IMG/VR virus record: IMGVR_UViG_3300037041_000775
Location: 1 to 58,610 of that record
Length of the DNA: 58,610 bases
Reading direction: 5' to 3' (one strand)
DNA from: a virus
The position numbers and the translations under genes are program-made. Shown piece after piece: positions 1-58,610 of the stretch. The notes beneath the pieces were generated by a model. The model was not told where the DNA came from. It ran no database searches and was given only the letters and a program-made list of their open reading frames with translations. Position 1 is the first letter of the stretch; every line of letters starts with the position of its first letter.

Positions 1-2
1 TG

Positions 3-599
3 CTTCGCGCCGAGCAGCGTGCGCCGCTGACTCCCAAGCGCCCGCCGTCGGCATCCGAGGTCGCGGATCCCGGTGACGCCGCTGACGACTGCGATGACAC
101 GCCGAGCGTCGAGCCGTCCCCCGCCCCGAAGCCCACCGCCGACGTGCTTCCGTTCACTGTCGTGAAGAACGAGCCCGCGCCGCCCCCCGTCGTGTCGGCC
201 CCGCCGATGGACGAAGTCTCGAAGGCGAAGGCCGAAGAGCGTCGCGTCAAGGCGCTCCACGGCAAGGATATGTGGATCACGTTGATCGACATTTGGCGTA
301 CCAACTTCGACACCAGCGGCGAGCAGCCTGACCGTGTGCGGAACCTCAACGCCGCGCTGACCCCCGACACGATGGCCTACCTCACGTCGAAGGCGGGGCT
401 GACCGACGCGACGCGAGAGGCGATCTACCTACTCGACGGCGGCGACCCCGAAGCCCCGCCGTCGCTGACGAACGCACAGATCCGCGAAGCGCGGCTCATC
501 GCGGAGAACATCGCGCAAGTCGCCAGCTTCCACGCGCCTTTCGTCGCGGAGCGGCTGGAATACACCTACGAGTATCACACCCTTCCCAGCGAGGACTGA
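3..599 (+). CDS. Hypothetical protein, 5'-truncated by window edge
   Basis: The frame is open from base 3 and continues left of the window, so the true start is not visible; a GTG at 144 is an internal alternative start. The visible N-terminal part is low-complexity, rich in Pro, Ala and Asp (residues 1-65), and reads as a linker. A more ordered helical part follows, with several Trp and Tyr (DMWITLIDIW, FVAERLEYTYEYH). It ends 3 bp before the next start, so it is probably co-transcribed with the structural genes. I recognise no family. A Pro/Ala linker followed by a C-terminal domain could be the tail of a larger virion protein. Confidence 0.75.
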   Translation, partial: LRAEQRAPLTPKRPPSASEVADPGDAADDCDDTPSVEPSPAPKPTADVLPFTVVKNEPAPPPVVSAPPMDEVSKAKAEERRVKALHGKDMWITLIDIWRTNFDTSGEQPDRVRNLNAALTPDTMAYLTSKAGLTDATREAIYLLDGGDPEAPPSLTNAQIREARLIAENIAQVASFHAPFVAERLEYTYEYHTLPSED

Positions 600-602
600 T
601 CG

Positions 603-1067
603 ATGCCTTCCACTGACGTGTTCTGCGCCTTCACGGGCAGCATCCCCGACGACGCGGATCTCCCCGCCGATCATCCGCTGGAGGACGACGAACTGGCGGA
701 CCTCCCGGTCGGCTGGACGCGCATCACCGTGCAGACGCGGCTCCCCTCCCCGGCGTGGCAGGAGATCGCCGCTGTCGAGGAGGCGATGGTCGCTCAGGTG
801 CTGGAGGGCGTGCCGAAGGGCCAGCGCAAGGCGGCGACCATCGGCGTGCGCGTTCAGGTCGCCGCGCAGCTTGCCGCGCTGAAGTCGCAGACCGCGCCCT
901 ACGTCATCCAGACCGAAGTCTTCCACGTCGCCCCCGGCGACGAAGGGGCGAAGGGGCTGGCGGGCATTCTCTCGACGCTCGGCGTTGACGCGGCGGATGG
1001 CGCGGAGCCCACCGACGACGCGGACGACGCGCAGGACGACGCGGCCCCCGCTGACAAGGCCGAATAG
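603..1067 (+). CDS. Hypothetical small acidic protein
   Basis: 154 aa, ATG start right after the previous stop. The N-terminal half is acidic (DDADLPADHPLEDDELADL). The middle is helical (PAWQEIAAVEEAMVAQVLEGV, then a Lys/Arg patch), and the last 25 residues are almost only Asp, Ala and Glu. There is no membrane segment or Cys cluster, and I do not recognise a family. It is first in a run of tightly spaced plus-strand genes whose later members are membrane proteins. A soluble acidic assembly or scaffold-type factor is possible, but that is a guess. Confidence 0.8.
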   Translation: MPSTDVFCAFTGSIPDDADLPADHPLEDDELADLPVGWTRITVQTRLPSPAWQEIAAVEEAMVAQVLEGVPKGQRKAATIGVRVQVAAQLAALKSQTAPYVIQTEVFHVAPGDEGAKGLAGILSTLGVDAADGAEPTDDADDAQDDAAPADKAE

Positions 1068-1124
1068 CCCTCGGAGGGCCACCGGGACATTGAGCGGCGA
1101 GTGCGCTGGAGGTAAAAGGCTTCC

Positions 1125-1676
1125 ATGCTCACTCGCCGTTTCCGTCCTTCCGCGTACTACGGCGATGCCGGGGGCTCTGGCGCGACCCGCTCCGGCACTG
1201 ACGAGTGGACGATCCAGCACGGCAACGAAGTCTGGATCGATGACGCGGGCTACGTCTTCCTCATCTTCGCCACGACGGGGCCGAAGGATCCGCGCGTGCA
1301 GATCCTCTATCGGCCCGACGGAACGCAGCCGTCGAAGGTCTACTTCGCGAACGATCCGGCGCTTTCGCGCGTCGTGGACGCGCTGCGGACGAAGGGTCGG
1401 AAGGCAACGCAGGCGGAACTCGACGGCTACAAGGCGTTGGCGAGCACGCCGCGCGCTGCGGCCCCGACGGCGTTCACGGCGTCGATCCCCGCTATGCCGA
1501 CGGTGACGGGTACGGCTTCGGCGCAGCAGCCAGTGAAGCAGAAGGGGCGCTGGGTCAAGAAGCGCACGCCCTTCTACAAGCAGACGTGGTTTCCGTTCGC
1601 CGTAGGCGGCGTGGCGCTGGTGCTGCTGGTTAGCGTCGGGCTTGTCGTCCGTTCGGGACGTAGGGGGGTTGCATGA
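1125..1676 (+). CDS. Predicted virion-type membrane protein with RFRPSAY N-terminus
   Basis: 183 aa. It starts MLTRRFRPSAYYG, the first copy of an F-x-P-S-[AS]-Y peptide that recurs near the start of several proteins in this block. A small beta-rich domain follows (residues 25-100; DEWTIQHGNEVWIDDAGYVFLIF), then an Ala/Pro/Thr linker, a basic patch (KQKGRWVKKRTPFYKQ), one C-terminal membrane helix (about 155-175) and a short basic tail. The layout of N-terminal peptide, soluble domain and tail anchor matches its neighbours. Its stop overlaps the next ATG (ATGA). The specific function is unknown. Confidence 0.85.
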   Translation: MLTRRFRPSAYYGDAGGSGATRSGTDEWTIQHGNEVWIDDAGYVFLIFATTGPKDPRVQILYRPDGTQPSKVYFANDPALSRVVDALRTKGRKATQAELDGYKALASTPRAAAPTAFTASIPAMPTVTGTASAQQPVKQKGRWVKKRTPFYKQTWFPFAVGGVALVLLVSVGLVVRSGRRGVA

Positions 1677-2326
1677 GGCCGTCGAACTTCAACTACGTCG
1701 ATTCGTGGCAGACCTTGCTCGGAGGCCGGATGCTCGGGCATCACATCGCGTATCGCCCCAGCCGTCGCCCCAGCGACTACGGCGATCTCGGCGGACTGAG
1801 CGACTACTTCGTCACTTCGACGGGCGAAGTCTTCGAGGCATCCCCGCTGTCGGGGCTCCCCGGCTGGCGGCACGCGACGGTCTACTACGTCGCGAAGACG
1901 AGGAAGCGGTACCCCGACGGCATCGCGATCTTCGATAAGGCGCGAGCGGATCAGCTTTCGGCGCTCATCATCGGGTCATATTCCAGCTTGGAAGACGCGA
2001 TCAAGCGGGCCGACGCGGCGCTGGCGTCGCGGCAAGCGTCCACGCTGCCGACGACGACGCCCACTGCGCCGAAGTTTGTCGCTGCGACGGGGCAGGAACT
2101 CATCGCCGCGCAGCAAGCGGCGGAAGCCGCGCGTCTCGCTGCCGCGACGGGCACCGCGCCCGCAACGGGTGGCGAGCCGCCGAAGAAGAAGAAGCCGCCG
2201 CCGAAGCGGCGGAAGAAGATCCCGACGTGGGCATGGGTCGCGGGGGGCGTCGGGCTCGCCGTGCTGCTGCTCGGTGGGACGGCGTTTGTAGTGTCGCGCC
2301 GTCGTCGCGCGCTCACGGGGGCATGA
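1673..2326 (+). CDS. Predicted tail-anchored membrane protein with Lys/Arg collar
   Basis: 217 aa; ATG overlaps the upstream stop. The early segment AYRPSRRPSDYGDLGG resembles the shared F-x-P-S-x-Y peptide in looser form. A compact domain follows (FVTSTGEVFEASPLSG ... GSYSSLEDAIKRADAA) and contains the G-x-Y-x-S-x3-A-x3-A pattern seen in other proteins here. Then come an Ala/Thr linker, a strongly basic stretch (PKKKKPPPKRRKKI), one membrane helix (about 187-207) and an RRRR tail. Basic residues on both sides of the helix fit an anchor that contacts DNA or the lipid surface. No family recognised. Confidence 0.85.
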   Translation: MRPSNFNYVDSWQTLLGGRMLGHHIAYRPSRRPSDYGDLGGLSDYFVTSTGEVFEASPLSGLPGWRHATVYYVAKTRKRYPDGIAIFDKARADQLSALIIGSYSSLEDAIKRADAALASRQASTLPTTTPTAPKFVAATGQELIAAQQAAEAARLAAATGTAPATGGEPPKKKKPPPKRRKKIPTWAWVAGGVGLAVLLLGGTAFVVSRRRRALTGA

Positions 2327-3135
2327 TGGACAAGCTGAACGTCGGTGGCATCCTCGCGCCGCGCGTCGATCTCGACAGCGCGCAGACGTACCACCTTCCT
2401 GAGTGGTCGGATATGGGCGACCCGAAGCGGATCGCCGTGCTCCGCAAGATTGCACTGGAGGCGGGGCGCGACCCGCGCATCGCGACCGTGGCGATCCAGA
2501 TCATCCGCACGGCGGGCGTGAAGCCCCGCGACTACACGGGACAGGCGCAGGCACTGCTGAAGTTCGTGCAGAACCGCATCTACTATGCGAACGAGCCGGG
2601 AGAGCGCCTTCAAGATCCGGCGTACACCATTCGCGTCGGCTACGGCGACTGCGACGATATGGCCCTGCTGCTGGCGGCGTTTTGTGAAAGCATCCGGCTT
2701 CCGTGGCGCTTCGTCATCAGCGGGAAGCGCGGCAACCGCATCGTCCGGTGGGTCGAAGGCACGCCGTACACCCCGGCGAAGTGGGCGCATATCTACCTCG
2801 CCATCGGAGACAAGCCGTTCGCGCCGTCCCGCTGGCGGTTCGCGGAGCCGACGCTGCGGAGCGTCAACCTCGGATGGGACGTGGTGCAGGCGTCGGCGGG
2901 CGGTTCCCGTCCGCTGCCGGAACTCAGCGGCCCCGACACCGCGACGCTGACGGCGACGCAGGAGATCGCGAAGGCGGCAGACAAGGACGCGCTCACCATC
3001 GAAGGCGTCATCAGCGACGTGCGGAAGTCCCTGACCCCGCGTCGCATCGTCGTCGGCCTTATCGTCGGCGGCATCACGGGCCTTCTGACCCGCCCGATCC
3101 TTGACGCGCTGCTCCACCGCCGAAAGCGCCGATAG
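2323..3135 (+). CDS. Transglutaminase-like cysteine peptidase-fold protein, membrane-anchored
   Basis: 270 aa; ATG at 2323 overlaps the upstream stop. The core looks like a transglutaminase-like domain. The nucleophile motif is GYGDCDDMALLLAAFC (Cys near residue 112), the histidine sits in KWAHIYLAIG, and an acidic third position lies in FAEPT (Glu where the family more often has Asp). The C-terminal third has a linker, one membrane helix (RIVVGLIVGGITGLL) and a basic tail RRKRR. Such domains act as peptidases, amidases or cross-linking enzymes. In this structural block, processing or cross-linking of virion proteins, or attack on the wall at entry, are the plausible jobs. Confidence 0.8.
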   Translation: MMDKLNVGGILAPRVDLDSAQTYHLPEWSDMGDPKRIAVLRKIALEAGRDPRIATVAIQIIRTAGVKPRDYTGQAQALLKFVQNRIYYANEPGERLQDPAYTIRVGYGDCDDMALLLAAFCESIRLPWRFVISGKRGNRIVRWVEGTPYTPAKWAHIYLAIGDKPFAPSRWRFAEPTLRSVNLGWDVVQASAGGSRPLPELSGPDTATLTATQEIAKAADKDALTIEGVISDVRKSLTPRRIVVGLIVGGITGLLTRPILDALLHRRKRR

Positions 3136-3224
3136 CCCTCCGCGTTGCGGACCTCCGTGCGCGGAGCGGGCAGCTTGCATAGCCTCTTCCTCCACCCCCT
3201 CAACTTCTTCTTCGGAGTACCATC

Positions 3225-3647
3225 ATGGCCGTCATCAACGCCACCAAGGTCAGCGCGACCACCAACGAGTTGACCTACACCTTCACCGGTACTGGTGCCG
3301 ACACCGGCACCATTTCCTACGCGACGCTCGTTGCGGACGCCCTCACCGGGACCGCCGGGACCAGCACCCTGAAGACGGTGCTCACCTCCCTCGCGGGCCA
3401 GTGCGACAGCAACGCCAAGGCCATCAGCGCGCTCATCACGGGCGAGCAGTTCACGGGCGCGGGCGTGGGCACTCCGGCCCTCACCACGAACATCGAGGTC
3501 AATCTCGTCTCTTCGACGGGGACCGCGATCCCCTCCGTGACCGCCGCCGACGACGGCGCGACCAACAACCCGCAGATCACCTTCGCGACGGCGGGCGTGG
3601 GCCAGTGCTGGCTCTACATCAAGCGCGTCCACTCCATCGTGCTGTGA
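3225..3647 (+). CDS. Small beta-rich candidate virion protein
   Basis: 140 aa, rich in Thr, Ala, Gly and Val, with alternating strand-like segments (NELTYTFTGTG, TNIEVNLVSSTG, GQCWLYIKRVHSIVL). It has no membrane helix and few charged residues. ATG follows a GGAG. It has its own 89-bp leader and a hairpin terminator downstream, so it may be separately expressed at high level. Composition fits a capsid, decoration or spike-base protein; no family recognised. Confidence 0.8.
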   Translation: MAVINATKVSATTNELTYTFTGTGADTGTISYATLVADALTGTAGTSTLKTVLTSLAGQCDSNAKAISALITGEQFTGAGVGTPALTTNIEVNLVSSTGTAIPSVTAADDGATNNPQITFATAGVGQCWLYIKRVHSIVL

Positions 3648-3678
3648 CCCGCTCGGGGTGAATAGCCCCGATGCCACG

Positions 3679-3711
3679 ACGCCCCGGTGAGCCCCGCGCT
3701 CGCCGGGGCGT
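3679..3711 (+). terminator. Hairpin terminator after 3225-3647 gene
   Basis: Arms of 13 bp (one G-U pair), 3679-3691 and 3699-3711, with a 7-nt loop, followed by TCGTGTTTG. It sits 32 bp after the stop codon. The T-tract is short, so termination may be partial. Confidence 0.55.
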
Positions 3712-3763
3712 TCGTGTTTGACGGCTGGCAGGGCTGTGCTTATGGGTACGGCGCGGAGGCCAA

Positions 3764-4132
3764 ATGGGCGCAGCGGGGATTGAGATCGACGCTTGGATCA
3801 ACCGGGAGACGGTCGAGCGCGCACACGCTCGGGCTCAGGACGCGCAGCATCGGCGGCATCAGCACGTCGCGGACACCGGGATGCGGGCCGCGCGTGCCCG
3901 CGACGCGAAGCTGCTTCGCTGCTTGGAGAAGGCGGCAGAAGTCCTGACGCAGATGCAGGAGGAACAGGTAGGCCGCACCCGTCGCACGGCGTCCCGCTAC
4001 GCCGACACGGTCGAACTGACCGAAGTCGCTCTGTGGCGCAAAGCCTACGAGTTCGCGGACAAGGGCGAGCCGCTGCGCCAGTTGGAGTGGATCTACGGTG
4101 CCGCCGCCGTGCTCGCGGGGTTTGTCGCCTAA
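3764..4132 (+). CDS. Hypothetical helical protein
   Basis: 122 aa; GGAGG is 4 nt before the ATG at 3764. It is almost entirely helical and charged, with an Arg/His/Gln-rich first half (ETVERAHARAQDAQHRRHQH) and a central amphipathic segment (LLRCLEKAAEVLTQMQEEQ). There is a mildly hydrophobic C-terminus (YGAAAVLAGFVA) but no clear membrane helix. No family recognised. It may be an internal or assembly protein of the virion block. Confidence 0.75.
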   Translation: MGAAGIEIDAWINRETVERAHARAQDAQHRRHQHVADTGMRAARARDAKLLRCLEKAAEVLTQMQEEQVGRTRRTASRYADTVELTEVALWRKAYEFADKGEPLRQLEWIYGAAAVLAGFVA

Positions 4133-4218
4133 GCACTCCGATGGCACTCCGCACGGGGGGTCCACCGTTGCCCCATGCTCCGCGCATCGGTAGGGTTAGC
4201 CGGAAGCACGGAGTAGCG

Positions 4219-5118
4219 ATGTTCGGCATGTACGGTTTCTACGGCGATGCCGTGTCCGATCTGAAGGGTCAGGTCAAGGCCCAGCAGCAGAAGATCAAGG
4301 ATGCGCGCAAGGCTGCGCGCAAGGCCAAGATTTTCACGGCGGCGCGTCGTCAGGCCGAGCTTGCTGTCCGCAAGGCTATCATCGACCTTCGTCTGCTCCG
4401 CTCCAAGCTGCGACAGGCCGAGCGCGAAGCCCGCAAGGCGAAGAAGGGTGGCAAGGCCGCTCCCGCCGCGACGCCCGCTGTCTCGACGGCCGGTGGCACG
4501 CTCACGAAGGAACACATCGCTGCGATCACCGCGCTGATCCAGCAGCTTACCGCGCAGGGCGCGGATGCCGATGCCGCCGAGGAAGAGGCGAAGGCCCGCG
4601 TCCTTCCCCCCGCGCTGCTCGCGGCGGTTCCCCGTGGCTTCTTCCGTGGCGTGCGTCGCGCTGGACCCCGTCCGGTCCTTCCGCCGTTCCGTCCGCCGGT
4701 CTACCGCCCGATGCCGGGGGAACTTCCCGGCCCGACGCGCGACATCGATCCCCGCGTGTTCCAGCGTGACATCGATCCGCGCGTCTTCGCGCGCCCCGTC
4801 GATCCCCGCGTCCGTCAGCGCCCCATCGATCCGTTCACTCCGACGATGCCGCTCATCCCGCAGGCCGGTTCGTTCACGTTCCCGCCGGGGAACCTCTCGC
4901 TCACCGATCCGTCGCTCGCCGCCGAGGTTGAGGCCGACGAGGGCGACGATATGAGCGGGATCGTGGACACCGTGAAGGAGTACGCGGCGAAGCCGTGGTT
5001 CCTCGCCCTCGCGGGCATCGGTGCGCTCATGTATTTCCGTCGCGGGAAGAAGGGTGCGACGCCGAAGTCGAACCCCCGCCGTCGCCGCAGCCGCCGCAAC
5101 CGCCGCAATCGCCGCTAA
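4219..5118 (+). CDS. Coiled-coil, tail-anchored virion-type protein with IDPRVF repeats
   Basis: 299 aa, start chosen at MFGMYGFYGDA; the upstream in-frame extension overlaps the previous gene and has shadow-like composition. Order: Tyr/Gly N-terminal peptide; Lys/Ala-rich coiled coil (about 15-90); Pro-rich region with four tandem copies of an (R)DIDPRVFQ-like unit (about 173-203); hydrophobic anchor (KPWFLALAGIGALMYF, near 270); and a tail KSNPRRRRSRRNRRNRR. The tail is typical of this block. A DNA- or lipid-contacting structural protein is likely, but the exact role is unknown. Confidence 0.85.
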   Translation: MFGMYGFYGDAVSDLKGQVKAQQQKIKDARKAARKAKIFTAARRQAELAVRKAIIDLRLLRSKLRQAEREARKAKKGGKAAPAATPAVSTAGGTLTKEHIAAITALIQQLTAQGADADAAEEEAKARVLPPALLAAVPRGFFRGVRRAGPRPVLPPFRPPVYRPMPGELPGPTRDIDPRVFQRDIDPRVFARPVDPRVRQRPIDPFTPTMPLIPQAGSFTFPPGNLSLTDPSLAAEVEADEGDDMSGIVDTVKEYAAKPWFLALAGIGALMYFRRGKKGATPKSNPRRRRSRRNRRNRR

Positions 5119-5127
5119 GGAGCACCC

Positions 5128-5394
5128 GTGTTCTCGACGGCGGCACTACTTCCGCTCGTCGCGCGGCTCGGGGAGTTCCTTCGCAGCGCGGGTGAGCACG
5201 CCAAGCGCGCAGTCGCTTCGGGGGCCGTCGTGGCTCCCGATGTGATCGCTGCCGCCATTGAGCGCGAAATGACGGGGTGGAACCCCGTCATCGGTGGGCG
5301 TGAAGTCCTCGACACGGAAACGCGCCGTGCAGCGGCGCGCTTTCTCGCGGGCGTTGCGCTGAACGTGGTAGTTGGCAAGAAGGAGAAGGCGTGA
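5128..5394 (+). CDS. Hypothetical small protein
   Basis: 88 aa, GTG start with AAGGAG 6 nt upstream. It is amphipathic and helical; the segment VAPDVIAAAIEREMTGWNPVIGG is the most distinctive part. There is a weak hydrophobic C-terminal stretch (FLAGVALNVVVG) before KKEKA, too short for a confident membrane call. Its stop overlaps the next start. No family recognised. Confidence 0.75.
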   Translation: MFSTAALLPLVARLGEFLRSAGEHAKRAVASGAVVAPDVIAAAIEREMTGWNPVIGGREVLDTETRRAAARFLAGVALNVVVGKKEKA

Positions 5395-6311
5395 TGTACG
5401 GCAACGACCCTGAGTACCTGTCGGCATCGCCCACAGTGATGGCCTACGACTACCAGAACGGCGACTACTTCGCCCCGGCGGTCTATGGTCAGCAGACGGC
5501 CGCGCAGGCGAACGCCGCAGCGGTCAGGGCCGTCGGCCCCACGGGCATGGAGATCGCCCAGCCCGCGCCGCTCGTCGCGCATCCGGTCCCCGGCTACCCG
5601 AAGGTCGGACATACGCCGACTTTCGACATGCCGATGAACAAGGGCGATTGGAACATCAAGGGCGTGAACATGCCCACCTTCTCCCCGGCGCTCCCGCCGA
5701 TGCCGGGGTCCGATTGGCGCACGTTCCCGCAGCCCATTGACGGTCGCCAGCTTTCGGCCGCGCGCCCGCAGTTCAGTGCCTTCGCGGGCATCGGGCAGGG
5801 CTATGGGGCCGTGGACTACGCCACCGCGAAGGCGGCGCAGTTCCGCGACGTGCAGGGCAGCGGCGGCTACGGCTACCGTCAGTTCAAGGATGGCGCGATC
5901 CAGATCCTCGTGAGCCCCAGCCGCGCGCTCCCGGTCGGATCGATGCTCACCGGCAGCACGGGCGATCCCAACTACGCCCGCTGGTTTGCGATCACCAACG
6001 AGATCGGAGCGTGGAAGACGTTCGCGCAGGCTCGCGCCGCGCAGACGCTTCGCACCCTCACTGATACGGCGACTGCGCTGTCGTCGTCCGTCGCGAACGT
6101 CGCCGGGGCCGTGAAGGCGGGGAAGCGCAAGCGCCGGAAGGCCGCAGCCGCTCAGGCGGCGTTCCCGGCGGAAACTCCCGCTGCGGCAGAGCCCGCACCC
6201 GTCGAAGCCCCCGGTTTCCTCTCCGGCCCGCTGCCGTGGATCATCGGGGGCTCGGTCGCCGTGCTGCTCATCGTTCTCGCGACGCGCGGCAGCAGCACCG
6301 CAAGCAAGTAG
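5394..6311 (+). CDS. Predicted tail-anchored virion-type protein
   Basis: 305 aa from ATG at 5394 (GTG at 5391 is an alternative). The N-terminal region is Tyr/Asn-rich and probably unstructured (MYGNDPEYLSASP, YDYQNGDYFAPAVYG). The middle has many Pro and Phe. A compact part around residues 145-200 reads GYRQFKDGAIQILVSPSRALP and GDPNYARWFAITNEIGAWK. A basic patch KAGKRKRRK precedes an Ala/Pro linker and one C-terminal membrane helix (LPWIIGGSVAVLLIVLA). No family recognised. Confidence 0.85.
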   Translation: MYGNDPEYLSASPTVMAYDYQNGDYFAPAVYGQQTAAQANAAAVRAVGPTGMEIAQPAPLVAHPVPGYPKVGHTPTFDMPMNKGDWNIKGVNMPTFSPALPPMPGSDWRTFPQPIDGRQLSAARPQFSAFAGIGQGYGAVDYATAKAAQFRDVQGSGGYGYRQFKDGAIQILVSPSRALPVGSMLTGSTGDPNYARWFAITNEIGAWKTFAQARAAQTLRTLTDTATALSSSVANVAGAVKAGKRKRRKAAAAQAAFPAETPAAAEPAPVEAPGFLSGPLPWIIGGSVAVLLIVLATRGSSTASK

Positions 6312-6322
6312 GGGAGGGAGCC

Positions 6323-6892
6323 ATGCGGTTCGTCCCCTCGGCGTATTCGGACGTAGCAGCGGTGGCCCCAGCCGCCCCTGCTACGACTGCCGCCGGTTCG
6401 ACGGCGTCGGGCATCACGGAAGCGACGCAAGTCCTTTCGCAGCTTGTCTCGTCCGGTGTGGACGTGGCTCGCGCTGCCAGCGACCTCAAAATGGCGCAGT
6501 GGCAGCAGAAAGCCGCGAAGAAACCGAAGAAGAAGCAGCAAAGGTCGCAGGCTATGCCCGCTTCGGTTGCGCTACCCGCTTCCGCGTCGGCCCCTGCGAA
6601 GCTGGCCGCACCGCCGACGGATTGGGCGAAGTGGGGGCTGATTGGCATGGGGGCGCTCGTCGTCGCCGTGCTGGGGTACGTCGTCGTCACCCGCGCGCGG
6701 GAAAGCGATGACGGGGCCGCGAAGAAGAAGAACCCGAAGCCTGTGGCCCGCGCACCGTTCATCCGAGTGCCGCCGCGTCGTCGCGCCCCAAAGGTGATCG
6801 ACATCGAGGCCGAAGAGATCGAGGCCGACGAGCCGGAGCCGGTCGAGGCCGACGAGCAGGACGCCTATGGTGACGCTGGGGAGGAAGAGTGA
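6323..6892 (+). CDS. Membrane protein with MRFVPSAY N-terminus and acidic tail
   Basis: 189 aa; GGGAGGGAG precedes the ATG. It starts MRFVPSAYSD, a second clear copy of the F-x-P-S-A-Y peptide. Then come an Ala/Thr region, a helical Gln/Lys segment (KMAQWQQKAAKKPKKKQQ), one central membrane helix (WGLIGMGALVVAVLGYVVVT), a basic stretch with RVPPRRRAPK, and a very acidic C-terminus (EEIEADEPEPVEADEQD). The acidic tail is unusual beside the Arg-rich tails of its neighbours. It could bind basic partners inside the particle. Confidence 0.85.
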   Translation: MRFVPSAYSDVAAVAPAAPATTAAGSTASGITEATQVLSQLVSSGVDVARAASDLKMAQWQQKAAKKPKKKQQRSQAMPASVALPASASAPAKLAAPPTDWAKWGLIGMGALVVAVLGYVVVTRARESDDGAAKKKNPKPVARAPFIRVPPRRRAPKVIDIEAEEIEADEPEPVEADEQDAYGDAGEEE

Positions 6893-7284
6893 TGCGCCGG
6901 TTCCATCCGAGCAGCTACGGGGCGGCGACGCCTGAGCCCGCAGCGCCCGAAGACTATACGCAGTACCTGTCGCTCGCGAAGGAGTTCATTCTTCCAAGTG
7001 ATCCGGTCGAACGGAAGGCCGTGCTGACAGCGCGGATCGCCAACTACCGGCGCATGAAGAAGAAGTTCCCGCTGGCGGCGCTCTTCTACGACAACGAGAT
7101 CGCCAAGATGCAGGCGCGTCTTTCCGCGACGGATCGGCAGATCGAGAAGTCGCAGAAAGGTGAAACGTCAGTTCAGACCTATCGCTACCTCGGTTGGACG
7201 ATTGGGACGCTTTCCGCGTTCCTGCTGGGCTCGCTGATCTGGCGCACCGTCGTGCTCACGAAGGCAGTGGGGAAGCCGCGATGA
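6892..7284 (+). CDS. Small membrane protein with RRFHPSSYG N-terminus
   Basis: 130 aa from ATG 6892 (GTG at 6889 is an alternative); it overlaps the upstream stop. It begins MRRFHPSSYGA, a third copy of the peptide. The middle is a charged helix (ERKAVLTARIANYRRMKKKF ... YDNEIAKMQARLSATDRQIEKS), possibly coiled coil. One membrane helix follows near the end (GTLSAFLLGSLIWRTVVL). It overlaps the next gene by ATGA. The role is unknown; the context suggests a virion membrane protein. Confidence 0.85.
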   Translation: MRRFHPSSYGAATPEPAAPEDYTQYLSLAKEFILPSDPVERKAVLTARIANYRRMKKKFPLAALFYDNEIAKMQARLSATDRQIEKSQKGETSVQTYRYLGWTIGTLSAFLLGSLIWRTVVLTKAVGKPR

Positions 7285-8084
7285 CTTACGGATACCACCA
7301 TGGCGTGCCGCATGGCCGCTTCGTTCCTTCGGCCTACTCGGGCTTCGGCGCGAGCGGCGAAGACGTGGCGCTCGACACTGTGCAGGCGGCGGCGAAGACG
7401 GCTGCGGGCGTCGGAGCCGGTGCGGCTGCGGCGGGGACCATCGCAGGGGGCGGGGCCGTCACGGGCCTACTCACGGCGGCGGGTGTCTCGGCGGCGGCAG
7501 TGCCCATCGTCGGCTGGGTCGTCGGTGGGGCCATCGCCGTGTCGGCGGGCATCGTCGCGCTCGTCGCAGCCGTCAAGTCGGGCAAGGTTCGTCGTGCCGA
7601 AGCCGTGGCGACGGCGCGCAAGCTGGGGATCGCGGAGCCCGAAAAGGCTCCCGGCTTCATCGTCCGCGCGCTGAAGATCCCGAAGACCCGCCGCGCGAAG
7701 CTGCTGGCCCGTCTGCGGAAGCGCATGGACCGGCTGAAGGCGCGCAAGCTGGGCAAGCCGGGGCAGAAGCGCCTTGCGAACCTGAAGTGGCAGGTGGACG
7801 TACTCGTCGCGCTCGACAAGGTCGAGAATCCGAAGAAGGCGTCGAGCGGGGACCGCAAGGCCATGCGTCTCGTCGGCGGGCAGCGCCCCGTGGTCGATCC
7901 GGTGACGGAAGCGAACAGCCCCGCTGTGGATCCCGAAGTCGAAGAGGCGGGGATGGCTGCGGCCGAGCAGAACGCTGCCCCGACGGGCTTCCAGATGCCG
8001 ACGTGGGGCTGGATCGCGCTCGCGGGTGGCGTCGGCGTCGTCATCGCGCTCGCCGCGCGTCCTTCCGCACCGAAGAGGACGTAA
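7281..8084 (+). CDS. Multi-pass membrane protein with GRFVPSAYSG N-terminus
   Basis: 267 aa. His/Gly leader, then GRFVPSAYSGFG (fourth copy of the peptide). A long Gly/Ala-rich hydrophobic region (about 45-105; GAAAAGTIAGGGAVTGLLTAAG, then PIVGWVVGGAIAVSAGIVALV) can form two membrane helices. A very basic domain follows (about 125-190; many Arg, Lys and Leu). The C-terminal end has another hydrophobic segment (TWGWIALAGGVGVVIALAA). The glycine-rich hairpin resembles membrane-perturbing or channel-type segments, which would suit a genome-delivery role; that is inference only. Confidence 0.85.
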   Translation: MTYGYHHGVPHGRFVPSAYSGFGASGEDVALDTVQAAAKTAAGVGAGAAAAGTIAGGGAVTGLLTAAGVSAAAVPIVGWVVGGAIAVSAGIVALVAAVKSGKVRRAEAVATARKLGIAEPEKAPGFIVRALKIPKTRRAKLLARLRKRMDRLKARKLGKPGQKRLANLKWQVDVLVALDKVENPKKASSGDRKAMRLVGGQRPVVDPVTEANSPAVDPEVEEAGMAAAEQNAAPTGFQMPTWGWIALAGGVGVVIALAARPSAPKRT

Positions 8085-8087
8085 GTC

Positions 8088-8831
8088 ATGGCGACGACGC
8101 TGTCGTGGAACGACGTACTCGCGGAGATCCGCGCGCAGATCGACGCGGCAGCGGCGGGCAAGCTGATCGCCAGCCCGCAGTCCGTCGTGACGAAGAACTG
8201 GTTTTGGACCGCGCCGTCGAACACGGTGTCGGCCTACGCGCTCGTTGCCTACTGGTTCGCGGTCGCCGCGCGTGTCGGCTACCCCGCGCTGCTTCAGGAG
8301 GCGCGACGCTACTACGCCGAAGCTACGAGCCGCAGCGTTCCAAGCATCGCGACGGCGGACATTCAGCGGGTGCTGGCCCGCGCCGTCACCGCGCTGGACG
8401 CGGCGGGCGGTTTGAAGGATCGTCGTCTCGCCGGGGTCTACCGGGGGCTGGGCGAGTGGTCGAAGGCCGCTTCCATCGCGAGCGCGCAGCAGCGCGCCTA
8501 TGAGCAGTCGGGCATCGGCATCGCCGCAGGCGGCATCATCGGCACGGGCGCGGACCTCATCAAGATCGGGGAGAAGGCGGGCCGCGTCATCACGGACAAG
8601 AAGCCCCCCGGTACGCCGCAGTGGCTGTGGTTCCTTCAGCGGAACGCATGGTTTCTCGTCGGCGGCACCGTCGCCGTCGGCGCGCTCTACCTCTTCCTGA
8701 AGCCGGTGCTCGCGCCCCTGACCGGCGTCCGCGACGCCGCTGCGGCAGCGTCCCGACGCGCGGCGGGCAAGGCCGTCGAGCGGATCGAGCGCGTCGCCCG
8801 CAACCCCCGCCGCCGTCGTCGGAGCCGCTGA
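8088..8831 (+). CDS. Membrane protein with NPRRRRRSR tail
   Basis: 247 aa. The N-terminal half is helical and soluble (SWNDVLAEIRAQIDAAAAGK), with an aromatic hydrophobic stretch (SAYALVAYWFAVAARVGYPALL). A Gly-rich segment (GIGIAAGGIIGTGADLIK) follows. The C-terminal membrane helix NAWFLVGGTVAVGALYLFL ends in an Ala/Arg-rich tail RVARNPRRRRRSR. The same tail type ends at least five other proteins here. The stop overlaps the next ATG. No family recognised. Confidence 0.85.
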   Translation: MATTLSWNDVLAEIRAQIDAAAAGKLIASPQSVVTKNWFWTAPSNTVSAYALVAYWFAVAARVGYPALLQEARRYYAEATSRSVPSIATADIQRVLARAVTALDAAGGLKDRRLAGVYRGLGEWSKAASIASAQQRAYEQSGIGIAAGGIIGTGADLIKIGEKAGRVITDKKPPGTPQWLWFLQRNAWFLVGGTVAVGALYLFLKPVLAPLTGVRDAAAAASRRAAGKAVERIERVARNPRRRRRSR

Positions 8832-9421
8832 TGAGCCGCAAGATCACGCCCGCGAAGCAGAAGCGGCTGGAACAGGTCTACAAGCGGTGGCATTGGGGCG
8901 AAGGCGCGACGCGCGTGATCGACACCGATCCCGATCTTCCGCCGCACCTTGTAGAGATCGGCCTACTGATGGAACTCCATCTTCGGCCGTTCGGCGCGAG
9001 CAAGGACACCGTACTCGCCGTGCGTGACGAGGACATTCCCCATTCGCACGTCGGCTTCGACGTGGATCACAAGCACCAACGGATCTACTTCCAGTGCTCC
9101 CCCGCGCTCCGCTCCAGTGGGCGCGACCTCTACCGGCGCTCCGAAGCAGATCCGACGCCGCTGGGCCACGTCGCCACGACGCTGGGCGAAGGCAAGCACG
9201 CGAAGAACTCCCGCGACTACGTCCGTGTCAACGTGAAGCCGCTCGGCCACCTCATGCACCTCACCTACTTCACGACGAAGAAGGGCGACGGGCCGTCGGG
9301 CTACATTCACGAAATGGGCGAAGAAGGCGGCGTGCAGCCGATCCTTTGCGTGTCGAGCGATGGGCGCTTCTGGCTCGCGGGCGGCAGCTACACCTGTCCG
9401 TCCCCCGGCATCACGAACTGA
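8831..9421 (+). CDS. Hypothetical soluble His-rich protein
   Basis: 196 aa; ATG overlaps the upstream stop. Unlike its neighbours it has no membrane helix. It has a basic N-terminus (MSRKITPAKQKRLEQVYKRW) and a globular body with many His (HSHVGFDVDHKHQRIYF, GHVATTLGEGKHAKN, LGHLMHLTYF). The spread of His and Asp could bind a metal, but I cannot assign a motif. Its 3' end overlaps a convergent minus-strand regulator gene by 11 bp. Confidence 0.8.
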   Translation: MSRKITPAKQKRLEQVYKRWHWGEGATRVIDTDPDLPPHLVEIGLLMELHLRPFGASKDTVLAVRDEDIPHSHVGFDVDHKHQRIYFQCSPALRSSGRDLYRRSEADPTPLGHVATTLGEGKHAKNSRDYVRVNVKPLGHLMHLTYFTTKKGDGPSGYIHEMGEEGGVQPILCVSSDGRFWLAGGSYTCPSPGITN

Positions 9422-9593
9422 CGCCGCGCCCCTTCAGGTAGTCCCGCAACGCTTCCCGCACGAGGTTGGAGACGTAGACGTAGCGCCCCGTTCGCTTCGT
9501 TTCCTCATCGGCTGCGGTCTTCAGCGCGTCTGCGACCGGCTGGCGTAGCTTGACGCGGACAAGGACGTAGTCGGATGCGGGAGTGCTCGGCAT
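9411..9593 (-). CDS. Ribbon-helix-helix DNA-binding protein
   Basis: 60 aa, ATG at 9593. The sequence VLVRVKLRQPVADALKTAA ... YVSNLVREALRDYLKGRG fits an Arc/MetJ/CopG-type ribbon-helix-helix fold: a beta strand with alternating polar residues, then two amphipathic helices with the usual small-residue turn (YVSNLV). Such proteins are dimeric repressors. It is the only minus-strand gene inside the 32-kb plus-strand structural block and sits between two structural transcription units. That position suits a local regulator. It could also be an antitoxin-like orphan, but no toxin gene is adjacent. Confidence 0.7.
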   Translation of the reverse strand: MPSTPASDYVLVRVKLRQPVADALKTAADEETKRTGRYVYVSNLVREALRDYLKGRGVSS

Positions 9594-9711
9594 CCGTTTT
9601 CTATACCACGCGCGGTACGCCGATGGCACTCCACGGCGGGCGTTCACCTTTCCCTCTCTGCCCCGTTCCGCTACGACTACGGGGCAAGCCCAAATGCGTT
9701 CGGGAGGAACC

Positions 9712-11100
9712 GTGGCCCTCATTCTCCGCAACAACCCCGCCCCGCTCTCCGGTGCGCTGTTCGTCAAGAACCCGCGTCGGCGTCGGCGGAAGATGAAGAT
9801 GAACCGCAAGGCTCGTCGCAGCCTGCGCTTCTTCAACGGCATCGGTGCGGGCCTCACGGCGAACCGGAAGAACCGCAAGCGCCGTTCCAGCCGCGCGAAG
9901 AAGGGCGTGCTCGCTCGTCTCATCGCGAAGTTCCGGCGCAACCGCAGCGCGGTCAAGATGAACCGCTCGGTGAAGATGAACCGTCGTCGTCGCTCGCTTC
10001 GTCGTCTGATGATGAACCGCGCGCACGGGATGATGAAGCTGAACCGCCGTCGCCGTTCGCGCAAGAATCCGATGAAGTCCTTCCGCACCCGCAAGGGTAC
10101 GGTGTCCTTCTTCGCGAAGAAGAACCGCCGTCACCGTCGGAACCCGGAGGCTTCGGCCTCGGGCGGCTTCAACCTTCCGATCCTCGCCCCGGTGAAGTCG
10201 CTGGTGTCGAAGGTGCCGTTCATCGGGCACCCCGTCGCGCAGGCGCTCGGCTACATCGCGTTCGGCGCTGCTGCTGGCGCGACGCACTACTACGGCATGA
10301 AGGCCGTTCGCTACGTCGGCGGGATGCTTCCGGCGGGCGTGCAGGACTTCGGCCGCAAGTACGTTGCTCCGGTCGGCTACTCGCTGACCGGCGTGCTCGC
10401 CAACTTCGCGCTCCAGCGCCTCCCGGTCCCGTTCCTCTCCGACGATCAGAAGCGCAAGCTTGGCGTCGCGGCGATGATCGCGGGCGGCGTGCTTGACGTG
10501 TACCGCGCCATCAAGGGTCAGTCCTCGGATCTCGGGGACTACGACTACGGCGACGGTGGTGCCTACGACGTGGTCCCGCTCGCTGGCATTGGCGAGGGCT
10601 TCGGGGCCATCGGTGAGGGCATGGGTGCCATCGGTGAAGGCATGGGCGGCATGTACTCCGACGCGGAGCTTGCCGACGCCATGTTCTCCGGTCCCGACCT
10701 CGACAGCTACGAGGGCGAGGCCGCGCTCGCCGGTCCCCCGGCCTTCATGCGCGCCTTCCCCCCGCCGCCGAAGGTCGCCTCTCGTCGCGAAGCCGCGCAC
10801 TCCCGCCACGCGGGCCGTCGCGGTCACCGTTGGGGCTGGCTCATCAAGATGATCGGCTTCAACCGCTTCTATGAGATCGCCGCGATGCCGGAGCCGGAAG
10901 CGCGCGTTGCCCTCATCGCCGCGCTGCGGCAGGAGGCCGTCGCCGCCGCCGCCCAGCAGGCGGCTGTGAAGCAGGCCGAAGGTGTCTCGGGCATCGGCAT
11001 GGCGGGCATCGGCTTCTCCGGCATCGGAGAGGGCTTCGGCATGGTCGCTTCGGAAGGCATGGGCGAACTCGGCTTCATGGCCGCTGGTTCCGCCTACTGA
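9712..11100 (+). CDS. Protamine-like N-terminus fused to membrane protein
   Basis: 462 aa; GTG chosen because GGGAGG lies 5 nt upstream; the longer frame runs over the divergent regulator. Residues 15-160 are extremely Arg/Lys/Asn-rich, with repeated short basic units (NPRRRRRKMKMNRK, RRRRSLRR, NRRRRSRKNP, KNRRHRRNP), as in protamines and nucleoid-condensing proteins. After residue 165 there are hydrophobic Gly/Ala helices (QALGYIAFGAAAGATHYYG, KLGVAAMIAGGVLDVYRA) and repeated I-G-E-G-M/F-G units. A DNA-condensing protein tethered to an inner membrane is a good model; the function is inferred. Confidence 0.8.
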   Translation: MALILRNNPAPLSGALFVKNPRRRRRKMKMNRKARRSLRFFNGIGAGLTANRKNRKRRSSRAKKGVLARLIAKFRRNRSAVKMNRSVKMNRRRRSLRRLMMNRAHGMMKLNRRRRSRKNPMKSFRTRKGTVSFFAKKNRRHRRNPEASASGGFNLPILAPVKSLVSKVPFIGHPVAQALGYIAFGAAAGATHYYGMKAVRYVGGMLPAGVQDFGRKYVAPVGYSLTGVLANFALQRLPVPFLSDDQKRKLGVAAMIAGGVLDVYRAIKGQSSDLGDYDYGDGGAYDVVPLAGIGEGFGAIGEGMGAIGEGMGGMYSDAELADAMFSGPDLDSYEGEAALAGPPAFMRAFPPPPKVASRREAAHSRHAGRRGHRWGWLIKMIGFNRFYEIAAMPEPEARVALIAALRQEAVAAAAQQAAVKQAEGVSGIGMAGIGFSGIGEGFGMVASEGMGELGFMAAGSAY

Positions 11101-11107
11101 TTTCTTC

Positions 11108-11129
11108 GGGGCGGGGATGACCCCGCCCC
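11108..11129 (+). other. Perfect 9-bp hairpin upstream of capsid candidate
   Basis: GGGGCGGGG and CCCCGCCCC, separated by ATGA, lie 8 bp after the 9712-11100 stop and 40 bp before the next start. There is no T-tract, so it is more likely an mRNA-stabilising or processing hairpin than a full terminator. Confidence 0.45.
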
Positions 11130-11168
11130 TCCCCACTTCAACGGTTCACTCTCCCCACGGAGTTTCCA

Positions 11169-11867
11169 ATGTACGGCATTCCCGGCTACGCGCTCACCGC
11201 CCCCAGCGGCTCGGACATGATCCCGCAGGTTCCCTTCGATCAGCCCAAGAACCTCTTCCGGTACGGCGAGCAGAGCCTGTGGTCGTCCCAGCGTCACGCC
11301 GCTGGCGTCGCCATCGCGAACGGCACGTTCCGTCTGTTCACCACCCCGCTCGGTCAGGTCGGTCAGGGCTTCGCCACCGGCCTCACCATCGCTGAGACTT
11401 CCCTGAAGGAAGGTGGCCGTATCCCCGCTGGCGTTGCGTTCGACGCCTACGGGATCTCCTGCCTCGTGGCGACCGGCGTGACCGCGCAGGGCGCGCTCAC
11501 CATCGCGACCCCGGTGAACACGGTCGAGACGATCACCGACCTCATCAACGTCCAGAACAACGGCGTACTGACGTGGGACTTCGTCCAGACGCAGGTCGAT
11601 ATCGCCCCCCTGCACCTCATCGGCGCGGGCGGCGGTGCCTTCGGCGCGCTCTCCACGACCGCGAACAACGTGTCCGTCGGTCAGATGAACAACGGCGCGG
11701 GCTCGATCTGGATGTACCGCAAGCACCCGATCAGCCTCCCCGGTAACTCCACGTTCTCGATCCTCCTCCGCTACGGTGCCAACGCCGCTGCGGTCGGCGC
11801 GACGAACGACGTGGTCCTCAAGGTCGCCCTCTTCGGGTACTACAAGACGGCAATCGAGATCGGCTGA
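11169..11867 (+). CDS. Candidate major capsid protein 1 (beta-rich)
   Basis: 232 aa; GGAG upstream, own leader, and a strong hairpin after the stop, as expected for a highly expressed gene. It has no membrane helix and few Lys. Regular beta-strand patterns run through the sequence (AIANGTFRLFTTPLG, YGISCLVATGVT, VLTWDFVQTQVDIAPLHLIG, STFSILLRYG, DVVLKVALFGYYKTAIEIG). Size and pattern would fit a single jelly-roll capsid protein of the kind used in pairs by P23-77/SH1-like viruses, but I see no sequence signature proving it. It sits at the centre of the structural block. Confidence 0.6.
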   Translation: MYGIPGYALTAPSGSDMIPQVPFDQPKNLFRYGEQSLWSSQRHAAGVAIANGTFRLFTTPLGQVGQGFATGLTIAETSLKEGGRIPAGVAFDAYGISCLVATGVTAQGALTIATPVNTVETITDLINVQNNGVLTWDFVQTQVDIAPLHLIGAGGGAFGALSTTANNVSVGQMNNGAGSIWMYRKHPISLPGNSTFSILLRYGANAAAVGATNDVVLKVALFGYYKTAIEIG

Positions 11868-11930
11868 TCTCGCGCCGTGGGGGGTGCGCGCGTTCCGTTC
11901 CGACGGCGCGTGCGTTACCCTCCCTGCAAG

Positions 11931-11964
11931 CGGCCCGCTTCGCGTCTCGTCGCGGGGCGGGCCG
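11931..11964 (+). terminator. Strong hairpin terminator after 11169-11867 gene
   Basis: Arms 11931-11944 and 11951-11964 (14 bp, two G-U pairs) with a 6-nt loop, followed by TTTCCGCTTCC. It lies 63 bp after the stop codon. It probably isolates the capsid candidate transcript from the next gene. Confidence 0.6.
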
Positions 11965-12007
11965 TTTCCGCTTCCACCCCCTCACTTTTCCGCAACCGGA
12001 GTGACCC

Positions 12008-12550
12008 GTGAGCGACCGTTCCGCTGTCATCGCCATGCCGACCACCGCCGATCTCGGCGGCGCGGGTCCGCAGCGTTTTGTCCGTGCGCCGTTCTACCCG
12101 ACCGCGCCGTTCTACTCGACCAACCCGAACGTCGGGTATCAGACCCGCTTCTACAGCGCGGGGCTGCTCTCCACCGACACCGACTACGCGGTGAACTCGG
12201 AGAGCATCCGTCGCGTACAGTTCGACATTCCGTGTCGGCTCATCGCCATCAACGGCTCGTCGTTCAGCGTCGGGCAGGGCAACGCCCTCCCCGTGGGCGT
12301 GTCCCCGCAGGACACGTTCCTGTTCCGGCTGGAATACACGCAGGGCGACAAGCTGCACATCAGCCAGCGCCTCGGCTCGACCGTCGTCGGCTCCGCGCAG
12401 CGCCCCGGTGAACTGGGCGGCGTCGGCTACACGATCAACCCCGGCGCGACCGTGATCCTCGGGATCACGCCGCTTCTCGCGAACCTTCGGATCGACATCA
12501 CGCTCGTCTGCTTGGAGATGCGCGGCCCGTCGAACTACACGGGGGGCTGA
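12008..12550 (+). CDS. Candidate capsid protein 2 (beta-rich)
   Basis: 180 aa, GTG start after GGAG. The N-terminal arm has repeated aromatic/Pro motifs (RFVRAPFYPTAPFYST). The body is all-beta by pattern (IRRVQFDIPCRLIAINGSS, DTFLFRLEYTQGDKLHIS, ATVILGITPLLANLRIDITLVCLEM). With the previous gene it may form a pair of small capsid proteins. It could instead be a penton, spike-base or minor capsid protein. The three following genes are spaced by 3-13 bp or lie in the same cluster. Confidence 0.6.
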   Translation: MSDRSAVIAMPTTADLGGAGPQRFVRAPFYPTAPFYSTNPNVGYQTRFYSAGLLSTDTDYAVNSESIRRVQFDIPCRLIAINGSSFSVGQGNALPVGVSPQDTFLFRLEYTQGDKLHISQRLGSTVVGSAQRPGELGGVGYTINPGATVILGITPLLANLRIDITLVCLEMRGPSNYTGG

Positions 12551-12553
12551 TCC

Positions 12554-13144
12554 ATGAGCCAGTGGTGGGAAAACCCCGGAGACTTCCCCGCGAAGTACGA
12601 CCCGTCGGGCCTTCGGAACAACCCCGCTGGCACGATCCCCTTCCCCTACCCCACGAACCCGCCTATCGGCGTGTGGGATGGGGGACGGGGCTCCCTGACG
12701 TGGGCGACGAACCTGAATGGGCTGCTGGAGGCCCGTTGGCAGTCGCCGCTCTTCGACCTTCGCCCCGAACTTCGCGCGTCCATGCAGGGGAAGACCGGTG
12801 GAACGCCGATCTGGCGCAACTCCGGCACGGGCGGGAAGCTGTGGGTCCAAGTGGACAACATCACGCTCGATCTGCCCGCGCCCGCAACGAACGATTGGAC
12901 GGCGAACCTGAAGGTCATCAGTCGCGAGTATGGGCACGTCAACGACCCGCAGGAGGTCAAGCAGATCACCGTGGACGCCGACATCACGTCGGAGTTCACG
13001 GGGTCGGCGGACGCGGCGGTGCTGACGTTCCTGCCGCCGGGAGAGGGCTACCCGATCCGGTGGTATCGAGTGGACATCGTGTTCAGCTACACGCTGGCGC
13101 GAACCTTCACGCCCCCGTTCGCCATTTCGGCGGCGTACTACTGA
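12554..13144 (+). CDS. Beta-rich candidate virion protein
   Basis: 196 aa; starts 3 bp after the previous stop. The N-terminus is Trp/Pro/Asn-rich (MSQWWENPGDFPAKYDPSG). The body shows strand patterns (KLWVQVDNITLDLPAP, EVKQITVDADITSEFTGSA, YPIRWYRVDIVFSYTLARTF) and ends in an aromatic segment. There is no membrane helix and no known family. The tight link to the capsid candidate suggests a minor capsid, penton or spike protein. Confidence 0.75.
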   Translation: MSQWWENPGDFPAKYDPSGLRNNPAGTIPFPYPTNPPIGVWDGGRGSLTWATNLNGLLEARWQSPLFDLRPELRASMQGKTGGTPIWRNSGTGGKLWVQVDNITLDLPAPATNDWTANLKVISREYGHVNDPQEVKQITVDADITSEFTGSADAAVLTFLPPGEGYPIRWYRVDIVFSYTLARTFTPPFAISAAYY

Positions 13145-13157
13145 CCGGGAGGCCCGC

Positions 13158-13535
13158 GTGGCGTTCATCAACAACAAGGGCCACGGCCACGACGACGTAG
13201 CGGCAGCAGTGTCGTTCCAGACGGAGATCATCACTCCGGCAAACGACCTGACTGTCTACACGGCGGAAGTCGGGAACCGGGGGATGCCGCGCGTCACCGT
13301 CTACCTGCGGCAGACGGCGGGCGCGGTTCCTTCGCAGGCCGTCATCGAGTTCAGCACCGCTGACCAAGTGAACAAGGTCAAGCTGTACTTCCCGGCAACG
13401 GCGGCGATCCCGACGCCGCTGAACGTGCCCGTGCTCACGACCGTGCAGATCCCGTCGAAGTTCGTCCGCGTGTCGATCACGCGGCCCGCTGGGCAGGCGA
13501 GCACCGTCGAAGTCGTCATCATGGTCGCGCAGTAG
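13158..13535 (+). CDS. Small beta-rich candidate virion protein
   Basis: 125 aa, GTG start with GGGAGG upstream. It is almost entirely beta by pattern (DLTVYTAEVG, RVTVYLRQTAG, KVKLYFPATAAI, KFVRVSITRPAG, STVEVVIMVAQ), compatible with a small beta-sandwich. It has few Lys and no Cys. It is the last gene of the capsid-like cluster. It resembles the 27951-28292 product in size and style, though not clearly in sequence. Confidence 0.75.
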   Translation: MAFINNKGHGHDDVAAAVSFQTEIITPANDLTVYTAEVGNRGMPRVTVYLRQTAGAVPSQAVIEFSTADQVNKVKLYFPATAAIPTPLNVPVLTTVQIPSKFVRVSITRPAGQASTVEVVIMVAQ

Positions 13536-13551
13536 CCGCCTTCGGTGGCTA
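13533..13551 (+). other. Hairpin including the stop codon of 13158-13535
   Basis: An 8-bp stem (TAGCCGCC/GGTGGCTA, one G-U pair) with a UUC loop. A second GC-rich imperfect hairpin follows (about 13565-13590). There is no T-tract. It may be a weak terminator or mRNA 3'-end stabiliser. Confidence 0.35.
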
Positions 13552-13617
13552 TCGGCGCGCGGCCCCCGGCTTTCCGGCGCGGGGGCGTGTGATACCCCCG
13601 CATCGTAGAGGTCCGTT

Positions 13618-14202
13618 ATGCCGAAGTATTCCAAGGCCGCTTCCGCGACCATCGAGAAGCTGAAGGAGCAGTTGAAGGCCGCGAAGCAGGCCGCGACTGA
13701 TGCGAAGAAGTCGGTGAAGTCGTCTGTCTCCGAAGCGAAGACCGCGACGAAGGCCAAGTACGCGAAGACGAAGAAGCGACAGGTCTACGCCTACGGCAAG
13801 CTCAAGAAGACACAGAAGGGCGAGGACATTCCGGGGAGTATGTGGGAAGGCCCGACCCCGAAGAACCTGACGATCTACAAGGTCCGCCTCATGCTGGACG
13901 AGCAGCAGATCGGCATCTTTGGCCCCTACGCCACGATCCGCGCCGCCAGCGCGGACGCGAAGAACATTCTTCGGATGCACGTCGGACCCAGCTACAAGAT
14001 CGAAGAGATCGGCGTTGACGAGCCGCTTCTGCGCTCCGACGGCAACGTCAAGGTCTACTTCCACCCGTCGATCTACTCGGCGCAGGCGACCGACAAGGGT
14101 GTCCTGACCGCTCAGGTGATCGAACAGGGCGGCGAGGCCCAGCGCAAGAAGACCTTCGTGAAGAAGTACAACCCGCGCAGCCGTCGCACGACGCGCCGCT
14201 AA
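13618..14202 (+). CDS. Lys-rich coiled-coil protein with Arg tail
   Basis: 194 aa. The first 65 residues are a Lys/Ala coiled coil (TIEKLKEQLKAAKQAATDAKK). A globular part follows (NLTIYKVRLMLDEQQIGIFGPY), where FGPYATIRAASADAK matches the G-x-Y-x-[ST]-x3-A-x3-A pattern found in other proteins of this window. The tail is KKYNPRSRRTTRR. There is no membrane helix, so it may be a soluble, DNA-contacting virion protein. Confidence 0.8.
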   Translation: MPKYSKAASATIEKLKEQLKAAKQAATDAKKSVKSSVSEAKTATKAKYAKTKKRQVYAYGKLKKTQKGEDIPGSMWEGPTPKNLTIYKVRLMLDEQQIGIFGPYATIRAASADAKNILRMHVGPSYKIEEIGVDEPLLRSDGNVKVYFHPSIYSAQATDKGVLTAQVIEQGGEAQRKKTFVKKYNPRSRRTTRR

Positions 14203-14214
14203 GGGGAGGCCACC

Positions 14215-14988
14215 ATGCCCGCCGAATACGTCACAAGCATCGTTGAAGGGCAGGACTTCTACATCACCGACATCGACCCGAACGCGGTCGTGACGGCGAA
14301 GCGTGGATCCCTTGCGCTTCGGCAGGACGACGGAAACGTCACCGTCTACATCAACACGACGGTCGGCGTGACGGGCGTGGGCTCGACGTGGGTCGTCCTC
14401 ATGCAGACCGGCTGGGCGGGCATTTCGCAGATCCTGCTGCGGGACAACGCCACCCCGGCGCTCGACATCGGTTCGACCGGCCTCGTCAACCTCCTGCGCT
14501 TCATCACCGCGAACGGCGCGGAGAAGGTGCAGTACCGTGGTGCGGGCACCTTCGACATCGTCACGGGTGGCCTGAACGTCGTCGCGGGCACGGTCACGTT
14601 CCCGCAGAACACGGTGGACATCGCCACTGCCGCTATCGCGGCGCTCGCGGGCAGCGTCACGTCGGCGCTCACGCTGCGGGTGTCGCACCCCGGCGGCGCG
14701 GCAGCGGTGGACACTGTGCTTCCCGTCCGCACGGGCGGCTGGCGCGTGCTCGACGCGATGGTCGTCGCCACGGCGGCGGGCGGTGGAGCGGCTGCGGTGC
14801 AGGTGCAGACGAGCGCGGCTGCGCCCGTGTCGTCCAACCTCGTCATCGACGGCGCGGTGGTCGCGGGCAGCGTCGTTCGCACGACCTCCCTGCTCAACAC
14901 CGTGTTTGCCTCTGGCGCGACCATCAAGGTGCAGGGCGTCAACGCCCCCGCCGCGTCCAACGTCTTCATCACGCTGGCCCCGCTGTAA
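14215..14988 (+). CDS. Beta-rich candidate spike or fibre protein
   Basis: 257 aa; GGGGAGG upstream of the ATG. It is rich in Val, Thr, Gly and Ala, with repeated strand patterns (NVTVYINTTVGVTGVG, GTFDIVTGGLNVVAGTVTF, AAVQVQTSAAAPVSSNLVIDG, ASNVFITLAPL). There are very few charged residues in the C-terminal half, typical of trimeric fibre or spike proteins. No family recognised. The stop TAA overlaps the next ATG. Confidence 0.75.
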   Translation: MPAEYVTSIVEGQDFYITDIDPNAVVTAKRGSLALRQDDGNVTVYINTTVGVTGVGSTWVVLMQTGWAGISQILLRDNATPALDIGSTGLVNLLRFITANGAEKVQYRGAGTFDIVTGGLNVVAGTVTFPQNTVDIATAAIAALAGSVTSALTLRVSHPGGAAAVDTVLPVRTGGWRVLDAMVVATAAGGGAAAVQVQTSAAAPVSSNLVIDGAVVAGSVVRTTSLLNTVFASGATIKVQGVNAPAASNVFITLAPL

Positions 14989-15728
14989 TGGCACGGACCC
15001 GCGTCATCCTGCGGAAGCACGGCAGCACCTACGGGGAGGTCACCTACCCGTCGGAAAGCGAAGCCGTCGCCGCCGCAGCGAAGATGCAGGGCGAAGCTTC
15101 GGGCCTCGAAGCCTTGCTGGCTCCGGCGACCCCGGAGCGCAACCCCCGGCGTCGCCGCAACCCGTCCATCGGGCGCGGGACGAAGCACCGCGACACCGTG
15201 GCGGAAGCCATCGAGAAGCGACTGCGGGCCGAAGGCGAGACGAAGGCCGAAGCGCGGAGCCGCGCCTACGCCATCGCCACGGCTGCGGAACAGCGTCGGC
15301 AGGGGCTGCGCGCGAACCCGACGCCCATTGACATCGGGTCGCTGGACTTCGCGCACTTCAAGAAGACCGTCAAGATCGCGGGGTACTACAACGTCCGCAC
15401 CGGACGCCGCTTCGCGCGCGTCGTGTCGAACGACGGCACGTTCGTGACCGACGTGCCCGTGGCCGACGGCGGCAAGGGCGGCACGCGCGTCAAGGGCGCG
15501 GACGCGGTCAAGAAACGGGCCTACGAACAGCTTCGCATCCATATCGAGCCGACGACGTGGAAGCCCAGCGTGCGGGTGAACCCCGGCAGCGCGGGCAGCG
15601 TCCGCTACGGCGGCACTCGGATCCGCATCCACGCCGGAACCTACACCGTCATGCCTCACGGCCCGACGTTCAGCGGTCCCGACGGATTCGTCAGCGCGAA
15701 GAAGTGGATCGACACTCACGGGGCGTAG
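14988..15728 (+). CDS. Protein with N-terminal RKxGxxxGEV module and NPRRRRNP linker
   Basis: 246 aa; start overlaps the previous stop. Residues 1-40 (TRVILRKHGSTYGEVTYPSE) are paralogous to the starts of the 51047 and 51494 products. Then ERNPRRRRNP, a helical Ala/Arg/Glu part (EAIEKRLRAEGETKAEARSRAYAI) and a beta-rich half follow (IAGYYNVRTGRRFARVVSNDG, YGGTRIRIHAGTYTVM). No catalytic motif was found. The N-terminal module is probably a small alpha-beta binding domain and the rest a species-specific body. Confidence 0.8.
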   Translation: MARTRVILRKHGSTYGEVTYPSESEAVAAAAKMQGEASGLEALLAPATPERNPRRRRNPSIGRGTKHRDTVAEAIEKRLRAEGETKAEARSRAYAIATAAEQRRQGLRANPTPIDIGSLDFAHFKKTVKIAGYYNVRTGRRFARVVSNDGTFVTDVPVADGGKGGTRVKGADAVKKRAYEQLRIHIEPTTWKPSVRVNPGSAGSVRYGGTRIRIHAGTYTVMPHGPTFSGPDGFVSAKKWIDTHGA

Positions 15729-15763
15729 GTTCCCCCAACACCTTTCAGCAGGAGATCAGCAGC

Positions 15764-16045
15764 ATGTACGGGTACTTCGGTTCTGCCTACGACCTCGGGT
15801 CGTCCTACGACCTCGCTTCCGCCTACGACCTTGGCGATGCCGACTACGACGGCGTCATCATGGACACGCTCAACAAGAAGGTGGTCGGTGTCCCGGTGTG
15901 GGGCCTCCTCCTCGCGGGCGCGGCCCTCATGTACACGAAGCCGGGGAAGCGCCTGCTCGGGGGCCTCGGCCTCGGCGCGGCGAAGAAGAACCCCAGCCGC
16001 CGCCGTCGGAAGAACCGCCGCAAGTCCCGCCGCTCCCGCCGCTAA
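15764..16045 (+). CDS. Tiny tail-anchored protein with SAYDLG repeats
   Basis: 93 aa; GGAG upstream. The N-terminus has three SAYDLG/SSYDLA repeats (residues 6-28), related in style to the F-x-P-S-A-Y peptides. One short membrane helix (VPVWGLLLAGAALMYT) follows. The tail is KKNPSRRRRKNRRKSRRSRR. It is the smallest clear example of the layout repeated in this block. A minor structural membrane protein is likely. Confidence 0.85.
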   Translation: MYGYFGSAYDLGSSYDLASAYDLGDADYDGVIMDTLNKKVVGVPVWGLLLAGAALMYTKPGKRLLGGLGLGAAKKNPSRRRRKNRRKSRRSRR

Positions 16046-16076
16046 GGCGGATCGGTAGCCCTCGGCGGCTCCCCAT

Positions 16077-16123
16077 GGGGTTGTTCCCGTCCGCGCTCCC
16101 GTTAGCGTGGAAGGGACAACCCC
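16077..16123 (+). terminator. Imperfect inverted repeat, possible terminator
   Basis: GGGGTTGTTCCC (16077-16088) pairs with GGGACAACCCC (16113-16123) with one bulged T and a 24-nt loop, followed by GTGCCCGTTTTGGG. It lies between the 15764 gene and the giant gene. The same stretch contains promoter-like TTGTTC (16081-16086) and TAGCGT (16103-16108) spaced by 16, so it could be either. Confidence 0.35.
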
Positions 16124-16146
16124 GTGCCCGTTTTGGGAGGTAGCCG

Positions 16147-19100
16147 ATGCTCGCTGCCCTTCGTACCGCTGTCGCGTCCGTGTCCTCGGAACTTGCCGAG
16201 AAGAACGCGGTGACGCGCATCCTTGCGGAGCATGGGCACCGCCGCGCGCCGACCGTCGTGCAGCAGCGCGACGGTAGCGGCATCACGCGCGTCTACCTCT
16301 GGACTGACGCGGGCATCGCGCTCGTGACGGGGCCGTCGCTCGAAGGCACGGTCTACGAAGTCCACGCCGTCCCGGCGGACGCCGATCCCACGTCCTTCGA
16401 CCTGTTCATCCCCGGCGAGCGCGGGCGCTCGGCGTTCGCCGCTGGCCGCAAGGCGAAGGCACTGGCGAACCCCGCCCCGTCGCGCACGTCGCTCGCGGCG
16501 ACGCCCCGGCGCATCGCTGCGCGCCCCGTCGCGCCGCCCCCGGCGCGCACCGCCCCGATGCTCCACAACCCGCCGAAGGGTCCGCCCGCGTCGATCCCCG
16601 GTCCCGAAGCCTTCGCGCCCGCCGCTGGCGATGTCTACGGCTCCGCGATGCTGGACAAGATGCTGGCGCTCAACAAGTACGGCACTCAGCCCAGCGTCCC
16701 CACGGCTCTGCTTGCCACTGTGATCCGCCGCATCGTGAAAGACATCGGGCTCGCGGACAAGGTGAGCATCGAGAAGGACACGGGCTCGGTGTGGGACGTG
16801 ACGTTTCACCCGAAGCCTGCGGGTACGATGTTCGAGCCCGACGTTGAGCCGAAGCTGAAGAAGGTGATGACCGTCGGGCTCGGCGGCAACTATGGAGGCA
16901 TCGGCTTCGCAGGCCCGTCGTCCCCCGACCCCTACGCCGACTACGCGGGGCCGACGGCGACCGTTTTCAAGGCTCCCTACGCCAACTACGTCGAAGCCCT
17001 GCTCTACGGCGCGCTCGTCGCCAACGGCATCGCGACGCTCCCCAGCTACGCGCCCCCGACGCCCTCGAAGGCGAAGGCGAGCACGGCCAGCAGCACGGCG
17101 AAGGCTGGCGCGGGCAAGGTCTACATCACGTTCCAGCCGGGGGTCGGCCTCACCGTCTCCGGCGACACCTACGACGTGAAGGACATCATCAAGGCCGAAG
17201 GCTTCTTCTGGACCGGCAAGCCCGACAAGAACGGCCTCGGCAAGTTTGGCTACCCGCCGAGCGTATGGGCGGGGGCGAAGAGCGATTCTGCCACGTCCAC
17301 GTCTTCGCTCGTCGGCTGGGCCGGGAAGCAGCAGACCGTCGCGGACACGGCCGTTGCGCTGTCGCAGGCGTTGACTGCCGCAGGCATGGACGTGCTCGTC
17401 ACCGGCATCATCGGGGCCGGGACGCCCATCGCCGCGCCCGCCGCGCCCGCTGCCCCGAAGAGCGCCGACCCGAACCCCCCGCCGCCGTCGCCCGTCACGT
17501 CGATCTCGGTGCCCTTTGGGGCTCCGCTGGAACCGCTCCAGCCGAACCCCGTGTGGGGCGAAGGCGGCGGCGTGAACGCCATCGCGTCGCGGCTCGTCTA
17601 CCACGCGCCGAAGCCGGGAGGCGGGCTCAGTGGCGAAGTGCTGCGCGACACGCAGACCGGCAAGCTGTTCCTCGCGAAGTACCCGCCCAACAAGGACATG
17701 ATCGCGAGCGAAGTCCTCGCCGCGCACCTCTACCGTGCCTTCGGCGCGCTCGCGCCCGATATGCGCGCCGCCACCGTGAAGGGGAAGGCGGCGATCCTCT
17801 CGCCGTGGATCGACGGGCTGAAGCAGATCGCGTCCAGCGCCTCGGGCTGGAACGCGACGGTGCCCGCGCTGGAGAAGAAGTACCTCGCCGCGACGTTCCC
17901 GCTCGACGTGTGGCTCGCGGACTACGACGTGGTCGGCCTCACCTACGACAACATGCTGTGGGTGCCGCCCGATCCGCACGTCATCCGCGTGGACCCCGGC
18001 GCGTCCCTCATGTTCCGCGCATCGGGCTCGTTGAAGTCGCCGCTTCCGACGACCGACGCCGCGCCCGACCTCGATTCGATGCTCTTCAAGCCGAAGAACG
18101 ACAAAACCCCTGTCGTGTTCGCGGCGGCGAAGGACGACCCCTCGCTCATGCTCCCGGTGGCGAACGCGCTGACGGGCACGCCGATCAAGTTTATCGACGC
18201 GCTCGCCAAGTGGGCGGGCTACGCGATGTCCACGGGCCTCACCTTCCCGACCCTTAGCATCGGTGACTTCCTGTATGACCGCGCGAAGACGCTGCGGGAC
18301 GCCGTCATGGCGAAGGCAGGCGTCTCGGCATCTACCGTGAGCGTCGGCACCCCGGCGGGTGCGACCGTGACGTTCGACCGCGAGAAGCTGGCGAAGGCCG
18401 TCGCAGAACTGATCGGCGGCACCTACGCGCTCGCGGGCGGCGTCCTTCCGACCGTCTACGTCTCGACGGCGGACGGCGCGCAGTGGCACACCGGCTTCTA
18501 CCACGCATCGCAGGGCTTCGCGCAGGCGAAGGTGATGAAGTACGACGGGGTCACGAACGAAGACTTCGGCGTCGTGTCGATAGCGGTTCCGTCACCGTTC
18601 ACGTCGGCGTTCTACTTCAAGGCCGTCCCCTACTTCGCGGACGAGATCAAGAGCATCATCAACGCGAACACCGCGTCTGCGCCCGCGCCGACCCCCGCGA
18701 CGCCCGCTGGGGAGCCCACGACGAAGCAGTTCGCCGGAGTTGCGGGGAACATCGCGAAGCGCGTCGCCGCGCTGCTCCCCGGTCTGGTGACGGTGAAGCC
18801 CCCGGTGGGGCCGTCGGGCGTGTGGGAAGTCAACAGCCTGACCTCCACCGCTACGGGCGTCTCGATCAACGTGCAGGGCGACACGCTCCACGCGACCATC
18901 TTCTCAAACGGTGCCCCGAAGCAGAAGCTGTCCTATGAGGGCGTTTCCGACGCCTCGATCTCGTTCCTCGTGTCGCGCGCCGCCGACATCGCCAACGCCT
19001 TCAAGCCCTACTTGATGAAGGCTCCCGCCCCGGCCGTCGTGCCGACCCTCCCCACGTCGTCTGCGCCGCTCGCGCTGGAGAGCTTGTCGCTCACCGAAGT

Positions 19101-21915
19101 GGACGCGCTGCCGAATGGCTCGGTGGTCGCGAGCGAAGACGGTACGTCGCTCTACATTCGCGATTCTTCGGGCCTCTGGCGCGAGTTGACGCCCGAAGGC
19201 GACTTCACGTCGGGGATCTTCTCCGATGACGTGGTGGACACGCTCGGGACGACGCTGCTGGCTTACGAGGGCGACGGCAAGGGGCCGGAGCCCGACGACG
19301 CCATCATGCTGTCGGCCTACTACTCGACGGCGAAGAAGAAGATCGCTGCCGCACAGGGCATCCCCGCTGCCGCCGCCCCGAAGCCCCCGCGTGCGCCGAA
19401 GCCCGCCGCCCCGGCGAAGTCCGCCGCTGCCATGCTGGACGATGACCCCGAACCGTGGCCGTCGGCCCATTATCAGATCCCCGGCGCGATGCCGAACGAC
19501 AGCGTGTGGTACGCCGTAGGTGGCGCGAAGGCGCTGGCGATGCGGCTGGCGAACGCCGTGAAGGGGAAGCAGTTGGGCAGCTTCCCCGGCGGGAAGATGA
19601 CCGATCCCGCGACGAAGAAGGAGTTCTACGTCAAGTTCTTCAAGAACGTGCAGCACGCGGAAACCGAAGCCCTCGCGTCGCACTTCTACCGCGCGCTCGG
19701 CATCAACGCGCCCGACGCGCGCGTCGTCACGGCGGGCCTGCTCGGCGGGCACGCGAGCGGCTACAACGCCGTGCTGATCACGCCGTGGAAGGACGACTAC
19801 AAGCAGCGCGCGAACGGTGACTTCACGACGGGCGAGAAGGTCGAGTTGGCGAAGCAGTTCCCCGCCGACGTGTGGATGGCAAACTACGACGTGGTCGGGA
19901 AGGGACCGGCCACAAAGTACGACAACCTGCTGGTGAACGCCGCCTACAACGTGGAAGCACCCGCGCACTTCCTGCGCGTCGATCAAGGTGCGGCGCTCGA
20001 CTACCGAAGCACGGGCAGCGTGAAGAAGAGCGCGAGCGATTGGGCTGCGAACGCGGCGAAGACGTGGGGCGACTTCCTCTCGTCGCAGCACCCGACGATC
20101 TTCAAGGTCTTCGGCAACGCGACGCCGACGACGGGCGCGGAGACGATCCAGCGCATCAACCTGCTGACCGATTCGGACTTCTTTGGATACGCGCTCTTCC
20201 GGTCGGGCCGCACCGATCTGACCGACGTGCTGAAGGCACGCGCGGGCTGGCTCTTCCAGATGCTGACGGCCTTCCAGACGCTGACGGGGAAAAAGCCGAA
20301 GGCGGCGGCTCCGGCCCCGGCACCCGCCGCCCCGGCCCCCACCGGAATCCCCAACTACGCCATTTCCGGCACCATCCTCGACGCCGACGAACTGAACGAG
20401 GTGGCCTTCAACCCGCAGCCGCTGCTCGTCGCCAGCACGACGAAGAAGACGGCGCACTTGAAGAAGTCCGGTGGGCTCTGGCTCAACTGGAAGGGCACCG
20501 ACACCAGCTATCCGGCGAAGACGGAGAAGCTGGCTCCCGGCACCTACAAGGTCATTGAGTACGACTACGACCTTGAAGGGAAGTCCTACGCCGAACTCTA
20601 CGCGCTCGCGTTCCCGCAGGAGCCGCCGACGAGCATCCCGCTCACGACGGGACAGACGCTGACCATCACGCTGGGCACGCTGGCAGGCGCAACCACGCTG
20701 AACGCCGCGATCCTCACCTACCCGCTGCTCGTCGCGGACGGCCCGCAAAAGCTGGTCTACATCAAGCACCCGAAGACGGATCACTGGATCGGGTGGGGCA
20801 AGGGCATGGAAACCCCGCTGTTCCCGAAGCAGCTACCGGGGGGCCTCTACACGATGGTGGACTACGGTCCCCATCTGGCGGGGGACAAGTCGTTCGCGGA
20901 CCTCTACGCGCTCGCGTTCCCGCCGTCTGCCGCGCCGACGTTCGTGGAAGGCACCGTCTACACGGCCCTGACGCTGAACGCCAACGTGGCGCACGGGCAG
21001 TGGATCCTTGTTCGCGACACGGCGGATCCGTCGGTCCTCTACACGGGCGGGTTCAAGGACGGGTTCTGCAAGGTCGGACCTACGGGCCTCACGGGCTCGG
21101 CGGGGACGCTCCCCGAAGGCAACTACGAAGTCGTGTCCGCCGACAAGGAAACTGTCGGGGCCACGGCGTCCGACGCGCTGTATGCCCAGTACGCCGTGCT
21201 GAAGGGGCCGAAGACCGTCGAGCAAATCAAGGCGCTGGCGCAGCAGGTGCAGCAGATCGTCGCGGCGAAGGGCTTCGCCACGCAGGGCAGCGTCGGCATG
21301 GGCTTCATCGTGACGCTGTACGAAGGCACGGAGCCCAACGGCTTCGAGGTGCTGTTCATGCGCTCGGGGGCCAGCGGGAAGGTCACGATCAAGTTCCAAG
21401 GCAGCGACCTCGGCCTCTACACGCTCGGCAAGGCAGGCGTCGCGGAGACGGTCGCCAACGCCGTGCTCGGCCAGCTTCGCCTGAAGATCGCGCAGTTCAA
21501 CCTCACGAAGCAGCCAGCGTCCGTGATCGACCTCGGTTTGCCGATGTCCGCCGCAGCAGCGGCGGCTACCGCCATGCCCGCCGTCGGGGCGATCCTCACG
21601 ACGGTCGCTCAGGTCAAGGCGCTCCCGCAGTACAGCGTCATCGCCTACGCGCACGCCGTGAGCGACAGCAAGGCCCACATCATCTTCTACCGTTGTGTCG
21701 CTTCCGACGAGTGGATGACGCTCACCTTCGACAACGAACCGAAGGGCGCACCCCTGCTGACTTCGGAAGTCATTGACGACGGCGACAGCGAGTGGGGCGT
21801 CGTCGTGATCCGTGTCGGCTCGGGCACCGACCTCGATCCGTTCTTCGGGCACTTCATGGACGTGACCGGGAAGTCGGGAAACACCTTCGTCGCCTCTTTC
21901 CCCATCGGAGCCTGA
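16147..21915 (+). CDS. Giant multidomain virion-type protein with two kinase-like domains
   Basis: 1922 aa; GGGAGG then ATG at 16147. It alternates Pro/Ala linkers with compact domains. Two related segments (about 480-640 and 1135-1305) look like HipA/PI3-kinase-type folds. Each has a lysine in a strand (K511 in LFLAKY; K1163 in YVKFF), E-x-L-A-x-H-x-Y-R, then ADYDVVG/ANYDVVG (D594/D1248), YDN (N602/N1260) and RVDPG/RVDQG (D616/D1279). After 1410 come two about 100-aa repeats ending KSYAELYALAFP/KSFADLYALAFP, and further beta modules. There is no membrane helix. It may modify host or virion proteins after entry; kinase activity is inference. Confidence 0.8.
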   Translation: MLAALRTAVASVSSELAEKNAVTRILAEHGHRRAPTVVQQRDGSGITRVYLWTDAGIALVTGPSLEGTVYEVHAVPADADPTSFDLFIPGERGRSAFAAGRKAKALANPAPSRTSLAATPRRIAARPVAPPPARTAPMLHNPPKGPPASIPGPEAFAPAAGDVYGSAMLDKMLALNKYGTQPSVPTALLATVIRRIVKDIGLADKVSIEKDTGSVWDVTFHPKPAGTMFEPDVEPKLKKVMTVGLGGNYGGIGFAGPSSPDPYADYAGPTATVFKAPYANYVEALLYGALVANGIATLPSYAPPTPSKAKASTASSTAKAGAGKVYITFQPGVGLTVSGDTYDVKDIIKAEGFFWTGKPDKNGLGKFGYPPSVWAGAKSDSATSTSSLVGWAGKQQTVADTAVALSQALTAAGMDVLVTGIIGAGTPIAAPAAPAAPKSADPNPPPPSPVTSISVPFGAPLEPLQPNPVWGEGGGVNAIASRLVYHAPKPGGGLSGEVLRDTQTGKLFLAKYPPNKDMIASEVLAAHLYRAFGALAPDMRAATVKGKAAILSPWIDGLKQIASSASGWNATVPALEKKYLAATFPLDVWLADYDVVGLTYDNMLWVPPDPHVIRVDPGASLMFRASGSLKSPLPTTDAAPDLDSMLFKPKNDKTPVVFAAAKDDPSLMLPVANALTGTPIKFIDALAKWAGYAMSTGLTFPTLSIGDFLYDRAKTLRDAVMAKAGVSASTVSVGTPAGATVTFDREKLAKAVAELIGGTYALAGGVLPTVYVSTADGAQWHTGFYHASQGFAQAKVMKYDGVTNEDFGVVSIAVPSPFTSAFYFKAVPYFADEIKSIINANTASAPAPTPATPAGEPTTKQFAGVAGNIAKRVAALLPGLVTVKPPVGPSGVWEVNSLTSTATGVSINVQGDTLHATIFSNGAPKQKLSYEGVSDASISFLVSRAADIANAFKPYLMKAPAPAVVPTLPTSSAPLALESLSLTEVDALPNGSVVASEDGTSLYIRDSSGLWRELTPEGDFTSGIFSDDVVDTLGTTLLAYEGDGKGPEPDDAIMLSAYYSTAKKKIAAAQGIPAAAAPKPPRAPKPAAPAKSAAAMLDDDPEPWPSAHYQIPGAMPNDSVWYAVGGAKALAMRLANAVKGKQLGSFPGGKMTDPATKKEFYVKFFKNVQHAETEALASHFYRALGINAPDARVVTAGLLGGHASGYNAVLITPWKDDYKQRANGDFTTGEKVELAKQFPADVWMANYDVVGKGPATKYDNLLVNAAYNVEAPAHFLRVDQGAALDYRSTGSVKKSASDWAANAAKTWGDFLSSQHPTIFKVFGNATPTTGAETIQRINLLTDSDFFGYALFRSGRTDLTDVLKARAGWLFQMLTAFQTLTGKKPKAAAPAPAPAAPAPTGIPNYAISGTILDADELNEVAFNPQPLLVASTTKKTAHLKKSGGLWLNWKGTDTSYPAKTEKLAPGTYKVIEYDYDLEGKSYAELYALAFPQEPPTSIPLTTGQTLTITLGTLAGATTLNAAILTYPLLVADGPQKLVYIKHPKTDHWIGWGKGMETPLFPKQLPGGLYTMVDYGPHLAGDKSFADLYALAFPPSAAPTFVEGTVYTALTLNANVAHGQWILVRDTADPSVLYTGGFKDGFCKVGPTGLTGSAGTLPEGNYEVVSADKETVGATASDALYAQYAVLKGPKTVEQIKALAQQVQQIVAAKGFATQGSVGMGFIVTLYEGTEPNGFEVLFMRSGASGKVTIKFQGSDLGLYTLGKAGVAETVANAVLGQLRLKIAQFNLTKQPASVIDLGLPMSAAAAAATAMPAVGAILTTVAQVKALPQYSVIAYAHAVSDSKAHIIFYRCVASDEWMTLTFDNEPKGAPLLTSEVIDDGDSEWGVVVIRVGSGTDLDPFFGHFMDVTGKSGNTFVASFPIGA

Positions 21916-21920
21916 GCATC

Positions 21921-24900
21921 ATGCGTCGTTCCATGTTGCACCCCGCTCGCCGCAACCCCTACAACAACAGCGTCGCGCAAGCCCTTCACCAGTGGCTCAC
22001 GTCGAACGGGCTGCTGGCGACCGCCATGAGCGGCGAAGCGCCCGCAGAACCCGTAGTGCTCGCCGCTCCCGTGGCTGCTGCGCCCGCCCCCGTCGTCATG
22101 GCGACCATCGGATCCCCGCCGACGTTCTTCCCGACGGGCATCGCGCCCACACAGTTGGCCGCGTTGCCGACGAAGGGCGTGTCCGGTGGAGGCGCGGTCG
22201 TCGTGCTCTACCCCGGCCCCGACGAAAATCCGACGGCATGGTATCACTATGCCACGGGCGATTGGTCGAAGCTGGTGGGGCCGCAGGGCGATATCCCCGG
22301 CATGTACTTGGATACCTATCTGACGGAGGAAGACTTCGCACACACGGTCGCTTCGTCCAAAGCAGCGTACTACGCCGGAACTGCGGCCTTTGGGGCGACC
22401 TACACTGGACCGCTCATCATGGCGGCTCCGGCGTCGCCCTCAACGAGCGCGAGCGTCGCCGCTGCTCCGGCGGCTGCGGGCGGCATGGATCCCGACGTGT
22501 TCGCCGCCTTGCAGGCGCTCGTCGCCTACATCAAGGACGACGAGACGAAGGTCGAAATGACCGACGGGCTCATGGCCGCGATCAACACGAAGGCGAGCAT
22601 GGGCATGGGCTACTGGCTTTCGTCGGCCACGAGTTCCGCGTTCAACTACAAGGGCACGGTGACGCAGCGCGGAGCCTACCTCTCCAAGCTGGCCGATCTC
22701 GGGCTGATGAAGCACTACGGGCACTCCAGCACCGGGAAGAAGCAGTACGAAGTGGTGAAGCTGGGTCGTGATGTCGCGAAGGAGATCGCGACCGTCGGCT
22801 ACGCCACGCTCGCGTCCGTGATCAAGGCATCCGCCGGGAAGGCTCCGAAGGCGAAGACCCCGAAGGCTCCGCAGGCCGCAGCCGTTGCCGCAGCGGCGGC
22901 GGGCCTCACGGCGGTCACGGCACCGAAGGCGACGGCGAAGTCGCAGAAGATCACGTCCATCGTGGACAGCCTCGGCGTGCTCGGGCCGCTCATTGTGGAA
23001 GCGGCGTCGAAGGTCACGTCCATCGTCGCGGAAGCGGGTGCGGGCGGCATCAGCATGACGATGAAGGCCGACATCGATTCGTCCGTGCGCTTCGACGCTG
23101 CGACGGCGAACACCGTCACGTTCACCTACTTCAAGAACAGCTTCGCCACGTCTGAAAAGACGATCACGGTCGCCGTGCCCGATCAAGCGGGGATCATCGC
23201 CAGCACGCTCGCGCAGGCGATGGTCTACTTTCTGATCTACTCGCACGAGAGTGCGGGGAAGCTGGCCGCGCAGCCGCCGCAGCCGCTGCCCGATGCGCTC
23301 GTTGTGGACGGCGTTCCGCTTGTCGCGGGTGCAGTGCTCACGACGGGCGCGCAGCAGTCGGCACTGCCCCCCGGTTCCGTCGTGGTGAGCGGCGTTGTGC
23401 GGTACTACGCCTACCCCGAGTGGGACACCTACTTCAAGCCCGTCCCGAACCCGCAGGCGGCGGCGCAGCAGGGCATCGTGTTCCCGGCCCCGAAGCAGCC
23501 GGGGTGGCCCGCACCGCAAGTCGCTCCGACGCAGGCCGTCTACGAAGAACTCCCGGTCGGCACGCTGCTCCGCACGGACTTCCAGCCGGGGGGCACTGGC
23601 GTCGGCTCTTCGCTCTTCGCTGTGCGCGTGGACGCCGTCGGCTATCAGAAGATCGACACGTCGGGCGTCGTGAATACGTCGTCCTCGAAGCGCCCGCCGT
23701 CGAAGCTGGTGACGGACGCTGCGACGAACAAGGCAACGCCCTACATCGTCTTCCTCGGAAAAGGCAAGGTCGAGACGCCGACGTTCTACAAGGAGTGGAT
23801 CGAAGGCAAGCGCATTGACAATGCCGACGCAAAGGCGACCGAAGCCGCCGCGCAAGTTGAAGTGCTGGCCGAAGTCCTCGGCATCGATCCGCGCGTCGCG
23901 GCGCTGTTCACGACGAAGGCGCTCCAAGCGATGATCGCGCAGTCGGGCATCCCCTACATGGGGAGCACGTTCTTCCCGCCGACGCCCGTGCCACACGCCT
24001 ACCCGTCGGTCCTGTTGAAGAAGAACCCCGGCCTGCTCGGTGGCTTCCGCTCGAACCCCGAACGCTACCGCGACGTGGTGCGGCAGGTACTGCGGAACCC
24101 GCGCCCGTCGCTCCGCGACTTGCAGGACGCCGAACTGCTGGACGCGGCGGGCCTGCCGCTTCACGACTGCCTGCCGCGCAAGCGCAACCCTGACGGCGGG
24201 CTGGCGGAAGCGACCGACACCGAGACGGGCATCATCAAGGCCGTCGTGGACGCCTTGAAGAAGGCGCTGGGCAGCAGTGAGAAGCCCGACGGATCTACGA
24301 AGATTGCACAGGCCATCGACGGCAAGCTGCAAGGCATGTACGACACGGGCAGCAAGCACGGAGGGGGCGTGCGCCCTGAGACGGGCAGCAACCTCGGTGC
24401 CTACCTTCGCTACCTCGTCGCAGCACGCGCGGCGGGGCTGTGGAAGAACTACATCGACCCCGGCGAGCGCGCCGTGACCCGTGCGCTGGGCTACTCGCCG
24501 CAGCAGGCCGATGATCCGACGCAGTCGATCCGCGTCAACGAAGACGGCCTGTCGCAGATCGAAGCGATGAAGGCGGCGGGGCTCATTAGCGGCCCCGTGA
24601 CCCCGTCGCAGGCGATGAAGACGTGGCTCACGAAGCAGAAGTCGGGCAGCGGGTGGGTACGCGCTGACGTAGGAGAGCCGTGGATCCCGTCCAGCGCCCT
24701 CACGCCGCCGAGCAACTACGCCGGGAAGATGCCGAGCAATAGTCAAGGCACAACGTCAGATTACAGCGACAAGGGCGACAACAGCCAGAAGGGTAGCATC
24801 CAGCACTGGAACACCTACCAGCGCGCGGAGGGCGGCGGAAGCTGGGAAGGCAAGCTGCCCTATCCGTCGTGGGCTGCGGAGCCGTGGGCGAACGTCGAAG

Positions 24901-25547
24901 GGTTCTGTGTGGACTACCACGACGTGACGTGGTTGAAGTACACGGCGGGTGAGTGGGGCGCGTCGCTCTACGGCTACGGCGGCAGCGGTGGCGGCGTGAA
25001 AGCGAACCTCACGAACTTCCTCATGCGCGCGAACACCCGTGACCCGCGCTTCGTCCTGCTGCCGGGGTCGAAGATCAAGAGCGGGCCGATGGCGACGTTC
25101 CAAGAAGAAGCGGCCATTGTCTTCGTGTCGATTGACGAAAAGCCGTTGAAGATCGAGGTCGTCAGCGTCGGGAAGAACATCGCTTCCGGCGCGCACCTCA
25201 CGACGGAGCAGATCACGGCGTGGATCCGCGCGCGGCCCGCCTACCCGACGGGGCCGAAGCCCGTGGGACCGGCGGCGGGCATCGCCATCCACCGCAACCC
25301 CGCTCCGGCGGGCACGCGGCTGAACGTGCGCGAAGTCCACGCGCTACTCTTCGACCGTTCGCAGTGGGGACCGGGGGCCGTGCGGGCGTGGCTCACGCGG
25401 CACGGGATGGACGGGCTCACCGTCTCGGCGGCGGGCGGCAACTGGCGCGTCGCGATCTACGGATCGGATGCGTTCTACCCCAACACGATCCGGTCGCGGA
25501 GCGTCGGCAACGGCATCGCTGCGCTCGTCGGTCGTCCCCTGAAGTGA
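21921..25547 (+). CDS. Giant multidomain protein sharing modules with its neighbours
   Basis: 1208 aa; ATG at 21921, 5 bp after the previous gene. It starts MRRSMLHPARRNPYNNS. Pro/Ala linkers separate domains. Small beta modules (SALPPGSVVVSG) resemble ones in the 1922-aa protein (KALPQYSVIAYA). Two helical segments read like winged helices (AYLSKLADLGLMKHYGHSS; IEAMKAAGLISG). KKNP, SNPE, RNPR and KRNP sit at domain borders. The last 80 residues (VHALLFDRSQW ... VRAWLTRHG) match the C-terminus of the nearby helicase. The function is unknown; a virion-carried or assembly protein fits the context. Confidence 0.8.
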   Translation: MRRSMLHPARRNPYNNSVAQALHQWLTSNGLLATAMSGEAPAEPVVLAAPVAAAPAPVVMATIGSPPTFFPTGIAPTQLAALPTKGVSGGGAVVVLYPGPDENPTAWYHYATGDWSKLVGPQGDIPGMYLDTYLTEEDFAHTVASSKAAYYAGTAAFGATYTGPLIMAAPASPSTSASVAAAPAAAGGMDPDVFAALQALVAYIKDDETKVEMTDGLMAAINTKASMGMGYWLSSATSSAFNYKGTVTQRGAYLSKLADLGLMKHYGHSSTGKKQYEVVKLGRDVAKEIATVGYATLASVIKASAGKAPKAKTPKAPQAAAVAAAAAGLTAVTAPKATAKSQKITSIVDSLGVLGPLIVEAASKVTSIVAEAGAGGISMTMKADIDSSVRFDAATANTVTFTYFKNSFATSEKTITVAVPDQAGIIASTLAQAMVYFLIYSHESAGKLAAQPPQPLPDALVVDGVPLVAGAVLTTGAQQSALPPGSVVVSGVVRYYAYPEWDTYFKPVPNPQAAAQQGIVFPAPKQPGWPAPQVAPTQAVYEELPVGTLLRTDFQPGGTGVGSSLFAVRVDAVGYQKIDTSGVVNTSSSKRPPSKLVTDAATNKATPYIVFLGKGKVETPTFYKEWIEGKRIDNADAKATEAAAQVEVLAEVLGIDPRVAALFTTKALQAMIAQSGIPYMGSTFFPPTPVPHAYPSVLLKKNPGLLGGFRSNPERYRDVVRQVLRNPRPSLRDLQDAELLDAAGLPLHDCLPRKRNPDGGLAEATDTETGIIKAVVDALKKALGSSEKPDGSTKIAQAIDGKLQGMYDTGSKHGGGVRPETGSNLGAYLRYLVAARAAGLWKNYIDPGERAVTRALGYSPQQADDPTQSIRVNEDGLSQIEAMKAAGLISGPVTPSQAMKTWLTKQKSGSGWVRADVGEPWIPSSALTPPSNYAGKMPSNSQGTTSDYSDKGDNSQKGSIQHWNTYQRAEGGGSWEGKLPYPSWAAEPWANVEGFCVDYHDVTWLKYTAGEWGASLYGYGGSGGGVKANLTNFLMRANTRDPRFVLLPGSKIKSGPMATFQEEAAIVFVSIDEKPLKIEVVSVGKNIASGAHLTTEQITAWIRARPAYPTGPKPVGPAAGIAIHRNPAPAGTRLNVREVHALLFDRSQWGPGAVRAWLTRHGMDGLTVSAAGGNWRVAIYGSDAFYPNTIRSRSVGNGIAALVGRPLK

Positions 25548-25560
25548 AAGGAACAACGTC

Positions 25561-25995
25561 ATGAAGATGAAGCTTCGTCGGAACAGCGCGATGGTCGCCG
25601 CAACCGTGCTCGTGCAGGAGCGCGAACTACGCGGTGGCGCGACCCGCGCGCAAGTGCTCGTGCTGAAGCGCGGCGTCACCGCGCCGTGGCTCCCGAACTA
25701 CTGGAACCTCCCCGGCGGCAGCGTCGATCCCGGCGAGACGACGATGCAGGCGGCGGCGCGCGAGTGCGAAGAAGAGATCAGCATGGTCCCGAAGGGCCTG
25801 CGCCCGCTGGCAACGTACCATGACCCCGAAGGCTGGACGCTGGAGACGTTCGTGACGGATCGCTGGTCGGGCGAGCCCGTCGTGACGTGGGAAAGCGACG
25901 GCTACGCATGGGTCAGTCTGGACGATCTGCCGCACATGCGCTTCGTCCCCGGCGTTCGCGACGTGCTCGAAGCGGTGCTGCGCGCCGCTCGGTGA
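25561..25995 (+). CDS. Nudix hydrolase
   Basis: 144 aa. The Nudix box is GSVDPGETTMQAAARECEEE (about 55-76) and follows G-x5-E-x7-R-E-U-x-E-E, with Ser where the final Gly of the box is usual. MVAATVLVQE and NYWNLPGG are typical of MutT-like folds. The family cleaves nucleoside diphosphates linked to other groups; the substrate here is unknown. It lies between a giant protein and the helicase, with AAAGGAAC upstream of its ATG. A second, fused Nudix domain is encoded at 51494. Confidence 0.9.
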   Translation: MKMKLRRNSAMVAATVLVQERELRGGATRAQVLVLKRGVTAPWLPNYWNLPGGSVDPGETTMQAAARECEEEISMVPKGLRPLATYHDPEGWTLETFVTDRWSGEPVVTWESDGYAWVSLDDLPHMRFVPGVRDVLEAVLRAAR

Positions 25996-26010
25996 CGGTT
26001 AGGGGTGGGC

Positions 26011-27741
26011 ATGGTCGCTGCCCGCCGTACTCACCCCGCCCGTCACGTCCGTCCCCGCGCACGCACCGCCCCGAAGGCTCCCCCGCCGGAACTGCGCCCG
26101 TTCCAGCGCGACGGCGTGGACTTCCTCGCGGCGAACAACTGGCGCGTCCTGCTCGCGGACGCCCCCGGCTGTGGGAAGACGCCGCAAGTGCTGGTGGCGA
26201 TGCGCGAGCACGCGAAGACGCTGTGCCCGATGCTCGTCGTGTGCCCGTCCAGCGTGGCGTGGAACTGGCGGCGGGAGGCGGCGCGCTGGGTTCCCGGTGC
26301 CCGCGTCCACGTCATCGAGGGCTTCCACGGGCCGATCCCGAAGGGGGTTCACATCACGATCTGCCCGTGGGACGTGCTCGCGGCGCGGCTCCCCGATCTC
26401 ATGGGGCGCGGCTTCAAGTGCGTCGTGGCGGACGAAGCCCACTACGCGAAGGCGGGCGTGGAGACGCAGCGCGGACGGGCCTTGCAGTCGATCTGCGCTG
26501 TCGCGCCGCACGTCCTGCTGCTGTCGGGCACCCCGCTGGTGAACACCGCCGACGAACTGGAGACGCTGCGGGCGATGTTTGGCGCGGAGCCCCCGGTGAT
26601 GCTGCGGCGGCTGCTCGAAGACGTGGCTCCCGACATTCCCCCGAAGAAGCGCGTCACGCTGAAGACCACCATCCCCGACGAGATCCGCACCGAGTACGAC
26701 AAGGCGAAGGAGGAGTTTGGGGAGTGGCTGGACGACTACCTTCCCCGCGTGCTGGACGACGCGGCGGCTGCGGAGAGTGCGGCGAGCAAGGCGCTTGCGG
26801 CGGAACCGCTGGCGAAGGTCGCCTACCTCCGGCGCATCCTCGGACGCGGCAAGGTTCCCGGTGCGGCAGCGTGGGCGGCGAGCATGGTGAAGCGCGGCGA
26901 ACCGTGCGTCATCTTCGGGCAGTTTTCCGACGTGCTCGATCTGCTCGGGCAGGCGCTGTCGCGGCTCGCCATTCCCTTCGTGCGGCTCGACGGGACACAC
27001 TCGCGGCAGCAGCGGCAGATCGCCATTGATGCCTTCCAAGCTGGCAAAGTGCCCGTGTTCCTCGGAAGCATGGCCGCGAAGGAAGGGATCACGCTGGTGA
27101 AGGCCCGCCACTTGCTGTTCTTGGAGCGGTGGTACACCCCCGCTGCCGAAGAGCAAGCCGAAGATCGCATCCGACGCATCGGGCAGACGCGCGCAACGAC
27201 GATCTGGTATCTCCACGCCGACGCGACCATTGACGAGCGGATCAGCGAGATCGTGGACGCGAAGCGCGGCATCGTCGCCGCGAACATCGGCACCGCGACC
27301 ATCGAGCACATTGACGCTCCGACCGTCATGGACGCATGGGAACGGATGCGGACGCTGAAGGACGGCGTGCCCACCGTCGCGTCGAACCCCGACGCCTCGC
27401 TCCCGCTCCCGAAGCTGCCCGATCCCCGCATCGTTCATGCGGTGCTCTTCGACGCGACGAAGTGGCCGATCCCCGACGTGCAGCGCGCACTGCGCGCGGC
27501 GGGCTACCGGCAGCGCAAGCTGGACCGGCAGGGGAACACCGTGCGGATCGAGATCCGCAGCAAGGGCGCGTTCCTCCCCGGCACGCTGCGCTCGGTGCGG
27601 CTGGCAGGGGACTTCGGGATGGTCGCCGGGAAGCCCGCCCCGACGCAGGCGGCGCGCTCGGCGTCCTACCGCGCGCTGGCGAAGCAGAAGCGACAGCAGC
27701 GGGTGGCGTCTTCGCCGCTGCTTCGTCGCGCTGCGCGTTGA
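26011..27741 (+). CDS. SNF2/UvsW-type DNA helicase with extra C-terminal module
   Basis: 576 aa from ATG 26011 (GTG 26005 is an alternative). Superfamily 2 motifs in order: LLADAPGCGKT (I), VVCPSSVAWNWRREA (Ia), VVADEAHYAKAG (II, DEAH), LLLSGTPLVN (III), GSMAAKEGITL (V) and EDRIRRIGQT (VI). This pattern is closest to small SMARCAL1-like annealing helicases. After about residue 465, VHAVLFDATKW ... VQRALRAAGY ... LRSVRLAG matches the end of the 1208-aa giant protein. It is expected to act in replication restart or recombination, though it is encoded in the structural block. Confidence 0.9.
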   Translation: MVAARRTHPARHVRPRARTAPKAPPPELRPFQRDGVDFLAANNWRVLLADAPGCGKTPQVLVAMREHAKTLCPMLVVCPSSVAWNWRREAARWVPGARVHVIEGFHGPIPKGVHITICPWDVLAARLPDLMGRGFKCVVADEAHYAKAGVETQRGRALQSICAVAPHVLLLSGTPLVNTADELETLRAMFGAEPPVMLRRLLEDVAPDIPPKKRVTLKTTIPDEIRTEYDKAKEEFGEWLDDYLPRVLDDAAAAESAASKALAAEPLAKVAYLRRILGRGKVPGAAAWAASMVKRGEPCVIFGQFSDVLDLLGQALSRLAIPFVRLDGTHSRQQRQIAIDAFQAGKVPVFLGSMAAKEGITLVKARHLLFLERWYTPAAEEQAEDRIRRIGQTRATTIWYLHADATIDERISEIVDAKRGIVAANIGTATIEHIDAPTVMDAWERMRTLKDGVPTVASNPDASLPLPKLPDPRIVHAVLFDATKWPIPDVQRALRAAGYRQRKLDRQGNTVRIEIRSKGAFLPGTLRSVRLAGDFGMVAGKPAPTQAARSASYRALAKQKRQQRVASSPLLRRAAR

Positions 27742-27781
27742 TCGATCCGTCACGGATCGACGTTCAGACCCGTTCAGACCC
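27742..27781 (+). repeat. Short inverted repeat and 10-bp tandem repeat
   Basis: TCGATCCGT-C-ACGGATCGA (27742-27760) starts directly after the helicase stop and is followed by two head-to-tail copies of GTTCAGACCC (27762-27771, 27772-27781). The palindrome could be a protein-binding site or weak terminator. There is no T-tract. Confidence 0.55.
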
Positions 27782-27815
27782 GCGTCGCGGGCTCGTCATG
27801 GCTAAGTGCCCGTTA

Positions 27816-27843
27816 TTGCTCGCTTTTCTCTACTTACGATAAT
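27816..27843 (+). promoter_or_regulatory. Candidate promoter for fibre gene cluster
   Basis: TTGCTC (27816-27821), 16 bp, GATAAT (27838-27843), in an unusually AT-rich island. The -10 box overlaps an inverted repeat CGATAA-N7-TTATCG. It lies 107 bp before the ATG at 27951. Confidence 0.4.
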
Positions 27844-27950
27844 GTATCCTTATCGTGACGCGAGGGGGCGAAGGGGTGAACGGGGGCCAACGGCTATCGG
27901 CGTCTGCTTGACGATCTCCGTGGTACGATGCAACGCGATAGAGGCGCAGC

Positions 27951-28292
27951 ATGGCTATCTCCGTCAACACGTTCGATTCCGTGCGCGTGCAGATCGCGGT
28001 TCCCGGCACGTCGGTCGCGGCGTCCCCGCAGCCCTATGACAACACGCACACCCTCGTCATCTACAACCGGGGTACGAAGACCATTCTCGTCGCCATCGGC
28101 ACGGCGGGTGGGGCCATCGCCATCGGCGGCGGCGTCGAGATCCCGGCAACGGGTGCGCTCACGCTCGCCGTCGGGACGAACGTGAACCGCGCCGGGGGCA
28201 ACTTCGACCTCGGGCGGCAGATCATCGTGGACGCTGTCGGCGGTGCGGGCGATTGCGTCATCACCTACCTGAACAGCACGGGCGCGTCGTAA
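27951..28292 (+). CDS. Small beta-rich candidate virion protein
   Basis: 113 aa. All-beta by pattern (SVRVQIAVPGTSVAA, HTLVIYNRGTKTILVAIG, GALTLAVGTNVNR, GDCVITYLNSTG). It is rich in Thr, Gly and Val, with no membrane helix. It is first in a cluster of fibre/adhesin-like genes joined by overlapping stop/start codons, preceded by the only AT-rich intergenic island of the block. A spike base or decoration protein is plausible; no family recognised. Confidence 0.75.
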   Translation: MAISVNTFDSVRVQIAVPGTSVAASPQPYDNTHTLVIYNRGTKTILVAIGTAGGAIAIGGGVEIPATGALTLAVGTNVNRAGGNFDLGRQIIVDAVGGAGDCVITYLNSTGAS

Positions 28293-29422
28293 TGCTCACC
28301 CGTCCCCCATTCAGCGGCTACACCGGCATCGGCGGCGGTGGCGGGGGCGGTGGTGCGCCGACGAACGCGACCTACCTCACGCTCACGCTGGACGCGACGC
28401 TCACCGACGAGCGCGTCTTCACGCTCGCGCCGCGCCTTGCGGGGACGGACGGCGGTGCAGGGTCCACCTACACCGTGGACCTCGCCGTCGTCGGGACGGT
28501 CACTCCGGGCGCGTACACGAACGCCAGCCTGACCGTGAACGCCTACGGGCAAGTCACGGCTGTCTCCAGCGGACCCGCGCCGGTCCTCTCGGTGTCCGTA
28601 GACGCGGGCGAACTGACCGACACCGGCACGGCTACGGCTCCGGTGCTGGGCCTTGCGACGACGGGCGTCGGCGCGGGCAGCTACACCTACGCCAGCATCA
28701 CCGTGGACGCCTTCGGGCGTTTGACGGCGGCAGCGAACGGCGCGGCCCCGGTAGCGAGCGGCTGGACGGACGGCGGCACGAACGTCTACCTGACGACGCT
28801 CACCGATCAAGTGGCGATGGGGACGACGACGCCGCTCACGGGGGTCAAGCAGACGATCCAGAACGACGTGGGCGGCTCCGGCATCCTCGTCCGTGCGACG
28901 GCGGGCACGTCGGAAGCCGCGTACAACACGCGCCAGTTCGCGGACACCTTCGACCGCTTCGCGCTCCAGACGGCGGGTATTCACCTGTGGGGCTCGGGAA
29001 CGGCGGCGGCGGACGTGCGGCAGCAGCGCACGGGTACGCTCGCGTTCGCGTTCAACCACCCCACGGGAGCGACCACAATCGTGTGGACGTTCGTGGGGAC
29101 GCTCGTCACGCCGTCCCGGCGCGTGCAGACGAACACGGTCGTAGCGGCGGCGCTCAGTATCGACGCGAACCCAACGATCTACGATGTCGTGCTCTGCGAT
29201 CCCACGGCGGGCGCGCAGACGATCACGCTTCCGAACCCCGTCACGGCGGGCAACTCCGGCCGTCGCTACACGGTCAAACGGACCACGACGAGCGCGAACA
29301 CCGTGACCGTCAACTCGGCGGGCGGCGCGACGATTGACGGCCTTGCGTCGCAGGTTCTCACGGGTGGCACCCTCAACGCGATCACCGTCGTCACCGACGG
29401 CACGGCATGGTGGATCGTATGA
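28292..29422 (+). CDS. Fibre-like protein with RPPFSGY N-terminus
   Basis: 376 aa; TAATG overlap with the previous gene. The N-terminus MLTRPPFSGYTGIGG and a poly-Gly stretch are shared in form with the 52301 spike, suggesting a common virion-attachment peptide. Repeats such as YTNASLTVNAYGQVTAVSSG and YTYASITVDAFGRLTAAANG are the short fibre repeat common in phage tail fibres. The C-terminus (TVNSAGGATIDGLASQVLTGG ... TAWWIV) is a typical fibre end. Likely a receptor-binding fibre. Confidence 0.85.
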   Translation: MLTRPPFSGYTGIGGGGGGGGAPTNATYLTLTLDATLTDERVFTLAPRLAGTDGGAGSTYTVDLAVVGTVTPGAYTNASLTVNAYGQVTAVSSGPAPVLSVSVDAGELTDTGTATAPVLGLATTGVGAGSYTYASITVDAFGRLTAAANGAAPVASGWTDGGTNVYLTTLTDQVAMGTTTPLTGVKQTIQNDVGGSGILVRATAGTSEAAYNTRQFADTFDRFALQTAGIHLWGSGTAAADVRQQRTGTLAFAFNHPTGATTIVWTFVGTLVTPSRRVQTNTVVAAALSIDANPTIYDVVLCDPTAGAQTITLPNPVTAGNSGRRYTVKRTTTSANTVTVNSAGGATIDGLASQVLTGGTLNAITVVTDGTAWWIV

Positions 29423-29703
29423 CCTACGACGAAGTTTGCATCGAGATCGTCGCGTTGGGCGGCGTCGAAGTCGGGTCGAACCTCGAAAACTCGCGCGCGT
29501 TCATCATGCCCGCACCGTGTCTGCGCCTCGTTGCGCTCCCCGATGCGGCTGACGGCGGCGTGCTCGCCCAAGCGTGGAGTTTCACCGACTACGGCGACCG
29601 CAACTATGTCACCACGTTCGCGTGCGTCGGGCGCGAACAAGTCGCCGGGATGCTCCCGACCCTCACCGCACGCGCGCAGAACCTCACCGGAGAGGCCCCA
29701 TGA
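29419..29703 (+). CDS. Hypothetical small protein in fibre cluster
   Basis: 94 aa; ATG at 29419 overlaps the fibre stop (ATGA). Mixed alpha-beta pattern: TYDEVCIEIVALGGVEVGSN, a beta segment with Cys (APCLRLVALPD), then SFTDYGDRNYVTTFACVGREQV. No family recognised. By position it could be a fibre-assembly or adaptor protein. It overlaps the next gene by ATGA. Confidence 0.75.
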   Translation: MTYDEVCIEIVALGGVEVGSNLENSRAFIMPAPCLRLVALPDAADGGVLAQAWSFTDYGDRNYVTTFACVGREQVAGMLPTLTARAQNLTGEAP

Positions 29704-30155
29704 GCTACGTCCTCCCCCCGCAGGCGACGAAGGCCGGTGCTCCCGGCGTCACCGATGACAACACCAAGGGGTACGTCATCGGTTCCGCGATCATCGACAC
29801 CAGCGTCGCCCCGCGCACGGTCTACATTTGCACGAACGCGGCGACCGGCGCGGCGACGTGGGCGAGCGCGGGCGGGATCTCGTCGCATCCGTCCCTCTCG
29901 ACGCTCGGATGGTCCGCTTCGGGCCACACCGGCACGACGAACTCGGTAGCGTGCTTCAACAACGCGGGCGCGTCGCAGACCGTGCAGGCAACGCTGGACG
30001 GAACGGTGCTGACCTTCTCGGGCGGCACGTTGCAGTTTCTCGCTATGGCGGCGGCGGTTGCGTTCACCAGCGCCCGCGCCGTCGAGCTTGAATACATCGC
30101 GTCCGCGATCACCCCCACGACGGACGCCGAAGTGTACGTCGGGAGTTTTGTCTAA
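29700..30155 (+). CDS. Beta-rich fibre-associated protein
   Basis: 151 aa; start overlaps the upstream stop. It begins MSYVLPPQATKAGAPGVTDD and is Thr/Ala/Ser-rich with strand patterns (RTVYICTNAATGAATWASAGG, NSVACFNNAGASQTVQATLDG). The composition is like phage fibre or adhesin domains, and TNAATGAATWASA resembles short segments found near ends of fibre proteins. No enzyme motif seen. Confidence 0.75.
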   Translation: MSYVLPPQATKAGAPGVTDDNTKGYVIGSAIIDTSVAPRTVYICTNAATGAATWASAGGISSHPSLSTLGWSASGHTGTTNSVACFNNAGASQTVQATLDGTVLTFSGGTLQFLAMAAAVAFTSARAVELEYIASAITPTTDAEVYVGSFV

Positions 30156-31156
30156 TGGCCCTTCCTACGCAGAACTGGCGGATGCTTCAGCCCGTTTACG
30201 TCGGCGCGACGGGGAGCGCCGTCACGGGCGGCGTCGCGGGCGTCCTCGACGCGATCTACACGATGGGCACGGCGACCACCTACGCGGACGGAACGGCCCG
30301 CACCCCCGGCTCCGGCTCGGCGTGGACGTGGTTGCGGGATCAGACGACCTTCGCGACCGGCGCGACGACGGCGTGCTACGCGAGCCCCCCGACGACGACG
30401 GCGATCAATCAGCGGATCATCCTCGCCGGGACGACCAACGCGGCGGGTGCAGTCTGGAAGCAGCTTTACGACACGCGCGTAGTCGGCCAACTTTACGGCG
30501 GGACCGCGAAGAACACGGGGGCGTATACGTCGTGGAACAACGCGACGACGCCGTTCACCAGCGGCGACTTCACGGGGTTCGCGGGTAGCCTTAGCGGAGC
30601 CCTCACCAACACGACCACCTACATCGTCTACATGATCGAGTGTCAGGAAACCGTGGTTGTATGGGCGCAGTCGCTGAACACCATCAACTCGTGCGGCGCG
30701 TTCATCATGGGCGCGTACATCGATCCGCTGTCCGCCGACGCGCTGAACGCGGAGAGTGACGGACGCCTCTACGGTGTCGTCGTGTCGGGAAATCAGACGC
30801 GCCTACCGGCGGGCTGGCTGAACGTGTCGGCGGGGTCGAACGCGACCCTCTTCGTCAACGACGCGACGAGCAACTACTACCACTCCGTCGTGTTCACGCC
30901 GGGGGCGGGTACGGTGCTCGCGGCCAACCGCTTCTTCAACGCCCTGCCCACGACCGACTTCACGTCCCGCAACGGTGATCTGCCGCAGGTTCCCTTGCAG
31001 ATCGTCACAGGCAACCAGTACCTTGGCCAGCTTCGCCAAATGTTCATCACCCGCGACAGCGCAAGCATGGTCGCGTGGGAAAGCGGCGGCGTTGTGCGCG
31101 GCTACCTCCTCGGCGGCATCCTCGGGATCTCCGATGTGCTGCTCCTGACGTACTGA
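30155..31156 (+). CDS. Adhesin-like protein, tandem paralogue A
   Basis: 333 aa; TAATG overlap. Paralogous to the next gene: both share MALPTxNW, ATTYADGxARTPGSGSAWTW, AxYASPPTxTAxNQRII, AKNTGAYxxWNxAT and ESDGRLYG. It is Thr/Gly/Asn-rich with no membrane helix and few charges, as for receptor-binding or decorating domains. The two copies differ most in the central and C-terminal parts, which fits diversification of a binding surface. Confidence 0.8.
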   Translation: MALPTQNWRMLQPVYVGATGSAVTGGVAGVLDAIYTMGTATTYADGTARTPGSGSAWTWLRDQTTFATGATTACYASPPTTTAINQRIILAGTTNAAGAVWKQLYDTRVVGQLYGGTAKNTGAYTSWNNATTPFTSGDFTGFAGSLSGALTNTTTYIVYMIECQETVVVWAQSLNTINSCGAFIMGAYIDPLSADALNAESDGRLYGVVVSGNQTRLPAGWLNVSAGSNATLFVNDATSNYYHSVVFTPGAGTVLAANRFFNALPTTDFTSRNGDLPQVPLQIVTGNQYLGQLRQMFITRDSASMVAWESGGVVRGYLLGGILGISDVLLLTY

Positions 31157-31157
31157 C

Positions 31158-32141
31158 ATGGCACTCCCCACCCTCAACTGGAAGCGCCTCGCGCCCGTCG
31201 CTATCGGCGCTGCGAACGTCAACTCGATGATGGACGCGCTGTTCACGGCGGGGACTGCGGCCACCTACGCCGACGGGTCCGCGCGCACCCCCGGCAGCGG
31301 AAGCGCGTGGACGTGGGCGGTGGACAACACGAACGCTCTCCAGCCGGGGGCGACGACCGCAGCCTACGCTTCGCCGCCGACCGTGACGGCGTTGAATCAG
31401 CGGATCATCTGGGGCGGATCGACAGCGATCCCCGCGTCGGCCCCGATGTATTCGGGCGTGCAAGTGGACACCGCCGTCGCGAACGCGCTCTACTGCTCCG
31501 TCGCGAAGAACACGGGTGCATATTCCAACTGGAACAGCGCCACGCCGTTCACGTCGGGCCAGTTTCTCGGCTTCGCGCGTGCTGGCGTGCTGATGGCGAC
31601 AGCGACGTGGACGACGATGACGATGTGGGAATGTCAGGAAGCCGTCGCAGTCCAATGGTCGCGCGTCGCGCCGAACGTGCAGACGAGCATCAACGTCTGC
31701 GGCGCGTTCCTCGACCCCGGCGCGACGGCGAACGGCGAGAGTGACGGGCGGCTGTACGGCATCGCGAGCACCGGGAACAACAACTACGCGGCGGCGACGT
31801 TTTGGTCTGCGGCGAACGACGCGCTCTTTCAGGACAACGGCGTCGCGAACCACAACCGCTTCGGCATGTTCGTTCCCGGCAGCGCGACGACGGAACGCTA
31901 CCTTCGCTTCGTGAGCACCGCGCCGACGGCCGCGTTCCTCTCGCGCGACGGCGACATTCCGCTGATCCCGTGGTGGGCCACGAACGCGAACGGGCAGGCT
32001 CCGGCGGTGCTGCGGGAGATCCGCCTTTGCCGTGACACCCTCTCCAATCGCACGCTCCAGAACGGCGGCGTCGTGAAGGGCTACACGCTCGGAGCCAACT
32101 ACATCACGACGGACGCCGATACTTGCGTCCTTCTCGCGTAA
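31158..32141 (+). CDS. Adhesin-like protein, tandem paralogue B
   Basis: 327 aa; ATG directly follows the stop of paralogue A. It shares the motifs listed for A at the same relative positions. Its C-terminal half (RFGMFVPGSATTERYLRF, LSRDGDIPLIPWW, NGGVVKGYTLGA) keeps the frame of A (RNGDLPQVPLQ, SGGVVRGYLLGG). The tandem pair probably arose by gene duplication. A virion surface or host-binding role is inferred from context. Confidence 0.8.
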   Translation: MALPTLNWKRLAPVAIGAANVNSMMDALFTAGTAATYADGSARTPGSGSAWTWAVDNTNALQPGATTAAYASPPTVTALNQRIIWGGSTAIPASAPMYSGVQVDTAVANALYCSVAKNTGAYSNWNSATPFTSGQFLGFARAGVLMATATWTTMTMWECQEAVAVQWSRVAPNVQTSINVCGAFLDPGATANGESDGRLYGIASTGNNNYAAATFWSAANDALFQDNGVANHNRFGMFVPGSATTERYLRFVSTAPTAAFLSRDGDIPLIPWWATNANGQAPAVLREIRLCRDTLSNRTLQNGGVVKGYTLGANYITTDADTCVLLA

Positions 32142-32153
32142 GAGACGACCCCC

Positions 32154-32345
32154 ATGAACTTCCCCGATCAAGTCCAGCGTGCCTATGACAACTGCCCCGG
32201 CACCGTTCGCATGGAAGTCTACGCGACGGAAGCCGCGACGCTCACGCCCGACGTGCCCTGCGCGTGGACAACGATCCCCGACGCGGTGATCCTCTGCTTC
32301 GACGCGGACGGCGTGAACCTCGGAGCCTACGCCGTCGAGGGGTAG
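32154..32345 (+). CDS. Hypothetical small protein
   Basis: 63 aa; last plus-strand gene of the structural block, ending one base before the stop of the convergent minus-strand gene. Sequence MNFPDQVQRAYDNCPGTVRMEVYATEAAT with two further Cys (VPCAWTT, VILCFDADG) and a beta-like C-terminal half. No motif recognised. GACGACCCCC upstream is a weak ribosome binding site. Confidence 0.65.
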   Translation: MNFPDQVQRAYDNCPGTVRMEVYATEAATLTPDVPCAWTTIPDAVILCFDADGVNLGAYAVEG

Positions 32346-32729
32346 CTACGGCGCGGGGGCCTGCGCGGCGGGGGTAGACTGCGCCGTGACGCCGAACCCC
32401 TTGAAGTAAATCCCGACGCCCGCGAGCCCCGCGAGTACGAGGAACGCGAGCACGAACGTCGCCATCAACACGTTGAGGTGACGCCGCAGTTCGCTCCGCA
32501 TCGTCGCCATGTTCCCGTCGAGCCGGTCGCCCAGCTTGTCCAACGCCGCGACGAACGCATCCGTCTGCACGGTGCGCTCGCGTTGCGCTTCGTGACGCAT
32601 CTCGCGCATCTCCTTCAGCCACGCCATCGCGGAGATCCCGTCGTCCGCCGGGGGCGGCGGGACCGGAGCCGTGACGAACGGCGAAGACGAAGCAGACGGA
32701 AGGGCGACTACGTTCACGTCGGGCGGCAT
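32346..32729 (-). CDS. Small coiled-coil membrane protein
   Basis: 127 aa from ATG 32729; no good ribosome binding site there, so an internal start such as the Met of MAWLKEMREM is possible. Pro/Ser N-terminus, then a charged coiled coil (WLKEMREMRHEAQRE ... DKLGDRLDGNMATMRSELRRH), one membrane helix (VLMATFVLAFLVLAGLAGVGIYF) and a Pro/Ala tail. It is the last gene of the long minus-strand block. The function is unknown. Confidence 0.7.
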   Translation of the reverse strand: MPPDVNVVALPSASSSPFVTAPVPPPPADDGISAMAWLKEMREMRHEAQRERTVQTDAFVAALDKLGDRLDGNMATMRSELRRHLNVLMATFVLAFLVLAGLAGVGIYFKGFGVTAQSTPAAQAPAP

Positions 32730-32763
32730 GGCCTATGCGTACCACGTCGCATCCGCGCCGTGG

Positions 32764-33333
32764 CTACTCGTCCAGATCGTCGGCGTCCATCGAAGCGAGC
32801 ACGGCCAGAAACTCTTCGCGCACCAGCGCCGCGAGGATGGTGGCGACTTCTTCGTCGCGCGTCCCGTCCCCCAGCAAGTCTTCCAGATCGCGCACCGGCA
32901 TCGCAACACGGAGCGTGAACGTGCGCGTGTTCGCTTCGGCCGTGACGGTTGCCGCGTCTTTGATCTGCTCGCGGAGCGTCATGCCTTCGCGGAGCGACTG
33001 TGCGGCCCCCTGAAGGAAGTCCCACACCGATCCCATGAAGCCTCCAACGGGCCGGGGCGGCTCGGCCTTGCCGCTCGGACGGAACCCGCCCGATGGCCGG
33101 GGGGGATGCGGTGGGAACCCGAACGCGCCTTCTGCGGCCGGAGACGGGTAGGGCGACGGGGGCGGTGGCGGTGGGGGCGGCGGCGCAGCGTTCAGCAGCG
33201 GGATGATCTGCGGGTAGCGCGCCGTGAACTTCGCGAGCACGTTGCGCGCGGCGGTGCGCTCCCCTTCGGTCGCACCCCCTTCGGCCAACGCTTTCAGCTT
33301 GCGCGCCTTGTCCAGTGCTTCGGCGTCGGTCAT
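32764..33333 (-). CDS. DUF2786-like N-terminal protein
   Basis: 189 aa; ATG 33333 overlaps the recombinase stop (TGATG). The N-terminus (EALDKARKLKALAEGGATEGERTAARNVLAKF) fits the DUF2786 helical pattern found in phage and host proteins. A Pro-rich linker follows (nine Pro in a row, then Pro/Gly/Arg). The C-terminal part is acidic and helical (EEVATILAALVREEFLAVLASMDADDLDE). The role of DUF2786 is not known to me. It is co-transcribed with the recombinase. Confidence 0.75.
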   Translation of the reverse strand: MTDAEALDKARKLKALAEGGATEGERTAARNVLAKFTARYPQIIPLLNAAPPPPPPPPPSPYPSPAAEGAFGFPPHPPRPSGGFRPSGKAEPPRPVGGFMGSVWDFLQGAAQSLREGMTLREQIKDAATVTAEANTRTFTLRVAMPVRDLEDLLGDGTRDEEVATILAALVREEFLAVLASMDADDLDE

Positions 33334-34121
33334 CACAGCCCCTTCAGCTTGTCCACGGTACGCGCGAGGTCGTCGGTGGACGGGTGGAGGTAACGCATCG
33401 TCGTCGCGACAGCCTCGTGCCCCAGCAGGGCTTGTAGCGAGCGCACGTCCACCCCTTCGGCCAGCAGCGAGGTCGCGTAGGTGTGCCGCAGAACGTGGGG
33501 CGAGAGGTCCGCGATCCCGTGCTCATCGCGGAGGATGCGCGTCACGCGGCGCACGGCGGCGTCGGTGATCGGCCCGCCGCGACCGGGAAACAGGTAGTCC
33601 ACGCCCGCCCCGTCACTCGCGAGATAGTCGCGGAGCAGCGTCGTGCCCGCCGCGCCCAGCGGCACGACGCGCGGCTTGTCGCCCTTGCCTCGGATGCGGA
33701 GCACGAGCCGATCTCCGCGCTCGGTGATCTCTTCGCGGCGAAGGTTGCACGCTTCGGAGATCCGCAGCCCCGTGCGCGGAAGCAGCAGCAGGATCGTGCG
33801 GATCGGCTCGCGCGCCTCTTCTTCGACGGCCTCGTAGTAGGCCGTCAGGTCTTCGGGGGAGAGGGCTTCGCGCGTCGCGCCCTTGCGGCCTCGGATGCGC
33901 GGCAGGGCGGCGCGCACTTCGGCTTCGCTCATGCCCTCGCTCTCCATGCGGTGCCGCACGGCGGCACGGGCAGGGGCCAACGTGCCCATCGGGCGGCGCT
34001 CCGCGACGAGCCCCTTCAGCCAGCCGACGGGGTCGTCGCCCGCTTGGGCGGCGAGGTGTTGGTACGTCTTCCGCGTGTTGGGGAGCAGCCCTCGCTCCGC
34101 AAGGTGCCGGTCGAAGCTCAT
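33333..34121 (-). CDS. Tyrosine recombinase (XerC/D-type integrase)
   Basis: 262 aa from ATG 34121 (ATGA overlap with the upstream gene). Core-binding domain about 1-90 (HLAERGLLPNTRKTYQHLA). The catalytic domain has the full set: Arg in RTGLRISEAC, Lys in IRGKGDKPR, H-x-x-R in HVLRHTYAT, His in LLGHEAVATTMRY, and the Tyr of TMRYLHP. This enzyme class does site-specific strand exchange. It could integrate the phage genome or resolve multimers. I see no attachment site nearby, and the only repressor candidates are small DNA-binding proteins. Confidence 0.93.
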   Translation of the reverse strand: MSFDRHLAERGLLPNTRKTYQHLAAQAGDDPVGWLKGLVAERRPMGTLAPARAAVRHRMESEGMSEAEVRAALPRIRGRKGATREALSPEDLTAYYEAVEEEAREPIRTILLLLPRTGLRISEACNLRREEITERGDRLVLRIRGKGDKPRVVPLGAAGTTLLRDYLASDGAGVDYLFPGRGGPITDAAVRRVTRILRDEHGIADLSPHVLRHTYATSLLAEGVDVRSLQALLGHEAVATTMRYLHPSTDDLARTVDKLKGL

Positions 34122-34504
34122 CGGTGAAGGTGTCCCGGTCGCGGGTGCTTGCCGGGGGCGAGCGTCTGCACGTCGCGCCCGTCGTAGTTGATCCGGTCGC
34201 CCCACATCGCTTCCGCCAGTGCGTCGGCGGCGCGCTCGGAATGGTCCGCGTGCCCGCAGAAAAGCAGCACGGCGTGGGCGAGTTCGTGGCGCAGCAGCGC
34301 GTGAATCACGGCGTCGGGCTCGCGCTCGATCTTCGGAGCCACGACGATCTTCGCGTCGCGTGGCCCGACGAGCCCGCACATCGCGAAGTTGCGCTCGTTG
34401 GGAAAGTCGGCGGACGGGCCGCGCGAAAGGCGACACCGCAGCCCCGGCGCGTGGGGCGCGATGTCGCCTACGAGGTCATGGAAGATGGTGCGGGTACGCT
34501 TCAC
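34118..34504 (-). CDS. Zincin-like putative metallopeptidase
   Basis: 128 aa, GTG at 34504 with AAGGAG close upstream. The motif LLRHELAHAVLLFCGHADHSERAADALAEAMW contains HExxH (HELAH) and downstream His and Glu residues, as in small gluzincins of the ImmA/IrrE or SprT-like type. The rest of the protein is short, so it is a minimal peptidase domain. ImmA-type peptidases cleave phage repressors, which would be interesting near the recombinase and HTH gene; that link is inference. The four-base overlap with the recombinase suggests coupling. Confidence 0.75.
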   Translation of the reverse strand: MKRTRTIFHDLVGDIAPHAPGLRCRLSRGPSADFPNERNFAMCGLVGPRDAKIVVAPKIEREPDAVIHALLRHELAHAVLLFCGHADHSERAADALAEAMWGDRINYDGRDVQTLAPGKHPRPGHLHR

Positions 34505-34517
34505 CCGCTCCTTATAA

Positions 34518-36944
34518 CTACTTGGCCTCTGCGACAGCGTCGAAGCGGCCGTCCATCGGCGCGTCGTCGCCATCGGGCGATCCACCCAGCGTCACACCGT
34601 CGGCCTTCTTCGCCTTCGGGGCCTTCGGCGGCGACAGGTCGATCACCGTCCAGCCCTTCGGAGCGCGGCCCGCCGGATGCACAGGGGAGCACAGGATCAC
34701 TTGCCCCGGCGCGTTGCTCATGCCCCGCAGCACCGCCGCCAGCGTCTCGGGGTCGAACGCGCGATCCTCGGGCGTGAGCACCGACAGGTTCGCTTCGTCG
34801 TCGCTCGTGACCGCAGCGGCGAGCGCCAGCGTGAGCCGCGCCCACTCGGCACCGGACAGCGCCGTGTGAAGCACGCCGTCGCGGGTGAAGCCAAACTGGC
34901 ACACGTCCTTGCCGTTCGTCGTCAGGACGAGATCGAAGGCGTCCTCGACGGGCAGGTACGACTGCACCTTTACGACGAAGTCCACGCGCGCACGCTCCAG
35001 CACACGGCCGATGGCGTCCTCGATTGCGTCGGAGAGGTCGGCGTAGAGCCGCGCGCGGCCCTTCGCGTCGCGGGCGCGGGCCTGCGCCGCCCGAACGTCT
35101 TCCCACTTCGCGCGGGTGCCCTCCAGCGCCCGCACGATCTCCTCCGCTTCGCGCAGCCGCGCCGCCACGTCCTCGACAGGGACCGCATCGTCGCCCGCCG
35201 TGCTCATCGCCGTCTCGGCAGCGCGGAAGGACGCGACGGCGTCCTGCGCTTCGCGCAGCGCGTCGCCCAGCACCCGCTGCACGCGCTCGTGCTCGGCCTG
35301 CACCTGCATCGTCTCCACGTCCACGCGCGCGGCGTTCGTCAGGGCTTCGGCGCGCGTGAGCATCTTCGTGTGCGCGCCGTGGGGGACGACGTTCTGGCAG
35401 ACGAGACAGTCTGCCGCGTGGTGCTGCGCCGTGAACGTCAGGACGCGGGTGAGCGCGTCACGGGTGCGCGCCACTTCGGCGTTGACCGACGGGGCACCGG
35501 ACAGCTTCGCCTCCAGCGCCGCCGCCTGCTCGCTCAGGCGAGCGTAGGTGGCGATCTTCGTCTCGGCGGCGACGCGGAGCCGGGGCAGATCGTAGACGTG
35601 GCGGGGCTTCATCGTTCCGGCGAGCGCGACCGCAGCCTCACGCACGCGACGGCGGGCGACTTCGATCTCGGCGTCGTTGGGCTCGACAGCGAGCGATGCC
35701 CCCGTCTGCTCGGCCAGCGCCGTTGCGGCCTTCGCGTCGGCCCCGGCGTTGCGCGCCTGCTTCCCGGCGGCTTCGCGGGCGTCCAGCAGCGTCTGCGCGG
35801 GCGAGCCGAACAGCGGGCGGCAGAGGTCGGAGTACGCGGCGCGGAGGTCTTCGGGGAAGAGGTTCAGGATCGTGTCTTCCGACACCGTCGCACCGATGCG
35901 ACCGACGAGCCACGCGCGCACCGTCGCCGGGGAGCCCGCGAGGGCTTCGCGGACTTGCCGCACGGGGAACGACGGCTTCACGTCGGTGGGCAGCGTGCTC
36001 GTTGCTTCGCGCGCCCCGCCGGTCTTCGTGTTGCGTTCGCATTCCCAGCGGGCCGTGCGCCCGTCGGAGAGGGTGACTTCGGCCCACAGCGCCGCGTCAT
36101 TCGCGGGGGCGAGCGCCAGCAGATCGATGCCCTTTGCGACTTCGGCGCGGCCGACCACATCGGACGCGCGCCCCGTGAGGGCGAGTTCGACGCCGTTGAC
36201 GATGCTCGACTTGCCGATCCCGTTGGGGCCGACGATCAGCGTGAGACGGCCCAGTTCCGTCTTCGCGCCCTTCTTCACGTTGCTCTTCACAGACTTGACG
36301 TACACGGTAGGTGCCTCCTTGCGTGTGTTGGGGGGAACAGAAGTAATAGTCACAGCCTTGCCAGCCGTCAACGATGCGACGGCCTCGGCATGGCGCGCGG
36401 CGTCGATCTCCGCGCCGACGTAGCGACGCCCGACGGCGATGCACGCGCGAGCGGCGGGAGCCATGCCCGCGTAAAGATCGAGCACGAGATCGCCGGGGTC
36501 ACTGAGGGCGTCGAAGACTTGCCCCAGCCACGCATCGGGCTTCTCACTATGCCGCGTGCGCGGCCCGACGTAGGTGTTCCGCAGGTTCCGCAGCCGGGGG
36601 CGCGGCTTCCCCTTCGCGTAGAGCAGGACGGGCTCGCTATCCCCGCGCCAGTGCAGCCCGATGCCGATGCCGCCCGTCTTCGCCCACACACCCCCGGAGA
36701 GATAACGCCACCGCATGTTCCCTTCGGCGGCGGCGAGCCACAGCGCAAGGTGCGGCCACGTCGTCCACAGGAACAGATAGGCGTCGTCCGCAGCGGCGTC
36801 GAAGGCGGCGTCAAGGTGCGCGAGGATCGGCGCGTAGGTGAGCACCCCGTAGGGCAGTTCGCTCTTCGTCCCATCGCCCCGGCAGATCGCGCGGTTGCCG
36901 TAACTCCACGGGGGGTCAGCGTGGACGATGCGCGCCCCGCGCAC
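34518..36944 (-). CDS. DNA methyltransferase fused to SbcC/Rad50-like ATPase
   Basis: 808 aa if started at GTG 36944; that start lacks a clear ribosome site. Residues 1-210: adenine methyltransferase of the DPPW type (IVHADPPWSYGN) with a late AdoMet motif (LVLDLYAGMAPAARACIAVGRRYVGAEID). No stop separates it from an SMC-like ATPase: GPNGIGKSS (Walker A), two coiled-coil arms around a CLVC zinc hook, LSGAEWARLTLALA (signature), then an acidic Walker-B-like region. GTG 36305, with AAGGAGG and a promoter inside the frame, could give the 595-aa ATPase alone. Phage SbcC-like proteins process recombination ends. Confidence 0.8.
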   Translation of the reverse strand: MRGARIVHADPPWSYGNRAICRGDGTKSELPYGVLTYAPILAHLDAAFDAAADDAYLFLWTTWPHLALWLAAAEGNMRWRYLSGGVWAKTGGIGIGLHWRGDSEPVLLYAKGKPRPRLRNLRNTYVGPRTRHSEKPDAWLGQVFDALSDPGDLVLDLYAGMAPAARACIAVGRRYVGAEIDAARHAEAVASLTAGKAVTITSVPPNTRKEAPTVYVKSVKSNVKKGAKTELGRLTLIVGPNGIGKSSIVNGVELALTGRASDVVGRAEVAKGIDLLALAPANDAALWAEVTLSDGRTARWECERNTKTGGAREATSTLPTDVKPSFPVRQVREALAGSPATVRAWLVGRIGATVSEDTILNLFPEDLRAAYSDLCRPLFGSPAQTLLDAREAAGKQARNAGADAKAATALAEQTGASLAVEPNDAEIEVARRRVREAAVALAGTMKPRHVYDLPRLRVAAETKIATYARLSEQAAALEAKLSGAPSVNAEVARTRDALTRVLTFTAQHHAADCLVCQNVVPHGAHTKMLTRAEALTNAARVDVETMQVQAEHERVQRVLGDALREAQDAVASFRAAETAMSTAGDDAVPVEDVAARLREAEEIVRALEGTRAKWEDVRAAQARARDAKGRARLYADLSDAIEDAIGRVLERARVDFVVKVQSYLPVEDAFDLVLTTNGKDVCQFGFTRDGVLHTALSGAEWARLTLALAAAVTSDDEANLSVLTPEDRAFDPETLAAVLRGMSNAPGQVILCSPVHPAGRAPKGWTVIDLSPPKAPKAKKADGVTLGGSPDGDDAPMDGRFDAVAEAK
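36343..36371 (-). promoter_or_regulatory. Internal promoter with palindromic -35 operator
   Basis: On the minus strand: TTGACG (36371-36366), 17 bp, TATTAC (36348-36343). The palindrome TTGACG-GC-TGGCAA covers 36371-36358. It lies inside the methyltransferase-ATPase frame, 38 bp before GTG 36305. Confidence 0.6.
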
Positions 36945-36982
36945 GTCGGAGAGCAGGGCGGCGACATCGACGCAACGGAGGT

Positions 36983-37213
36983 CTACGCTGGGGTACTGTT
37001 CTCGGCGTCCTTCGTCAGCAACGCTTCCAACGTCCGCAGGGCTTCCTCGTCCGACGGGCGCTGCGGCTTCGCTTCGCCCTTCGCCCAGCGGTAGATCGTC
37101 CGCCAACTCACCCGACCGTCGAGCAGATCCGCAATCTGCATCGCGGAGTAGCCCCGATCCATCAGCGCAGACACGATCTGCTGCGCCTTCGGAAGTGTCG
37201 GTTGATCCGTCAT
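36983..37213 (-). CDS. Small HTH protein, candidate early-gene repressor
   Basis: 76 aa; ATG 37213 with AAGGAG 8-9 nt upstream. The core (AQQIVSALMDRGYSAMQIADLL, then VSWRTIYRWAKGEAKPQRPS) is a Cro/Xre-like helix-turn-helix: a short helix with AMQIADLL, and a recognition helix SWRTIYRWAKG. The C-terminus (SDEEALRTLEALLTKD) may dimerise. Its promoter contains the same palindromic operator found before several early genes, so autoregulated repression is a reasonable model. It could equally be an activator or a Cro-like switch. Confidence 0.8.
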   Translation of the reverse strand: MTDQPTLPKAQQIVSALMDRGYSAMQIADLLDGRVSWRTIYRWAKGEAKPQRPSDEEALRTLEALLTKDAENSTPA

Positions 37214-37232
37214 GGTCGTACTCCTTCGCCAC

Positions 37233-37261
37233 GGTTTAGCCTCCCCGTTGCCGTGCGTCAA
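37233..37261 (-). promoter_or_regulatory. Promoter/operator of the HTH gene
   Basis: TTGACG (37261-37256), 17 bp, TAAACC (37238-37233). The operator-like palindrome TTGACG-CA-CGGCAA lies at 37261-37248. It is about 20 bp before the HTH start codon. Confidence 0.55.
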
Positions 37262-37269
37262 CTTTCCGC

Positions 37270-37671
37270 CTATGACGTAGGGGGATCTGTGACAAGTACC
37301 CAACCCGCCTTCCACGATTCGGGGTCTTCCTGCACGATGCCCGTGACGCGGTAGACCTCGCCGTCGCGGCGGACGTGGAACACCGGCTTCGTCATGCGAA
37401 GCGCGGCGTCCACGATCTGCGCCGTCGCCTTGCCCACGACAGTGTGCGGGCAGACGAAAGCGTCGAAGCGGTGCCGCCCGTTGATGTCCCGGCCCGTCGC
37501 CACGTCCTGCGCCCAGCCGTTCCACCCGCCGCAGCGATGGAAGTTCTCGGCCCAATCCTCGACGCCGTCCACGAGGGTGACGTTGGGCACGACGGCCGTG
37601 ACTGCCGCGCGCCACTCCGCGATCCGCAGCGGATCGTCGCCCTTCGCCGTTGCCAGAAAGACCCGCTTCAT
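37270..37671 (-). CDS. Nucleoside 2-deoxyribosyltransferase-like protein
   Basis: 133 aa; ATG 37671 overlaps the polymerase stop (ATGA) with GGAGG 6 nt upstream. It starts MKRVFLATA, and DAFVCPHTVVGKATAQIVDAALRMTKPVFHV resembles the nucleotide-binding core of 2-deoxyribosyltransferase-like folds (a Gly-containing turn followed by a helix with an acidic residue, then a strand). The match is weak. If right, it would remodel nucleosides or bind nucleotides for phage DNA synthesis, which suits its coupling to the polymerase. Confidence 0.6.
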   Translation of the reverse strand: MKRVFLATAKGDDPLRIAEWRAAVTAVVPNVTLVDGVEDWAENFHRCGGWNGWAQDVATGRDINGRHRFDAFVCPHTVVGKATAQIVDAALRMTKPVFHVRRDGEVYRVTGIVQEDPESWKAGWVLVTDPPTS

Positions 37672-40448
37672 CCGACCTCCTTCCACGTCAGCCCTACGTC
37701 CGCCGTGGCCGTGAAGCCCACTCCCGGCAGCGAAGGGTCAGTTTGGTTCATGGCTTCTTCGATGATCCGCTGTACGCGCCACGGGGTGCTCCCCTCGGGC
37801 ACGGTCCACTTCTTCGTCTCGGGGTCGTAGCTACACCCGTCCTGCGGGCACTCCACGACGAGCGCGTCGTGCGTCTGTGTGATGAGCCCCGTCCCCGGTC
37901 CCCACTTGTGGAGCGGGATCTGATCCGCGATCTGGATCATCGCGCGGTTGATCAGCGAGGACGCCGCGCCTTGGATCGGGAAGTTCACGATCTCGTTGAG
38001 CGATTCGCCGTCGAGGCAGTCCCGGCGACGGCCCATCACGGGCTCCGCGATGTAGCCATTCGCTCGGAAGAACGCGACTTCTTGGTCCCAGCCGCGCGCA
38101 AACTCCTTCGCTCCCTCCAGCCACGCTTGGTGCATGAGCCGCACTTCGCGCAGCGACAGGCCCAAGTAGACCAGTTCGCCGTGCTCGTCTTCGGTCAACT
38201 GGAGCAGCCGGAGCACCGTGTCGGGAGCGCCGCCGTACTGCGACGCATACTGCACCATCTTCGCGAGGTTCCGCATCCGGTAGGCGTCCTCGGCCCACTT
38301 GCCCGTCGGCTGGAAGAGGAACGGGATCCGCCGGTCGCCGGGGCGCGGGATGCGGTTTCCTTCGGGAAAGCCCTTCGACGCGGCGAAGCGGTCCCCGAAC
38401 ACCGCCATCGCGGTCATGCTGTGCGGGTCCGCGCCCGCCGCGAAGGCGTCGAGATACAGCTTGCACTGCCAGCGCGCGGCGGCGATCCGCAGTTCAAGCT
38501 GATCGGCGTCCGCGCCGACGAGGACGTGCCCCGGCTGCGCCACGACGAGCGAGCGGAGCCCCTTCGGGAAGTTCTGCGCGTTGATCGGCTTGCTGGACGA
38601 CAGGCGTCCCGACACCGTGACGTGCGCGTTGTAGCCGGGGCGCATCCGCCCGTCGGCCCACACGATCCCCCGCTTGACGTAGCCGCGCTTCTCGCGCTCT
38701 TCGCGCTCGGCGTCACTCTCGTCTTCGTCCCAGCCGACGCCGTCGGCGGCGTCCGTCATGGGCCGCAGCTTGACGATGTACGTCCCCAACTCCTTCTGCG
38801 CGCTTCGGTAGTTCCGCAGCGTCTTCAGAAACGCCCGCTGCTGCTCCGTGAGGTTGGGGATCATCAAGCATCCCCGGATCACGTTGTCATCCGTCGAGGG
38901 GTCGCCGCTGCCGGTGAAGCGCAGTTCGTCGTCAATCGGCGGTTCCAGCTTCCACGACCCGAACAGCAAGCGCCGGAGCGCGTGCGTCGATCCGGGGTTC
39001 AGGTCGGGCACGCCGGATGCGTCCCGCAGCGACGTGCGAAGGTCGAGCACTTCGCGCAGCTTGGACTTCTCCTTCGCGGCGCGGGCCGTCTGATCGACGT
39101 ACATGCCGACGGTGTGCATATCGGCGCAGATCCGCTGGATCCGATGGTCGCAGGCGATCAGATGATCTTGGGCGCGGACCTTCGTTGCGTCGTAGAGCGC
39201 GGGCATGACGCGCGCCGTCACGGCTACGTCGAGGGCGCAGTAGTGGTGCAGTTCTTCGTCCGTCTCACTGTCGAACGCGAGTTTGCGGCCTTCGCGGTCG
39301 GTTTTCCATGCGTGAATGTCGGTGTAAACGCTGCCGACGAACGCGAGGTTGTGGGGCAGTTCGCTTTCCACGAGCCGGTGAAGCAGGATCGTGTCGAGCG
39401 TCGGCATCGGGTCGATGCCGTACTGCGACCGGACCACCATGCGGTCGTAGCTTCCGGCGTTGTGTCCGACCTTCACCACCTGCGGGTGCGCGAAGAAGGC
39501 CCGCAGCACGTCGTGGATCTGCGCTTCCTCGCTCGGCGTGTAGAAGCGGCTCGCGCCGTCCTTCGCCAGAAGCCCAACAAGGTGGACTTCGTCGGCGTCC
39601 CCGATGCCGATGCACCGGACGTTCGCGGACAAGGGCTCGATCCCGTCCGTCTCGTAGTCGTAGGCGAGCACTGCGCCGGGGCGCAAAATGAACGCCGCCA
39701 ACTGCTCGGGCGACGGCTGATAGACGATGCGGGGCTCGCGCCACGCGAGCACGCCCCGGAACCAGCGCGCGGCGCGGCTCACGTCGGTGCGGAAAGGGAC
39801 AGTCCACTTCGGGGACCGCTGGACGAAGCCGGGAGACAGCGTCGGCATCAGCTTGACGACGCCGCCCGTGTTCGCTTCGCTCGCCTCCACGCCGACGACG
39901 CGGAGCGTGTTCGCGGCGGGGTCGTAGTGCAGCCGCCCCAGCATCATCCCGCCGCGTAGGTCGAGGATCGACGCGCCTGCGCCCGTCACCCCCTTCGTGG
40001 CGACGCTGCCCATCGTGATGATGCGGTCGAAGCGCGCCAACTCCGCAGCCAGCCGGGGGCGGCAGCAGTCGATAGGCGACGGTTCGAGCGGGAGCGCCGG
40101 ATAGCCGTCCTTCGCCCGCTGTACGTTCTCCCGCTTCTTCTCGGCGTTGCGGCTCTGGATCTGCGCCAGCAGCCGCTTCATATCGCTGCCGGGGGGCTGG
40201 CACGCGACCGTCGTCGTCCAGTAGGCATCGCCCCGCTTGATGCCCGCCGCCGTCAAGGCACGGGTCGCTTCGTTCGCGGCGGGGCCGACGAATGGACGCC
40301 CTTCGCGGACTTCGGTGTCGCCGGGGAAGTCGCCCACAATGGCGACGGACGCGCCGGGGTTGTCTTCGGCGGGCACGGGGCCACCCGCCCGACACGTCGC
40401 CAACGGGCACACGTCGCAGCGTGCGCCACGGTCACGGGGGTCGCTCAC
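37668..40448 (-). CDS. Family A DNA polymerase with N-terminal uracil-DNA-glycosylase-like domain
   Basis: 926 aa. Residues about 1-210 resemble a family-4-type uracil-DNA glycosylase: C-x2-C-x4-C near the start (CDVCPLATC), VGDFPGDTEVREGRPFVG, and a later Cys for a possible Fe-S cluster. The 3'-5' exonuclease shows AYDYETDG (ExoI), GHNAGSYDRMV (ExoII) and HHYCALD (ExoIII). Polymerase motifs: A, GADADQLELR (about 643); B, RNLAKMVQYASQYGG (about 728); C, QTHDALVVEC (about 859), where Ala replaces the usual Glu after His-Asp. Glycosylase fusions are known in SPO1-type phage polymerases. It is the genome replicase. Confidence 0.93.
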   Translation of the reverse strand: MSDPRDRGARCDVCPLATCRAGGPVPAEDNPGASVAIVGDFPGDTEVREGRPFVGPAANEATRALTAAGIKRGDAYWTTTVACQPPGSDMKRLLAQIQSRNAEKKRENVQRAKDGYPALPLEPSPIDCCRPRLAAELARFDRIITMGSVATKGVTGAGASILDLRGGMMLGRLHYDPAANTLRVVGVEASEANTGGVVKLMPTLSPGFVQRSPKWTVPFRTDVSRAARWFRGVLAWREPRIVYQPSPEQLAAFILRPGAVLAYDYETDGIEPLSANVRCIGIGDADEVHLVGLLAKDGASRFYTPSEEAQIHDVLRAFFAHPQVVKVGHNAGSYDRMVVRSQYGIDPMPTLDTILLHRLVESELPHNLAFVGSVYTDIHAWKTDREGRKLAFDSETDEELHHYCALDVAVTARVMPALYDATKVRAQDHLIACDHRIQRICADMHTVGMYVDQTARAAKEKSKLREVLDLRTSLRDASGVPDLNPGSTHALRRLLFGSWKLEPPIDDELRFTGSGDPSTDDNVIRGCLMIPNLTEQQRAFLKTLRNYRSAQKELGTYIVKLRPMTDAADGVGWDEDESDAEREEREKRGYVKRGIVWADGRMRPGYNAHVTVSGRLSSSKPINAQNFPKGLRSLVVAQPGHVLVGADADQLELRIAAARWQCKLYLDAFAAGADPHSMTAMAVFGDRFAASKGFPEGNRIPRPGDRRIPFLFQPTGKWAEDAYRMRNLAKMVQYASQYGGAPDTVLRLLQLTEDEHGELVYLGLSLREVRLMHQAWLEGAKEFARGWDQEVAFFRANGYIAEPVMGRRRDCLDGESLNEIVNFPIQGAASSLINRAMIQIADQIPLHKWGPGTGLITQTHDALVVECPQDGCSYDPETKKWTVPEGSTPWRVQRIIEEAMNQTDPSLPGVGFTATADVGLTWKEVG

Positions 40449-40801
40449 GGCAGCGTCCGCAGGTAGTCGCAGTCATCCCCGGTCGCGACGACGCGCGCGT
40501 AGGCCCGCACGTCGTCTTCGTAGCGCCGCTCGGCCAAGTAGGCTTCGTAGTGCGCGATGTCCTCGTCGGTGACGGCGTCGAGTTCGTCGGCGCGGACGAG
40601 GATCGCGTAGCGCACTTCGGCTCCGCTCTCGCGTCGAAGCACGAGCGTGATGTGCGCGGCGTCAGGGGAGTAGTACCGCACCGCGCTGATCAGCGCGCGA
40701 TGCACGGGCTCGCGATGATCGTCCAGCTTGCGGGCTGCGACGACGAACGCGCGACGGACGACGTTCGCGTGGGCTTCGTAGGCGGCGCGGTACATGCTCA
40801 C
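40445..40801 (-). CDS. Hypothetical protein before the polymerase
   Basis: 118 aa from GTG 40801 (overlaps the upstream stop); ATG 40795 has the better-spaced GAGGAG. The fold looks alpha-beta (VVRRAFVVAARKLDDHREPVH, HITLVLRRESGAEVRYAILVRADELDAVTDEDIAHYEAYL). The last part (RAYARVVATGDDCDYLRTLP) ends overlapping the polymerase start, so it is translationally coupled to the replicase. No family recognised. Confidence 0.75.
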   Translation of the reverse strand: MSMYRAAYEAHANVVRRAFVVAARKLDDHREPVHRALISAVRYYSPDAAHITLVLRRESGAEVRYAILVRADELDAVTDEDIAHYEAYLAERRYEDDVRAYARVVATGDDCDYLRTLP

Positions 40802-41028
40802 TCCTCGCCTTCGTCTTCGGCGTCGGCGTCGTCCAGATAGTCCAGCACGCGATCCGCGTGGTCGAGCGCATCGCTGATGCGATCCACGGTGCGGCGCACG
40901 GCTTCGGCGCGGACGGTGCCGGTGAAGTCGGGCACGTCCGCGACAGCGCGTGCGTCGCGGATCGCGGCGCTCAGGTCGCGCAGCGCGTGAATGAGGTCGG
41001 CAGTGGTGTAGACGGGCGAACGGGACAC
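40798..41028 (-). CDS. Small acidic helical protein
   Basis: 76 aa; GTG with GGAG 5 nt upstream. Helical (TADLIHALRDLSAAIRDARAV; TVDRISDALDHADRVLDYLDDADAEDEGEE) with a strongly acidic C-terminus. No motif recognised. It is first gene of the polymerase operon after a hairpin. Confidence 0.75.
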   Translation of the reverse strand: MSRSPVYTTADLIHALRDLSAAIRDARAVADVPDFTGTVRAEAVRRTVDRISDALDHADRVLDYLDDADAEDEGEE

Positions 41029-41061
41029 GGGTGCTCCGGGGGGTAGGGGGCAGAAGCGGAA

Positions 41062-41089
41062 GGGGGGCGAGCGATGCCGCCCGCCCCCC
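41062..41089 (-). terminator. Hairpin after the SSB-like gene
   Basis: GGGGGGCG-A-GCG and CGC-C-CGCCCCCC (8 bp, one mismatch, 3 bp) with a 4-nt loop, 28 bp beyond the SSB stop. On the minus strand it is followed by TTCCGCTTCTG, a poor T-tract. It may attenuate rather than stop transcription. Confidence 0.4.
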
Positions 41090-41116
41090 AGCGTTGTCAG
41101 CGTTGGATCGTCGTGA

Positions 41117-41764
41117 CTACGACGCGCCGAGCGCCTTCAGCAGATCGGTCGCCGCCGTGCCGGTCTTCACCGCGCCGCCGCCGAGCGCCGAGCCACCGAG
41201 CCCGCCGCCCATGCCCATGCCGCCCGCCGGGGTCGTCACGGTCGCGCCCATGCCGCCGCCGAGCCCGCCACCCGCCGGGGTCGTCACCTTCGCGCCGCCG
41301 AGCGCCGCACCGCCGCCCACGCCGACCGCGCCCTCCGCGCGCTTGCCCTGTTCCCACGCCGCCGGGGAGAGGAAGCGGAGATTGTCGCGCTGGCCCGCGT
41401 CCTTGTCGCCCGCCGTGTAGTGGACGGTGACTTCGCGGCCGATGAAGAGCGCCGGGGACGCGGAGATCGTGCCCGCCTCGATCTGCGCCGGGGTGTAGCC
41501 CGCCGCCTCGAAGCACGCGCGCCAGTAGTAGCGCACGTTGTCGTCGGCGGACTGCGGGATGCCGAGCCACGTCGTGCGGACGATGCCCGCGTACTCGGCG
41601 TCGGTGATCTCGACCTTGAAGGCCACCTGCGGGCGACCCGTGGACGCCGTGGTGCCGTCGGCCTCCACGATCTTGCCCTTGTAGAAGCCCGTGGGGAGGT
41701 TGCGGGCACCAGCGCCAGCGGGCGCGACGCCCGCGAGATTCACGTTGAAGTTCCACTCAGCCAT
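41117..41764 (-). CDS. SSB-like (DUF669-type) single-strand DNA-binding protein
   Basis: 215 aa; ATG 41764 with GGAGG 8 nt upstream. The beta-rich N-terminal domain (EWNFNVNLAG, LPTGFYKGKIVEADG, RPQVAFKVEITDAEYAGIVRTTWLG, REVTVHYTAGDKDAG) fits the phage DUF669/SSB-like proteins found beside Sak4-type ATPases. The C-terminal third is a Gly/Ala/Met-rich flexible tail, as in many SSBs, although it ends in ALGAS rather than an acidic tip. It follows directly after the ATPase gene. Confidence 0.75.
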   Translation of the reverse strand: MAEWNFNVNLAGVAPAGAGARNLPTGFYKGKIVEADGTTASTGRPQVAFKVEITDAEYAGIVRTTWLGIPQSADDNVRYYWRACFEAAGYTPAQIEAGTISASPALFIGREVTVHYTAGDKDAGQRDNLRFLSPAAWEQGKRAEGAVGVGGGAALGGAKVTTPAGGGLGGGMGATVTTPAGGMGMGGGLGGSALGGGAVKTGTAATDLLKALGAS

Positions 41765-41848
41765 TGTAGTTGCCTCCGATTGCACTCATTGATCCGGCGC
41801 TTACGCCCGCCGGGGAAAGCGTGAGGGCGAACCGCGCCCCCTCGGAAG

Positions 41849-42739
41849 TTAGAAGAAGGTCGCCCAGCGGGTCGCCTTCGCGCGCGTCAGCGTGGCACGG
41901 TCCCACGCATCGCGGATCGTCCATCGGGCGTGCCGGGGATCGATGCCCTTCGCCGTGAGGTCGGCGTAGAACGCCTCCAAGATCGGCGCGTCCTGCTCCG
42001 GCGTGCCGCCCAGCAGCTTCGCCGCGACACCCGCGACGACTTCCTCCTGCCACGGCAAGGTCGGAAGGCGGCTGATGGTGTAGCCGTTGAGCCGCAGGAT
42101 CTCGCCAAGGTTCAGGGGCGCGGGGCTCGGCGTCCCGGCGTCGCGATCCTTGCCCGTCCACTCGATCCCGCCGTCGCAGCGGTAGACCGCGCCCCACGGC
42201 TTGCGGGCCGCGTCGAACGTGGCGCGCAGCACGAGATCGGCCATCGCCGGAAGCTGCTCGGGGAGATCCCCACTCAGCTTCGGCCCGCCGCGTACCCGCG
42301 TCCCGTCGGGCTTCGTCATCGGGGACTGTTCCCAGCAGTTGATGACGACGTGGATCCCGGCGTAGCGAGCGGCGGCGCGGAAGTCCAGAACGTATTCCCG
42401 CAGCTTGCCCCACAGCTTGTAGCCGCTGAACTTGTTCTCCAACGTCGCGAACGTGTGCTCCGCGAGAAACGAGAAATCATCCACGACGATGGCGTCAACG
42501 GTCTTCGTCTTCGCCGCCGCCTCGATGGCTTTGGTGGCCGCGTCGATGGTGTTGCAGTCGTAGACCTTCGGCGTGAAGCCGCAGAGCGACGGGAGCGGCT
42601 TCAGCGCGCCGGGGGCCGCGAGGAAGAGCGCGTTGGGGAAAGAGTAGCCTTGATCGGTCGTTTTACCGACGCCGCTGCGACCGTAGGTCACAACGAACGC
42701 AGGCCCGCCGGGGGCGGCGGCGTTCTTGGGGTTGCTCAC
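41849..42739 (-). CDS. Sak4-like RecA-fold ATPase (recombination)
   Basis: 296 aa from GTG 42739 (GGAGGCAAC leader). Walker A is GRSGVGKTTD (about 25) and Walker B is VDAIVVDDFSFL (about 83-94). HVVINCWEQSP and a following GGPKLSGDLPEQLPAMADLVLRA are typical of phage AAA_24/Sak4-type ATPases. These act as single-strand annealing or recombination mediators together with an SSB, and here the SSB-like gene is next. The C-terminus is helical and basic. Confidence 0.85.
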   Translation of the reverse strand: MSNPKNAAAPGGPAFVVTYGRSGVGKTTDQGYSFPNALFLAAPGALKPLPSLCGFTPKVYDCNTIDAATKAIEAAAKTKTVDAIVVDDFSFLAEHTFATLENKFSGYKLWGKLREYVLDFRAAARYAGIHVVINCWEQSPMTKPDGTRVRGGPKLSGDLPEQLPAMADLVLRATFDAARKPWGAVYRCDGGIEWTGKDRDAGTPSPAPLNLGEILRLNGYTISRLPTLPWQEEVVAGVAAKLLGGTPEQDAPILEAFYADLTAKGIDPRHARWTIRDAWDRATLTRAKATRWATFF

Positions 42740-42759
42740 GTTGCCTCCGTGATGCTTTC

Positions 42760-42788
42760 CATGTAGTACCCGCTTTGCCACCTGTCAA
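42760..42788 (-). promoter_or_regulatory. Promoter/operator before the Sak4-like gene
   Basis: TTGACA (42788-42783), 17 bp, TACATG (42765-42760; CTACAT at 16 bp is an alternative). The palindrome TTGACA-GG-TGGCAA lies at 42788-42775. Confidence 0.6.
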
Positions 42789-42805
42789 CGCGGGTCGGTG
42801 ATTTT

Positions 42806-43642
42806 CTACTCGCTCGCCTCGGGGGGCGTCGCCCATTCGCACTGCGCGTACATCGGGCACGCGCCGTAGCGGGTCCAGCAGGTGTGCTCCGACGGGTGCG
42901 CGGGCCACTCGCTCGGCGCAAGATTGCGGGCCTCGATCTCTTGGATCCGTCGCCACGCTTCCTTGATCGCCTCGGGGAACTTCCGAAGCTGCCCCGGCAC
43001 CGGAGCAAGCTGCGGGCGGGCGAACGTGATCTCCTTCGCGTCGGTTTGCAGCAGGTTGCAGATGACGCCGCCGAACTGCTCCCCGAACGCCAGCCGACCG
43101 GCCCAGCGGTAGGCGAGGAACTGCCCGCTCATCGCGTACCAGCGGGGGTGCGACGTGGTGATGCGCCCCGTGGTTTTGTGATCCACGAAGTAGACGCGCC
43201 CGTCCTTCCCGCGCCACACGAGGTCCACGCGCATCGTCACGGGCGCACCGTCGAAGTCGAGCGCGAAGACCTCCTCGACGTGCAGGATCTCGGGGCGCTC
43301 GGCGGCGTAGCGGGTCAGGTAGCCGCGCACGATGTCGCGGGCGAGCCCCGCGAACTCACGCCACGCGGGGCCGTTCTTCTTGTCCGCGAGCGCGGTGACG
43401 GCGTCCAGCGGCTCGTAGAGCACGCCGGGGTCGCGGCCCTGCTGCTCTTCGCGCATCCGCGCGTAGTAGTGCGCGAGCCCGACGTGAACCATCGAGCCCA
43501 GCGCGAGCGCACGGCCACTCTCGGAATCGTCGGGGCGGTGGCCCTTGTGGGAATATGCGTACAGTTGCGGACACCGCATGAACGTCTCATAGCGGTGCCA
43601 GCCGAACGGGGATGGTCCCGTGTCCAGCAGAAGGGGGGTCAT
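42806..43642 (-). CDS. Cas4/RecB-like PD-(D/E)XK nuclease
   Basis: 278 aa; ATG 43642 after a GAGGCAACTAC leader. Motifs: a His for the RecB fold (GSMVHVGLAHYY), MRVDLVWRG (catalytic Asp), YFVDHKTTG (E/D-x-K type, with His between) and GQFLAYRWAG (Q-x3-Y). Cysteines MRCPQLY near the start plus C-W-x3-GACPMYAQC at the end could hold an iron-sulfur cluster as in Cas4/AddB. It probably trims DNA ends for recombination with the neighbouring ATPase and SSB. The long upstream in-frame extension was not used because it lacks a start signal. Confidence 0.9.
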   Translation of the reverse strand: MTPLLLDTGPSPFGWHRYETFMRCPQLYAYSHKGHRPDDSESGRALALGSMVHVGLAHYYARMREEQQGRDPGVLYEPLDAVTALADKKNGPAWREFAGLARDIVRGYLTRYAAERPEILHVEEVFALDFDGAPVTMRVDLVWRGKDGRVYFVDHKTTGRITTSHPRWYAMSGQFLAYRWAGRLAFGEQFGGVICNLLQTDAKEITFARPQLAPVPGQLRKFPEAIKEAWRRIQEIEARNLAPSEWPAHPSEHTCWTRYGACPMYAQCEWATPPEASE

Positions 43643-43698
43643 GTAGTTGCCTCGGGCGTACACTAAGCGCGCCCCTGAGCCTCGGCCAGCAAAAGCGC

Positions 43699-43729
43699 GA
43701 CCCCCCGGCCAGAAGTTGGCCGGGGGGTC
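43699..43729 (-). terminator. Strong hairpin terminator
   Basis: Perfect 13-bp stem (43699-43711 with 43717-43729) and a 5-nt loop; on the minus strand GCGCTTTTGC follows. It ends the unit whose last gene stops at 43750. Confidence 0.8.
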
Positions 43730-43749
43730 AGGAAGTGCGCGGGATCGCT

Positions 43750-44712
43750 CTACAACGACAGAGTTGCGGTGACGACGATGCGGCGTGTCATCGCGACGGT
43801 GCCGTCGGCGGCGACCTCCACGCGCTCGACGCCTTCGGCGCGCATCGCGTCGAGCAGCAGGCGCAGCGCGGTGACGGTGTCGGGCAGGCTGGACGTGTCG
43901 GGCGGCGCGGGCGGCGCGGCCGGGACGGGGGCGACTTCGGGCGTGGGCGGCGGGACGACGACGAGCGCCGGGGCGGGCGGGACGACGCGCACGGGCAGCG
44001 CGATGGCAGGCGCGGCGGGGACCGGGATCTTCGCGGCGGGCGGCGGGGGCGGCGTGTGCGCCTTCGGCGGGCGCGTCGGCCCTACGTCGTCGGTCACGGC
44101 CGGGATGCCCAGCGCGTTGCAGACGGCCTCGTAGCGGTCGCGGTTGCCGATGCGCGCGGGGCCGGAGCCCTGCGCGGCGACGATGCCCAGCGTGCGGCGG
44201 ACGACGGCGAGCACCGGCCACAGCTTCGTCGCGGGGACGACGTGCAGCACGTCAGCGGCGACCGTCGCCGTCATCCACGGGTCGGCGGCGAGCAGCCGGA
44301 GCGCGGCGGCGTAGACTTCGCGGGACGCCTCGGACAGCGTCTCAAAGCCCGCGTCGTGATGCACGACGCTTGCGGCCGGGGGGATCGGGGACAGCTTCAT
44401 GGCAGGTTCCTTCGGGGTCGGGATCGGGGGGAAGCCCTGCTTCGTCAGCAGGGGCGTGAGCGCGGACTTGCGGTGCGACCCGCAGACGAGCGGAACGCCA
44501 GCTTCGCGGGCGCGTTCCATCGCAGGCTTCGACAGCTTGTGCGAACAGTTGTCCGTTGCGACGATGACCGCGCCGCAACCGGCGGGAATGGACGCTTGAA
44601 GCTGCGACACCGTCGGCCACCACCATTCGACGCGCATCCCATGCGCGGCGAGCGTGCTTTCGATCTGTTCGCGCCAGCGCGCGTTGCTGCCGACGAGCAG
44701 GACGGGGATCAC
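43750..44712 (-). CDS. DUF2325-domain protein with Pro-rich linker
   Basis: 320 aa. Residues 1-95 (IPVLLVGSNARWREQIESTL, GAVIVATDNCSHKLSKPAMERAREAGVPLVCG) match the DUF2325 pattern, a Rossmann-like domain with conserved Asp/Ser/His of unknown function. A helical middle (ASREVYAAALRLLAADPW) follows, then a long Pro/Ala/Val linker (about 215-280) and a short C-terminal domain (VTALRLLLDAMRAEGVERVEVAADG). A second start at 44400 (MKLSPIPP) is possible. It overlaps the upstream gene by 4 bp. Confidence 0.8.
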   Translation of the reverse strand: MIPVLLVGSNARWREQIESTLAAHGMRVEWWWPTVSQLQASIPAGCGAVIVATDNCSHKLSKPAMERAREAGVPLVCGSHRKSALTPLLTKQGFPPIPTPKEPAMKLSPIPPAASVVHHDAGFETLSEASREVYAAALRLLAADPWMTATVAADVLHVVPATKLWPVLAVVRRTLGIVAAQGSGPARIGNRDRYEAVCNALGIPAVTDDVGPTRPPKAHTPPPPPAAKIPVPAAPAIALPVRVVPPAPALVVVPPPTPEVAPVPAAPPAPPDTSSLPDTVTALRLLLDAMRAEGVERVEVAADGTVAMTRRIVVTATLSL

Positions 44713-45164
44713 GCCTCACCCCCAGCGTCAGCGGCGTCGCACTCGTCGCACTCCACGCCCCACGGGAGCGCGATGTCGTCCGCGATGATGCCTTCGACCG
44801 TCTCGCGCATCCGTTCCGCGAGCGCGTCCATGCACGCGAGCATGTAGCGGCGGGCCTCGCTGCGCGGCGTGCCGACGGGCATGTGCGCGGCCCACAGCGC
44901 CGTCTGCGATTCGAGCAGATCGTAGGCGGCGACCATGCCGCCGTCGTCGTGCATCACGTCCGCGTAGGTGGCGGCGTCCTCGGAGTAGTCCGCGAGCGGC
45001 GGCATCGACCACCCGTCGCGACCGTCCAGCGCGGCGGCGTGCTCGGAGCCCCCGACGGGGACGGCGACGTTGCGCGGGAGCCCGTTGAACACCTGCACGA
45101 CGGCGATGTAGTCGCCGCGCTCGATCAGCTTCGCGACCTTGCGGCTCGGCAGGCGGCGGATCAT
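44709..45164 (-). CDS. Hypothetical early protein
   Basis: 151 aa; ATG 45164 overlaps the upstream stop. MIRRLPSRKVAKLIERGDYIAVVQVFNG suggests a short alpha-beta domain. The rest is acidic and helical (ARRYMLACMDALAERMRETVEGIIADD), ending with CDECDAADAGGEA (C-x2-C, too few ligands for a zinc site alone). Middle gene of a three-gene operon driven from 45380-45407. No family recognised. Confidence 0.75.
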   Translation of the reverse strand: MIRRLPSRKVAKLIERGDYIAVVQVFNGLPRNVAVPVGGSEHAAALDGRDGWSMPPLADYSEDAATYADVMHDDGGMVAAYDLLESQTALWAAHMPVGTPRSEARRYMLACMDALAERMRETVEGIIADDIALPWGVECDECDAADAGGEA

Positions 45165-45352
45165 GCGATCCCCACGGCGCGCGGGCGGCGCGCGTCGGCG
45201 GCTTCGATTGCGTCCGCGAGCACGCGGAGCCCATCGGCCAGCGTGCGGCGGGTGATGACGTGCCCCGCGTAGCCGGGGATCGCGGCGAACACGGTCACGC
45301 CGTGGTCGTTGTAGGTGACGGTCACTGCCCCTTCGGGCCATGCGCGCTTCAT
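45161..45352 (-). CDS. Hypothetical small early protein
   Basis: 63 aa; ATG 45352 with GGAGG upstream, 28 bp from the -10 box of a clear promoter. MKRAWPEGAVTVTYNDHGVTVFAAIPGYAG is beta-rich, followed by a helix (TRRTLADGLRVLADAIEAADARRPR). It is the first gene in a regulated early operon. No family recognised. Confidence 0.75.
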   Translation of the reverse strand: MKRAWPEGAVTVTYNDHGVTVFAAIPGYAGHVITRRTLADGLRVLADAIEAADARRPRAVGIA

Positions 45353-45379
45353 CAGTGCCCCCTCCTGCGGGGCACATTC

Positions 45380-45407
45380 ATCATAGCGCGGCGTTGTCAC
45401 CCGTCAA
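45380..45407 (-). promoter_or_regulatory. Early promoter with palindromic -35 operator
   Basis: TTGACG (45407-45402), 16 bp, TATGAT (45385-45380). The palindrome TTGACG-GG-TGACAA lies at 45407-45394. Same design as at 50912-50939 and 58266-58293. Confidence 0.8.
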
Positions 45408-45473
45408 GCAGCGTCAACACTTTCACGCGCCACGTCGCGCGTTAGAGAGGGCGGGACAGGTCGGCAAAACTAA

Positions 45474-45501
45474 GACGGGCGGGGCTTTCGCCCCGCCCGT
45501 C
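45474..45501 (-). terminator. Bidirectional hairpin terminator
   Basis: Perfect 12-bp stem (GACGGGCGGGGC/GCCCCGCCCGTC) with TTTC loop. The minus strand continues TTAGTTTTGCC and the plus strand ACCCTTTTCCC. It ends the 45560-45811 transcript and insulates the operon promoter next to it. Confidence 0.75.
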
Positions 45502-45559
45502 ACCCTTTTCCCTTCCGAACGACAACACAGCCCGTCGGCCGAACCCCGACGAGATCAGT

Positions 45560-45811
45560 CTACCGCACGCGGCGCATGTAGGCCAGCGTGAGCGCCAGCG
45601 ATGCGTCGTGGCGCTTCGCGTGAACGGTCAGGTCTTCGTCAGGGGTCATGGCGACCCACTCTCCCGTCGATAGCTTGCCGGTCACGCCGATGACGGCCCC
45701 CTCCTTCGTGCGCCACTTTTTGATCGTGCCGTCCACGATGTCGGGCATCGGGGCGTCGGGCGCGTCGTCGGGGGGTCCAAGCTGCGGGGGAAGTTTCAGT
45801 GCTGCGGCCAT
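45560..45811 (-). CDS. Hypothetical small early protein
   Basis: 83 aa; AGGAGGCAACG precedes the ATG. Pro/Asp N-terminus, then a small beta barrel-like stretch (DGTIKKWRTKEGAVIGVTGKLSTGEWVAMTPDEDLTVH) and a short helix. The beta part could be an OB- or SH3-like domain, but no family is recognised. It is transcribed alone, between an operator-like site and a terminator. Confidence 0.75.
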   Translation of the reverse strand: MAAALKLPPQLGPPDDAPDAPMPDIVDGTIKKWRTKEGAVIGVTGKLSTGEWVAMTPDEDLTVHAKRHDASLALTLAYMRRVR

Positions 45812-45845
45812 CGTTGCCTCCTATGGCGGGGGCAACCTATGCACC

Positions 45846-45859
45846 GTGACAGGTGGCAG
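45846..45859 (-). promoter_or_regulatory. Operator-like site upstream of 45560-45811
   Basis: CTGCCACCTGTCAC on the minus strand matches the core of the early operator (TGNCA-CC-TGTCA) but not its outer bases. No matching -10 at the usual distance; TTGCTG (45862-45857) with TAGGTT (45839-45834) is the best promoter pair. Confidence 0.4.
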
Positions 45860-45866
45860 CAAGGGC

Positions 45867-46400
45867 CTATGACGCTTCGCGGCGGTGCGCGACGCAGCGA
45901 CACCCGCGCCCGTTGAGCAGATGCCCGTGCGCGGCGCGGTGCATCGTCGCCTCGGGCGCACCCGCCGCGAGCAGCGCCGGAAGGTCGGCGTGGTCGTCGT
46001 AGACGTGAATGTCGCGCTCGCCGTCGTCCAGCATCGCGCGTACCAACCGGACCTTCACTTCGGGGATCCGCTCGCCCGCGCGCCGGAAGTGCGGCACCGG
46101 GATCGCACCTTCGAGCCGCGCGACGGCGGCACCGATCTCGGGGTCGTCCCGGTAGGCTTCGACCCACGCCTCCACGGCTTCGGGCACGCGCCCGCTGAAC
46201 AGGACGTGCCGCCCCGGCGTGCGGAGCAGCGTCGCCCACATCGTCGGGAAGGGCCGCGTCTCCAGCGCGGCGAGCGTCGATAGCTTCGGATCCTGCCACC
46301 AATCGCGGTAGGCGATCTCGGGGTGCGCCTTCGACAGTCGCTCGATCACGTCGTCCGACGCCGCCAGCGTGTCGTCAAAGTCCCACAGGTTCAGTCTCAT
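45867..46400 (-). CDS. HAD-superfamily phosphatase
   Basis: 177 aa. Motif I is LWDFDDTLAAS (nucleophile and acid/base Asp at residues about 7-9), motif II VLFSGR, motif III Lys in EVKVRLVRAMLDD, and motif IV HVYDDHADL. This is the HAD hydrolase fold; compact phage members often remove 3'-phosphates from nucleic acids or dephosphorylate nucleotides. The substrate here is unknown. It overlaps the upstream gene by 4 bp and ends with several Cys/His (GRGCRCVAHRREAS). Confidence 0.88.
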   Translation of the reverse strand: MRLNLWDFDDTLAASDDVIERLSKAHPEIAYRDWWQDPKLSTLAALETRPFPTMWATLLRTPGRHVLFSGRVPEAVEAWVEAYRDDPEIGAAVARLEGAIPVPHFRRAGERIPEVKVRLVRAMLDDGERDIHVYDDHADLPALLAAGAPEATMHRAAHGHLLNGRGCRCVAHRREAS

Positions 46401-46708
46401 GGCTCAGTCCTCATTTCCCACGCGGCCTTCGACCACACCCAGCCGCTCCACGCCGCGATGGCGATCCCCGCCGCTTGCGTTGCGTACCCCAGCGCCTTCT
46501 CGTCCTTCTTCCGCAGACGGTGGCCCGCGTAGACGATGAGCGGCGCGCAGAGGAGGAACGCGGCGAGCCGGAGCGGCTGCACCTGCTGCTTCTCGACCTC
46601 GTAGGACACGCACAGATAGGGCTTGCCGCCCACGCGGGTCTTCGTGACCGCTCCCGCGTCGGGGAGCCGCTGACCGGTGATGCCGGGGTAGCCGTAGGGG
46701 TACTGCAT
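46397..46708 (-). CDS. Small membrane protein
   Basis: 103 aa; first gene of the minus-strand block. MQYPYGYPGITGQRLPDAG, then VGGKPYLCVSYEVEKQQVQP, one membrane segment (LRLAAFLLCAPLIVYAGHRL), a basic RKKDEK loop and a second hydrophobic stretch (GYATQAAGIAIAAWSGWVW). It looks like a two-helix hairpin protein. Function unknown; translationally coupled to the HAD gene. Confidence 0.75.
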   Translation of the reverse strand: MQYPYGYPGITGQRLPDAGAVTKTRVGGKPYLCVSYEVEKQQVQPLRLAAFLLCAPLIVYAGHRLRKKDEKALGYATQAAGIAIAAWSGWVWSKAAWEMRTEP

Positions 46709-46949
46709 GGCGACGGTCTATCGTGAGGGTGGCCCTCGAAGCCGCTGCGCGTGGCCCTCGGCGTCGGGCATAGGTGAAGCGTTGCCCCGTCCCCGCGACT
46801 ACCACGAGGGCATGGCGGACTGCACGACATCGCTGGATGCCGCAGTACCGTGCTCAGTTGAGCCGGGGGCCGTGATCCATTTCACGTTCGATGCTCCTGT
46901 TCGGCCCGACGTTCGGCCCCCGGCTCTTTCCTCCCCGGAGATACACCGC
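46709..46949. other. Divergent intergenic region
   Basis: 241 bp between the early block (minus) and lysis cassette (plus). No convincing -35/-10 pair in either direction. There is one GGGCATAG (46768-46775) like the right-end repeats, and a CGGCCCGACGTTCGGCCCCC stretch. An ATG at 46812 could extend the downstream gene. Confidence 0.4.
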
Positions 46950-47450
46950 ATGGAACCCACCGCGCCCGAAGCCCCAGAGGCTCCCGCTGTCGTGGCCGAA
47001 GCGCCCGCCGCGCCCGAAGCCCCTGCCGCGCCCGAAGCCCCCGTGACGGCGACCACTGCCCCCGCCGACGCCGTGACCGGCAGCGATCTCGCTGCGCTGG
47101 TGCAGTCCACGGGCGGTAACAGCGGGCTCACCGTCGTCCTCGCCGTGCTCGCCGTGGTCGGTGGCGCAGCGGGCTGGAAGTTTTGGACGCAGTACAGCGA
47201 GCAGAAGCACGAGCAGGCGATGACGCGCATGAAGCTGGACCGCGAGACGGCGGGCCTCGGCGGCGCGCAGCCCCCGCCGTGCGCCGTGAAGCAGGCCGAA
47301 GTGGACGCGAAGCTGGCCGACCTGTCGGCGCGGCTCGACGCCGTCGCGAAGAAGACCGGCACGTTGGACGCCGACTTTGACGGCGCGGACGTGGAGCGTC
47401 GTGTGAAGAAGCTGGAGAAGGCCGTGAAGGCGCTGAGCGAGGGCAACTGA
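46950..47450 (+). CDS. Lysis-cassette membrane protein with coiled coil
   Basis: 166 aa; ATG 46950 with CGGAG 9 nt upstream. An Ala/Pro/Glu-rich N-terminal arm is followed by one membrane helix (SGLTVVLAVLAVVGGAAGWKFW, about 55-76) and a long charged coiled coil (YSEQKHEQAMTRMKLDRE; AEVDAKLADLSARLDAVAKK; VERRVKKLEKAVKALSEGN). The layout resembles spanin-like or holin-associated proteins. It is coupled to the next membrane protein and the endolysin, so a lysis role is likely. Confidence 0.75.
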   Translation: MEPTAPEAPEAPAVVAEAPAAPEAPAAPEAPVTATTAPADAVTGSDLAALVQSTGGNSGLTVVLAVLAVVGGAAGWKFWTQYSEQKHEQAMTRMKLDRETAGLGGAQPPPCAVKQAEVDAKLADLSARLDAVAKKTGTLDADFDGADVERRVKKLEKAVKALSEGN

Positions 47451-47926
47451 TGGACCCCGTCGAAAATACCCCCGTCGAAGAGGTCGCCCCTGTCGCGACG
47501 GATGCTGTGAACGAAGATGCCGGTGCGCCCGTCGCGGAGCCCGTCGCGGAGCCTGCCGCCGTCGAAGCGGCCCCCACCGTGTCCGCCGCTCCCGCCGTCA
47601 CGCCGCCGCACCTGTCGCTCTACGATTCGACCGGCACCACGCTGCTTGCTGTCGCGCTGGGCATCGGCATCGTCGCGGGGATCCAGCTTGTCGTACAGCG
47701 GATCTTTTCGCGCGAGCGCAACGAGCACCGCGCGCTCACGCAGTTCGTCACCGCGATGGTGGCGGCGATGGTGGGCGTCTACGTCTCCGATATGCTGATC
47801 GCCGGTCCCAACGTAGAGTTGCTCGCGGAGAGCGAACGTACCGCTATCCTCGGCTTCGTGAAGGACACGGCACTGATGATCTTCGCGTTCTACTTCGGCA
47901 CGAAGAGTGCCGGGAAGGAGGAGTAA
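47450..47926 (+). CDS. Putative holin
   Basis: 158 aa; ATG overlaps the upstream stop. Ala/Pro/Glu N-terminal arm like that of the preceding protein, then three hydrophobic helices (TTLLAVALGIGIVAGIQLVV; FVTAMVAAMVGVYVSDMLIAG; GFVKDTALMIFAFYFGTKS) and a short charged end. Size, three-helix topology and the stop/start overlap with the endolysin gene fit a class I-type holin. This is inferred from context rather than from a family motif. Confidence 0.7.
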   Translation: MDPVENTPVEEVAPVATDAVNEDAGAPVAEPVAEPAAVEAAPTVSAAPAVTPPHLSLYDSTGTTLLAVALGIGIVAGIQLVVQRIFSRERNEHRALTQFVTAMVAAMVGVYVSDMLIAGPNVELLAESERTAILGFVKDTALMIFAFYFGTKSAGKEE

Positions 47927-48726
47927 TGGCCGTTGTTCCTCTCGTTTCTGTGGACCCGTCCATCGCGTCGTCCTATGACCGCGCCGGGAAGACGGGCGGA
48001 CCCCGCGCCAACCTCACGGCGCTCGCGCGGCTCGGGAAGGCTGGCATCTGCACCGCCGACACCGCTGCTGCGCTGCTCGCCCTGTCGAACGCCGTGGCGG
48101 CGCGCGGCGGCGACTTCCGCGTGACCGAGTTGCACCGCGACGTGGCGGTCCAGAAGGCCGCTCGCGCGAAGTACGACCGCTGGGTTGCCGCTGGGAAGCC
48201 GAAGCCGGGGACGGCGGGCTTCGACGCCGCGACCATGAAGGCGGCGTTCGTCGCCGCCCCCGGCCGCTCGGGGCACAACGCGGGCCGCAGCATCGACGTT
48301 CACCTCGGTGCGCTCGCGTTCCCCGGCGTCCCGGCGGACAAGCAGCTTGACGTACTGTGGGAATGTGCCCGTCCGCTCGGCTGGGAACCGATCATCAAGT
48401 CCGCCGACGAATCGGCCTCCGAAGCATGGCACTTCGACTTCGTCGGGGATCTCGCCGGGGTGAAGGCCCGCTTGGGGTACGAACAGTGGGCGCTCTGCGG
48501 TGCGATCCTCGTGGGCCACGGCGATCTGAGCAGCCACGCGGCGCAGCTTCAAGCCCTGCTGGTGCGCGCGGGCCACGACATCGGCAAGATCGACGGGGCG
48601 GCGGGCGCGAAGACGTTCGCGGCGCTCGCGACGGCGCTCGGCGTGACCGTGGACGCGGCGAAGGCCGTCGTGGCGAACGGCGACGCCAGCGTCTACGCGC
48701 GTCTCTACGCGCTCCCGGCGAAGTGA
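47926..48726 (+). CDS. Endolysin: VanY-like D,D-carboxypeptidase/endopeptidase
   Basis: 266 aa. The M15-type zinc motif is SGHNAGRSIDVHL (H and D ligands), with a later EAWHFDFVG carrying the third His and catalytic acid. ARGGDFRVTELHRDVAVQ before it is usual for the fold. The C-terminal 80 residues (LQALLVRAGHDIGKIDGAAGAKTFAALATALG) resemble a peptidoglycan-binding repeat. No signal peptide is seen, so export would depend on the holin. It should cut peptide bonds in peptidoglycan at lysis. Confidence 0.88.
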   Translation: MAVVPLVSVDPSIASSYDRAGKTGGPRANLTALARLGKAGICTADTAAALLALSNAVAARGGDFRVTELHRDVAVQKAARAKYDRWVAAGKPKPGTAGFDAATMKAAFVAAPGRSGHNAGRSIDVHLGALAFPGVPADKQLDVLWECARPLGWEPIIKSADESASEAWHFDFVGDLAGVKARLGYEQWALCGAILVGHGDLSSHAAQLQALLVRAGHDIGKIDGAAGAKTFAALATALGVTVDAAKAVVANGDASVYARLYALPAK

Positions 48727-49094
48727 TGCTCGGGGCGTTGCTGCTTGCGGCCTCGCCCACGCTGGTGGACTGCGGCATCGTCCCCGGCGACCGCTGGTGG
48801 ATCGTCAGGGGTGGATTGCTGGTGAGCGACGACGGCACGCGCGCCGTGGACGCGGCGACGTGCGTCATCCCCGTCGGCGTCACGTTGGGTCTGCGCGTCG
48901 AGGAGCGTCCCGGCCCCAGCGTCGTGCTGCGCGTCGTCCCGCCGTGCGGCGATGCGACGTGGCAGGAGGCGCAGACGGTGCGGGCGCTGGACTACCTCGC
49001 GGAGCGCGGCGTCGCGCGGGACGCCGTCGAGATCCGCATCGAAGCGTGCGGCCCCGTCCCCGACATCAGCGCGGAGGTCGTGCGCCCGCCATGA
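48726..49094 (+). CDS. Exported OmpA-like small protein of lysis cassette
   Basis: 122 aa; ATG overlaps the endolysin stop. The N-terminus MLGALLLAASPTLVDC could be a short signal peptide, with a Cys at 16 that might be lipidated, although the lipobox is poor. The C-terminal part (EAQTVRALDYLAERGVARDAVEIRIEACGP) resembles the peptidoglycan-binding helix-strand of OmpA-like domains. This would place it in the cell envelope, perhaps like an outer-membrane spanin partner. It overlaps a convergent gene by 29 bp. Confidence 0.65.
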   Translation: MLGALLLAASPTLVDCGIVPGDRWWIVRGGLLVSDDGTRAVDAATCVIPVGVTLGLRVEERPGPSVVLRVVPPCGDATWQEAQTVRALDYLAERGVARDAVEIRIEACGPVPDISAEVVRPP

Positions 49095-49308
49095 GGTCGG
49101 CTATCTCTTCACCTTCGGGACAGCCGACGTAGAACGTCGTGCGGAACACCGTCCCGCCGGAGAGGATCGCAGCGTGGTGCGCGACGCACTTGGCGCACGC
49201 GGCGACGTGAGCGTCGAGCCGTGCCCGCAGCGGCAGCGACTGCTGCCACGGGAAGAGCACTGCCCCGTCATCCCGGTGGGCGCTCGGAATGTAGAGCAGC
49301 GTCGGCAT
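49066..49308 (-). CDS. Small zf-HC2-like protein
   Basis: 80 aa from ATG 49308 (overlaps the upstream stop). RLDAHVAACAKCVAHHAAIL fits the H-x3-C-x2-C zinc motif of anti-sigma zf-HC2 domains. The rest is short and beta-like (GGTVFRTTFYVGCPEGEEIADLM). An anti-sigma-type or zinc-binding host-takeover protein is possible. It is last in a five-gene minus-strand run. Confidence 0.65.
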   Translation of the reverse strand: MPTLLYIPSAHRDDGAVLFPWQQSLPLRARLDAHVAACAKCVAHHAAILSGGTVFRTTFYVGCPEGEEIADLMAGARPPR

Positions 49309-49691
49309 CACTGCGCGGCCCGCCGGATCAGCGCGCGGATCGCGGCGACGCGGTCGCCCTTGTAGCGGTCGCGGGGTGCTTCATCGATCAGCCCCAGCGC
49401 GGCATCGATCTCGGCCAGTTCGCGGCACAGGTCGGTGATCTCCGACTGCTGCGCGGCGACGTGCGCGTCGTTCCAGCCGCTGAACGGCGGGTACGGGCGG
49501 CGATGCCCGATGCGCGCGATGCGCCCCAGCGGGTTCGCGTCGGGGAGCGTGTCGAAGGGCACGCCCTCTTCGTCGCGCCAGCGGCCGTCGTTGCCGCGTA
49601 GGAAGTCGGTGCGGCCCACGACGACGACGCTCCCGGCGGGGAGCGTGTCGGCGGCGGGCGACGACAGGGTGACGGTGTCGCCTACTTGCAC
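49308..49691 (-). CDS. Hypothetical early protein
   Basis: 127 aa, GTG start. A beta-rich N-terminal half (MQVGDTVTLSSPAADTLPAGSVVVVGRTDFLRG) is followed by a charged helical half (VAAQQSEITDLCRELAEIDAALGLIDEAPRD). The ALPAGSVVV-like turn recalls modules in the giant proteins, but the match is short. It overlaps the upstream gene by 10 bp. No family recognised. Confidence 0.75.
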   Translation of the reverse strand: MQVGDTVTLSSPAADTLPAGSVVVVGRTDFLRGNDGRWRDEEGVPFDTLPDANPLGRIARIGHRRPYPPFSGWNDAHVAAQQSEITDLCRELAEIDAALGLIDEAPRDRYKGDRVAAIRALIRRAAQ

Positions 49692-49957
49692 GGCGTCTCG
49701 TCGGTCGGCACGTCAGCCGGTGCGGGGATCGCGGTGATCGCGTCGAGGTCCGCAAGGAACGCATCCAGCGGCATCGCCACGACGACGCCCATGCCCCGGT
49801 CGGTCGGGATCCCCACGAGCACTTGCGCGTCGATTTTGCCGATCAGCCCCGCTGCGGCCTTCGCGGCAGCGATGTTTTCGCGGATCAGCGCGACGGTGCC
49901 CCGCACGCGCTCGGCGGGGGTGAGGGTCGCGGGGTCGATAGGGAAGGAAGGGATCAC
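49682..49957 (-). CDS. Hypothetical early protein
   Basis: 91 aa; GTG 49957 chosen because it overlaps the upstream stop (GTGA). Helical first half (TPAERVRGTVALIRENIAAAKAAAGLIGK) and a beta-alpha second half (AQVLVGIPTDRGMGVVVAMPLDAFLADLDAI). It ends with a single Cys. No family recognised. Confidence 0.72.
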   Translation of the reverse strand: MIPSFPIDPATLTPAERVRGTVALIRENIAAAKAAAGLIGKIDAQVLVGIPTDRGMGVVVAMPLDAFLADLDAITAIPAPADVPTDETPCK

Positions 49958-50172
49958 GGGTTCCTCGGGCGGGTCCAGTTGAGCAGCCACACGGCGAGCC
50001 GCAGTCGCCACGACGGCGGATCGGTGAGCGCGATGGGGGCGGGGCGGCGTGCGCCGCGTTCGCGGACGCGGTCATAGTCGTGGTCCGTCAGGCACCACTG
50101 TTCCATGACGCCGTTGCGGACGACGCGCACGAAGGCGTAACCGTCCGCGTCGTACTCCACGCGCCCGATCAT
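49954..50172 (-). CDS. Hypothetical early protein
   Basis: 72 aa from ATG 50172 (ATGA overlap, GGAGGAAGG upstream). IGRVEYDADGYAFVRVVRNGVMEQWCLTDHDYDRVR is a small beta-rich domain, followed by a basic Trp-rich tail (SWRLRLAVWLLNWTRPRNP) that could associate with a membrane. No family recognised. Confidence 0.7.
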   Translation of the reverse strand: MIGRVEYDADGYAFVRVVRNGVMEQWCLTDHDYDRVRERGARRPAPIALTDPPSWRLRLAVWLLNWTRPRNP

Positions 50173-50522
50173 GCCTTCCTCCGCGCCGGATGGGGGGTCA
50201 GTTGCGGCTTCCCGGCGTCGTCCCGGCACAGCGAGCCCACCGGGGCGCGGCAGGATGGACACGGCGCAAGGTGGGGATCGTCGTCGGCGTCGTCGGGCCG
50301 GAGCAGCACCCGCGACACTTCCAGCGTCGCCGTCACGTCGTCATAGCCGCACCCGTTGCAGTGGTGGTGAATGTGCTCGACGCAGGCCCCTTCGGCGTTG
50401 AGCGGCGGGCACGCGCGACGGCGCGTGACACTCGGGTCGCGCACGTTGTCGCACCACTGCATCACGCGGCGCGCGTCGCCGCACTTCGGGCACGCTCCAC
50501 GCTGGAAGGGGGGAAGGCTCAT
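50169..50522 (-). CDS. Zinc-ribbon protein
   Basis: 117 aa. Several Cys pairs: ACPKCG near the start, MQWC, RRACPP, CVEHIHHHCNGCG in the middle, and APCPSCRAPVGSLCRDDAGKPQLTPHPARR at the end. The last is a short treble-clef/zinc-ribbon type common in phage proteins (C-P-x-C ... G-x2-C ... H-x2-R). It probably has two or three zinc sites. A nucleic-acid-binding or transcription-modulating early protein is likely. Confidence 0.78.
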   Translation of the reverse strand: MSLPPFQRGACPKCGDARRVMQWCDNVRDPSVTRRRACPPLNAEGACVEHIHHHCNGCGYDDVTATLEVSRVLLRPDDADDDPHLAPCPSCRAPVGSLCRDDAGKPQLTPHPARRKA

Positions 50523-50595
50523 GGGCTCACGTTCCTCGCTGTCGTCATAGCCAGTACGCTGCCATTCGGCAACGCGACGGCCCCAAAACGAAGAG

Positions 50596-50620
50596 GGCCG
50601 GGGTCACTACGACCCCGGCC
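50596..50620 (-). terminator. Hairpin terminator
   Basis: Perfect 10-bp stem GGCCGGGGTC/GACCCCGGCC with a 5-nt loop. On the minus strand it is followed by CTCTTCGTTTTGG. It lies 28 bp after the stop of the 50648-50875 gene. Confidence 0.8.
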
Positions 50621-50647
50621 CCGGCGAGCCAGCCGCCCGACCCTCGC

Positions 50648-50875
50648 CTACCTGCGAAGGTAGGTGAACGTCGTGCCCGTCTCCTGCGCCGTCTCGAACA
50701 CGTCATCGAGGTCGCCCGCGCGAATGACGCGGCCGTTCGCGCCGCGCCACACGGGGGAGCCGGTGTCGTTGACGGCGGGCTGGAAGAGGATCCCGCCGAT
50801 GCAGAAGACCGCGCGAGCGTCGAAGAGGGCGTTGAAGTTGGCGGGGGTGACGGGGGCGAACATCGAAGCGAGCAT
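50648..50875 (-). CDS. Small early protein with its own promoter
   Basis: 75 aa from ATG 50875 with GAGG 5 nt upstream. MLASMFAPVTPANFNALFDARAVFCIGG, then ILFQPAVNDTGSPVWRGANGRVIRAGDLDDVFETA; a compact alpha-beta protein. It is monocistronic: promoter/operator at 50912-50939 and a strong terminator after the stop. Such an isolated, regulated small gene is typical of early host-takeover or regulatory proteins; no motif recognised. Confidence 0.78.
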   Translation of the reverse strand: MLASMFAPVTPANFNALFDARAVFCIGGILFQPAVNDTGSPVWRGANGRVIRAGDLDDVFETAQETGTTFTYLRR

Positions 50876-50911
50876 CGGAACCTCGGTGGGTTGGTGCCTT
50901 GTGGCCCATTC

Positions 50912-50939
50912 ATCATAGCCTGTTGTTGTCAGGTGACAA
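50912..50939 (-). promoter_or_regulatory. Early promoter with palindromic -35 operator
   Basis: TTGTCA (50939-50934), 16 bp, TATGAT (50917-50912). The perfect palindrome TTGTCA-CC-TGACAA lies at 50939-50926. Confidence 0.8.
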
Positions 50940-51046
50940 GGCCCGACGCAAAGAAAAACGCGCACGTCGGTAGCACTCGCGCAACGCCCCGTTGCGGCTC
51001 GAAGGCTCTCCGCTGGCTACGCTCCCCGGCGAGAGGGCGTACTGTC

Positions 51047-51484
51047 ATGGGCTTCAAGGTCACGATCCGCAAGAACGGCGCGAAGCACGGCGAAGTCCAC
51101 TACTCGTCGGAAGCCGTCGCCGTCGGCATGGCGCAGAAGATGACCGGCGGCGGCGTGAAGGCGACCGTCGAGAAGACCGGCACGAAGTCGAACCCCCGGC
51201 GTCGGCGCAATCCCGGCTGGACGGAAGCCGAACTCGTCGCGTTCCTGAAAGACCGCCCCGATGGCGTAACGGTCAAGGAACTGGTCTACGGCTTCGGCGG
51301 CACCGCGCAAGCGCACACGAAGCGGCTGGCTGCGCTGGTGACGAAGGGCGTCCTCACGCATGAACCGTGGGCCACGGGCGGCGGGCACTACCTCCTCGCG
51401 CTTCGGGCGAACCGTCGTCGCAACGGCACGACGAGCGCGAACGCGGCGGCGTCGCGGTCCATGACCCGCCAGTTCCGTCGCTAA
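51047..51484 (+). CDS. IRKNG-GEV module protein with winged-helix-like body
   Basis: 145 aa. Residues 1-40 (FKVTIRKNGAKHGEVHYSSE, then VAVGMAQKM) are paralogous to the starts of the 14988 and 51494 products. KSNPRRRRNPG is a linker. The second half (TEAELVAFLKDRPDGVTVKELVYGFGG, KRLAALVTKGVLTHEPWATGGGHYLLAL) reads as a winged helix with a beta wing. The C-terminus is MTRQFRR. A DNA-binding function is plausible for the body; the N-terminal module is unassigned. Confidence 0.8.
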   Translation: MGFKVTIRKNGAKHGEVHYSSEAVAVGMAQKMTGGGVKATVEKTGTKSNPRRRRNPGWTEAELVAFLKDRPDGVTVKELVYGFGGTAQAHTKRLAALVTKGVLTHEPWATGGGHYLLALRANRRRNGTTSANAAASRSMTRQFRR

Positions 51485-51493
51485 GGAGACGCC

Positions 51494-52291
51494 GTGGCCT
51501 ACCGCATCGTGATCCGCAAGAACGGGAAGCACCACGGCGAGGTCGGGCCGTACACGTCGAAGTCGGACGCCGACAACGACGCGCGGTTCATCAAGATCAA
51601 GCTGGCCGAGCCCGCCGATGTCGTCGTCCAGCGCGTCGAGATCGGCGGCGTGCGCTACACGCCGAAGCCGCCGAGCCCCGGCAGCGCCCCGCCGTCCCCG
51701 TCGAAGTCCAGCGCCTACAAGTCGTCGTCTTCGTCGGGGGGCTACGCCCCGAAGCCGCCGAAGTTTGACCTTTTCGGTGGTGGCGATGAGCCGTTCTTCC
51801 CCGGCGCGAAGACCTACGAAAGCAAGCCCTACGTCCCCCGCAACGCGGCGGGCGGCGTCGTCATCAACGACGACGGCATGATCCTCGTGCGCGAGCCCCT
51901 GAACCACTTCGACGGCTACGTCTGGTCGCTCCCGAAGGGCGGCGTGGACGCGGGCGAGAGTGACGAGCAGGGCGCGCTCCGCGAAGTCGAAGAAGAGACG
52001 GGCGTGCGCGCCGAGATCGTGGAGCGCATCCCCGGCGAATGGAAGGGCGGCACGTCGGTCAACCGCTACTTCCTCATGCGGCCCGTCGAGGTCACGGGGC
52101 AGTACGACGAAGAGACGGCGCAGATCGCCTTCGTCACCTACGACGAAGCGAAGGAGTTGCTGGGCCTGAGCACGAACAAGCGGGGCCGCGAGCGTGACCT
52201 CGAAGTGCTCGACGCGGGGTACGCCATGTGGATCCAGCGCCGCGAAGCCGCGAAGAAGTCGAAGAAGAACCCCCGTCACGTCTTCGCGTAA
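51494..52291 (+). CDS. Nudix hydrolase with N-terminal IRKNG-GEV module
   Basis: 265 aa, GTG with AAGGAG upstream. Residues 1-50 (YRIVIRKNGKHHGEVGPYTS, then SDADNDARF) are the shared module. A Ser/Pro/Tyr linker (about 58-100) leads to a Nudix domain (GGVVINDDGMILVREP, LPKGGVDAGESDEQGALREV, EEETGVRAE) with the complete Nudix box. The tail is KKSKKNPRHVFA. The Nudix part resembles diadenosine polyphosphate or NTP hydrolases. The fusion suggests the module targets the enzyme to a partner, perhaps the virion. Confidence 0.88.
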   Translation: MAYRIVIRKNGKHHGEVGPYTSKSDADNDARFIKIKLAEPADVVVQRVEIGGVRYTPKPPSPGSAPPSPSKSSAYKSSSSSGGYAPKPPKFDLFGGGDEPFFPGAKTYESKPYVPRNAAGGVVINDDGMILVREPLNHFDGYVWSLPKGGVDAGESDEQGALREVEEETGVRAEIVERIPGEWKGGTSVNRYFLMRPVEVTGQYDEETAQIAFVTYDEAKELLGLSTNKRGRERDLEVLDAGYAMWIQRREAAKKSKKNPRHVFA

Positions 52292-52300
52292 GGGGTCACC

Positions 52301-53635
52301 TTGATCGCACGTCCCCCGTTCAGCGGCTACTCCTTCGACACGTCGGGTGTGCTTCCCCCCGGCACGGCGGCTTCGCCGCGCATGGGGAACACCATCGTCG
52401 TGGATCAGATCAACGGCGACGATACGACGGGCGCGATCAACGGGCTCCCGTTCCAGACCGTGAACGCCGCCGTGACCTACATGGGCACGCTCGTCCTCCC
52501 GGCAGGCGGCGTGACGGTGTGGATTCTCCCCGGCACCTACACCCTGACGGCGGGCCTGACGATCCCCGACACCTGCTCACTCCGTGGCCTGTCCACGCAG
52601 ACTACGCGCATCCAGTGGGCCGCGAGCGTCCCCGGTGGCACGGCGACGCTCCTCACGATGGGCGAGAACACCCGTGTCGAAGACGTGACGCTCACGCTCA
52701 CCTCGACCAACGCGACGACGAACCTCGTGGGCGTTCGCACGCCGAACACGACGAGCAACACGTCGAAGCTGCGAACCTGTGTCGTGACCGTGAACAACGC
52801 GGGCCTCGCTGTGGGCACCAGCACGAACGTCTACGGCATCCTTGACGACGGGACGGGGACGCTCGGCCCAAGTACGTTCTCGTTCAACTTCACTCGCGCA
52901 GTCACCGTCAACGTGCTCTCCAACGGTGGGGGCGTGAAGCGCGGCGTGCTCGTGAGTGGGGCCAACGACATCACGTTCCGCGACACGAACATTTACGTCG
53001 CCGCGCCGACCGACGCGGGGTCCACCGGCTCGTACCACGGCGTCGAGACGACGAACAACGACAGCGACGCGGAGTTCCGGACCTGCTCCATCAGCGGTCC
53101 CTCGACAGCGGGCGGGTACACGGGGAGCGACATCCTCCAGACCGCCCCGACGGTCGGCGTCATCACGAACAAGGGCATCCAGTTGGGGCCGGGTGTTGAC
53201 CTCGTCAACAAAACCGCAGGTGGAAAGCCCTTCACGACCTACGTCACGCCCACGACCATCATCTACGGGTTGCAGGGAAACGTGAACGACGCGGTGCGGT
53301 ACTACTGGCCGGGGGTGCAGAACGCTGGCGATGCCACGCAGGTGTTTTACAGGTTTCAACAGAAGTCCATCGTGCAGGGCATGAGCATCAACCTGCGCGT
53401 GGCTCCCGGCGGGGCGAACAGCGTCGTCGTGACGGTGCTGAAGAGCACGACGGGTGTGGTGGGGAGCGGCGTGGCGACCGTGATGACGGCGACGGTGGCC
53501 GGGGCCAACACGTCAGCGGTGCAGTATGGCGTCAGCGTAGACTTCGCGCAGGGCGAATACCTCGCCGTGCAGACGGACGGCATCCCCGTCGCGGGAGCCG
53601 CCGCCGATATGGTGATCGAACTCGACATTTTCTGA
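52301..53635 (+). CDS. Beta-helix spike protein with RPPFSGY N-terminus
   Basis: 444 aa, TTG start with AAGGGG 5 nt upstream. N-terminus MIARPPFSGYSFDTSG parallels MLTRPPFSGYTG of the 28292 fibre. The body (GDDTTGAINGLPFQTVNAAVTYMG, ILPGTYTLTAGLTIPDTCSLRG, TRVEDVTLTLTSTNATTNLVG, GANDITFRDTNIYVA) has the period of a right-handed pectate-lyase-like beta helix. The C-terminal 120 residues form a separate beta domain (VVVTVLKSTTGVVG). It is probably a receptor-binding or polysaccharide-degrading spike. Confidence 0.85.
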   Translation: MIARPPFSGYSFDTSGVLPPGTAASPRMGNTIVVDQINGDDTTGAINGLPFQTVNAAVTYMGTLVLPAGGVTVWILPGTYTLTAGLTIPDTCSLRGLSTQTTRIQWAASVPGGTATLLTMGENTRVEDVTLTLTSTNATTNLVGVRTPNTTSNTSKLRTCVVTVNNAGLAVGTSTNVYGILDDGTGTLGPSTFSFNFTRAVTVNVLSNGGGVKRGVLVSGANDITFRDTNIYVAAPTDAGSTGSYHGVETTNNDSDAEFRTCSISGPSTAGGYTGSDILQTAPTVGVITNKGIQLGPGVDLVNKTAGGKPFTTYVTPTTIIYGLQGNVNDAVRYYWPGVQNAGDATQVFYRFQQKSIVQGMSINLRVAPGGANSVVVTVLKSTTGVVGSGVATVMTATVAGANTSAVQYGVSVDFAQGEYLAVQTDGIPVAGAAADMVIELDIF

Positions 53636-53652
53636 CCCTCGGAGCCTCCTCT

Positions 53653-54057
53653 ATGCCCCCTCGGAACCTCGACTACCCGATGCCGATGCACGGTCGCATG
53701 GTACGCCAGCGGCTGTGGGAAGTGCAGCAGGACGCCGCCGCGCTCTACGACACGCTGCGCGACGATGACCGCGTCCCGGCGTGGACGCTGGACAAGGTCG
53801 CGACCGGCGGCGACCGCATCGGACAGGTGAGCCGCTACCTGCGGTTCAAGGCGCGCAACCCGATCCAGTGGGGCGCTCCCGATGTCGGAGCGAAGCGTGA
53901 CCCGTGGGGCACCATCAAGGTGTTCGCCCTGTTCGGTGGGGCGTTGATCGCCGCGACGGCGCTCATGGCGTTCGCCGCGAAGTCGCTGGACACGATGACG
54001 CCGGTTCCGACGAAGCCGAAGCGGAAGAAGCGTCGCCCGACGTACTACGCCTTCTGA
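53653..54057 (+). CDS. Small membrane protein
   Basis: 134 aa; GGAGCC upstream. Arg/Met N-terminus, helical part (QRLWEVQQDAAALYDTLRDDDR), RYLRFKARNPIQWGAP, then one membrane helix (IKVFALFGGALIAATALMAF) and a basic tail (KPKRKKRRPTYYAF). Same plan as the virion-type proteins of the left block. It directly precedes the two wall-hydrolase genes. Confidence 0.8.
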   Translation: MPPRNLDYPMPMHGRMVRQRLWEVQQDAAALYDTLRDDDRVPAWTLDKVATGGDRIGQVSRYLRFKARNPIQWGAPDVGAKRDPWGTIKVFALFGGALIAATALMAFAAKSLDTMTPVPTKPKRKKRRPTYYAF

Positions 54058-54064
54058 GGTCACG

Positions 54065-54724
54065 ATGGCACTGCCAACGCTTCCCGACGATCCCTTCTAC
54101 GCTGCAATCTTGCGCGGCATCGGTGCGCCCGTCTCGGACAACACCCGCATGGCGCTCTACGCATGGCGGCAGGCGGAAGGCGGCGCGGCGACCTACAACC
54201 CGTTCAACACGACGAAGAAGCTGCCGGGATCGACGCTCTATGCGTCGAACACGCACGGGGTCCAGAACTACCTGACCCCGCAGCAAGGCGTCGAGGCGAC
54301 CGTCGCGACGCTGTCGCTCGGGAAGTACAGCGGCGTCGTCAACGCGCTGCGCGGTGACAAGTCGCCCGAAGAGTTTGCGGCGGCGGTCATCGCGTCCCCG
54401 TGGGGCACGAAGGATCTGCTGACGAAGGTGATTGCGATGTTCCGCCGGGGACGGCTCGTCGTGGCGTCGATCCCGGCCCGCGCCGGGGCACCGTCCATCG
54501 CGTCGCTGACACCGCCCGCCGTGCCCGCCGTGCTGCCGGAGACGCGACCCGCGAAGCCCCCGAAGCGTCGGCGCTCGGCGCTGGCGTTGTGGCTCGCGGC
54601 CGGTGGGATCACCGTCCTGCTGGGCATCGCCGCGTTCGCGCTGCTGTCGCGGACGCCGTCCCGTGCGCCCGCGATGCCTTCCGCCGCAGCGTTCCGGACG
54701 AACCGTCGGCGTCGTCGGCGTTAG
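54065..54724 (+). CDS. Membrane-anchored lysozyme-like virion hydrolase
   Basis: 219 aa. Residues 20-115 (MALYAWRQAEGGAATYNPFNTT, HGVQNYLTPQQGVEATVATL, YSGVVNALR) follow the lysozyme-like domain common in phage virion proteins, with AW-x3-EGG carrying the likely catalytic Glu. A Pro linker and basic KPPKRRRS precede one membrane helix (LALWLAAGGITVLLGIAAFALL) and a tail NRRRRRR. A wall-cutting enzyme on the virion membrane would act at entry, similar in logic to PRD1 P7; that comparison is inference. Confidence 0.8.
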   Translation: MALPTLPDDPFYAAILRGIGAPVSDNTRMALYAWRQAEGGAATYNPFNTTKKLPGSTLYASNTHGVQNYLTPQQGVEATVATLSLGKYSGVVNALRGDKSPEEFAAAVIASPWGTKDLLTKVIAMFRRGRLVVASIPARAGAPSIASLTPPAVPAVLPETRPAKPPKRRRSALALWLAAGGITVLLGIAAFALLSRTPSRAPAMPSAAAFRTNRRRRRR

Positions 54725-54733
54725 GGGAGCGGC

Positions 54734-55429
54734 ATGTACACGTCGCAGAACAAGTGGCCCGCGTCCGCTGACCGCAACGCGATCAACGTGCGGACGTTCA
54801 CCGTGCCTGTCCGCAACGGCTCAGTGAAGGTGCCGCTCCGTGCCGAAGTCGCGCCGCGCCTGACGGCGATGATCCAGTGGTGGGATCAGAACGTCGAGCC
54901 CGTCTACACGACGGGGTCGAGCGCCGGAACGTGGGGCTACGCCTACCGCACCATCAAGGGCTACACGACGACGCTGTCGAACCACGCTTCGGGTACGGCG
55001 ATTGACATCAACGCCCCGCTGCACCCGCTGGGGAAGCGCAACACCGTCCCGGCGGACAAGGCCGTAGCAATCCGCGCGAAGGCCCGTGAACTCGGGCTGC
55101 GCTGGGGCGGCGACTACGCCAACCGCCCCGACGAAATGCACTTCGAGATCAACTTCGCGCCGACGGGCACCGTGGCGCAGTCGCAGACGCAGTCGATCAC
55201 CAGCGCGGCGACGGACACGGCGGCGCTGGCGCTCGAAGCCAGCAAGGCGACGGCGCGGGCAGCGGCCCGCGACGCGAAGCGGAAGCTACAACGCAACTGG
55301 ATCGTCGTGGGCGTCGGGCTCGCTGCCGCGCTGCTGCTCTTCGGCGGCGTGGCGCTGTCGCGCCGGAAGAAACTCCCGGCGCTCCCCGCGCCTCCAGCGG
55401 CAAACCCGCGACGCCGTCGCCGTCGTTAG
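54734..55429 (+). CDS. Membrane-anchored M15-type peptidase (virion)
   Basis: 231 aa; GGGGAG upstream. The D-Ala-D-Ala carboxypeptidase-like motif is LSNHASGTAIDINAP (His and Asp ligands), with DEMHFEINF bearing the third His. An Ala-rich helix follows, then a basic patch (RDAKRKLQRN), one membrane helix (WIVVGVGLAAALLLFGGVAL) and a tail NPRRRRRR. It is paired with the lysozyme-like gene 9 bp upstream, so the two probably digest glycan and peptide bonds together during entry. It overlaps the convergent gene by 4 bp. Confidence 0.88.
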   Translation: MYTSQNKWPASADRNAINVRTFTVPVRNGSVKVPLRAEVAPRLTAMIQWWDQNVEPVYTTGSSAGTWGYAYRTIKGYTTTLSNHASGTAIDINAPLHPLGKRNTVPADKAVAIRAKARELGLRWGGDYANRPDEMHFEINFAPTGTVAQSQTQSITSAATDTAALALEASKATARAAARDAKRKLQRNWIVVGVGLAAALLLFGGVALSRRKKLPALPAPPAANPRRRRRR

Positions 55430-56304
55430 CGCCGAGCCAGCGCGGCCTTCGCGCGAGCGTAAAGTTTGGCGTCGCCGTGCTGCGCGGCGTCCTGCATCAC
55501 GTCTTCGATCTGCGCGCGGCTCATCTTCGACCACGGGATCCGGGCCTTCTGGAGGGCGTAGAACATCGCGTCCGCGCCCATGCTGTTCTTCCGCTGACGG
55601 ACGGTGCGACGACGAGGGTTGCGCTTCGGCCCCTTGCCGATGGAAACGAGGAGCGCATCGCGCTTCGGGCCGGTAGCGTCGCTCTCTTCCAGCAACACCC
55701 ATGAACCGGAATGGACACGCTTGTCAGCGATGCCCGCCGCCAGCGCGGCCTTCAGGGACACGGCGTCGTTGTCCCCGATGGCGGTGATCTCGTACCATCC
55801 CTTCGGGCCGCGCACTTCGTCGCCAAGATGGTAGCGGGGCGATGCGAGGTCGGCGGTGATGATGCCCGCTGCCGCTTCCTTCGCCGCTGCCTTTTCGGCC
55901 TTGCGCTGGGCAGCGAGCAGCTTCTTCTGCCGCTTTGCTTCGGCGGCGGCTTCTTGCTCTTCTCGCCACGCCTTCTGCCGCTTCGCGTAGCGGACATTCT
56001 CAATGGGCGCGACGGTGTGGTACAGGTAGTCCTTCAACTCCGCATATACGGGGCGCGCAGCAGCGAGGTATTCATCGTCCTGTTCGTAACCGGACGGTGT
56101 CTCTTCTTCCTCGATGTCCCCCTTGAGCGAAATCAGTAGGCGCTCGTAAGCGTTGCCAAGTTCCGTCAAGGCGTCGTCGGAGAGGGCTTCCAGCTTATGC
56201 GGCGGCGGGAAGGGGAGGGCAGCGGCCTTCGCCAGCCGCGCATACACGCTTTCGGAAGCGCGAACGGGGTTGCGGCGGCGGGTGGTGCGGCGGCGGGTCG
56301 GCAT
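55426..56304 (-). CDS. Arg-rich, coiled-coil protein with NPRRR motifs
   Basis: 292 aa; GAGG 8 nt before the ATG. N-terminus MPTRRRTTRRRNPVRAS; helical region (LEALSDDALTELGNAYERLLISLKG); strong coiled coil (about 110-150; EEQEAAAEAKRQKKLLAAQRKAEKAAAKEAAA, shown here only in part as a run of Ala/Lys/Glu); beta domain (RYHLGDEVRGPKGWYEITAIGDNDAVSL); then KRNPRRRTVRQRKN and a helical end. Basic N-terminus and mid-motif suggest DNA binding. No family recognised. Confidence 0.8.
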   Translation of the reverse strand: MPTRRRTTRRRNPVRASESVYARLAKAAALPFPPPHKLEALSDDALTELGNAYERLLISLKGDIEEEETPSGYEQDDEYLAAARPVYAELKDYLYHTVAPIENVRYAKRQKAWREEQEAAAEAKRQKKLLAAQRKAEKAAAKEAAAGIITADLASPRYHLGDEVRGPKGWYEITAIGDNDAVSLKAALAAGIADKRVHSGSWVLLEESDATGPKRDALLVSIGKGPKRNPRRRTVRQRKNSMGADAMFYALQKARIPWSKMSRAQIEDVMQDAAQHGDAKLYARAKAALARR

Positions 56305-56330
56305 GGCTCAGACCTCGGAGCGTGTAGTGT

Positions 56331-56741
56331 TTAGGCCAGTTTCTTCTGCGCGGCGCTCAGTGCGTTGAACGCTGTCTGCAAGTGCTTCGTCGCAGCGGCC
56401 AGCTTGCTGACCTCGGCCTTCGTCAAGTGCTCACGACGGAACGTCAGATCCTTGTCGATCTCGTACCCCGCCTGCGCTGAGATAACGTCTTTCGCCTGCT
56501 CGATCAGAGCGATGATGTTGCCGACGTTGCTGATGGGGTTGCGGCGGCGGTTGCCCCGCAGGCCCGCCGTCACACGCTTCCCGGCGGTAGCAGCAGCGGC
56601 CTTCGATGCGTAGGGGCCGAAGACGGCGGCGTAGCCGCCCCACGGCTGGCCTTCCGCGAAGTGTCGATCCGACTGAAAGACATCGGGGTGGACGCCCCCG
56701 TTCCCGGCGGGCATCGCGCCGACGTACCACTGCTTCTTCAT
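56331..56741 (-). CDS. Small protein with GPYxSKxxA motif and NRRRNP linker
   Basis: 136 aa; GGAGC upstream of the ATG. The N-terminal domain (WYVGAMPAGNGGVHPDVFQSD, GGYAAVFGPYASKAAAATAGKRV) contains the G-P-Y-x-S-K-x2-A pattern seen in 51494 (GPYTSKSDADNDA) and 13618 (GPYATIRAASADA). GNRRRNP links it to a helical coiled-coil end (VGNIIALIEQAKDVISAQAGYE; LAAATKHLQTAFNALSAAQKK). Function unknown. Confidence 0.78.
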   Translation of the reverse strand: MKKQWYVGAMPAGNGGVHPDVFQSDRHFAEGQPWGGYAAVFGPYASKAAAATAGKRVTAGLRGNRRRNPISNVGNIIALIEQAKDVISAQAGYEIDKDLTFRREHLTKAEVSKLAAATKHLQTAFNALSAAQKKLA

Positions 56742-56782
56742 GGTGCTGGCTCCGTCCGCGACCCTTAGCGGCCCAAAACGGC

Positions 56783-56816
56783 GAAGGCCACCGGGGACGT
56801 TGCCCCGGTGGCCTTC
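56783..56816 (-). terminator. Strong hairpin terminator
   Basis: Perfect 14-bp stem (56783-56796 with 56803-56816) and a 6-nt loop. On the minus strand GCCGTTTTGGG follows. It lies 20 bp after the stop of the DUF932 gene. Confidence 0.82.
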
Positions 56817-56835
56817 GGTTGACGAGCGGCGCGGT

Positions 56836-58236
56836 CTACGCGACAGCGGCGCGGGCGAACACCGGCATCAACTCCCCGGCGCGGTGCTCCAGCGCGGCGC
56901 GCTGGAACTCGGTCCACTGCGCTTCGTGCGCGGCGCGCGTGACGGCGTTCAGCAGATCCGCGAGCGTGTCCCCCGGCTCGACCGTGTAGGCGTTCAGCAG
57001 CGCCTCCACGGTGGCGTCGCGGGCCGTCCCGGCGTCGATCTCGCCCTTCTCCACGAGCCCCGTGAGCGCGGCGGGCACGTCCTTGTAGGTCTGCCCGAAC
57101 AGCGACACGGACGCGACCGGCGTCGCACGGGTGATCTTCCAATCGCGGGCGAACGCGCCGAACGCTTCGGGGACAGCCTTGATCGTCGCGGCGATCTCGG
57201 TCACGACGCCGTCGAGGTTGCCACGGTGCGCGCGGCGGAAGGCAGCGAGGTAGGCGTCCGCGATGGTCAGGTTGACGCAGAGGATGCGGGTCGCGGCCAT
57301 CGACACGCGGAACCCGCCGTTCGCGGCGTCCGCCGTCGAGCCCGCGACGCCGACGCGGAGCACGTCGCCCACGCGGGGATCGATCTCCTGCGGAGCCATC
57401 CACGCGGCTTCCCAGCGGACGCGGGTGGACGCGGGATCGTAGACGACGCTGCCGCGCATTCCTTCCCCGGCGAGCGCCTGAGCGACGCCGTGCAGGACGC
57501 GATCCGCTTGCGCCGTCGTCGGGTAGGTCGCGGAGACGGCGCGGAACGCCTGCCACGCCCCGCCGACGTTGCGGACGCCGATCTTCGCCACCGTGTCGGG
57601 CAGCTTCGCGGCCTGACGGTTCCAGACTTCGGCGCGGAGGTCGGGATCGAGCGTGCGAAGCAGCGGCTTCGCGCTCGGGAGGACGGTGGACGCCATGCCG
57701 ACGAGCGTGTCCCACGCCGCCGGTTCCAGCGGGATCGAGCCCTTGCCGCGCGTGATCTGGCCGTCGGCGGTGATCCGAATGTCGCGGAGGGCGACGACGA
57801 AGTCGGTGCGGCGCTCGGCGGTGATCGCCTTCGCGGCGTCGTTCGCCGCCTCTTCGATCAGCGGCTTCTGCGCGTGATCCGTCGCGAGCGCGCGGAACTT
57901 GTCCTTGCCCGACTGTGCCAGCGGGGTGCCGACGGCGAAGAACGGCTTCGGGAGAGCGAAGCCCATCGCGTCGAGCGCGGCCATGTGCTGCGCGTTGCGG
58001 GCCTGCGCGGCCTGCGCCCCGGCGTCGGTTGCCGTCTGCTTTGGCGGCGGGACGTGGCCGGGGGCGGGGGGCTCGGCCTTGACGGCGACGGGCTCGATCT
58101 TCAGCAGCTTGCCGGTGAAGCCGTTCGCCGCGTAAAGCTTCATCGCGTCGGGGGCCGGAAGCACCGTCTCGGTGCCATCGAGCGCGATGTAGCGGAGGGT
58201 GTCGGGGGTCGGGGGGAGGGTCGGGTCGGTTGCCAT
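56836..58236 (-). CDS. DUF932-family phage/plasmid protein
   Basis: 466 aa; AGGAG 6 nt before ATG 58236. The central region (VRWEAAWMAPQEI, VGDVLRVGVAGSTADAANGGFRVSMAATRILCVNLTIADA) matches the pattern of DUF932, a family of large phage and plasmid proteins of unknown role often linked to replication or restriction evasion. The C-terminus is helical (DATVEALLNAYTVEPGDTLADLLNAVTRAAHEAQW). It has its own operator-type promoter 30 bp upstream and a strong terminator, so it is an independently regulated early gene beside the right-end repeats. Confidence 0.85.
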   Translation of the reverse strand: MATDPTLPPTPDTLRYIALDGTETVLPAPDAMKLYAANGFTGKLLKIEPVAVKAEPPAPGHVPPPKQTATDAGAQAAQARNAQHMAALDAMGFALPKPFFAVGTPLAQSGKDKFRALATDHAQKPLIEEAANDAAKAITAERRTDFVVALRDIRITADGQITRGKGSIPLEPAAWDTLVGMASTVLPSAKPLLRTLDPDLRAEVWNRQAAKLPDTVAKIGVRNVGGAWQAFRAVSATYPTTAQADRVLHGVAQALAGEGMRGSVVYDPASTRVRWEAAWMAPQEIDPRVGDVLRVGVAGSTADAANGGFRVSMAATRILCVNLTIADAYLAAFRRAHRGNLDGVVTEIAATIKAVPEAFGAFARDWKITRATPVASVSLFGQTYKDVPAALTGLVEKGEIDAGTARDATVEALLNAYTVEPGDTLADLLNAVTRAAHEAQWTEFQRAALEHRAGELMPVFARAAVA

Positions 58237-58265
58237 TCGCTACTCCTGTTGAGCGGGGCCTGTCC

Positions 58266-58293
58266 ATCATAGCCACCCGTTGACACCTGTCAA
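58266..58293 (-). promoter_or_regulatory. Early promoter with palindromic -35 operator
   Basis: TTGACA (58293-58288), 16 bp, TATGAT (58271-58266). The perfect palindrome TTGACA-GG-TGTCAA lies at 58293-58280. The best copy of the early promoter family. Confidence 0.85.
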
Positions 58294-58349
58294 GCGTCGA
58301 TCTGGCGCTTTGGCATCACTCGCTGAAACTCGCGAGTTTCCCCGGCGAC

Positions 58350-58544
58350 GGGCATAGGGCATAGGGGGTAGCGGTTATCGGGCCGCTGCGGAAAGAGGGC
58401 TATGCCGCTATGGGCATAGGGGCATAGCGGCACGACGCTCCGTCGAGTGCGAAGGCATAGGGCATAGCCACCTATGAAGAAAGTGCCCCAACGCGGCATA
58501 GCTGCTACCTTGCCGGGGTCATTCCTCATACGGATAGGGCATAG
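58350..58544. repeat. Iteron-like GGCATAG repeat cluster
   Basis: Eight direct copies of GGCATAG (starting at 58351, 58358, 58413, 58421, 58454, 58461, 58495, 58538), two pairs exactly 7 bp apart, plus an inverted CTATGCC (58400-58406) and near-copies (GGATAG 58532). A perfect 10-bp inverted repeat TGCCGCTATG/CATAGCGGCA (58403-58412, 58423-58432) encloses one copy. AT-richer sequence follows (58551-58570). The arrangement suits a replication origin, a protein-binding array or a genome-end region. No gene is supported from 58237 to 58610. Confidence 0.75.
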
Positions 58545-58610
58545 CGCGCCTCAGAAAAATCTCTCTCTACCCCCAAAGATCCTCATAGGGGTCCGAAAAC
58601 AGGGTCATAA

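Follow-up and report, generated by a model that had tools for sequence, protein, structure and literature searches.

A short N-terminal peptide common to unrelated membrane-anchored proteins of an uncharacterised virus: a candidate capsid-docking tag

Why should several otherwise different membrane proteins, encoded close together in one viral genome, begin with nearly the same few residues? This question is raised by the window, i.e. the whole stretch of 58,610 nucleotides of viral DNA analysed here (IMG/VR record IMGVR_UViG_3300037041_000775), in which a sequence-only reading had pointed to a peptide F-x-P-S-[AS]-Y shared at four sites and had proposed a sorting tag, a capsid-docking site or a protease site to account for it. 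How the many small membrane proteins of internal-membrane viruses are chosen and placed under the icosahedral shell is poorly understood. Our analysis favours a tag that may function as a short linear peptide through which membrane-anchored proteins dock on a capsid shell built of beta-sandwich proteins, in the manner of the adenovirus fibre tail or the exosporium leader; to this reading we assign a probability of about one half.

Results

The tag in the window

The four sites were confirmed: F-x-P-S-[AS]-Y is found near the N-terminus (residues 3–19) of four genes, in frame and on the + strand in every case. RFRPSAYYG occupies residues 5–13 (1137–1163) of tagged protein 1 (183 aa, 1125..1676), which has one predicted transmembrane (TM) helix near residue 157 and a basic tail, and whose relative in the related genome G001 (38–44% identity) reads MHAPHRFRPSTYGD. 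Tagged protein 3 (189 aa, 6323..6892; TM near residue 105) starts with MRFVPSAYSD (tag RFVPSAYSD, residues 2–10, 6326–6352) and is identical to its G001 relative, MRFQPSAYSDVAAVAP, at 15 of the first 16 residues as against 37% overall. Tagged protein 4 (130 aa from ATG, 6892..7284; TM near residue 104) starts with MRRFHPSSYGA (tag RFHPSSYGA, residues 3–11, 6898–6924) and has relatives with MMRRFHASVYSG in G001 and MPAFQASEYSYGA in G043, and in its G005 homologue, where an N-terminal fusion makes the motif internal, the motif is still kept. Tagged protein 5 (267 aa, 7281..8084) carries RFVPSAYSG at residues 13–21 (7317–7343), a hydrophobic hairpin near residues 54–98 and a C-terminal TM near residue 241, the corresponding peptides being AFRPSGHYG in G001 and MAFLPSPYSE in G005. 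The tag is N-terminal, yet not invariably at the extreme start.

A looser form noted earlier at 1673 was upheld as a site but not in the form given, RRPSDYG, which we correct to AYRPSRRPSDYG (residues 26–37, 1748–1783, of tagged protein 2; 217 aa, 1673..2326, + strand, with a C-terminal TM and an RRRR tail); as the G001 relative carries AFQPSRATGDYG at the equivalent place, this is a real, more divergent copy. The SAYDLG units of 15764, also listed as a looser form, were rejected as the same motif, since they lack F-x-P-S and vary in number, the window having three and G001 about one.

Within the first 30 residues, F.PS[AS]Y matched 4 of the 73 called window proteins, against a mean of 0.003 and a maximum of 1 in 2,000 composition-preserving shuffles of the N-termini, and there was no match among the 16,535 residues of the protein bodies. 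In an unbiased pairwise comparison of N-termini the motif pairs ranked top and the overall counts barely exceeded those of shuffles; this comparison was superseded by the motif-specific test and by that on held-out genomes described below. The two copies of RFVPSAYS are encoded by CGG TTC GTC CCC TCG GCG TAT TCG and CGC TTC GTT CCT TCG GCC TAC TCG. As synonymous codons differ between copies, it is the peptide that is conserved and not the DNA, and an explanation at the RNA or DNA level was rejected.

Every tagged window protein ends in a predicted TM helix, and TM prediction was associated with the tag (17/18 tagged proteins versus 113/460; Fisher p = 1.5e-9, related proteins being counted separately). 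Not all such proteins require the tag, as 2323, 5394, 8088 and 15764 are C-terminally anchored without it. A related start, RPPFSGY, absent from the sequence-only reading, was found at the N-termini of two proteins in which no similarity beyond this peptide was detected, namely a fibre-like protein (28292..29422, + strand; MLTRPPFSGYTG, 28301–28321; weak tail-fibre PHROG match, 2.8e-7) and a spike-like protein (52301..53635, + strand; MIARPPFSGYSF, 52310–52330; weak tail PHROG match, 1.6e-4). The latter tag is kept in G001, and G002 has a shorter PPFSGL.

The tag in related genomes and proviruses

The analysis turned up seven related genomes or proviruses, and not one of them matches an isolated phage. 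The search of such genomes for the N-terminal motif, suggested by the sequence-only reading, yielded F-x-P-S-x(1-4)-[YH] at the N-termini of 11 proteins in the held-out genomes, where about 0.5–0.7 were expected. When homologues of the tagged window proteins were removed, 7 tagged proteins were left, all 7 with predicted TMs; the loose expression F.PS alone was then no more than modestly enriched (11 versus 3.7, p = 0.0016). In the integrated provirus G043 (~21 kb), four consecutive genes carry a variant of their own (FQPSEQSYAG, FIPSEQSYSG, FQPSPASYGA and FQASEYSYGA), with the common form F-x-[PA]-S-x-x-S-Y. Lineage-specific forms are common to non-homologous proteins within one genome (permutation p = 0.04), the spacing to the tag Tyr differs from lineage to lineage, and codons vary between tag copies in the relatives as well. 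Absence or random placement in homologues, which would have spoken against a tag, was not what we observed: the motif is N-terminal in relatives, on homologues as well as on unrelated proteins, including some without a detectable homologue in other genomes, and this supports a functional tag. An exact ATG-motif scan of all IMG/VR returned 25 matches elsewhere, none of them on TM proteins; as true tags these were rejected and judged to be chance reading frames.

Capsid candidates and kind of virus

The tagged genes sit immediately upstream of a conserved block of four + strand genes for candidate capsid proteins. The candidate major capsid protein 1 (11169..11867), with 51–82% identity in five relatives, also occurs in proviruses; its AlphaFold2 model (pLDDT 44) was too poor for fold assignment, and three distant matches (L015–L017), located where no gene was called, were left unused. 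Candidate capsid protein 2 (12008..12550), which we propose as a candidate receptor for the tag, was modelled as a jelly-roll-like sandwich of eight beta-strands (pLDDT 62), and its weak Foldseek matches were enriched, at low confidence, in viral jelly-roll capsid proteins. Two further conserved candidate components follow, one (12554..13144) encoded by every relative whose sequence covers this region and one small (13158..13535) also found in relatives. PDB sequence searches with 11169 and 12008 gave nothing convincing, and neither had a match among known phages. A conserved coiled-coil-rich protein of 572–905 aa is encoded upstream of the block.

Among the matches listed, the Caudoviricetes hallmarks (large terminase, portal, HK97-fold capsid, tail proteins) were not found. 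There was no match in six records to phrog_2, which we take to be the large terminase, and the 25 of 26 Pfam families listed include neither a terminase nor a portal or HK97 family; a 'portal' PHROG match (phrog_15528) was rejected as coming from a Nudix domain. Weak tail-fibre PHROG matches exist among those listed. No FtsK/HerA-type packaging ATPase, which known tailless membrane phages have, scored above cut-off (PF01580, PF01935) in the six, perhaps incomplete, records. A tailless virion containing a membrane is likely: the searches gave no terminase, and among the capsid candidates one looks jelly-roll-like at low confidence. The many C-terminal TM proteins suggest that this lipid membrane would be internal. 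The results point to an uncharacterised virus family without counterpart among the isolated phages searched.

Discussion

Of the explanations proposed by the sequence-only reading, docking is predicted to fit best. We infer that the tag binds, that it does so to a capsid protein and that a membrane lies under a tailless shell. The C-terminal TM helix of each tagged protein would be held in the virion membrane, and the F-x-P-S-x(1-4)-[YH] stretch at the flexible N-terminus would enter a cleft of the shell. Most probably this cleft would be formed between copies of the conserved putative beta-sandwich capsid proteins (11169, 12008, 12554 or 13158), so that a single shell site could hold a set of unrelated proteins.

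The same facts of sequence (window, G043 and held-out enrichment) would be expected if the tag were an assembly or sorting signal, read during morphogenesis by a scaffold or membrane-patch organiser of the virus that gathers the tagged proteins, and made no lasting contact. That the tag can be internal, as in the G005 fusion, agrees with such a signal, and the coiled-coil-rich protein could be the organiser; however, no receptor candidate is better supported than the capsid proteins, and RPPFSGY on spike-like proteins speaks for contact within the completed particle, so that we consider a transient signal possible but rather unlikely.

Recognition of the tag by a host factor, for instance for membrane insertion or polar placement, would fit the finding that capsid-gene matches among the whole bacterial genomes searched were confined to one order (3/63 genomes), with no others among 379 genomes sampled across the phylum. 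Yet tag form shifts between G002 and G043, whose matches fall in the same host order, which disfavours a fixed host receptor, and the tag was not seen on host proteins called beside the G043 provirus; we regard this explanation as improbable.

Somewhat less probable again is a processing or cross-linking site, whether for another viral protease or for the transglutaminase-like protein 2323 (270 aa, 2323..3135, + strand, with a C-terminal TM), which the sequence-only reading had named as candidate processor or cross-linker. The protein itself proved real and conserved: it belongs to the transglutaminase-like superfamily (Pfam PF01841, Transglut_core, 1.6e-8; 35.2 bits against a cut-off of 23), GDCDD and HIY, as well as C110 and H156, are invariant in all seven aligned members, and it adjoins the tagged genes. 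A PDB sequence search with it gave nothing convincing, and known phages no match. Since 2323 is untagged and the tag offers neither Gln nor Lys as a conserved residue for cross-linking, nothing beyond gene neighbourhood joins the two. A cut at residues 2–13 would take off almost nothing, and it is the sites at residues 2–5, together with the motif kept internally in the G005 fusion, that lead us to disfavour a protease site.

That recombination or duplication merely spread functionless N-termini we hold to be very improbable. Neighbours in one operon could swap ends and some tagged members are orthologous, but the peptide stayed while codons diverged, the first residues of the 6323 pair are far more alike than the rest, and the tag turns up again on proteins for which no homologue in other genomes was detectable. 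Chance, or a composition biased towards Pro, Ser, Ala and Tyr in a GC-rich genome, is scarcely credible as a cause, for although A, P and S abound in the window proteins and exact matches resembling chance reading frames occur elsewhere in IMG/VR, both the shuffles and the held-out genomes contradict it.

Returning to docking, a wider reading can be put forward tentatively, as doubtful but possible: tailless membrane viruses and proviruses of one bacterial order might share one address code at the N-terminus, with a dialect for each genome (such as F-x-P-S-x-Y, F-x-P-S-x-x-S-Y and, possibly, R-N-F-G-[SQ]), and so plug a varying assortment of unrelated inner membrane proteins and, via RPPFSGY, outer spikes into one co-evolving capsid site. 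If so, a portable peptide marking membrane proteins and changing in step within each genome would be a simple assembly rule, otherwise unannotatable virion proteins would become recognisable from sequence, and a tag for attaching cargo to capsids would be at hand.

Comparison with known systems

Sortase or CTERM-type sorting signals offer no parallel in the window proteins and their relatives, as no shared LPxTG-like motif precedes the helices; models of this type gave mostly sub-threshold matches to the TM and basic tail, with one G005 protein above the LPXTG_anchor cut-off. Halopanivirales (P23-77, HCIV-1, SNJ1) are tailless, enclose an internal membrane and have two capsid proteins of the single jelly-roll fold. 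Like them, the present viruses have capsid-candidate genes side by side and many small TM proteins, with a lytic transglycosylase in the relatives; they differ in genome size (contigs of 39–105 kb, and about 21 kb for the G043 provirus) and in that no FtsK/HerA-type ATPase was found, and a jelly-roll-like model was obtained for one capsid candidate, 12008, at low confidence.

In PRD1 and PR772, the available part of one report describes P16 as a small TM protein tying the capsid vertex to the internal membrane, with its TM at residues 7–28, in contrast to the C-terminal TM of the tagged proteins, and describes no peptide shared between the vertex anchors P16 and P30 (PMC6750898); no sequence match was found between these and the tagged proteins. 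The adenovirus fibre tail, FNPVYPY, which binds a cleft between penton-base monomers (PMC8156859), resembles the tag in being a short peptide with Phe, Pro and Tyr that lies N-terminally in an accessory virion protein. No sequence homology is claimed, and the fibre is one externally displayed family without TM, whereas the tag is carried by several TM proteins, unrelated to one another, in a bacterial virus. The exosporium leader of Bacillus (BclA, F-Anchor; ExsF/BxpB) belongs to a spore coat and is longer than the tag, and its model (NCBIfam TIGR03720) matched none of ten proteins at E ≤ 1; in the likeness that matters here, a single Pro/aromatic peptide at the N-terminus directs different proteins to the same shell protein, the leader docking in a cleft of the ExsF trimer as seen in crystals (PMC11952670).

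A common N-terminal peptide on unrelated membrane proteins

The left part of the window (a virus record of 58.6 kb) is a block of plus-strand genes that starts at 603 and extends to about 16 kb. As the sequence-only reading had noticed, four plus-strand proteins (named here by gene start) carry F-x-P-S-[AS]-Y near the N-terminus: 1125 as MLTRRFRPSAYYG, 6323 beginning MRFVPSAYSD, 6892 beginning MRRFHPSSYG and 7281 as MTYGYHHGVPHGRFVPSAYSG. The looser form suspected at 1673, also on the plus strand, held up as a divergent copy, AYRPSRRPSDYG, at residues 26-37. Among the 73 called window proteins, whose starts are the output of a simple gene caller, the strict motif was found at four N-termini and was absent from the protein bodies, versus 0.003 in N-terminus shuffles. 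The same tag residues were encoded by different codons from copy to copy, indicating that the peptide is what is conserved. All five tagged proteins (1125, 1673, 6323, 6892, 7281) possess a C-terminal transmembrane helix (TM) and most a short basic tail; the charges flanking their TMs are mixed and favour no particular topology. Very basic NPRRRR-type tails end many window proteins (4219-5118, 8088-8831, 15764-16045, 54065-55429), often after a C-terminal hydrophobic segment.

The proposed transglutaminase-like nature of 2323 was confirmed, the domain being genuine with GDCDD and HIY invariant in seven members. 2323 itself bears no tag; judged by gene neighbourhood alone, it is a possible processor or cross-linker of the tagged proteins.

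Relatives and host range

Using the conserved protein 11169 as query, we retrieved the IMG/VR records G001 (73 kb, 82% identity at 11169), G003, G004 and G005, as well as contig C152 of G002, a 5.8-Mb bacterial MAG; a further record, G009, was reached via 8831. No match to 11169, 12008 or 2323 was obtained among the annotated phages searched. The 63 genomes searched of G002's order gave two more places, in G043 an integrase-bearing provirus of roughly 21 kb that adjoins host genes and in G011 a fragment, and a phylum-wide sample of 379 genomes yielded no further matches, so that the hosts probably belong to one order. The compact G043 provirus (contig C172, about 1.6-22.4 kb, L077-L078), a member of the window's virus family, carries four tagged genes along with its integrase and the capsid-candidate block. 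Weak (28%) matches to 11169 lie near 9.1-10.4 kb of L015, L016 and L017, where no gene was called; these contigs have replication genes in common with the window's virus family.

Elsewhere in the window, 37668-40376 (minus strand) encodes a uracil-DNA glycosylase domain fused to a DNA polymerase of family A (with the Pfam matches UDG, DNA_pol_A_exo1 and DNA_pol_A), and 34518-37232 (minus strand) joins a DNA methylase and an SMC/AAA ATPase domain in a single reading frame, the ATPase part being a separate called gene in G001 (L007:2996-4756). The 1922-aa protein at 16147-21915, which had no Pfam match, contains two internal YDN...RVDxGA stretches that look kinase-like by eye only.

The tag in relatives

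The G001 orthologues retain the tag (RFRPSTYGD, RFQPSAYSD, RFHASVYSG, AFRPSGHYG). Further forms occur in G005 (MRFNPSPYS, MAFLPSPYS, MTTFFRPSAHS, FQPSAQS), G004 (MLNFQPSPYS) and G002 (MTHRRFQPSYGAYG, plus looser forms), and four tagged G005/G004 proteins (13766, 11233, 18748, 17454) are without convincing homologue in the other genomes. A longer variant stands on four consecutive genes in G043, and G009 has a degenerate MKFTPHGRSTYG only. In G005 a homologue of 6892 is extended N-terminally by a long stretch related to window 53653, the now internal tag being recognisable as FRASVLSDYG; this apparent fusion (L032:12975-13766) joins a homologue of window 53653-54057 to one of 6892-7284 and keeps the tag where they meet. 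Several G003 proteins have a different common start, RNFG[SQ], which may be a dialect of this tag; at least four small proteins carry it, most of them with a TM (L023:5-445, 1299-1661, 18545-18748, 18757-19053).

The search for the N-terminal motif that had been advised for related genomes, here few in number and some of them fragments, gave 11 N-termini outside the window with F-x-P-S-x(1-4)-[YH], versus an expectation of about 0.5 from shuffling or 0.66 from body density, the 1-4 residue gap having been widened only after the relatives were inspected. Excluding homologues of tagged window proteins by BLASTP, a filter that may miss distant homology between tagged proteins, left seven, all with a predicted TM; for this set the shuffle mean was 0.48 (maximum 5) and the Poisson p relative to body density 6e-6. 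The fixed-spacing F.PS.[YH], prompted by the window, occurred seven times in G001, G005 and G004 versus about 0.1. A C-terminal TM was present in 17/18 N-terminal motif bearers versus 113/460, a comparison whose p-value is optimistic as homologues were counted separately. Among non-homologous proteins, tag forms were more alike within than between genomes (p = 0.04), which is suggestive only.

Spike-like proteins and virion type

Window proteins 28292 and 52301 weakly resemble phage fibre or spike proteins and share RPPFSGY at residues 4-10, with nothing else significant in common. PPFSG is an N-terminal peptide common to spike- or fibre-like proteins unrelated elsewhere (window 28301-28321, 52310-52330; L007:9565-9927, L006:5809-7134, L034:4778-6436, L038:14569-15765), and takes the form RPPFSGY in G001 as it does in the window. 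One pattern, R-x-x-[PF]-S-[AGS]-Y, spans both tag kinds and matched six window N-termini but no window protein body; since it was composed after both kinds were seen, a docking site shared by inner and outer proteins is a lead rather than a result.

No terminase match was found, the Pfam families listed included no terminase, portal or HK97 family, and no FtsK/HerA ATPase scored above cut-off. Genes 11169, 12008, 12554 and 13158 form one conserved block. The low-confidence model of 12008 (pLDDT 62) is eight-stranded; viral jelly-roll capsid proteins are over-represented among its structural matches, whose query-normalised TM-scores are < 0.5. Lytic transglycosylases are present in relatives, with a C-terminal TM in G002. 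Conserved C-terminal ends characterize the 9712 family (window 9712-11100; AGSAY, AGSAF or YAGAGY) and the 12554 family (window 12554-13144; A-x-[YL]-Y or similar). The likeliest particle is a tailless one with an internal membrane, a putative assignment at a probability of about two in three.

A possible docking peptide

A Phe/Pro/Tyr-conserved N-terminal peptide on unrelated proteins, the membrane-bound other end of these proteins, and a form that changes between genomes together suggest that the tag may be a shell-docking peptide: the mobile N-terminus of the protein would engage the shell and the opposite end would sit in the membrane. In internal-membrane phages, small TM proteins do tie shell to membrane, as PR772 P16 shows (PMC6750898). 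There are two precedents for peptides of this kind that bind in clefts at the subunit interfaces of a shell-protein oligomer, the adenovirus fibre tail (PMC8156859) and the exosporium leader on ExsF (PMC11952670); like these two, the tag, as we infer from sequence, would be a peptide for a shell cleft.
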